Below are positions 1 to 30,413 of a DNA stretch of 30,413 nt, one piece after another (position 1 is the stretch's first letter; each line of letters starts with the position of its first letter). The position numbers and the translations under genes are program-made. This DNA is from a virus, in IMG/VR virus record IMGVR_UViG_3300025276_000137, positions 1 through 30,413 of that record. One strand, 5' to 3'. Below the pieces are notes generated by a model. The model searched no databases and was not told the DNA's origin. It saw nothing but the letters and a program-made list of their open reading frames with translations.

Positions 1-180
1 GAAGTAAACGATCTAGTTGGTTTTAGACCAAGTAGTGAATACGAGTTTATCGTTGATGGCGAAAGACTATATCGAGTTTTATCTAATTTTATTACAATCA
101 AATATGAACATCAAGGAAACGAAGAAGCATATAATCCAGGCTGGGCACAAAGCAGTGGAGGAGCTGATAAAAGTAGCTAA
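1..180 (+). CDS. Partial co-chaperonin GroES-like protein (C-terminal end)
   Basis: This frame is open from the first base to a TAA at 178-180, so only the last 59 residues are present. The visible part reads V-N-D-L-V-G-F, then S-E-Y-E-F, D-G-E-R-L-Y-R-V and a closing I-T-I-K-Y. That follows the C-terminal half of GroES/T4 gp31-type co-chaperonins, which have a V-x-D-x-V-x-F strand, an acidic patch, an x-D-G-x-x-L turn and a last strand ending in I. About 20 further polar residues follow the fold. Phage co-chaperonins of this type work with host GroEL to fold the major capsid protein, and a place just before the packaging and capsid genes suits that role. The family call rests on a fragment and needs the upstream sequence; another small beta-barrel protein is possible. 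Confidence 0.5.
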   Translation, partial: EVNDLVGFRPSSEYEFIVDGERLYRVLSNFITIKYEHQGNEEAYNPGWAQSSGGADKSS

Positions 181-382
181 AGAAGCTATTGTTACTGACT
201 CTGAAGATGACTTAACAGCTGATAAACTAAAGAACGCGGCTGCTTCAAAGAAGCTAGCCATATTTGATGCTTTTGAAATACTCAATAGAATAGAAGAAGA
301 AGAGAATTTATTAGAGGGTAAAGTAATAGAAGACAAAAAAGATAAAACTTTTAAAGGATTCGCTGAAGGTAGATCTAAATGA
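104..382 (+). CDS. Small helical protein upstream of terL, possible small terminase subunit
   Basis: A 92-residue, mostly helical and highly charged protein starting M-N-I-K-E-T. I chose the ATG at 104 over in-frame ATGs at 17 and 56. The longer versions would overlap the previous gene by up to 164 bases and add residues that look like its shadow. Even so it overlaps that gene by 77 bases in another frame, and its TGA shares the ATGA with the terL start. The central part (D-D-L-T-A-D-K-L-K-N-A-A-A, then I-F-D-A-F-E-I-L) recalls a small protein often found just before terL in marine phages. Its place suggests a small terminase subunit or packaging helper. No helix-turn-helix is evident, so the function is inferred from position only. 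Confidence 0.6.
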   Translation: MNIKETKKHIIQAGHKAVEELIKVAKEAIVTDSEDDLTADKLKNAAASKKLAIFDAFEILNRIEEEENLLEGKVIEDKKDKTFKGFAEGRSK

Positions 383-2595
383 TCTACGAGCAAACCTTAG
401 TTAAAACAGTTGAGCCAATAAAAAGGACTACTATATCCAGAATGAACAAGGGTAAGAAGTGGAAATATGGCTACAATAAAGAACAAGATCTAATAGTGCT
501 TTCGCGCGACGGTCAGATAGGAGAGATTATACAAATACAAGATCTAGTCATCGCTCTACCTAAGCAACCTAAGGATGTGTATAGCAACGCTAAAGATAAA
601 TGGGTTAGATTTACTCAACCGAAAGAATTAGAGCGCTTAAAAAGCATATTTGATTGGCGTGCGTATCCTGAGGATCAAAAAGATCAGTGGCACGATTATA
701 TAGACGAAGAGTTTAGAAGAAGAGAAGAAGGATTTTGGTTTACTAATAACGGTAAGCCAACCTGGATAACAGGTACTCAATACATGTACCTGCAATGGAG
801 CAAGATAGATGTAGGTGCTCCAGATTTTAGAGAGGCAAACAGATTGTTTTATATTTTTTGGGAAGCTTGTAAAGCCGATAAAAGATGTTATGGAATGTGT
901 TACCTTAAGAATAGAAGATCTGGATTTTCTTTTATGTCTTCAGCGGAAACAGTTAACTTAGCCACTCTTGCGAGTGATAGTAGATATGGAATCTTATCTA
1001 AAACAGGCGCCGATGCTAAAAAAATGTTTACCGACAAAGTTGTACCTATATCAATCAACTATCCGTTTTTCTTTAAACCTGTCCAAGATGGTATGGATCG
1101 GCCTAAGTCCGAGCTTGCTTATCGTGTACCTGCTAGTAAGTTTACAAGAAAAAAAATCACAGCTAATGAAAAGCTGGAAGATATACAAGGGTTAGATACA
1201 ACGATTGACTGGAAGAATACAGGAGACAATAGTTATGATGGTGAAAAATTAGCTCTGCTAGTACATGATGAGAGTGGTAAATGGGAAAGACCTGATAATA
1301 TATTAAATAACTGGAGGGTTACAAAAACATGTTTACGATTAGGTAGTAGGATTATTGGTAAATGTATGATGGGATCAACCTCAAACGCATTAGATAAAGG
1401 TGGAGAAAACTTTAAAAAACTATACAACTCATCCGACGTCACGAAAAGAAATAGAAATGGTCAGACGAAATCTGGCTTATACTCTTTGTTTATCCCAATG
1501 GAATGGAACTATGAAGGATTTATTGATGAGTACGGAGTTCCAGTTTTTACTACTCCTGACGTCGACAGACTTGCACCAGACGGTGAATTAATAGATGTAG
1601 GTGTAATAGATAATTGGCAGAATGAAGTAGATGGTTTAAAAGATGATTCAGATGGTTTGAACGAATTTTACCGTCAGTTTCCAAGAACTACAGAGCATGC
1701 TTTTAGAGACGAGACTAAAGGTAGTATATTCAACTTGGTTAAATTATACGAGCAGATAGATTATAACGAAGAAATGAAAAACACCTTAGGAGTTACTCAA
1801 GGTAATTTTCAATGGGCTAATGGAGTTAAAGATACTCAAGTAATGTTTAGCCCAGATCCAAAAGGTAGGTTTAAACTAAGCTGGGTTCCACCTCAGCAAA
1901 CACAAAACAATGTTGTACTTAAAAATGGTATAAAATACCCAGGCAATGAGCACATGGGAGCTTTTGGTTGTGATTCATACGATATATCGGGAACAGTAGA
2001 TGGAGTGGGTTCTAAAGGAGCTTTGCACGGTTTAACCAGGTTTAGTATGGAAGATGCTCCCGCAAACAGTTTCTTCTTAGAATATTTATCAAGACCACCA
2101 ACAGCAGAAATGTTTTTTGAAGATGTTCTAATGGCTTTAGTTTTTTACGGAATGCCAATATTAGCAGAGAACAATAAACCTCGTCTATTGTATTATTTAA
2201 GGCGAAGAGGTTATAGAGGGTTTAGTATGAATAGACCTGATAAGATATGGAACAAATTATCTGTAGCTGAAAAAGAAGTTGGTGGAATACCCAATTCAAG
2301 TGAAGATATAAAACAAGCACATGCAGCCGCGATTGAGATGTATATACAAGATCACATAGGCATCAAACAAGATGGTACACACGGAGACTGTTATTTTAAC
2401 GAGCTTCTAAACGACTGGACTAAGTTTGATATAAACAAAAGAACAAAGCATGATGCATCTATAAGTTCTGGTTTAGCTATAATGGCTAATAACAGGCATT
2501 TATATAGACCAAACGCTGAGGTTAAAAAACCTCAACTAAACATAAACGTTTCTAGGTACACAAACACTGGAAATAATTCACAAATAATCAAGTAA
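379..2595 (+). CDS. terL: Terminase large subunit (packaging ATPase-nuclease)
   Basis: 738 residues, a usual to long size for TerL. This motor docks on the portal, pumps DNA into the prohead with ATP and cuts the concatemer. An N-terminal region with N-N-G-K-P-T-W-I-T-G (around residues 124-135) leads to a deviant Walker A, K177-N-R-R-S-G-F-S184. Walker B is A-L-L-V-H-D297-E298, with E298 the likely catalytic glutamate. The C-terminal nuclease domain has a first acidic motif at D532-S-Y-D535 and a later H-G-D. The Walker A lacks Lys directly before Ser/Thr and resembles the lambda gpA form, whose lysine lies at the start of the motif; K177 would then bind ATP. The start overlaps the preceding stop (ATGA), implying translational coupling. 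The portal gene follows after 5 bases. Confidence 0.9.
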   Translation: MIYEQTLVKTVEPIKRTTISRMNKGKKWKYGYNKEQDLIVLSRDGQIGEIIQIQDLVIALPKQPKDVYSNAKDKWVRFTQPKELERLKSIFDWRAYPEDQKDQWHDYIDEEFRRREEGFWFTNNGKPTWITGTQYMYLQWSKIDVGAPDFREANRLFYIFWEACKADKRCYGMCYLKNRRSGFSFMSSAETVNLATLASDSRYGILSKTGADAKKMFTDKVVPISINYPFFFKPVQDGMDRPKSELAYRVPASKFTRKKITANEKLEDIQGLDTTIDWKNTGDNSYDGEKLALLVHDESGKWERPDNILNNWRVTKTCLRLGSRIIGKCMMGSTSNALDKGGENFKKLYNSSDVTKRNRNGQTKSGLYSLFIPMEWNYEGFIDEYGVPVFTTPDVDRLAPDGELIDVGVIDNWQNEVDGLKDDSDGLNEFYRQFPRTTEHAFRDETKGSIFNLVKLYEQIDYNEEMKNTLGVTQGNFQWANGVKDTQVMFSPDPKGRFKLSWVPPQQTQNNVVLKNGIKYPGNEHMGAFGCDSYDISGTVDGVGSKGALHGLTRFSMEDAPANSFFLEYLSRPPTAEMFFEDVLMALVFYGMPILAENNKPRLLYYLRRRGYRGFSMNRPDKIWNKLSVAEKEVGGIPNSSEDIKQAHAAAIEMYIQDHIGIKQDGTHGDCYFNELLNDWTKFDINKRTKHDASISSGLAIMANNRHLYRPNAEVKKPQLNINVSRYTNTGNNSQIIK

Positions 2596-2600
2596 TAAAT

Positions 2601-5018
2601 ATGGCAGAGTCTGGCATTAAAAGTTATTTCCCAAGTCAAACGGTCAGCGATGCTGAGAAGTTAAGCTATGAGTATGGGTTAAAAGTAGGTAAAGCTATAG
2701 AGCAAGAGTGGTTTAATAGTGATACTGGTTCTGGTAGATACAAGTCTAACCATAATGATTTTCATAATTTAAGGTTGTACGCTAGAGGCGAGCAGTCTGT
2801 TCAAAAGTATAAGGATGAGTTGTCTATAAATGGTGATTTGTCCTATCTTAATTTAGATTGGAAGCCTGTTCCAATTATTTCTAAGTTTGTAGATATTGTT
2901 GTTAATGGTATTGCCGAAAGAATGTACGACATAAAGGCATACTCACAAGATCCTCATGGTTTAAAGCAAAGAACAGAGTTTGCAGAAAACATGATATCTG
3001 ATATAGAGAACAAAGGTATTAACACTGTAGCAGCTTCTTTTGGTATGAATTTAACAAAAAGCAGTGTTAAAAATCTTCCGCAAACAACTGAAGAAGCAGA
3101 GCTGTACATGCAACTAACATATAAGCAATCTGTAGAAATAGCTGAAGAGCAGGCTTTAAAAACTTTATTTGAAGGCAACAACTACGAGTTGATTAAAAAA
3201 AGATTTTATTACGATTTAGCTGTTCTAGGTATAGGTGCCACAAAAACTTCTTTTAATACGTCTGAAGGAGTTGTCATAGATTATGTTGATCCAGCAAACC
3301 TAGTGTACTCTTACACAGACTCACCTTACTTTGAAGACATATACTACGTTGGCGAGGTAAAAAATATTCCAGTAAACGAACTAGCAAAGCAATTTCCTCA
3401 TTTATCAGAAGAAGATCTTGAAGATATAATGAAAAATAAGTCTAACGGCAGGTCTAACTATAATACTAGGCATTCTTACGATAAAGAAGATAATAACACA
3501 ATTCAAGTTTTATACTTTAATTACAAAACCTACATGAACGAGGTTTACAAAGTTAAAGAAACTAGTAGTGGCGCTGATAAAATTATACCAAGAGACGACC
3601 AGTATAATCCACCTGAAAGTAAAAACGCAGATTTTAGCAAAATGCAAAGATCTATAGAGTGCCTTTACGATGGTGCAATGATACTTGGTACTGGCAAGCT
3701 GCTTAAGTGGGAAATGGCTAAAAACATGATGAGGTCTAAGAGCGATTATACTAAAGTTAAAATGAATTACTCTATAGTAGCGCCTAGAATGTATGATGGT
3801 AGAATTGACTCTTTGGTTAAAAGAATAACTGGATTTGCTGATATGATTCAATTAACCCATTTAAAATTGCAACAAGTAATGTCTAGGTTAGTACCTGATG
3901 GAGTTTATCTTGATGCGGATGGTCTAGCTGAAATAGATTTAGGTAATGGGACAAACTATAACCCACAGGAAGCTTTGAATATGTATTTTCAAACAGGTTC
4001 TGTTATAGGTAGATCGTTTACGTCTGATGGTGACATGAATCCAGGTAAAGTCCCTATTCAAGAAATTACATCTGGATCTGGCGGTAATAAGATGCAAGCG
4101 TTAATTGGAACTTACAACTATTATTTACAAATGATAAGAGATGTAACTGGACTTAACGAAGCTAGAGACGGTAGCACTCCAGATAAAAACGCATTAGTAG
4201 GCGTTCAAAAACTAGCGGCAGCTAATTCTAACACCGCAACAAGACACATACTTCAAGCTGGTTTATTTTTAACAGCACAAACTGCAGAGTGTTTATCGCT
4301 TAGAATATCTGATGTTATAGAGTACTCTCCAACTAAAGATGCTTTTATGCAGGCTATTGGAGCTAACAACGTGGCGACTCTTCAAGAAATGTCAGAGCTG
4401 CACCTTTATGACTTTGGAATATTTTTAGAGTTATCACCAGACGAAGAGGAGACGGCTATTCTTGAAAATAATATTCAAATGGCCTTGCAGCAACAAAGTA
4501 TAGAGCTAGAAGACGCTATTGATCTTAGAGATTATAAGAATATAAAATTAGCAAATCAAATGCTAAAAATAAGAAGAAAAAACAAACAAGAAAAAGATAG
4601 AAAACTTCAGCTAGAAAATATTGAGGCACAAACAAAGTCAAATACAGACGCGGCTACAAATGCAGCTCAGCTTGAAACCCAGAAAAACGAATCTAAAGCT
4701 CAAATTGATTCTAGCCTACAACAATCAAAACAAAATTTTGAGCTGCAAAAAATGCAGCAAGAAGTTGAAATGAAAAAAGAACTAATGGCTTTAGAGTTTG
4801 ATTATAGCATGCAGTTAAAAAGTATTGATGTAGATGGCGTTAAAGGAAGAGAAAAACAAAAAGAAGATCGTAAAGACGAAAGAACAAAAATTCAAGCAAC
4901 TCAACAAAGTGAGATGATTGAGCAAAGAAATGGTGGTAAACCACCTAAAAACTTTGAGTCCGCAGGTAATGATATACTAGGTGGCGGATTTGATTTAGGT
5001 AGTTTTGACCCTAGCTAA
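2601..5018 (+). CDS. Portal protein
   Basis: 805 residues. The portal is the dodecameric ring at the capsid vertex through which DNA enters and leaves; it binds the terminase and later the tail connectors. The assignment rests on position directly after terL, on length, and on a mixed alpha/beta N-terminal body with an early N-L-R-L-Y-A-R-G-E-Q segment and the P-V-P-I-I-S-K-F-V-D-I segment typical of these phage portals. From about residue 655 to 775 the chain becomes a Lys/Glu/Gln-rich, probably coiled-coil helical region, comparable to the extended crown or barrel of podovirus portals. The tail end (F785-E-S-A-G-N-D) repeats a motif found at residues 25-31 of the next protein. The gene follows terL after 5 bases, so the two are probably cotranscribed. 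Confidence 0.85.
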   Translation: MAESGIKSYFPSQTVSDAEKLSYEYGLKVGKAIEQEWFNSDTGSGRYKSNHNDFHNLRLYARGEQSVQKYKDELSINGDLSYLNLDWKPVPIISKFVDIVVNGIAERMYDIKAYSQDPHGLKQRTEFAENMISDIENKGINTVAASFGMNLTKSSVKNLPQTTEEAELYMQLTYKQSVEIAEEQALKTLFEGNNYELIKKRFYYDLAVLGIGATKTSFNTSEGVVIDYVDPANLVYSYTDSPYFEDIYYVGEVKNIPVNELAKQFPHLSEEDLEDIMKNKSNGRSNYNTRHSYDKEDNNTIQVLYFNYKTYMNEVYKVKETSSGADKIIPRDDQYNPPESKNADFSKMQRSIECLYDGAMILGTGKLLKWEMAKNMMRSKSDYTKVKMNYSIVAPRMYDGRIDSLVKRITGFADMIQLTHLKLQQVMSRLVPDGVYLDADGLAEIDLGNGTNYNPQEALNMYFQTGSVIGRSFTSDGDMNPGKVPIQEITSGSGGNKMQALIGTYNYYLQMIRDVTGLNEARDGSTPDKNALVGVQKLAAANSNTATRHILQAGLFLTAQTAECLSLRISDVIEYSPTKDAFMQAIGANNVATLQEMSELHLYDFGIFLELSPDEEETAILENNIQMALQQQSIELEDAIDLRDYKNIKLANQMLKIRRKNKQEKDRKLQLENIEAQTKSNTDAATNAAQLETQKNESKAQIDSSLQQSKQNFELQKMQQEVEMKKELMALEFDYSMQLKSIDVDGVKGREKQKEDRKDERTKIQATQQSEMIEQRNGGKPPKNFESAGNDILGGGFDLGSFDPS

Positions 5019-5138
5019 AATTATTAATTATTATTATATTATATTATGGAAGAAGAAAATGACAAAGTAGTTGAAGAGACTACACAAACAGCAACTGAAC
5101 AAGTTGATGAAAGTAAATTTGAGTCCGCGGGTGACGAT
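4953..5138 (+). repeat. Short repeat encoding FESAG(N/D)D in two adjacent proteins
   Basis: The 11-base string tttgagtccgc occurs at 4953-4963 and again at 5118-5128, 165 bases apart. The match extends less perfectly for ten more bases on each side of the intergenic region. Both copies are in frame and encode F-E-S-A-G followed by N-D or D-D. One copy is 21 residues from the portal C-terminus, the other at residues 25-31 of the scaffold-like protein. The coordinates span both copies. Confidence 0.6.
5034..5049 (+). promoter_or_regulatory. A/T-only leader, copy 1 of a shared 16-base sequence
   Basis: The sequence ttatattatattatgg, ending in the start codon and following G of the scaffold-like gene, is identical to 7752-7767 in front of the gene after the capsid gene. 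There is no Shine-Dalgarno sequence. It could be a translation-enhancing leader of the Bacteroidota type or part of a phage late promoter; the sequence alone does not decide. Confidence 0.35.
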
Positions 5139-6212
5139 AGCGTCATGAAGGTAGATTTAAGTAAACCCCCAACACCAAGAGAAGATGAAGTTAAAGAAAG
5201 TGACGCTGACAACAGCGGAGTGGTTAATGGCGTTGAAGATGCCAACACCCCACAAGAACAAGAAGAAGTACAACCGGAAGCCGAAGCACAAGAAGCTCCA
5301 GTATTAGAAGAAATTACTGAAGAAGAAGTTGAAGAGGTTGAAGAGCAGGTCGAAGAAGCTATAGCGGAAGCTGAGGCTACTGGAAAACCATTACCAGAAA
5401 ACATTCAAAAGTTAATGGACTTTATGGAAAAAACTGGTGGAGATTTAAGTGATTATGTCAAGCTTAACCAAGACTACAGTAAGTTAGATGATTCAGATTT
5501 ACTTTATGAATATTATAAGCAGACTAAACCTCATTTAAACCAAGAAGAAATTAATTTTCTTATGGACGATACGTTTTCTTACGACGAAGACGTTGATGAT
5601 GAAAGAGATATAAGAAAGAAAAAAATAGCGTTAAAAGAGCAAGTTGCAGACGCTAAAAGCCACTTAGACGGGCAAAAGTCTACGTACTATGAAGAGATCA
5701 AAGCTGGATCAAAGCTCACAACAGAGCAACAAAAAGCTGTGAATTTCTTTGATAGATATAACAAGGAGTCAGAAGTAACTCAAAAAACAGTTAAAGCAAA
5801 CTCTGATATTTTTACTCAGAAAACCGAGCAGGTTTTCAATGACAAGTTCAAAGGTTTTGAATATAACGTCGGGGACAAAAAATATCGATTTAATGTTAAC
5901 AATGCTAACGAGGTTAAGAACACCCAAAGTGATATAAATAATTTTACCAAAAAGTTTTTGGATAAAAATCAAACATTATCAGATGCTAAGGGTTATCACA
6001 AATCTCTCTATACGGCTATGAACGCCGACGCTGTTGCAAAACACTTTTACGACCAAGGTAAGGCAGATGCTATGAAAAATAGTATTGCTAAAGCTAAGAA
6101 TGTTGATATGAATCCAAGACAAAGTCATGGGAAAATTGAAGCAGGTGGTACGAAGTTTAAAGTGCTAGGTGATAATTCTTCTGATTTTAAGTTTAAAATT
6201 AAAAAACAATAA
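5046..6212 (+). CDS. Putative scaffolding protein
   Basis: 388 residues between portal and capsid genes, where tailed phages usually encode the scaffold. The first 115 or so residues are extremely acidic and Pro/Glu-rich, with runs of E-E-V-E-E and little hydrophobic content, so probably disordered. The rest is helical and charged, ending in a basic tail (F-K-F-K-I-K-K-Q) that could contact the capsid protein, as basic C-termini do in known scaffolds. The N-terminal copy of the FESAG motif is at residues 25-29. No protease motif was found in it. Known scaffolds guide prohead assembly and then leave or are cleaved. The role is inferred from position and composition. Confidence 0.65.
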   Translation: MEEENDKVVEETTQTATEQVDESKFESAGDDSVMKVDLSKPPTPREDEVKESDADNSGVVNGVEDANTPQEQEEVQPEAEAQEAPVLEEITEEEVEEVEEQVEEAIAEAEATGKPLPENIQKLMDFMEKTGGDLSDYVKLNQDYSKLDDSDLLYEYYKQTKPHLNQEEINFLMDDTFSYDEDVDDERDIRKKKIALKEQVADAKSHLDGQKSTYYEEIKAGSKLTTEQQKAVNFFDRYNKESEVTQKTVKANSDIFTQKTEQVFNDKFKGFEYNVGDKKYRFNVNNANEVKNTQSDINNFTKKFLDKNQTLSDAKGYHKSLYTAMNADAVAKHFYDQGKADAMKNSIAKAKNVDMNPRQSHGKIEAGGTKFKVLGDNSSDFKFKIKKQ

Positions 6213-6237
6213 ATTTAAAAATTAAAAAAAATTAATT

Positions 6238-7689
6238 ATGGCAATTACTGCGGGGCCAAACCTAAATTCGGTTTTATCCCCAACACAAACAACGTTAGTC
6301 AATAACTATATTGACTTTACTGCCACTGCAACCGCAGGGTGGGCACAACAATATTTACCAGATCTTATGGAAAAAGAAGCTGAAGTTTTTGGAAACAGAA
6401 GCATTGCAGGTTTTCTTTCACAAGTAGGAGCTGAAGAAGCGATGTCGGCTGACCAAGTAGTTTGGTCTGAGCAAGGTCGTTTACACTTATCTTACAACTG
6501 TGTTACTACTGATGTATCTGCTGGTTTAGTTACTATCGGTACTGATATCGATGGTAACGCTGCTGCTGGAGCACACGGTATTAGAGTTGGTGATACTGTT
6601 ATTATTTCAAAAGCTGGCGTAACAATGCAAGGTTACGTGTCTGTTGAAGACACTGGTGCTGCTGTCGCTAATATAACTGTACTTCCGTACAAAGCTGCTG
6701 CAATGACTACTTTCTTTGCTGATGGCGATGTTGCGACTATCATGGTTTATGGTTCTGAGTTTGGAAAAGGTACTGTTGGTCAAGTTAAAGCTAACGAGCC
6801 ACAGTTCAAATCTTTCTCTAACAAACCTGTTATCATCAAGGATTACTTCCAAGTTAATGGATCTGATGCTTCGCAAATTGGATGGGTTGAAGTTTCTGGT
6901 GAAGATGGACAAAATGGTTACTTATGGTACTTAAAAGCTGAGGGTGATACTCGCTCTCGTTTTACTGATTACTTAGAAATGTCTATGGTAGAGTCTGTTA
7001 AAGCTACTCCTGGTACTTCTGTTATCAACACTGCTTTAGGAACTGCTACTACAGCTACTGATTTAGCTGGTACTGAAGGTTTATTTGCTGCTATTGAAGA
7101 TAGAGGTAATGAAACTTCTGGTGTAACAGGTGTTAATGCTGCTACTGATTTAGCTGAATTTGACGCTATCTTAGCTGAATTTGATAAGCAAGGAGCTATT
7201 GAAGAAAACATGATGTTTGTAAACAGATCTACTGCTTTAGCAATGGATGACATGTTAGCTTCTATGAATTCTTACGGGGCTGGAGGTACTTCTTACGGAG
7301 TATTTGACAATTCTGAAGATATGGCTTTAAACTTAGGTTTTTCTGGTTTCAGAAGAGGTTCTTATGACTTCTACAAATCTGACTGGAAATACTTAAATGA
7401 CAGATCTACAAGAGGGGCATTACTTGATACTGCTGGAGCAATTAGAGGGGTTATAATTCCTGCTGGAGTTTCTTCTGTATATGACCAACAATTAGGTAAA
7501 AACCTTAAGAGACCATTCTTACATGTACGTTACAGAGCTTCACAAGCTGACGACAGAAAGATGAAATCTTGGATTACTGGTTCTGTTGGAGGCGCTTCTA
7601 CAAGCGATTTAGATGCAATGAACGTACACTACTTATCTGAAAGATGTTTAGTTGTACAAGGTGCTAACAATTTCATGTTAATGAACTAA
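6238..7689 (+). CDS. Major capsid protein
   Basis: 483 residues, starting M-A-I-T-A-G-P-N-L-N behind an A/T-only leader. Its position after portal and scaffold, its length and its composition (rich in Ala, Gly, Ser and Thr, with an N-terminal amphipathic region, then beta-rich segments) fit an HK97-fold capsid protein. Codon choice differs visibly from the neighbours: TTA for Leu, GCT for Ala, TCT for Ser and GGT for Gly dominate, and TTC and TAC are more frequent. This is what a very highly expressed gene looks like. A strong intrinsic terminator lies 14 bases after the stop, which could set its transcript level apart from downstream genes. The HK97 fold itself is inferred, since no single motif proves it. 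Confidence 0.8.
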   Translation: MAITAGPNLNSVLSPTQTTLVNNYIDFTATATAGWAQQYLPDLMEKEAEVFGNRSIAGFLSQVGAEEAMSADQVVWSEQGRLHLSYNCVTTDVSAGLVTIGTDIDGNAAAGAHGIRVGDTVIISKAGVTMQGYVSVEDTGAAVANITVLPYKAAAMTTFFADGDVATIMVYGSEFGKGTVGQVKANEPQFKSFSNKPVIIKDYFQVNGSDASQIGWVEVSGEDGQNGYLWYLKAEGDTRSRFTDYLEMSMVESVKATPGTSVINTALGTATTATDLAGTEGLFAAIEDRGNETSGVTGVNAATDLAEFDAILAEFDKQGAIEENMMFVNRSTALAMDDMLASMNSYGAGGTSYGVFDNSEDMALNLGFSGFRRGSYDFYKSDWKYLNDRSTRGALLDTAGAIRGVIIPAGVSSVYDQQLGKNLKRPFLHVRYRASQADDRKMKSWITGSVGGASTSDLDAMNVHYLSERCLVVQGANNFMLMN

Positions 7690-7703
7690 GCATTATTTAT
7701 ATT

Positions 7704-7740
7704 AAAGAGTCGGGGCTTCGGCCTCGATTCTTTTATTTTT
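7704..7740 (+). terminator. Intrinsic terminator with C(UUCG)G tetraloop
   Basis: A 13-base-pair stem (7704-7716 with 7721-7733, two G-U wobbles) closes on the loop TTCG with a C-G closing pair, the extra-stable UUCG tetraloop. A T-rich tract (ttttattttt) begins inside the last arm. It lies just after the capsid gene stop, so it probably ends or attenuates a capsid transcript and protects its 3' end. Confidence 0.85.
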
Positions 7741-7751
7741 ATTAATTTATA

Positions 7752-7767
7752 TTATATTATATTATGG
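7752..7767 (+). promoter_or_regulatory. A/T-only leader, copy 2 of a shared 16-base sequence
   Basis: Identical to 5034-5049 and again ending on a start codon. It lies just downstream of the capsid terminator, where a new transcript would be expected to begin, so a promoter role is possible. A purely translational role is equally possible. Confidence 0.35.
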
Positions 7768-8630
7768 CTAAAAAAGCTAACACAAAGAAAGTTGAGGTAG
7801 AACCTCAAATCGAAACAATGGAAGAAGTAGTTACAGAATTTTTTGAAGATACTGTAGTTGCAGAACCAAAGAAAAAACCGGTTATGGAAACTCCAAAACC
7901 AAAAAAAGATACTTGGGAGATTAAAGATAGGATGTACTACTTACTTTATGATAAAACACCTTTATCAAAATCTATAAAATGCTCAAACATACATTGGTTT
8001 GACGAGAAAGCTGGTTACGAGAGAGAGTTGAAATACACTTCTAACCAAAGAACATCATTTGTAGACGAAATGGTTGGTGACCAAAGATTAGAGCACGTTA
8101 TATTTAGAAACGGTACAATTAGCGTTCCTAAAAGTAAAGTCGTGTTACAAAAGCTTTTATCTTTATACCACCCAGACAAAGGGGTTGTATTTGAAGAGTT
8201 CAAACCACAACAACAAGCTGCTAGTGAGATTGATTTACTAGAACTAGAGATCGAAGCTTTAAACGCAGCTCAGTCATTAGAAATAGATATGGCAGAAGCT
8301 GTTATGCGTGTTGAGATTGGTTCTAAGGTAGTAGACATGAGTTCTAAGGAACTTAAAAGAGATTTACTATTATATGCCAAAAGAAACCCAGGTTTGTTCT
8401 TAGAATTAGTAAATGATGAGAATGTTATGCTCAGAAACTTTGGTATCAAAGCAACTGAAATGCGGATATTAAAATTATCCTCTGATCAAAGAACTTTTTC
8501 ATGGGGATCTAATGATAGAAAACTAATGAATGTTCCTTTTGATGAGCATCCTTATTCAGCTTTAGCCGCTTGGTTTAAAACTGACGAAGGAATGGAGATT
8601 TACTCCAATATTGAAAAAAGATTAAATTAA
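7764..8630 (+). CDS. Conserved phage protein of unknown function downstream of the capsid gene
   Basis: 288 residues. The first 45 are Lys/Glu/Pro-rich and probably disordered (M-A-K-K-A-N-T-K-K). A compact region follows with W-E-I-K-D-R-M-Y-Y-L, H-W-F-D-E-K-A-G-Y-E-R-E-L and V-P-K-S-K-V-V-L-Q-K-L-L-S-L-Y-H-P. The second half is helical with S-S-K-E-L-K-R-D-L-L-L-Y-A-K. I recognise this arrangement as recurring after the capsid gene in uncultured marine phages, but know no function for it. It lacks a signal peptide, membrane segments and catalytic motifs. A head-associated or head-completion role is plausible from position only. Confidence 0.7.
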   Translation: MAKKANTKKVEVEPQIETMEEVVTEFFEDTVVAEPKKKPVMETPKPKKDTWEIKDRMYYLLYDKTPLSKSIKCSNIHWFDEKAGYERELKYTSNQRTSFVDEMVGDQRLEHVIFRNGTISVPKSKVVLQKLLSLYHPDKGVVFEEFKPQQQAASEIDLLELEIEALNAAQSLEIDMAEAVMRVEIGSKVVDMSSKELKRDLLLYAKRNPGLFLELVNDENVMLRNFGIKATEMRILKLSSDQRTFSWGSNDRKLMNVPFDEHPYSALAAWFKTDEGMEIYSNIEKRLN

Positions 8631-8642
8631 TCTAACTGTAGA

Positions 8643-8668
8643 TGCGGTCGCTCTAAGGAGCGATCGTA
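8643..8668 (+). other. Stem-loop without a T tract between two genes
   Basis: An 11-base-pair stem (8643-8653 with 8658-8668, two G-U wobbles) with the four-base loop TAAG. It lies 12 bases after the stop of the 288-residue protein. No run of T follows, so it is not a standard intrinsic terminator. It may be an mRNA-stabilising or processing hairpin, or a weak terminator. Confidence 0.5.
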
Positions 8669-8687
8669 CACTACTAAATTTAATTAT

Positions 8688-8849
8688 ATGAAAGAAAAAT
8701 CTAAAGGATTAGGAGATACTATAGAAAAAATAACAATAGCAACTGGTATAAAAAAAGTTGTAGACACAGTAAGCAAGGCTGTTAAAAAAGATTGCAATTG
8801 CGGGGCAAGAAAAGATACATTAAATAGATTGTTTCCGTATAATAAATAA
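8688..8849 (+). CDS. 53-residue CxC protein
   Basis: A short open frame starting M-K-E-K-S-K-G-L-G-D-T-I-E-K and ending F-P-Y-N-K. It has an amphipathic Lys-rich helix (I-K-K-V-V-D-T-V-S-K-A-V-K-K) and then C-N-C-G-A-R-K-D-T-L-N-R-L-F-P. The CxC plus R-K-x-x-L-N-x-x-F-P ending resembles a short conserved ending I have seen on small phage proteins. The frame is clean and fills the space between the hairpin and the next gene, starting after an A/T-only leader. The CxC pair could bind a metal or form a disulfide; with only two cysteines a metal site would need a dimer or another partner. Function unknown. Confidence 0.7.
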   Translation: MKEKSKGLGDTIEKITIATGIKKVVDTVSKAVKKDCNCGARKDTLNRLFPYNK

Positions 8850-8858
8850 AAAGAAATT

Positions 8859-9587
8859 ATGCGAATAAGTGTAGATACAATATACCAAAGGGTTTTAGCT
8901 TTGGCTAATAAAGAGCAAAGAGGCTACATAACTCCTCAAGAGTTTAACTTATTTGCCAACTTAGCGCAACAAGAAATATTTGAGCAATATTTTTATGATT
9001 TAAACAAAGTTAGTGTGGTTCCTGGTAACGATACTGTTTTTGCCGATGTAGATGATATGCTTAAGGAAAAGCTTAGTATTTTTGAAAAAATAGATAGTTC
9101 CGACGAGGGTAATACTCCAAGTAGTTACACCGCGGCAAATGATGGCATAGGGTTATTGCTACCAAGCTATATATATAGGGTTAGCCGAGTAGAATTTGGT
9201 GGTGTTGAATGCGAGATGGTTCCAACTAAAACATGGAGAGATGTAATATCTTACCGTGGCACTTTGCTAGGGGCATCCACTTCTCGTCCAATAGTAAATA
9301 TTAGAGATAATATAATTAAAGTTGAAGAGGGTTCTGATTTTGAAAGCGTTCCATCGGCAGTGTACTACTTTAAAAAACCACAAACAGTGCGTTGGGGTTA
9401 CATTGTTATTAACAAAAAAGCCTTGTATAACCCCGCTTCTTCAATAAGCTTTAATCTACATCAGTCTGAAGAATCAGAATTAGTGTATAAAATATTAAAA
9501 CTAGCGGGCGTAGCGCTACAAAAACAAGATGTTGCACAAATTGGACAGGGGTTAGATACAAACCAACAACAACAAGAAAAACAATAA
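8859..9587 (+). CDS. Putative head-tail connector or structural protein
   Basis: 242 residues. The helical N-terminus (V-D-T-I-Y-Q-R-V-L-A-L-A-N-K) runs into G-Y-I-T-P-Q-E-F-N-L-F-A-N-L-A-Q-Q-E-I-F. A beta-rich middle contains Y-I-Y-R-V-S-R-V-E-F-G-G and V-Y-Y-F-K-K-P, and a C-terminal helix contains E-E-S-E-L-V-Y-K-I-L-K-L-A-G. Helical bundles carrying a beta insertion are usual in head-tail connectors, and the gene sits between capsid and tail-hub genes. The extreme C-terminus is Gln-rich and probably flexible. The family recurs in this type of marine phage genome, but I cannot name a characterised homologue. Four bases separate it from the next gene. Confidence 0.6.
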   Translation: MRISVDTIYQRVLALANKEQRGYITPQEFNLFANLAQQEIFEQYFYDLNKVSVVPGNDTVFADVDDMLKEKLSIFEKIDSSDEGNTPSSYTAANDGIGLLLPSYIYRVSRVEFGGVECEMVPTKTWRDVISYRGTLLGASTSRPIVNIRDNIIKVEEGSDFESVPSAVYYFKKPQTVRWGYIVINKKALYNPASSISFNLHQSEESELVYKILKLAGVALQKQDVAQIGQGLDTNQQQQEKQ

Positions 9588-9591
9588 ATAA

Positions 9592-10914
9592 ATGGGGTTA
9601 TTAAATCAAACGCAGCAAGAGTACTACGACGGTAATAGTTCAAATAACTATCAATTCGCTTCTTTATCAGATATAATAAATCAATTTATGTTTGTTTATG
9701 TAGGTGAAGATAAAATAATACCTAAGGCAAGAAGAATTGACGTTGCTTTTCACGCTCAAAGAGCATTACAAGAGCTATCATTTGATACTTTTAAATCCAC
9801 AAAAGCTCAAGAAATAACACTTCCCCCTTCGCTTCAAATGACACTCCCGCAAGACTACGTTAACTACACTAAAGTTAGTTGGGTAGATTCTGCTGGAATA
9901 AAACACTTATTATATCCTACAAGTAAAACTTCAAATCCATACCCAATAAAAACAGATTCTAATGGTGATTATGCTTTTGATGAAGTAGGTGATTTAATTT
10001 CGACTACTAACCTTATAGCAAACGGCGACTTTGATGATGACACGGGTTGGACGGTTGACGCCGACGCATGGACTATAGGAGACATAACAATAACTACAGT
10101 TGCTGGTAACCTTAATACCTATAAAAACGTAGTACAAGGTAATACAGTCGCCGACGGATACATGAGTATAGATGCTCCTGATATTATTGAAGGTAGGCAA
10201 TATAGAATAACATACGATATCGTCGTGGCTTCTACAGCTGGTAAATTTATACTAGCAAATCACACAACTATTGCTAGCACATTAAACTCAACTTCAATCA
10301 ATAACAATGTTGATCTTATTAACGAAACAGTAATTGGTACCCACTCGGTTGAATGGCTACAAGGACCTGGTAACGTGGGGAAAATTAAATTGTGGAATGA
10401 CGTAGCGTTTGATGGTATAATTGACAACATAAGAGTAGTTAGAATCGGTGACAGTGAAGAATCTGCCACATGGTCAAGCTACAAATCATCAACTCCAAGT
10501 CAAAATCAAAATGACGACTATATAGACGATACTTACTGGCCAATGGACGGTAGTAGATATGGCCTTGATCCTCAGCACTCTCAAGCTAATGGATCATTTT
10601 ACATGGATCACAACTCTGGAAAAATACATTTTTCATCTAATGTTAGTGGAAAGACTGTGATCTTAGATTATATAAGCGACAGCTTAGGCACAGATGGCGA
10701 GATGCAAGTACATAAGTTTGCGGAAGAAGCAATGTATAAGTGTATAGCACACGCTGTTATGGCTAGTAAAGCCAATACTCCAGAGTATCAAGTTAATAGA
10801 TTTAAAAAAGAAAAGTTTGCGGCTGTTAGAACTGCAAAACTAAGGTTGTCAAACCTTAAGCTAGAAGAACTTACTCAAATTTTAAGAGGTAAATCAAAAC
10901 AAATAAAACACTAG
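9592..10914 (+). CDS. Putative connector / tail tubular protein A-like, with inserted carbohydrate-binding-like domain
   Basis: 440 residues. Residues 1-135 hold a helical start (R-I-D-V-A-F-H-A-Q-R-A-L-Q-E-L) and the strand T-L-P-Q-D-Y-V-N-Y-T-K-V. Residues from about 335 end in helices (H-K-F-A-E-E-A-M-Y-K-C-I-A-H-A). The two halves suggest a T7-gp11-like or P22-gp4-like connector. Between them, residues about 139-287 form a separate beta-sandwich-like unit. It opens N-L-I-A-N144-G-D-F, has W-T-V and W-T-I strands and Y-R-I-T-Y-D-I-V, and closes G-I-I-D-N-I-R-V-V-R-I. That is the layout of CBM4/9-type carbohydrate-binding modules seen in many phage tail proteins. The insert would project from the neck or tail and could bind surface glycans. 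The connector call is inference; the inserted domain is clearer. Confidence 0.6.
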   Translation: MGLLNQTQQEYYDGNSSNNYQFASLSDIINQFMFVYVGEDKIIPKARRIDVAFHAQRALQELSFDTFKSTKAQEITLPPSLQMTLPQDYVNYTKVSWVDSAGIKHLLYPTSKTSNPYPIKTDSNGDYAFDEVGDLISTTNLIANGDFDDDTGWTVDADAWTIGDITITTVAGNLNTYKNVVQGNTVADGYMSIDAPDIIEGRQYRITYDIVVASTAGKFILANHTTIASTLNSTSINNNVDLINETVIGTHSVEWLQGPGNVGKIKLWNDVAFDGIIDNIRVVRIGDSEESATWSSYKSSTPSQNQNDDYIDDTYWPMDGSRYGLDPQHSQANGSFYMDHNSGKIHFSSNVSGKTVILDYISDSLGTDGEMQVHKFAEEAMYKCIAHAVMASKANTPEYQVNRFKKEKFAAVRTAKLRLSNLKLEELTQILRGKSKQIKH

Positions 10915-10917
10915 TAC

Positions 10918-13900
10918 ATGCCAGAAATCAAGCACCAGTTTACAGGCGGTAAGATGAATAAAGATCTTGACGAAAGACTTGTTCCAAACGGAGAGTATAG
11001 AGACGCAATGAATGTGCAGGTTTCAACGTCAGATGGTTCTAATGTTGGTGCAATTCAGAACGTACTAGGAAATTCAATTATCAGTGGACAAGATTTTATC
11101 ACCACAGACGCTGTTTGCGTTGGATCAATTGCCGATGAAAAAAACAATAAGCTGTACTATTTTATCGCTGATTTTTATGCAATTATAATCGAGTACGATA
11201 CTATAAAAAAAACAGTAATACCTATAATAGTTGATACAACAGTAGGAGCTGATGTTTTAAGTTTTGATGCTCAACACGCTATAACTGGTATAAATATAAT
11301 AGATGAATTGTTGTTGTGGACAGACAATAAAAGTGAGCCTAAAAAAATTAACATACCAAGATGTAAAGCCGGTACTGATCCTAGCGGCATTGTTCACACT
11401 AAATTAATGGTGGGCGGGAATTATGATGAAAATCTAGTTTATGTAAACGGAATTAACGAGGGTCTTATCAAAGAAAGCCATATAGCTGTTATTAAAAAAG
11501 GCCCTTCTAAAGCGCCTAAAACAATCCCTGAGTCTGCTAAAATATCTGGATACGTTAAAGGTAGTATGGAATTAGTTGGTGTTGGTAATGTTAATTATTT
11601 TTACCCTATAGGAAATGATGGAGGCGAAGTAGAGCAAGGCCATGAAACGTGGATTGGCCTTCAAAATATAGATCGAGTGCAGGTTCCAAATGGTGGGCTT
11701 AGTGTAGGTACATCGCCAAACCTTGTCGTAGGAGACGTTATTAGAGTGTACAATGGAAAAGCAATACCACAAGATGGGGAAAAACCTATTGCTAGACTGT
11801 TAATTAAACAAATAGAACCTGGTCAATTTTATTATTCTCAGGCGCAAAATAATTATGAAGAAGTAAGTGGTCACCCTACTTATGGTGCCATTATTGCTTA
11901 TAGCCACCAAGTAGCATATAAAGTTTCGGTTTCAACATTAATTTCTCATGATTTTACATCCGGGTATTATTTTGAACTAGAGCAAGAAGAGCATAGTATA
12001 TTTAAAGGTAAATTTCCTAGATTTTCCACAAGATATAAATATGAGGACAACGAGTACTCCCCTGTTGGGCCGTATTCAGAAGTTGTTTTTATTCCTGGAG
12101 AATTTGATTACCATCCTACTGAAGCCTATAACAAGGGCATGGTTAACAATTTAAAACAACTAATTTTACAAGATTTTGTTTCTACAGACATACCAAAAGA
12201 TGTTGTAGGAATTGATTTATTATACAAAAATGAATTCTCTCCAAACGTATACGTTATAAAAAGTGTTGATAAAAATGATGAGGTTTGGAACAACGGGTAT
12301 ACAAACCCTTTGAAACCAAAAGGATCTTATATTATTACCACGGACAATGTCTACGCTCAAGTTCCTTCTAACCAGCTTATAAGACCTTGGGATAATGTAC
12401 CTAAAAAGGCTTTGGCCCAAGAAGTCACGGGTAATAGAGTTGTTTATGGCAACTATGTGCAGGGTTATAATCTTGAAAATGAACTTGGTCAAAAAATAAC
12501 ACCTAAGCTTACAGCTTCAATTGATAATAGGTTTGATAGCAGCTACAGCACATCTAAAACGCGTAAATCTTTAAAATCTCAAAGAACATATAATTTTGGA
12601 ATTTTATATGGAGATAAGTATGGTAGAGAAACACCTGTATTTACCAATGATAAGGCTAATGAGTTAATTACAAAATCTTCAAGCGCTAGCTCAAGTAGCA
12701 TTGCGATTAACATTGAAAGCCCCCACCCATCATGGGCTGAATACTACAAAATACTTGTAAAAGAAACGTCAAGCGAGTATTATAACGTAGCAATGGGTAG
12801 GGCTTACGATGCTGAAGATGGAAACGTTTGGATATCATTTCCTTCTATTGATAGAAACAAAATAGATGAAGATACATACTTGGTTTTAAAAAAGGGACAC
12901 GAACAAGATAATTTTATTTTAGACGAAGCTAGGTACAAAGTTGTAGCGATTGAAAATGAAGCCCCAGACTATATAAAAACAAGATACAATCCAATAGCAG
13001 AGCCTAACATGGATATCCACGGTTATCTTTTAACCGGGGCGAAGCAAACTGCTCTCGAAGGAGATCCTCGAGTTGTAGAGTTTCCATCCCCAGTTCAACC
13101 ACCTTTCCCTGGCCAATCATCATTTACAATAAGACATTACACTTGGAGCGACCCGTATCACGTAGATACTTTCAGGTTTGGATTACCCGATATGGTCAAA
13201 GCGTGGGAAGATAGAAAAAACACTGATATATACGTTTCTTTTTCAAATAAATATAGAGAAGAAGGTGATACAACTAGTTGGGTGGATGTTCCAATTAGAA
13301 TGACTAAAAAGTACAGGGTAATGGATATTGTAAAACTGCAACCCTCTGGAGCTTTTACAAACGGTGATGATGTTCCAGATTTGTATTTTGTAAGGTTAAA
13401 TCAATCAATATCTATGGAAGATGCTTTCATTACAGACAACTTTACCGAAGTGTTTCAAAATGGTGGGCAATTAAAACCTCACTTTTACAGAAAAGAAATA
13501 GAAAACTTACCTGAGTTTGACGGTAGGTTTTTTGTTAAATTAATAGAAGACGAAGTATTAGCTGATAACATACCAAAAATTGCCGCTCCCACTTCACAAG
13601 GCTGGAATGTTGATGGCGGAATAAGTGAGTTATATTATTTGAGTGATAGTAGTTGTGATTCTAATCAGTTCTTAATAGATGGGGGCTTGGTTGGTACAAC
13701 TGGTGAGGAAGCCAGTGTAACACCGGCTAATTGGCGGGTAAACCTTGGTGGACCCGAAAATGACTACAGTGGTATTTACAGCAGGTGGTTTATAGACGCA
13801 ACCGCTTACGCGGGTAGCCAACCAAGTGGTAGCTCTGACGTTAGAGATTTTGAAGCGGTACAAGACGGGGTGGCTTTAAGCGATACAACTAGTGCTGTAA

Positions 13901-16900
13901 ACTATAAAATTGTTATGGATGCGGATGGAGACAGACTTGCTGATCTTGAAGATTATAGCATAGTTTATCTAGATATGGCAACCGATACTTTAGGGCAAGA
14001 CGAAGACGAAACGTGGGGCGATGGGCGTAGTCTTGGTGCTCGTTTTTTACACGGCGCACATACTGGCTCATACACGCAGGGAGATTTAGGCGATGTAACA
14101 ACAAATGCTCACGCAAATGATTTTGGTGACGGGCCAAATAATTATTTACACTTATCATATGGAGGTATTGCTCCACAAGCCGTTGGAGCTGGTAAAGGCT
14201 CGCTAAACCCTAGTACTCCGGGGCCTTGGAGTAAATCGTGGTGGGATTTTTATAATTACAATAGATTTTGGGATAATCCACTTTCAGCCTTGATTGATAA
14301 TAGTGTTTTATCACAATTTGTACAATCCCAATTTCATGTTATTAAAAAACTAACTTACGGCTCTTTATTCAGGCTAAAGGGTGATCCTAATGTTTACAAA
14401 ATAACTCAAGTTACAAAAAGAAGGCTTTACAACTACATGGGGGCTAATAGAATTGCAGAGGGATTAAAATGGTACTCAAATAGTGCTAACGATCCCGGCG
14501 CCTCTTCAGACATGAACTCTTTAAATGCAGATGATTTAATTAAAGCTGCAAACCAATCATTAGCAGTAAACAACGGGATTGATTTCTCGTCTGCATTTAC
14601 AAGAACCGGTGCAAATGAGCAAGTTAAAACGATGATGAAGCCTAATAACGCTAGAATAAGTTATTTAATTCAGTACCAGGTTTTAAATGGGCAAAAAAAC
14701 CATGATCTAGAATCTGCGTCTAGCACTGGAACGCCTATTCATGCCAATGACCACCAAGCGTTTGATCTAGGTGGTTCTATTATAAACAGCACTACACACG
14801 GTGGTTTAGAGTTTGTCAGTACGTTTACAACTACCGAAAAAAATATTCTTCCAAGTAATCCGGCTATATTTGAAACAGAGCCTAAAGAAGATGTAGATTT
14901 AGATATATACTACGAGGCAACTGGTAAAAAACCAATTAGTACAACTCAAGAAAATATTTTAAATTTAGTTGAAATAGGAGCAATAATAACTGTTACCCCA
15001 ACAACTATAGTTGGTGGCGTGATGGATGGAACTTTTGTAACTGGCATTCAAAATACAGCTGTTGGTGTTTGGAAGATAGTGCTATCAAACAAAGTTAGTT
15101 TAGATGAATTAGGGTTTATAAACGGTGTATCTACTTCTGATAATTCGGTAAGAATAAAATTTCACAATGACGATGGAAGTTTTGCTGTTGCTAAGCTAAC
15201 GCCTTTTACATATACAGCTGGAGGTAACCAACCTGCTGACATTCAAGATAGTGGACTTGAAAGTAATCAATCATTTGCCTCTATACCAACTTCAGTACAG
15301 ACTATATATGTAGAATTCATAGATAACACTTTTGGCTTAGGATGGTGGAATTGCTGGAGCTTTGGTAATGGAGTTGAATCTAACCGTATTGGTGACACGT
15401 ATAACAAGCCTTTTATTGCAAATGGAGTTAAAGCGTCAACCACCGTGTTAGAAGACTACAAAGAAGAGCAAAGAAAGCATGGGTTAATATACTCTGGTAT
15501 TTACAATTCTACAAGTGGGGTTAACTCTTTAAATCAGTTTATAGCTGCGGAAAAAATTACAAAAGATTTAAACCCTACTTATGGCAGTATACAAAAGCTA
15601 CACTCTAGATCTACTGCTGATGGAGATTTAATAGCTTTGTGTGAAGATAGGGTTATTAGAATTTTAGCAGATAAAGATGCTATATTTAATGCTGATGGTA
15701 ACCCGCAGTTAATAGCTACTGAAAATGTGCTTGGACAAGCAATACCTTATTCAGGTGAATATGGTATTTCTAAAGATCCACAGTCATTTGCGTCAGAATC
15801 TTATAGACTATACTTTTCAGATAAAACTAGAGGCGCTATTATAAGGCTTTCTAAAGATGGATTAACAGCTATATCAGATCATGGTATGAAAGATTGGTTT
15901 AAAGATAATTTAAAATTATCTAATAAATTAATTGGTAGTTATGACGATAAAAAAGATGAGTACAATGTGACTCTTAAAAACATTGGCGAAAAAACATACA
16001 CATCTACTAATACTTCAATTCCTACTCCGTTTACTTTTAGTGGTTATGGTGATATAATTACAGCGGCTGATACCATAATTATTTCAGCAATGAGTGGGGT
16101 TGAAGCAGGTGATTTAGTAACTGTAAATAGCTTTTATTTAAGCTTAGCTGTAGGCACTGTAGTTGTTGGGACTAACGTAGTTGGAAACACAATGACAGTT
16201 GCTTTAGATAATCTAGTAGTACAATCACCAGATTACGCATATCCACCATCTTTTCCTTGGCAAAGTAATTTCACTTTTACTGGCACTAGGGTTACAATAA
16301 AAACAACTACAGTACAAGATCCCGTTGACACTCTTCCTTCTAAAACTGTTACTTTTAAAGAAGACACAAAAGGCTGGGTTAGTTTTAAATCTTTTACCCC
16401 TGAAAACGCTATTAGCTGCGCTAATGAATATTACACTTTCAAAAGCGGTAAGTTATGGCAGCACCACGTAAAGGGATTGGTAGGGTCTCCGACTCCAATG
16501 AACACATTTTACGATATTCACACAAGCTCTTCTTTAACCGCTTTGTTAAACGATATGCCGGGTATTGTAAAATCTTTTAAAACAATAAACTACACGGGTA
16601 GTGATTCTAAAACTATAAAACCATCTGCGGAAACATATTTATACCCTGGCGGAGATATTTCAAGCGATGGAGAGTATTACAACTTTAATAACAAGGCTGG
16701 GTGGCATGTTGTTAGCATTGAAACAAATAAGCAAAAAGGAAGCATAAACGAATTTATAGAAAAAGAAGGTAAGTGGTTTAACTATATAAGCGGAGAAGCA
16801 ATAGTTTCAGAGCCAGGTGGATTAACTGTAAGTGGCTTAGATTTAGGTGATTTTTCATTTCAAGGAATTGGAATTCCAACTGGAATTTCTCAACCTATTG

Positions 16901-19218
16901 TAATTGGTTGTACGGACTCTACGCAGCAGAATTATATTTCTTGGGCAAATACAGAAAGTGATCCTAGTACATGTATAGCATACGCATTTGGATGCCTAGA
17001 TTTAGCGGCTATTAACTACGATGCTACCGCTAATTATGATGATGGTTCATGTTATTACCCTGGGTGCACTGATCCATTAGCAATGAACTATGATTCAAAC
17101 GCTACTACTGACGATGGTTCTTGCAACACACCTTATTTTGGATGTACTGATCCATCTGCGTGTAACTATGATATTAATGCAACTTATGATAATAATACTT
17201 GCATGGTGCCTGACGGGTGTACAGATCCTACGGCTGGTAATTATAACTTTACCGCCCTTTGTGATGATGGTTCTTGTTGTGTGGCTGGTTGTACAGATCC
17301 TCTTGCAACATCTACGTATGACCCACTAGCTACCTGCGCGAGTAGTGGCTGTGTTTATTGCGATAATCCAACCGCACCTAACTACAATATTGGTTTTCCA
17401 TGTAACACTTGTTCTCCCGTAACCTCAATAAGTGTAAATATGTCATCGAGAACGACAACAACTATTGAGCTCTTTTTTCCAGAACTTACAATGGCTACTA
17501 GTTATACTCTAGTTATCCAAGAAGCGTTGACTGCCATTGAGACTACTTTATCAATTTTCTCAAATACATTAGGTATGACTGGCTGGGGTACTGGTACAAT
17601 AACAATTACCGTGGGCGCTATTACGGCCTTGACTGACACAACTGAATACAATTTTAGCATAGTAACAGACTGCTCTCAACTTCCTGCAAACGGAGTTTCA
17701 ACAGCGGCACCAATAACAAGTGCTACAGCCACCACTTTAACGCCAACAGTACAAGGATGTTTAGATCCATTAGCATGTAATTATAACGCATTAGCTAATT
17801 TTGATCCAGCGATTTCTGTTTGTGAATACTTAACTTGCGCTGGGTGTATGAACTCTAGTTACGAAGAGTATGGTGTTGCTACAAATGGATTATTTCCAAC
17901 AATTTCTGATCCATTTCAGTGTTTAACCTTAACATCTTCTATAACTGGATGTACGGATCCTACAGCCCTTAACTATAATTCTAACTTTATATACGATTGT
18001 AATGGAGAATTTGGCAATCCAAACAACTCCAATTGGGATTCATGTTGCCAGGATGTGGCTGATTATACGTATGTTCCTGATGATAATTTTGAGAATTACT
18101 TAGAGGTTAATGGAATGGGTGATACCGTGATGAATCCAGACCCTAATTTAGCACTACCTTATGGAAACTACCCTAACTACGTTTTAAACTCTTATATAGA
18201 CGCGGTTACATCTTTAAACCTTCAAGGTGAGAGTATATCAGACTTAACGGGTGTAGAGGGTTTTACAGCCTTACAAACAATTACTATTAGTGAAAACCCA
18301 CAAGCTAACAATGGTAATTTTGCCTCACTTCAATTGCTAACGGATCTGGTTAATCCTGAAGATTTAACTACTTACACTAATTTAACGGAAATAATTGCAA
18401 AAGCTAATAATTATACTATATTGGGAAGTGATGACTTAACGTTTCCAGATTTAGAAACGCTAAATGTTGGTGGTAACTACGGAACTACAGATGCACTTAA
18501 TACTATTAACCTTGATAACTTGCCGAGCTTAAAAAAGATATATGTGCAATGGTCATCAATAACAAGTCTTGATACAAGCAATAATACCGCACTAAACCAC
18601 TTACAGTGTAATAACACTTCTATTACAAGCCTTGATGTAAGTAGTAATACTGCTTTAACCCATATGAATGTTATGGATGCTAGTTTAAATACAATAACTT
18701 TTGACAACACGGGGGGAAATAGCAACGTAAAATTCTTAAAATGTTACAACAACAACTTAAGTACAATTGATTTAACAGGTTTAGAGCATTTACAGCATTT
18801 AAAAATACAAAACAACAATTTAACAACCTTAACCACACCAGCTTCAAACGCTTTTGGCTCTTATCAACTCGAACTGATTGACTGTAGTAATAATGCACTA
18901 ACTCACATTAACGCCAGCGCACATAACTCATTGTTAAAATCCTTTAATGCAAACAACAATGGAGATCTTGCTACTATTGATTTTGGAAATAACGATTTAG
19001 ATGAAATTACAAGTATGCAGCTTAATTGGGTTGGGGTTTTCTCGGTAATTACTGGAGCGGATACACTTGAAATATCAACACAAGACAATGCGTGGCTTGC
19101 TACATATGGTGGCGTGCAAAACAGTCAATTCTTATTTACTGGCAAAGATGTTAACGGCGTCTCTACGCTACCTTCTACTTGGAGTACTAATATCACTTTA
19201 CTTTTTAACAACAATTAA
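10918..19218 (+). CDS. Giant tail hub/receptor-binding protein with Cys repeats and LRR
   Basis: 2766 residues, the longest complete gene here. The N-terminus (H-Q-F-T-G-G-K-M-N-K-D-L-D-E-R-L, then N-G-E-Y-R-D-A-M-N-V) and later strands such as R-T-Y-N-F-G561-I-L-Y-G-D-K-Y-G-R-E-T-P resemble the hub of short-tailed phages (P22 gp10/T7 gp12-like, beta-propeller-rich). A second hub-like block runs from about 1557 to 1961, ending K-E-G-K-W-F-N-Y. Then come added modules: nine or ten Cys repeats of type G-C-T-D-P-x-A-x-N-Y (1997-2377), an FN3-like domain within them (about 2166-2278), and a leucine-rich-repeat domain from Y-V-P-D-D-N-F-E-N-Y (2385) to the end. The repeats and LRR look like secreted flavobacterial proteins, so this tip probably recognises the host. 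Residues about 600-1550 are beta-rich and unassigned. A hub role is well supported; receptor binding is inferred. Confidence 0.75.
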   Translation: MPEIKHQFTGGKMNKDLDERLVPNGEYRDAMNVQVSTSDGSNVGAIQNVLGNSIISGQDFITTDAVCVGSIADEKNNKLYYFIADFYAIIIEYDTIKKTVIPIIVDTTVGADVLSFDAQHAITGINIIDELLLWTDNKSEPKKINIPRCKAGTDPSGIVHTKLMVGGNYDENLVYVNGINEGLIKESHIAVIKKGPSKAPKTIPESAKISGYVKGSMELVGVGNVNYFYPIGNDGGEVEQGHETWIGLQNIDRVQVPNGGLSVGTSPNLVVGDVIRVYNGKAIPQDGEKPIARLLIKQIEPGQFYYSQAQNNYEEVSGHPTYGAIIAYSHQVAYKVSVSTLISHDFTSGYYFELEQEEHSIFKGKFPRFSTRYKYEDNEYSPVGPYSEVVFIPGEFDYHPTEAYNKGMVNNLKQLILQDFVSTDIPKDVVGIDLLYKNEFSPNVYVIKSVDKNDEVWNNGYTNPLKPKGSYIITTDNVYAQVPSNQLIRPWDNVPKKALAQEVTGNRVVYGNYVQGYNLENELGQKITPKLTASIDNRFDSSYSTSKTRKSLKSQRTYNFGILYGDKYGRETPVFTNDKANELITKSSSASSSSIAINIESPHPSWAEYYKILVKETSSEYYNVAMGRAYDAEDGNVWISFPSIDRNKIDEDTYLVLKKGHEQDNFILDEARYKVVAIENEAPDYIKTRYNPIAEPNMDIHGYLLTGAKQTALEGDPRVVEFPSPVQPPFPGQSSFTIRHYTWSDPYHVDTFRFGLPDMVKAWEDRKNTDIYVSFSNKYREEGDTTSWVDVPIRMTKKYRVMDIVKLQPSGAFTNGDDVPDLYFVRLNQSISMEDAFITDNFTEVFQNGGQLKPHFYRKEIENLPEFDGRFFVKLIEDEVLADNIPKIAAPTSQGWNVDGGISELYYLSDSSCDSNQFLIDGGLVGTTGEEASVTPANWRVNLGGPENDYSGIYSRWFIDATAYAGSQPSGSSDVRDFEAVQDGVALSDTTSAVNYKIVMDADGDRLADLEDYSIVYLDMATDTLGQDEDETWGDGRSLGARFLHGAHTGSYTQGDLGDVTTNAHANDFGDGPNNYLHLSYGGIAPQAVGAGKGSLNPSTPGPWSKSWWDFYNYNRFWDNPLSALIDNSVLSQFVQSQFHVIKKLTYGSLFRLKGDPNVYKITQVTKRRLYNYMGANRIAEGLKWYSNSANDPGASSDMNSLNADDLIKAANQSLAVNNGIDFSSAFTRTGANEQVKTMMKPNNARISYLIQYQVLNGQKNHDLESASSTGTPIHANDHQAFDLGGSIINSTTHGGLEFVSTFTTTEKNILPSNPAIFETEPKEDVDLDIYYEATGKKPISTTQENILNLVEIGAIITVTPTTIVGGVMDGTFVTGIQNTAVGVWKIVLSNKVSLDELGFINGVSTSDNSVRIKFHNDDGSFAVAKLTPFTYTAGGNQPADIQDSGLESNQSFASIPTSVQTIYVEFIDNTFGLGWWNCWSFGNGVESNRIGDTYNKPFIANGVKASTTVLEDYKEEQRKHGLIYSGIYNSTSGVNSLNQFIAAEKITKDLNPTYGSIQKLHSRSTADGDLIALCEDRVIRILADKDAIFNADGNPQLIATENVLGQAIPYSGEYGISKDPQSFASESYRLYFSDKTRGAIIRLSKDGLTAISDHGMKDWFKDNLKLSNKLIGSYDDKKDEYNVTLKNIGEKTYTSTNTSIPTPFTFSGYGDIITAADTIIISAMSGVEAGDLVTVNSFYLSLAVGTVVVGTNVVGNTMTVALDNLVVQSPDYAYPPSFPWQSNFTFTGTRVTIKTTTVQDPVDTLPSKTVTFKEDTKGWVSFKSFTPENAISCANEYYTFKSGKLWQHHVKGLVGSPTPMNTFYDIHTSSSLTALLNDMPGIVKSFKTINYTGSDSKTIKPSAETYLYPGGDISSDGEYYNFNNKAGWHVVSIETNKQKGSINEFIEKEGKWFNYISGEAIVSEPGGLTVSGLDLGDFSFQGIGIPTGISQPIVIGCTDSTQQNYISWANTESDPSTCIAYAFGCLDLAAINYDATANYDDGSCYYPGCTDPLAMNYDSNATTDDGSCNTPYFGCTDPSACNYDINATYDNNTCMVPDGCTDPTAGNYNFTALCDDGSCCVAGCTDPLATSTYDPLATCASSGCVYCDNPTAPNYNIGFPCNTCSPVTSISVNMSSRTTTTIELFFPELTMATSYTLVIQEALTAIETTLSIFSNTLGMTGWGTGTITITVGAITALTDTTEYNFSIVTDCSQLPANGVSTAAPITSATATTLTPTVQGCLDPLACNYNALANFDPAISVCEYLTCAGCMNSSYEEYGVATNGLFPTISDPFQCLTLTSSITGCTDPTALNYNSNFIYDCNGEFGNPNNSNWDSCCQDVADYTYVPDDNFENYLEVNGMGDTVMNPDPNLALPYGNYPNYVLNSYIDAVTSLNLQGESISDLTGVEGFTALQTITISENPQANNGNFASLQLLTDLVNPEDLTTYTNLTEIIAKANNYTILGSDDLTFPDLETLNVGGNYGTTDALNTINLDNLPSLKKIYVQWSSITSLDTSNNTALNHLQCNNTSITSLDVSSNTALTHMNVMDASLNTITFDNTGGNSNVKFLKCYNNNLSTIDLTGLEHLQHLKIQNNNLTTLTTPASNAFGSYQLELIDCSNNALTHINASAHNSLLKSFNANNNGDLATIDFGNNDLDEITSMQLNWVGVFSVITGADTLEISTQDNAWLATYGGVQNSQFLFTGKDVNGVSTLPSTWSTNITLLFNNN
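16906..18048 (+). repeat. GCTDP-type cysteine repeats (coding)
   Basis: Nine to ten imperfect units of about 20-35 residues, each with G-C-x-D-P-x-A-x-N-Y and usually closing D-D-G-S-C. Clear units include G-C-L-D-L-A-A-I-N-Y, G-C-T-D-P-L-A-M-N-Y, G-C-T-D-P-S-A-C-N-Y, G-C-T-D-P-T-A-G-N-Y and G-C-T-D-P-T-A-L-N-Y. The paired Cys and the acidic D-D-G loop suggest disulfide-locked, calcium-binding turns, as in extracellular repeat stalks. The series is split by an FN3-like domain at about 17413-17751. The DNA copies have diverged, so the array is old or under selection only at the protein level. Confidence 0.85.
17413..17751 (+). other. FN3-like domain inside the Cys-repeat array (coding)
   Basis: About 113 residues (2166-2278 of the giant tail protein), free of cysteine except one, with the strand pattern of a fibronectin type III fold. 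It begins V-T-S-I-S-V-N-M, continues T-T-I-E-L-F-F-P and A-T-S-Y-T-L-V-I-Q, and ends T-E-Y-N-F-S-I-V-T-D-C before a Thr/Ala linker. FN3-like modules are frequent in secreted Bacteroidota proteins and in phage tail proteins, where they act as spacers or weak glycan binders. Confidence 0.55.
18553..19014 (+). repeat. Leucine-rich repeats at the tip of the tail protein (coding)
   Basis: About seven imperfect units of 21-24 residues with the frame S-I-T-S-L-D-x-S-x-N-T-A-L-x-H. Successive units start S-I-T-S-L-D-T, S-I-T-S-L-D-V, S-L-N-T-I-T-F, N-L-S-T-I-D-L, N-L-T-T-L-T-T and A-L-T-H-I-N-A. A cap precedes them at 18070 (Y-V-P-D-D-N-F-E-N-Y), followed by V-T-S-L-N-L-Q-G and I-S-D-L-T-G-V-E-G, exactly the order seen in flavobacterial secreted LRR proteins. 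LRR arcs bind proteins or glycans. Confidence 0.85.
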
Positions 19219-19232
19219 ATTAATATATATAT

Positions 19233-19628
19233 ATGTCATTTATACTGGCTTTAACTTTTGATACTCATATAAACGAATCTTTGCAGGTTGGTGATACCGC
19301 ATACTATGCGCCGGTGCTACCAACAAATCAAGAGGGTTTTTCTACCGCAAACTCCGGGGCGATAATTAGAATGGGGAGTGTTCACAGCATAACCTACGGC
19401 TCAAGTGTTGTAATTGAAATAAATAACATTTTAGTTGATGAAGGTACAAACGCTCTTCTTTCAAGTGCAATACCGCCAACTCCTAGCTTTATAATGTTTA
19501 GTAAAAATAAAAGTGTTAACACAAATGGTTTAACAGGTTATTACGCGGAAGTAAAATTTGAAAATGATTCAACAGAAAAAATTGAGTTGTTTTCAATTGC
19601 TTCTGAAGTAACTGAAAGTAGTAAATAA
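19233..19628 (+). CDS. Small structural protein, probably tail-associated
   Basis: 131 residues, beta-rich and with no cysteine. It opens M-S-F-I-L-A-L-T-F-D and continues Q-V-G-D-T-A-Y-Y-A-P. A middle strand pair (S-S-V-V-I-E-I-N-N-I-L-V) is followed by F-I-M-F-S-K-N-K-S-V-N and Y-Y-A-E-V-K-F-E-N-D-S-T-E-K-I-E-L-F near the end. The leader is taatatatatat. Short proteins of this kind recur next to the hub gene in related uncultured phages, but no function is known to me. Its size and all-beta look would suit a tail decoration or tip protein. The gene lies 14 bases after the hub gene and 16 before the next, so it is probably cotranscribed with both. Confidence 0.65.
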   Translation: MSFILALTFDTHINESLQVGDTAYYAPVLPTNQEGFSTANSGAIIRMGSVHSITYGSSVVIEINNILVDEGTNALLSSAIPPTPSFIMFSKNKSVNTNGLTGYYAEVKFENDSTEKIELFSIASEVTESSK

Positions 19629-19644
19629 ACAACAAACAAAAAAT

Positions 19645-21450
19645 ATGGCTGAAATAACTTCATTTGACCTAAATTTATCAAGCATACTTGCTGTTGGTGA
19701 AACTAGACGTTTTTACATAACAGGAGGTGAAAGAGCTGCTTTTAGATTAGAAATACAAAACGAAGATAGTTACTATTATAATTTTATAACAAATCTTTTT
19801 CAAGCCGCCAAAAGCGGTTTAGATGATGTATTGTCTAGCTCTAAATACAGTGGATCTATAAATTTTCCAGCAGTTACTGATGACGATCATTATGATATAA
19901 AATTATTTGCTAAACTAGGTACTACGCACTCTCAATATAATGAAGTTAGATTTGGAGATGGTAGCATCGATATAAACTCTAGCACCGGCTCTAATTCCTT
20001 GCTATTAACTAAAATTATATATCAATATACCGCTTTAACGCTAACGTTAAATCCCTTTTCACCAACAGGCGCTATTTCAGGTACAGCTGCCAATGATACT
20101 ATATCTGTTTCTTCTGGAGAGGGCGTTGATAGCCAGTCATTTTCAATAAAATTTACCGTTGCTAATAATAAGGCTCTTCGTATAATAAAACAACCATCAC
20201 ACACGGATATACTTGCTTTTATTGAGCCTGAGATCGGTAGTGCTCCAATAGCTATTCCTGGGGAAAATATATACCCAACAGCTACAGCTGCTTTTACTGG
20301 CGATGATATTAATGGAGCCGTAACTAGTGGTGTTGTTGTTAGAATGGATAACACTGACTTATCAGCGGTTATTAAAGTTGGAGATAAAATAACAACACCA
20401 GTGAGAACAGACACTGTTAACGGAGCCGTTAGCAGTGGTTCAAAAGTGGTTATGGATAATAATGTTGCTTTGAATATGGCGTCTGGAGACCAAGTTACGG
20501 GTAACGCTTACTTAGATGCTAACATAGTAACAGTTGCGGAATTAAACCCTGATGCAGACAACGTAAAAGAGTTTACTTTATCAGAGGCAGTGGCAATAGC
20601 AGATGGTGCAACACTTACGTTTAGCTCTAAAATAAACAGAAGCTTAACAACGGTTACAGTTGTTGAAACCAGTAGTACAGCCACTGACTTTACAATGTCA
20701 CAGGCAATTAATTTTCGTGATAACTGCCCTTTGACGTTTTTCAATCAAATGAATTACAGGTGGCCTGTCGACAATTATGCTCACGTGATGGGCGCTGGTT
20801 TTATAGCTACACCGGGCGGTGGCACTTTAGATAATACTGTTTTGGCTGATTATTTGGACACAACAACCGTGTTTGCTGGTACAAAACAAGAAAAAACATA
20901 TATAAACCAAGAAGCTAAAGCCGTTGATACACTTGCTTTAAAACCAACAATAACAAGGGGAGAGGTCTCAACGCAGCCCGGAGCTATTATTTTTAACAAA
21001 CAACAGCCATTAGCGTTAGCTGGCAACACTTTGAAAATAGGAGGTTATGGACAGGTGTCGATAAAAAATACATATGGGTATGATTTAGTTTTTTCAAATT
21101 TATCTGTTGTCTTGACCCCAGTACAAACAACTACAACGGCTGCTGTTAATAATAGCACTAGCGTGGTTGTAGCTTCTAGAAACGGTATATTAGACGACGT
21201 AAGCACTGTTAGTGGTATAGGTATAAATGCTAGTCTTGTGGATCCAACTGTTGACTCAGGTGCTGGTGCGGTGACTGGAGCTGGTACTATAGTTCTTACA
21301 GCAGCTCAAACTTTAGAAAATGGTGCAACACTTACTTTTGCCAATGCTGGTCTAGTGGCAACTGTAACTGGTGACGTGCGAATTTTAAAAGCAGGTGTCT
21401 CAAGTCAAACGTTAAGATTTGACATTGAAAATTTACTCTCTATTACTTAA
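19645..21450 (+). CDS. Beta-rich structural protein with internal repeats (tail fibre or decoration)
   Basis: 601 residues, almost entirely beta-strand-like, Thr/Ser/Val/Ala-rich, with only one or two cysteines. The first 110 residues (G-E-T-R-R-F-Y-I-T-G-G-E-R-A) look like a compact anchoring domain. The middle has tandem units. N223-G-A-V-T-S-G-V-V-V-R-M-D-N is repeated 36 residues later as N259-G-A-V-S-S-G-S-K-V-V-M-D-N. A-D-G-A-T-L-T-F is echoed near the C-terminus as E-N-G-A-T-L-T-F. Such strand-turn repeats are common in phage adhesins and fibres. The protein lies between the hub and the enzyme pair. It could be a tail fibre, a tail appendage or a capsid decoration; none can be excluded. 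The stop is followed by 57 bases before the next gene. Confidence 0.6.
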   Translation: MAEITSFDLNLSSILAVGETRRFYITGGERAAFRLEIQNEDSYYYNFITNLFQAAKSGLDDVLSSSKYSGSINFPAVTDDDHYDIKLFAKLGTTHSQYNEVRFGDGSIDINSSTGSNSLLLTKIIYQYTALTLTLNPFSPTGAISGTAANDTISVSSGEGVDSQSFSIKFTVANNKALRIIKQPSHTDILAFIEPEIGSAPIAIPGENIYPTATAAFTGDDINGAVTSGVVVRMDNTDLSAVIKVGDKITTPVRTDTVNGAVSSGSKVVMDNNVALNMASGDQVTGNAYLDANIVTVAELNPDADNVKEFTLSEAVAIADGATLTFSSKINRSLTTVTVVETSSTATDFTMSQAINFRDNCPLTFFNQMNYRWPVDNYAHVMGAGFIATPGGGTLDNTVLADYLDTTTVFAGTKQEKTYINQEAKAVDTLALKPTITRGEVSTQPGAIIFNKQQPLALAGNTLKIGGYGQVSIKNTYGYDLVFSNLSVVLTPVQTTTTAAVNNSTSVVVASRNGILDDVSTVSGIGINASLVDPTVDSGAGAVTGAGTIVLTAAQTLENGATLTFANAGLVATVTGDVRILKAGVSSQTLRFDIENLLSIT

Positions 21451-21507
21451 AAGTAAAATAACGGTGAAAACTGTGACTATTATAGTATAAATTAAATTAA
21501 ATTAAGT

Positions 21508-22086
21508 ATGGTATATGTAGTCGACAATTTCATTGAACAATATCTGTTTGATAGTATTCAGAAAAAACTAAACAGTGATGAGTATAGTGAGGTTAAAACC
21601 CCTGGACATTCCTTTTGGGTGCAGCCAGCAACGGATCAAATAATAAAGTATATTATAAGTAAGCTAGAAGAAAAAGAAAACCAAAAACTAGAGAATATCC
21701 TCGCTTTCTTTAGAGTTTCAAATGAAGATGTTGATACTAACTGGAGAATACACAGTGATTTAACAATTGAAGGTCAAAAGCCTGATAGGGCTTTGGTTTT
21801 GTACATTTCTCCTAAAAAAATAAAAGAACTTCATGGCACGGCTCTTTGGGAGCACAATGTTTATGGTAAATCATTACCAGACAATGTTACTGGTGAAGAG
21901 TTTGATAGGATGATATCAAAAGAATCAGAAAATTTAGACATGTGGAATTTAAGTAGTGTTTTAGGGTATGAAGAAAATAGAGCGATATCTTATCCAGCAA
22001 ATTATTTTCACAGTAAATACCCAAATAAATCATGGAAAGAAGGTAGACAAGTTTTTGTTATGTTTTATAAAATCAAATTAAATTAA
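21508..22086 (+). CDS. 2OG-Fe(II) oxygenase family protein
   Basis: 192 residues. Such enzymes use 2-oxoglutarate and O2 at a non-haem iron to hydroxylate or demethylate a substrate. The expected ligands are visible: H82-S-D84 in W-R-I-H-S-D-L-T-I, a distal H168 in Y-F-H-S-K-Y, and R180 in G-R-Q-V-F-V-M-F-Y to hold the 2OG carboxylate. The strand A-L-V-L-Y-I-S after the HxD and the order H-x-D, H, R match the double-stranded beta-helix core. The length fits a minimal prolyl-hydroxylase-like member. The leader is A/T-only (aattaaattaaattaagt). Its TAA is directly followed by the ATG of the GNAT gene, so the two are probably translated together. The substrate is unknown; a virion protein or host molecule is more likely than DNA from its place among structural genes. 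Confidence 0.75.
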   Translation: MVYVVDNFIEQYLFDSIQKKLNSDEYSEVKTPGHSFWVQPATDQIIKYIISKLEEKENQKLENILAFFRVSNEDVDTNWRIHSDLTIEGQKPDRALVLYISPKKIKELHGTALWEHNVYGKSLPDNVTGEEFDRMISKESENLDMWNLSSVLGYEENRAISYPANYFHSKYPNKSWKEGRQVFVMFYKIKLN

Positions 22087-22497
22087 ATGGAAAATGAATT
22101 AAGATTTAGGCATCTTGTAAAGAATGATCACAAAACTATATGTGAATGGTGGAAATGGTGGAGATGGCCTGAAATACCAAAAGAAATGCTACCTGATAAT
22201 GGAAAAAGTGGTTTTATGGTAGAAAAAAATGGAGTGCCTATAGTTTCTTGTTTTTTATTTATTACAAACTCAAAAGGTGCAAAATTAGAGTGGATTGTAT
22301 CAAACCCAAAATACAAAGAAAAAGATAGAAAAAAAGCAATAGAAATGCTTATTAATGGAACTGAAATTGCTTGTAAAAAAATGGGCTACGAGTACATATT
22401 TAGTATAGGTAGGAACAAACACTTAATGAAAACACACGAAAAATTAGGATGGACCGTTGACAAAACTCCATCATACGAAATAATTAAAAGAATATAA
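22087..22497 (+). CDS. GNAT-family N-acetyltransferase-like protein
   Basis: 136 residues, a normal minimal GNAT length. Features are an N-terminal R-F-R-H-L-V-K-N-D-H strand-helix and a Trp-rich stretch (E-W-W-K-W-W-R-W-P). Then come G-F-M-V-E-K-N-G-V-P-I-V-S-C-F-L strands (the beta2-beta4 hairpin), L-E-W-I-V-S-N-P, and a helix with R-K-K-A-I-E-M-L. The C-terminal H117-E-K-L-G-W-T-V is the usual K-L-G-F/W ending. GNAT enzymes move an acetyl group from acetyl-CoA to an amine. The canonical R/Q-x-x-G-x-G/A pyrophosphate loop is not clear, so the protein may be divergent. It starts immediately after the oxygenase stop. A joint role in modifying virion or host proteins is inferred from this pairing alone. 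Confidence 0.65.
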   Translation: MENELRFRHLVKNDHKTICEWWKWWRWPEIPKEMLPDNGKSGFMVEKNGVPIVSCFLFITNSKGAKLEWIVSNPKYKEKDRKKAIEMLINGTEIACKKMGYEYIFSIGRNKHLMKTHEKLGWTVDKTPSYEIIKRI

Positions 22498-22498
22498 T

Positions 22499-23263
22499 AT
22501 GGCAGTAGTATCATCAATAATAATAGGAGGCGTGGCTCTCGCGGGAATAGGAGCGTCAATCTACACGTCTAATCAAGCGGCGGGAACAGCTGATGATGCA
22601 AACGAATTAGCTCAAGACAACATGGATGTCCAGGAAAGGATAGCAGGCGAGCAATTAGCTTTTCAAAAAGAACAACAAGTAAAGTTAGATGCTCAAAAAC
22701 AGAAATACTTAGATTATGAGTTTACTAATCCATATGAAAATATGGAAAATCAATTTGAAGATTTAACGGTAAACCAAGATCAAGCACAGTTTCAAAAACA
22801 AATGTTTCAGCAAGGTCAAGCTAATATATTACAAGATCTAAGAGGTGCTGCTGGTAGTAGTGGTATAGCAGGTTTAGCGCAAGCCTTATCTGTTCAAAAC
22901 CAGCAAGCATCACAAGCTGCTTCTGTTTCAATAGGACAACAAGAAAGAGCCAATGAAATGGCAGAAAGAAAACAAGCAGGCGCAATTGACATGGCTCAAA
23001 GAGGTGGTGAGGCAATGATACAGCAACAAGAAATGTCAAGAAACGCAACTCTTTTAGGGGTTGAAATGGGTGGTATGGCTGGTGCTAACGCCGGGGTACA
23101 ACAAGCTTATGCAAATCAAATGAGTGCAGGCGCGAGCGCTGTTGGGGCTTTGTCATCGCAATCCGCAGCTCAATATGGCTTGTCTGGTTCGTATTTAAAC
23201 GCTGCAACAAATCTAGTTGGTGCTGGCGCACAGGCATACGGAGCGTACGCGGCGGGTCAATAA
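22499..23263 (+). CDS. Putative internal virion (ejection) protein, T7 gp14-like
   Basis: 254 residues. A hydrophobic, Gly-rich segment at residues 4-22 (I-I-I-G-G-V-A-L-A-G-I-G) could insert in a membrane. The rest is a long Gln/Ala-rich helical region (E-R-I-A-G-E-Q-L-A-F-Q-K-E-Q-Q) with R-G-A-A-G-S-S-G-I-A-G-L-A-Q-A near the middle and a Gly/Ala-rich end. This layout is that of small ejection proteins of short-tailed phages (T7 gp14, P22 gp7-like), which leave the capsid first and help form a channel across the cell envelope. It starts two bases after the acetyltransferase gene and is followed by two more putative ejection proteins, matching the usual three-gene ejection block. The call rests on composition and context, since no catalytic motif exists. 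Confidence 0.65.
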   Translation: MAVVSSIIIGGVALAGIGASIYTSNQAAGTADDANELAQDNMDVQERIAGEQLAFQKEQQVKLDAQKQKYLDYEFTNPYENMENQFEDLTVNQDQAQFQKQMFQQGQANILQDLRGAAGSSGIAGLAQALSVQNQQASQAASVSIGQQERANEMAERKQAGAIDMAQRGGEAMIQQQEMSRNATLLGVEMGGMAGANAGVQQAYANQMSAGASAVGALSSQSAAQYGLSGSYLNAATNLVGAGAQAYGAYAAGQ

Positions 23264-23281
23264 TAAATTAAAAATATAAAT

Positions 23282-24937
23282 ATGGCAAATGGAACGGCGG
23301 ATGCTACTTTAGTAGCTGCAGCATATAAAATGGGCATGGCAAATGTACCCGCGGATACTAGTAGAACTTTTATGCGTCAATACGAGGCTCTTGGTCAAAT
23401 TGATACTGCTAAAATTGAATTACAAAAAAACATTGTTAGCAGTGCTGTTACCCTTGGTAAACTAGGTATAGGATTTGCTCTTGACGCAGCAACTAAAAAA
23501 AGACAAGACAAGAGAGATGAAGAGTTTAACGATGAAGAATCTGGAATTGATAACGTAGACAACTTGGTAAAGGATCACGTTGGATCTATGGGTAAAAACT
23601 GGAGTAACTACAAGACAAAGGCAGATCCAACAACTATTGATTACCAAAAGAAAAAAATTGAAGTTATTAAAGAAGAAATAACTAGATTAAGAAAAGCCGC
23701 AAAAGGAAACCCAGAAAACATAGCTAAAATATCAGAGTTAGAAAAAAAAGTAGGTTTATGGCGTGACGAAACAAACAAAGGGATTTCTGATATTAATGTT
23801 CATAGTGAGTATTTTAAAACGGATGCCGTAGACAATAATACTAGTTTTAGAACAACAACCTCAAGTGGAGACACTGAATTCAGCCCTACAATGGCTTTGT
23901 TGTACAAAGATGTCATGGATCCAAGCGTGGATCTTAACGATGCAAATGTTACTCCTTTTTCACAAAACGGACAAGAAGGTTATTTATTTAATCCAAAAGA
24001 AGATAGACTTGCATTAAGCTATAATTTAAGCAAAAAATCAATGTTAGGTTATGATCCAAAAGCAAGAACCACGGGATTTTTTGAAAAAAAATATTCTAAC
24101 GAAGGAGCTGGTTTTGGCGGAAAAAACATACAATTAGCAAAGAAAAAAAATACATCATGGATTTCTAGAGAAGAGCTATTATCATTCGTTAAGTTAAAAG
24201 ATAAAGACTTACCTATAGCATTGACTGGTAAAATGACAGACATACTTAAAGGTGGCTTAAATAAAGTAAAACAAAGGATTTTAAATGCAGATGGAAGTGT
24301 TGAGGATCACAAAACTAAAAAAAATTATTTAATATCAGATTATTCTGAAATAGCAAAGAAAAGCGAAAATGATTTTTACAATATCATAATGTCGCCAACA
24401 TCTACACAAAACAAAAAATCAGTTACAAGAGATGTGAAAGGTGGTATTGCTTATATATCAAACAATGAAATAATGCTTGGTAATACTCCTATTAATTACG
24501 GGGAAATGAAACGAAAAGATTTTAGCGTAGATATAGCCGTTATAAACCAAATGGGTGTTGGTAGTAATGTTTTTACAGCTAAAGAATTAAAAGACGGAAA
24601 AATAGATGCTGCTGAGCTCGCAAAACACGAAGGCGCTAAAGAAAAAATTTATAAAATTCTTTTCAACCCTAAAACCAAACAAGAGACAGAAATAGCGGCT
24701 AGAGAAATTGCTAAGTTTTTTAACTTACAGACAATGGGTAAGTTTAACAGTGACAGAGGTAATGTTGTAAAAACAAAACCAATCGTAAAAACACCAACTA
24801 GTGATTTTAAAGAAACACCTGACACACAAGATATTGCTTTTTACATGGATATAGTTAATGACGTAAAAGAAAAGCCAGTAAAAGGTTACGATTACGACGG
24901 AGACGGGAAAGTTGATGGTAGACCAATAAACAAATAA
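23282..24937 (+). CDS. Putative internal virion protein with C-terminal calcium-loop-like motif
   Basis: 551 residues. The N-terminus (A-D-A-T-L-V-A-A-A-Y-K-M-G-M) and a helix L-G-K-L-G-I-G-F-A-L-D-A resemble ejection-type helical proteins. A charged coil around 120-160 (K-K-I-E-V-I-K-E-E-I-T-R-L) is followed by a mixed alpha/beta region with no motif I recognise. The extreme C-terminus carries D537-Y-D-G-D541-G-K-V-D545, the spacing of an EF-hand/dockerin-like calcium loop, although the usual twelfth-position Glu is missing. It is the middle gene of the putative ejection block, preceded by an A/T-only leader and separated by three bases from the giant protein gene. Function is inferred from position. 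It could also be a structural protein of the tail. Confidence 0.55.
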   Translation: MANGTADATLVAAAYKMGMANVPADTSRTFMRQYEALGQIDTAKIELQKNIVSSAVTLGKLGIGFALDAATKKRQDKRDEEFNDEESGIDNVDNLVKDHVGSMGKNWSNYKTKADPTTIDYQKKKIEVIKEEITRLRKAAKGNPENIAKISELEKKVGLWRDETNKGISDINVHSEYFKTDAVDNNTSFRTTTSSGDTEFSPTMALLYKDVMDPSVDLNDANVTPFSQNGQEGYLFNPKEDRLALSYNLSKKSMLGYDPKARTTGFFEKKYSNEGAGFGGKNIQLAKKKNTSWISREELLSFVKLKDKDLPIALTGKMTDILKGGLNKVKQRILNADGSVEDHKTKKNYLISDYSEIAKKSENDFYNIIMSPTSTQNKKSVTRDVKGGIAYISNNEIMLGNTPINYGEMKRKDFSVDIAVINQMGVGSNVFTAKELKDGKIDAAELAKHEGAKEKIYKILFNPKTKQETEIAAREIAKFFNLQTMGKFNSDRGNVVKTKPIVKTPTSDFKETPDTQDIAFYMDIVNDVKEKPVKGYDYDGDGKVDGRPINK

Positions 24938-24940
24938 TAA

Positions 24941-27900
24941 ATGGCTGATATAAAAACTGTAATTCAATCTATGATTGATGCTGGTGAACCAGACGAGAAA
25001 ATACAAGGTGTAATAAGTGCTTACAAAGAGCAGCAAGCTAATAAGCCAGAAGAAGTAAAGGAAGAACCAACACAGAAGGATGTCGCTGTGCAGGAAGAAA
25101 ATACGGCATCCAATGGGGAGGAAAGTTCTACGGATTCACAAGATAATTCGCTAACAGACACTATTATGGGAGCGTCTTACCGGGTAAGTGAGGAAGGAAT
25201 AGCTAGTGGTAAAAAAAATAAAGAAGCAGCAAGAAATTTTTTCTCAACAAAAAAATCAAAGCTAGAGCAAGCCTTAGACAACGTTAATATAGAGGTACCA
25301 TTAACCAAGAAGGATATTGCTAACGTGGACACCGACTTACAATTAGCGCAATCACCTAAAATAAAAGAATTAGAGGCTAAGTTAAAAGAAGCTCCATCTA
25401 TGTCTCAAGAAGCTGCTGACATACTAAAAGAAATAGAAAGCATTAAAAGCGCGACTACTGAATCTAGAGTTAATCCAAGAAATAAATCGTATAAAAAAAA
25501 TATTGACCTTGTTACTCAACACGAGGATAAAGTTACTGAAATAACCAATAGAGTGGTTAGTAATGGTGGGGATGAAAAGGAAGTTAAAAAACAAGTTGAT
25601 TTTTATGAAAAAAACAACCCCGAGCAAACTAGGATTAATACGGCTAATTACGAGATAGAAACGGTTAATAAAGCCTTAGACAATATATCTACAGCCAAAA
25701 CTGGTGACACTTACTCTAGTTTTAGTGATACAGAAGAAGAGGCTACCGAACTAAACGACTTGGTTGAACAGCAGATAATAGAAGATCTTTCTATAAAAGA
25801 CATGGGTAAGGCTGCTGAAAACAATTACACTCTTAGCGAAAAAGAAAATATAATAAGGACAGCTAAGCAAAAAGTAGTAGAGTCTGAGTATGAAAAAGCT
25901 AATAATGTGTATAGCAGCGCTATTGTTTTAGATTTTGTTAAAAAGAAAAACGACTTAGATGCCCAGATCAAAGCCATGAGTAGGTATGGTGATGATGGGT
26001 TATTACTGCCATTTACAACTGAAGAAGAGGCCAACAAGTATAACGGCTTAGTAGGTCAATATAATGATTTAGATAGTGAGCGTGAAAAAGTAAGTGATTT
26101 GGTTTTATCGGCTAAAGATAGATTAGAAACAACGTTTACAGAGCTAGGTTTTAATGCTGTAGATGGAACCATTAGCAACAATTTTGAAATGACTGATGAT
26201 TATCAAGAGTGGAGAGATAAACATGTTAGAGAAAGAGGGTTTTGGGGAGGAACTTATGACGCTGTAGGGACTTTCGTTCAAGAAGGCGTTAATATAGCTG
26301 CTGACGCAACCGTGGGCACTAGTGTTTGGTTGGCAGGTTTAATGGATGAGACAGTTAACAAAGAAAGTCGCTATTACAATGGGCACGATGCGATACAGGA
26401 TTCTTACAAAAACTTTGCAAACTTTAATTGGGCTGGAACGTCTGATTACGGCGCTAACATACTAGACAAAAATGGTAATTACACTATAAATGCTAGATCT
26501 ACCACTAAAACTATAGCTAACATGCTGCCTTTTACTATAGGTGTTATTTTATCAGCTAGAAGTGGTAACTTAAAGCCAGCTAAAAGTTTATGGAACACTG
26601 TAGGTCCAAAATTTTTAACGTCTTCTAAGGGTAGATCTACTATTAGAATGGTTGATGCCTCTTACAGAATGACTGTTAATGATAATTTCCATGAAGGAAA
26701 AGACTTAGGGCTTGACGATGGGCAATCATATGCCTATAGTAGTATGAAGTCGTTTGGAACTGGTCTGTCTCAAATGATAATGCCTGATGCAAATTTTCTA
26801 GGCTCAACTGCTGGTAAAACCATATTAAAAGGTTTTGTTAGCAATTTAAAAAATTCAGCCACTAAAAAAGCTATTGGAGGAGCGACTAAACAATTTGTAA
26901 TTAACATGGGCAAAGAGCTTGGTGAAGAAGAACTTGAACTCGCGTTTGGGGATATTGCTAAATATTCAGTTGGACTACAACATTCTCCTGACATTCTAGA
27001 CTTAAGAACTCAAAAAGAAACAATAGCAGCAACTCTAATGCTGTCTGGAAGTTTAGGAAGCATAGGAACTGTAAATGATATAAAAAACGCTAAAAAGCAG
27101 GTATATCAGCAGTACAAAAACAATGGTCAAGATATTATAGATGTTTTAGATGATAACTTAAGGGTTGCGGAGGTAAAGCTTAAAAAAGCTAGAACTCAAA
27201 AGTCCAAAGATAATCACCAAGCAACTATTGATCAAATCAATAACGCTAAAAACTACGGGCAAAGTATAATTAACGCTGTTAATTCTGCTCCAGAAAATGT
27301 TTCAGACGATCAAATAGACTTGCTAATACAAAAGCAAGAGTTAGTAAAGCAAAAGCAAGGTAAAGATAAAGCTATCTCTGTTGGTATAGATAATCAAATA
27401 AAAGAGATTGATGAAAAAATATCAAACTCTGTTATTAAGCAAGGTGAAAAAGCACAGACTGAAAAGAATGTAGCAACGGTAAAACAAGCCATTAAGAAAG
27501 GTGGTTTAGAGGGTAATGTATCTGAGATGACTTCTAAAGAAATATCAGATATTAAAGAAGAGGGATTTGACTCTAAGTCAGCAGCTGGTCAATTTGGTTA
27601 TATAAAACAAAAAACTGATGGTAGCTTTGATATAGTGTTGAACAAAGATAAACCAATGGTTGGCGTAGAATCTCACGAGTTTATGCATGCTGTGCTATTT
27701 AAAACGGTTGGTAACAACAAGGAGATACAAGATAACTTAGGCGATGCGTTAATAGATCATGTTTTAAACAACTTAAAAGGTGACGCAAGCGTGTTAGGTA
27801 AAAGACTATCGGCTTATGGTAAGTATAATAAAGAAGGTGAGTTTATAAGAGATAAAAACTTTGGTGAAGAGACTATAACTATAATGTCTGAATCTATTGT

Positions 27901-30413
27901 CAATGGTAGCTTAAAGTTTGATGAAAACTTTTTTACAAAAGTTGGTGATGTTATAAGGAGGTTCTCTCAAAATTATTTAGGTAAAAAAATTACATTTGAT
28001 ACTGGAAAAGACGTTTACAATTTTATTAAAGATTATAGTAAAAACGTTAAAGACGGTAAAATAAATAAAGCTATATTAAAAGTAGCTAAAGAGGGTGCAA
28101 AAGGTAAATTAGTTAAAGGTAAGGTTGAAGCAAAGGCAGGTACGCAGATGTCTAAATCAAATATAAATCTAGACACAGGTGAAGGTGATCTATCACAAAA
28201 AATTGATGCCTTAACGGGAGGTGCTAAAACAATAGCTGAGTTTCAAAAACCAGGAGGAGCTTTTGATAACATATACTCAGGTATGCTTCAAGGCAAGTTT
28301 GATAGAGTATTTGGAGAAGGTGTATCAAGAGAGCAAAAAGATATACAAAGACAAAATCTTGCTGATAGATTAATGAATTATGATCCAGCTAAAACGCCTG
28401 AATTATCTAAGTGGATATATGGTGGTAGTGGTAAAGCTGGTAATGTTGTGTATGCTGGATTGGTGGCTAAAAAGAAGTTATTTGAAGAAGGAGAAGTAAG
28501 AAAGAAAACAACTACTATAGACACTAAGGAAGCTAAAGAATTAGAAGACACATCGACAACAACTGAAGTAGAAGATAAAAGTAAAGCTAGAAACCTAAGA
28601 GATTTTGACATAGAAGTAGAAGATGGTTTAGTTAACGCTGAAATAGAAGCTGAGGTTGAAGCTTTGTTGAAAAAAAATCCTGATGATATTGAGGTTAAAA
28701 TGGAAAAGCTAATACTAGGTGATATACGTAAATCGCTTGACGGTGTTATTGGTAAAATAGCTAAAGACAAGAAGACGGGTAAAAGAGGTCCAACCGCTGA
28801 ATACGAGGCTTTTATTAGGAACGAATACTTAGAGGTAGTTCAAAGTTTAGGTATGGAAACAATAAGAACAGCTTATAGACCTTGGTTTGAAAGTAAAAAA
28901 ATACGTACAGAAAAATACAAAGGCATTAGCCCTAAAACAGGTAAGGTAACAAATTATGTAAAAGATGTTTTTGAAAACAAAACAAATAAGCGAGAGTATA
29001 TTAGGTGGTTTTTAGAGGGCAACGAGCGTAATATGACGGAAAGAAGAACTGCTTTAATAAGACGTATAGCTAGGAGAAAAGCGAAAATAGCTACAGATAA
29101 TTATATTGAAGCTAATTCAAAAAACTTAGACAAAGTTGCCGAGGCTAAGCTGAGAAAAGTATCTAGAGCCATTGAAAATACTCAAGTTGAACAAAAAAGT
29201 TTTGACTCTATTAAGTATTCTAAAAACAAAATGCTACCAACTAGATTGTCTCAGGAATTTAGTGCTATATTTTATAGGGGAAACAATGGAAAACCATTGG
29301 TTCAAAAAGGCACTATTTGGACTGGTTACGTAAACCCCTACACTAACGAGCCACAAAGCTTTGTAGATAAAGGAAGGATTTGGGAACAAGCCTTTGCTAA
29401 TTACTTCATGAAAAACGGCATAAAAGGATTAAAAGTTTTATCTGAAATAGCAAGTGAGGTTGACGGTATGGCGGACTTTGTTTTTGAATATAACGGCAAG
29501 GTGGAGAACCACGAGTTAAAAGCTTCTATAACTGCTTTTATGGGTAGTATTTCTATTTCAAACCTTAAAAACGGAAAAATTGAATTTGCAACAGATACAC
29601 ATAACAACTTATTAGAACAAGTTGATATGAAAGAATTTATGAAGGGTTATAAAAAGCGAATAGACTTTGTAAACAAAGGTATTGAAAAGCTGAATAAAAA
29701 AATAAAAGATACTAGCAAACAATATGCACTTATAGATTACGATGTTACTAGCGGGAAGCCTCAGAACATTCCTTACGAGCTTTACATGGACAAGAAGGGC
29801 TTTGGAAATAAAATGTTTTACCAACTAAAAGCGGACCAAGCTGTAATAGAAAACCACTACAAAAGCAAAAAAGATAAAAACGGAATTGGCGTTAGATCAC
29901 TTAGTTTTGTTGGCACAAAAACTGGTAACATGTCTTTTGGTCTTGATAGTGAGTCTATATTAAATTTACCTAGGCTAGACGCAGATGTAGATGTTAACTT
30001 TACGTTTAGAAACGGAGGTTCTAAAATGGTTAATGGTAACAAAGTAATATCACTTAGTCTTGGTGTTCAGTTTAAAATATCTAAACTCAATAACAAAGCT
30101 GAAAACTCTGTAGATATTACTATAAAAGAAGATCTACAAAAAGCTCTTGGCATTAACTTTTCAAAATCAATTGAAGGAAGAAAACTAAACAACGCTATCA
30201 ACTTTTCTAGATCAACTAACAACCCAACAAAGGGTATTACAGTTCTAGATTTTGACGATACGCTGGCTACGAGTAAATCTAGCGTACTCTGGACAGCTCC
30301 AGACGGAACAACTGGCAAATTAACTGCCGAAGAGTTTGCGAAGCAAGGAGCAGACCTCTTAGCGCAAGGATACGTGTATGATTTTTCTGAATTTAACAAA
30401 GTTGTTAAAGGTA
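24941..30413 (+). CDS. Giant polyvalent protein: zincin-, PD-(D/E)XK- and HAD-like domains (partial, 3' end missing)
   Basis: The frame is open from ATG 24941 to the window end without a stop: 1824 residues and still incomplete. The N-terminus (V-I-Q-S-M-I-D-A-G-E-P) is followed by an acidic linker, coiled coils, and a hydrophobic helical region (about 420-700) containing K-E-L-G-E-E-E-L-E-L. Residues 880-1000 hold a zinc-peptidase motif H912-E-F-M-H916, with E976/E977/E984 as candidate third ligands. Residues about 1075-1420 are charged helices of unknown fold. A nuclease-like core follows: E1482 in I-W-E-Q, D1512 in G-M-A-D-F-V-F, and E1525-L-K1527, the order of a PD-(D/E)XK fold. Near the window end D1770-F-D1772-D-T1774 is HAD motif I. 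Multi-enzyme polyvalent proteins of phages are thought to enter the cell with the DNA; that role is inferred here, as is any self-cleavage. Confidence 0.8.
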   Translation, partial: MADIKTVIQSMIDAGEPDEKIQGVISAYKEQQANKPEEVKEEPTQKDVAVQEENTASNGEESSTDSQDNSLTDTIMGASYRVSEEGIASGKKNKEAARNFFSTKKSKLEQALDNVNIEVPLTKKDIANVDTDLQLAQSPKIKELEAKLKEAPSMSQEAADILKEIESIKSATTESRVNPRNKSYKKNIDLVTQHEDKVTEITNRVVSNGGDEKEVKKQVDFYEKNNPEQTRINTANYEIETVNKALDNISTAKTGDTYSSFSDTEEEATELNDLVEQQIIEDLSIKDMGKAAENNYTLSEKENIIRTAKQKVVESEYEKANNVYSSAIVLDFVKKKNDLDAQIKAMSRYGDDGLLLPFTTEEEANKYNGLVGQYNDLDSEREKVSDLVLSAKDRLETTFTELGFNAVDGTISNNFEMTDDYQEWRDKHVRERGFWGGTYDAVGTFVQEGVNIAADATVGTSVWLAGLMDETVNKESRYYNGHDAIQDSYKNFANFNWAGTSDYGANILDKNGNYTINARSTTKTIANMLPFTIGVILSARSGNLKPAKSLWNTVGPKFLTSSKGRSTIRMVDASYRMTVNDNFHEGKDLGLDDGQSYAYSSMKSFGTGLSQMIMPDANFLGSTAGKTILKGFVSNLKNSATKKAIGGATKQFVINMGKELGEEELELAFGDIAKYSVGLQHSPDILDLRTQKETIAATLMLSGSLGSIGTVNDIKNAKKQVYQQYKNNGQDIIDVLDDNLRVAEVKLKKARTQKSKDNHQATIDQINNAKNYGQSIINAVNSAPENVSDDQIDLLIQKQELVKQKQGKDKAISVGIDNQIKEIDEKISNSVIKQGEKAQTEKNVATVKQAIKKGGLEGNVSEMTSKEISDIKEEGFDSKSAAGQFGYIKQKTDGSFDIVLNKDKPMVGVESHEFMHAVLFKTVGNNKEIQDNLGDALIDHVLNNLKGDASVLGKRLSAYGKYNKEGEFIRDKNFGEETITIMSESIVNGSLKFDENFFTKVGDVIRRFSQNYLGKKITFDTGKDVYNFIKDYSKNVKDGKINKAILKVAKEGAKGKLVKGKVEAKAGTQMSKSNINLDTGEGDLSQKIDALTGGAKTIAEFQKPGGAFDNIYSGMLQGKFDRVFGEGVSREQKDIQRQNLADRLMNYDPAKTPELSKWIYGGSGKAGNVVYAGLVAKKKLFEEGEVRKKTTTIDTKEAKELEDTSTTTEVEDKSKARNLRDFDIEVEDGLVNAEIEAEVEALLKKNPDDIEVKMEKLILGDIRKSLDGVIGKIAKDKKTGKRGPTAEYEAFIRNEYLEVVQSLGMETIRTAYRPWFESKKIRTEKYKGISPKTGKVTNYVKDVFENKTNKREYIRWFLEGNERNMTERRTALIRRIARRKAKIATDNYIEANSKNLDKVAEAKLRKVSRAIENTQVEQKSFDSIKYSKNKMLPTRLSQEFSAIFYRGNNGKPLVQKGTIWTGYVNPYTNEPQSFVDKGRIWEQAFANYFMKNGIKGLKVLSEIASEVDGMADFVFEYNGKVENHELKASITAFMGSISISNLKNGKIEFATDTHNNLLEQVDMKEFMKGYKKRIDFVNKGIEKLNKKIKDTSKQYALIDYDVTSGKPQNIPYELYMDKKGFGNKMFYQLKADQAVIENHYKSKKDKNGIGVRSLSFVGTKTGNMSFGLDSESILNLPRLDADVDVNFTFRNGGSKMVNGNKVISLSLGVQFKISKLNNKAENSVDITIKEDLQKALGINFSKSIEGRKLNNAINFSRSTNNPTKGITVLDFDDTLATSKSSVLWTAPDGTTGKLTAEEFAKQGADLLAQGYVYDFSEFNKVVKG

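Follow-up and report, generated by a model that had tools for sequence, protein, structure and literature searches.

Polyvalent proteins of phages and conjugative elements, as described by Iyer et al. 2017 (PMC5512222), carry unrelated enzyme domains on one long chain and are encoded beside virion or conjugation genes. They have been proposed to enter the cell together with the DNA and to be processed by zincins, which are their commonest domain; self-cleavage by their own zincins had thus been predicted, and a role of zincins as effectors was weighed there as an alternative (PMC5512222). Other very large proteins packed in virions are N4 virion RNA polymerase, phage P1 DdrB and crAss001 gp47, gp49 and gp50 (PMC5512222, PMC10172136), the last three being RNA-polymerase-associated cargo (PMC10172136).

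The DNA analysed here (hereafter the window) is an entire linear virus record of 30413 bp. Its last gene encodes a giant protein, read without a stop from its ATG at 24941 to position 30412 at the contig end (1824 residues). Since the window is the whole record, the reading frame can not be extended further. The full gene in the closest relative, L002 (78% identical), encodes 2774 residues, so that about 950 residues are absent from the window protein. Substitutions between the window and L002 at codon positions 1, 2 and 3 number 279, 200 and 688, respectively, and the window frame has no stop, which indicates protein-level selection on this frame. The single open frame of at least 1824 residues reported in an earlier note on this DNA is confirmed. 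The features of the window are as follows.

379 to 2595, plus strand: terminase large subunit, first gene of the collinear virion block; it puts the virus near Elemovirus, Pachyviridae and Pervagoviridae
23282 to 24937, plus strand: preceding gene of 551 aa, at the same position as phi18:3 gp121 and phi38:1 gp100
24941 to 30412, plus strand: giant gene (predicted cargo), ATG start, 1824 codons, 3' side truncated by the contig end
24941 to 25150, plus strand: leader (residues 1-36), then an acidic linker rich in Ser/Thr (37-70); several apparently exchangeable leader types exist in the family
26198 to 27442, plus strand: N-terminal domain (420-834), of a type common to about 10 giants, with other types elsewhere
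27461 to 28147, plus strand: zincin-like metallopeptidase domain (841-1069), predicted ligands H912, H916 and E977, catalytic E913
28136 to 28165, plus strand: joint motif TQMSKS (residue 1070), at the border of the zincin and the middle region
28622 to 29215, plus strand: middle helical domain (1228-1425), common to L056, L062, L083, L093 and L094
29204 to 29233, plus strand: joint motif IKYSKN (residue 1426), at the border of the middle domain and the nuclease region
29216 to 30145, plus strand: candidate PD-(D/E)XK nuclease region, with E1482, D1512, E1525 and K1527 invariant in 6 sequences
30146 to 30220, plus strand: joint motifs INFSKS (1740) and INFSRS (1755), just ahead of the HAD domain, at very low pLDDT
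30212 to 30412, plus strand: start of the HAD phosphatase domain, motif I DFDDT (1770-1774), with motifs II-IV past the contig end

The giant protein belongs to a large and barely described family, mostly from marine phages. When viral contigs were scanned with C-terminal pieces from three relatives, 366, 366 and 430 relatives were confirmed, so that its membership there is at least 366-430. A more distant relative, L004, is 2446 residues long, its best segment being 45% identical. Searches with Pfam and NCBIfam on the whole window protein and on L002 returned no significant family, and Pfam applied to 59 variable regions gave a single match (DpnI_C), in one other family member.

From the terminase onwards, the virion block is collinear with that of Manatee Spring podovirus MW202828, Elemovirus, phi38:1 (Pervagoviridae) and phi18:3 (Pachyviridae); all four phages end it with a gene for a giant or large protein. 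The family is the last virion-block gene of Pachyviridae/Pervagoviridae/Elemovirus-like podoviruses of Flavobacteriia. From this collinearity, the host of the window virus is most likely a member of Flavobacteriia. The proposal that the giant gene closes a block of putative ejection proteins is borne out by its position at the end of the collinear block. The product of the preceding 551-aa gene shows no sequence match to its positional counterparts gp121 and gp100. The tail block also encodes a 136-aa protein (22087-22497, PHROG 17252) that is conserved in all four comparison phages and annotated in MW202828 as an acetyltransferase subunit. The 2766-aa tail-type protein at 10918-19218 has, in its C-terminal part, several Cys-rich repeats (GCTDPxAxNY...DDGSC) followed by leucine-rich-repeat-like sequence, probably a host-binding extension. 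The MW202828 giant (MW202828.1:741-12320, 3859 aa), which exhibits two HEFGH motifs, has been given the annotation "reticulocyte binding/rhoptry protein", which is almost certainly wrong.

Three catalytic signatures had been read from the window protein in the earlier note: a zincin peptidase (HEFMH, 912), a PD-(D/E)XK nuclease (E1482/D1512/E1525-K1527) and motif I of a HAD phosphatase (DFDDT, 1770). Every quoted residue is found at its position. The chance of each motif was judged from 2000 shuffles of the window protein: HExxH arises in 0.55% of them, DhDx[TV] in 28% and the spaced E..D..ExK pattern in 98%. HExxH alone is thus significant from a single sequence, and the HAD and nuclease assignments depend on relatives.

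The zincin proved to be real. In an alignment of 63 diverse relatives (A1), H76, E77, H80 and E141 are invariant, corresponding to HExxH and a glutamate 65 residues downstream, and the core of the domain is modelled at pLDDT about 85-95. An HExxH with a glutamate in the following helix is how PMC5512222 defines the zincin domain. The nearest solved folds are zincins, at a weak Z of about 5, and a profile search of the zincin alignment against PDB gave no significant match.

The DFDDT motif likewise belongs to a genuine HAD phosphatase. Only motif I lies inside the window; motifs II (LTAR), III (K) and IV (DD), for which the earlier note had advised extending the contig, occur in full-length L002, whose HAD domain spans residues 1833-2010, and in almost every relative. 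In structural comparison the three best matches of the domain are all of Pnkp type: T4 Pnkp phosphatase (Z 12.7 over 128 residues, 2.6 A), T4 PNK (12.2) and bacterial Pnkp1 (11.9), the best non-Pnkp HAD match having Z 10.9. Of 33 members, 20 match PHROG 415, "polynucleotide kinase" (best 3e-7; L002, 7e-5), and in a control T4 PseT matches this PHROG through its phosphatase half only (residues 154-298). The cleaned HAD profile had no significant match in a sequence-only profile search of PDB (E about 0.9), and hhalign to T4 PseT aligned motif I alone, not significantly. The assignment is therefore made at the level of fold and family, and its best match is a polynucleotide 3'-phosphatase of the T4 Pnkp kind, as predicted from the model and the family profiles.

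Some relatives combine this domain with a kinase. The HAD domain of L025 (8936-10144), L042 and L063 has a P-loop kinase of AAA_33/zeta-toxin-like type nested between its motifs I and II; this kinase matches AAA_33 at 5e-12, and in L063 also the T4-PNK family PHROG 505 at 1.6e-5. Two more relatives, L058 and L087, are without DFD[DE]T and have a related kinase at this place instead. We also considered an RNA ligase partner forming a tRNA-repair pair. The PF09414 matches, which occur in four of the 42 records, resemble DNA ligase (KLDGVR) and thus give no support for such a pair, and the PF09511 RNA ligase profile found no match in the related records and none in the controls either. The four records (L097-L100) encode an ATP-dependent ligase of about 290 aa, probably a DNA ligase.

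For the third signature, the evidence is divided. Six sequences are available for the candidate region, of which the four distant ones are 39-44% identical to the window and L002 over 90%. E1482, D1512, E1525 and K1527 fall within the most conserved blocks of the region, and the predicted order of elements, a helix with the E, a strand, a strand starting at the D and a strand ending in ExK, fits a PD-(D/E)XK core. A serious alternative, to which we give appreciable weight while not preferring it, is that only the zincin and the HAD phosphatase are real and that the "nuclease" is a non-enzymatic domain with a chance spacing of E, D and ExK. The spacing occurs in nearly all shuffled sequences, as noted above, and the model of the region has low confidence (pLDDT about 35-70) with no fold match; against it, the four residues are invariant in six sequences, placed in the densest conserved blocks and in the expected helix-strand-strand-strand order. 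A PDB profile search with the nuclease alignment gave no significant match, and no relatives were confirmed in bacterial genomes. The nuclease of the earlier note is thus tentative, its residues being conserved and the order of elements fitting, with no fold match; we regard residues 1426-1735 as a probable PD-(D/E)XK nuclease on the basis of conservation.

The window protein consists, in order, of the leader and linker (1-70), a helical N-terminal part, the zincin (841-1069), a helical middle domain (1228-1425), the candidate nuclease (1426-1735) and the HAD domain from residue 1758. In relatives, the HAD domain is followed by an all-helical C-terminal module, about 700 residues long, that contains a single hydrophobic segment. 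Pairwise BLAST among 71 relatives revealed very uneven sharing of these parts. The C-terminal part is shared by every pair, the zincin by 49% of pairs, the two halves of the variable cassette by 31% and 15%, the N-terminal part by 15% and the leader by 7%. Even among pairs more than 60% identical in the C-terminal part, just 22% share the leader or the N-terminal part. The low sharing of leader, N-terminal part, zincin and cassette indicates that the giant protein is a mosaic. Within the first 60 residues or so (window 24941-25120; L013-L091), several unrelated leader types occur (MFEYEFEG..., MERYNVEG..., MNEELELEIQKLIDAG...). They share a similar acidic linker behind them and look exchangeable. 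The leader is possibly a packaging signal; its use as a general address tag was rejected, the tested leader types being found on giant ORFs only, among the loci compared. Three relatives (L127, L151, L167) exhibit an extra module between the HAD domain and the C-terminal module, flanked by IKFSKS-type motifs. The C-terminal tails of the L002 and L004 giants (L002:18100-18307, L004:15400-15490) contain Cys/His knuckle-like motifs (C-x~10-C...C-xx-H, twice in L002), possibly a zinc-binding tag.

The suggestion that a hydrophobic N-terminal third contacts membranes did not hold: across the window protein, the mean Kyte-Doolittle value stays at or below 1.4 in every stretch of 19 residues. In relatives P0002 and P0003 the hydrophobic helix sits in the C-terminal module, which is absent from the window. 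This module bears on a rival explanation, in which the giant is mainly a T7 gp16-like ejection or channel protein whose helices form a trans-envelope conduit and whose enzyme domains are accessories for the envelope or for virion maturation, not for host nucleic acid. The gene is among the last of a podovirus virion block, and the sole part common to every pair of members is all helical with one hydrophobic hairpin, as a conduit would suggest. However, the C-terminal module exhibits no detectable match to solved structures (PDB profile search of its alignment). The large models were poorly tested in this respect; Foldseek on the two large models gave no significant match, only the re-alignment of candidates being informative. 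The HAD phosphatase and the kinase also point to nucleic-acid ends rather than to the envelope. We consider the channel explanation unlikely.

The borders between the modules are marked by a short motif. The window sites listed above fall at domain borders, at pLDDT under 50 or nearly so, in poorly ordered linkers of the model; the L002 form is VKFSKS. We tested the pattern [VILA]x[FYM]S[KR] in 69 relatives. It was observed 96 times in the variable region, against 13.7+-3.6 expected, and 39 times in the 35 residues after the HAD domain, against 0.9 expected, with no excess in the N-terminal, zincin, HAD and C-terminal regions. Since the pattern was picked after viewing these same 69 relatives, a held-out test carries more weight. 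In held-out relatives the excess is weaker and still present (27 against 6.5+-2.6; after the HAD domain, 10 against 0.4). Part of it there lies in the HAD loop "DDTLAFSKS" of one clade, the remaining extra matches being shifted joints or borders of inserted modules (IKFSKS). In an unbiased count over non-redundant contexts, FSK is the top-enriched tripeptide of the variable region (z 9.2); in the held-out relatives it ranks only ninth. We found no description of a repeated joint motif or of a cleavage signal of polyvalent proteins in the literature searched.

What this motif does admits two readings. It may be the leftover linker of recombinational module exchange rather than a cleavage site, the zincin being then an effector that cuts host proteins. 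Module swapping is indeed strong in the family, and zincin effectors are an alternative already considered in PMC5512222. Against this, the serine codons of the motif (TCN/AGY) occur in background proportions; the motif thus appears to be selected as protein and not as DNA, and a DNA-level recombination site is rejected. Moreover, an identical motif borders unrelated modules. We find the linker reading somewhat improbable, and favor the motif as a candidate processing signal for the embedded zincin protease, as its placement in the sequences suggests. A joint loss of zincin and motif is not supported by L060, which is without HExxH yet keeps F-S-E at its joints, so that motif and protease do not strictly co-vary.

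The earlier note had also proposed that the protein is carried in the capsid. The evidence is indirect: the positional counterpart gp123 of phi18:3 has the GenBank note "experimental MS/MS proteomics analysis" of virions, and a profile grown from its residues 250-430 collects 54 sequences, with L004, elemoA and phi38:1 proteins among them, so that by profile comparison the N-terminal domain of gp123 is homologous to 54 giants of the family. However, the N-terminal domain of the window protein is of a different type, with no significant match to that of the MS-detected gp123 (hhalign probability 2.8%). Its carriage is therefore argued from where its gene lies and from the modules that it shares with the family (C-terminal, zincin and HAD). 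The giant protein is probably packed in the virion and delivered to the bacterium together with the DNA; it may also disarm or reprogram the host, as had been suggested.

Taken jointly, these data lead us, with moderate confidence, to read the giant protein as a polyvalent-type virion cargo of a Flavobacteriia podovirus that would be cut by its zincin at the joints, its HAD domain healing 3' ends and its nuclease acting on nucleic acid. The chain would be synthesised whole, with leader, helical N-terminal domain, zincin, exchangeable cassette (in the window protein, the helical domain and the probable nuclease), HAD domain and helical C-terminal module. As homologues and gene order suggest, it would be packaged in the virion and would enter the host either together with the DNA or before it. 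The embedded zincin may then cleave its own chain or sister copies at or near the [VI]x[FYM]-S-[KR] joints and so release the enzymes, as motif placement suggests. The HAD phosphatase would strip 3'-phosphates from broken RNA or DNA ends, allowing damage inflicted at time zero by nuclease-type host defences to be repaired, and the nuclease might act on host or competing nucleic acid. A more specific version, which we put forward tentatively, is a virion-borne self-cutting polyprotein with [VI]x[FYM]S[KR] as its joint signal, injecting Pnkp-like end repair at time zero against host nuclease defences; if one zincin reads a shared signal, cassettes could be exchanged without restriction provided that the joint is preserved.

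Across hundreds of giants of this family, whose phages are abundant and mostly marine, the joints are thus marked by a short motif. The lineage has cultured members (Cellulophaga, Flavobacterium) for which virion proteomics is feasible. With these cultures and the joint motif, whether and where the giants are cut, and which enzymes are injected before gene expression, can be tested directly. A virion-borne Pnkp-like phosphatase, if true, would put end repair in place before newly made proteins could mend defence-triggered breaks.

Compared with known systems, Cellulophaga phi18:3 gp123 (1935 aa) and phi38:1 gp101 (1691 aa) likewise close the same collinear block; unlike the window protein, they contain no HExxH and no DxDxT-type motif, and no homology of the C-terminal module to the Cellulophaga proteins was detected. 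Elemovirus elemoA gp21 (3694 aa) and the MW202828 giant share both the position and a homologous zincin (E 1e-10 and 1e-6, respectively, in a small search), whereas they lack a HAD motif and their C-terminal module shows no detectable similarity. With T4 PseT (Pnkp), the family shares the fold and motifs of the phosphatase half and, in three relatives, an AAA_33-type kinase. Unlike in T4 PseT, the HAD domain here lies within a giant protein, a kinase, if there is one, sits inside the phosphatase, and neither L002 nor the window part has a kinase. N4 virion RNA polymerase, P1 DdrB and the crAss001 cargo proteins resemble the giant protein in being very large and virion-packed, the first two also in having a zincin (PMC5512222, PMC10172136); in contrast to N4 virion RNA polymerase and DdrB, no RNA polymerase or ParB-like domain was found here. 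The giant protein thus resembles N4 virion RNA polymerase and the crAss001 RNA-polymerase cargo without belonging to either. Like the polyvalent proteins (PMC5512222), it joins at least two unrelated biochemical activities in one frame beside the virion genes, a zincin and a HAD phosphatase, with a nuclease as a probable third. As a difference from them, no Pfam family was significant in the whole proteins P0001-P0003, LPD domains included, and phosphatase, haloacid and polynucleotide kinase are unmentioned in the main text of PMC5512222. The giant protein fits the polyvalent proteins, and is a new architecture among them.
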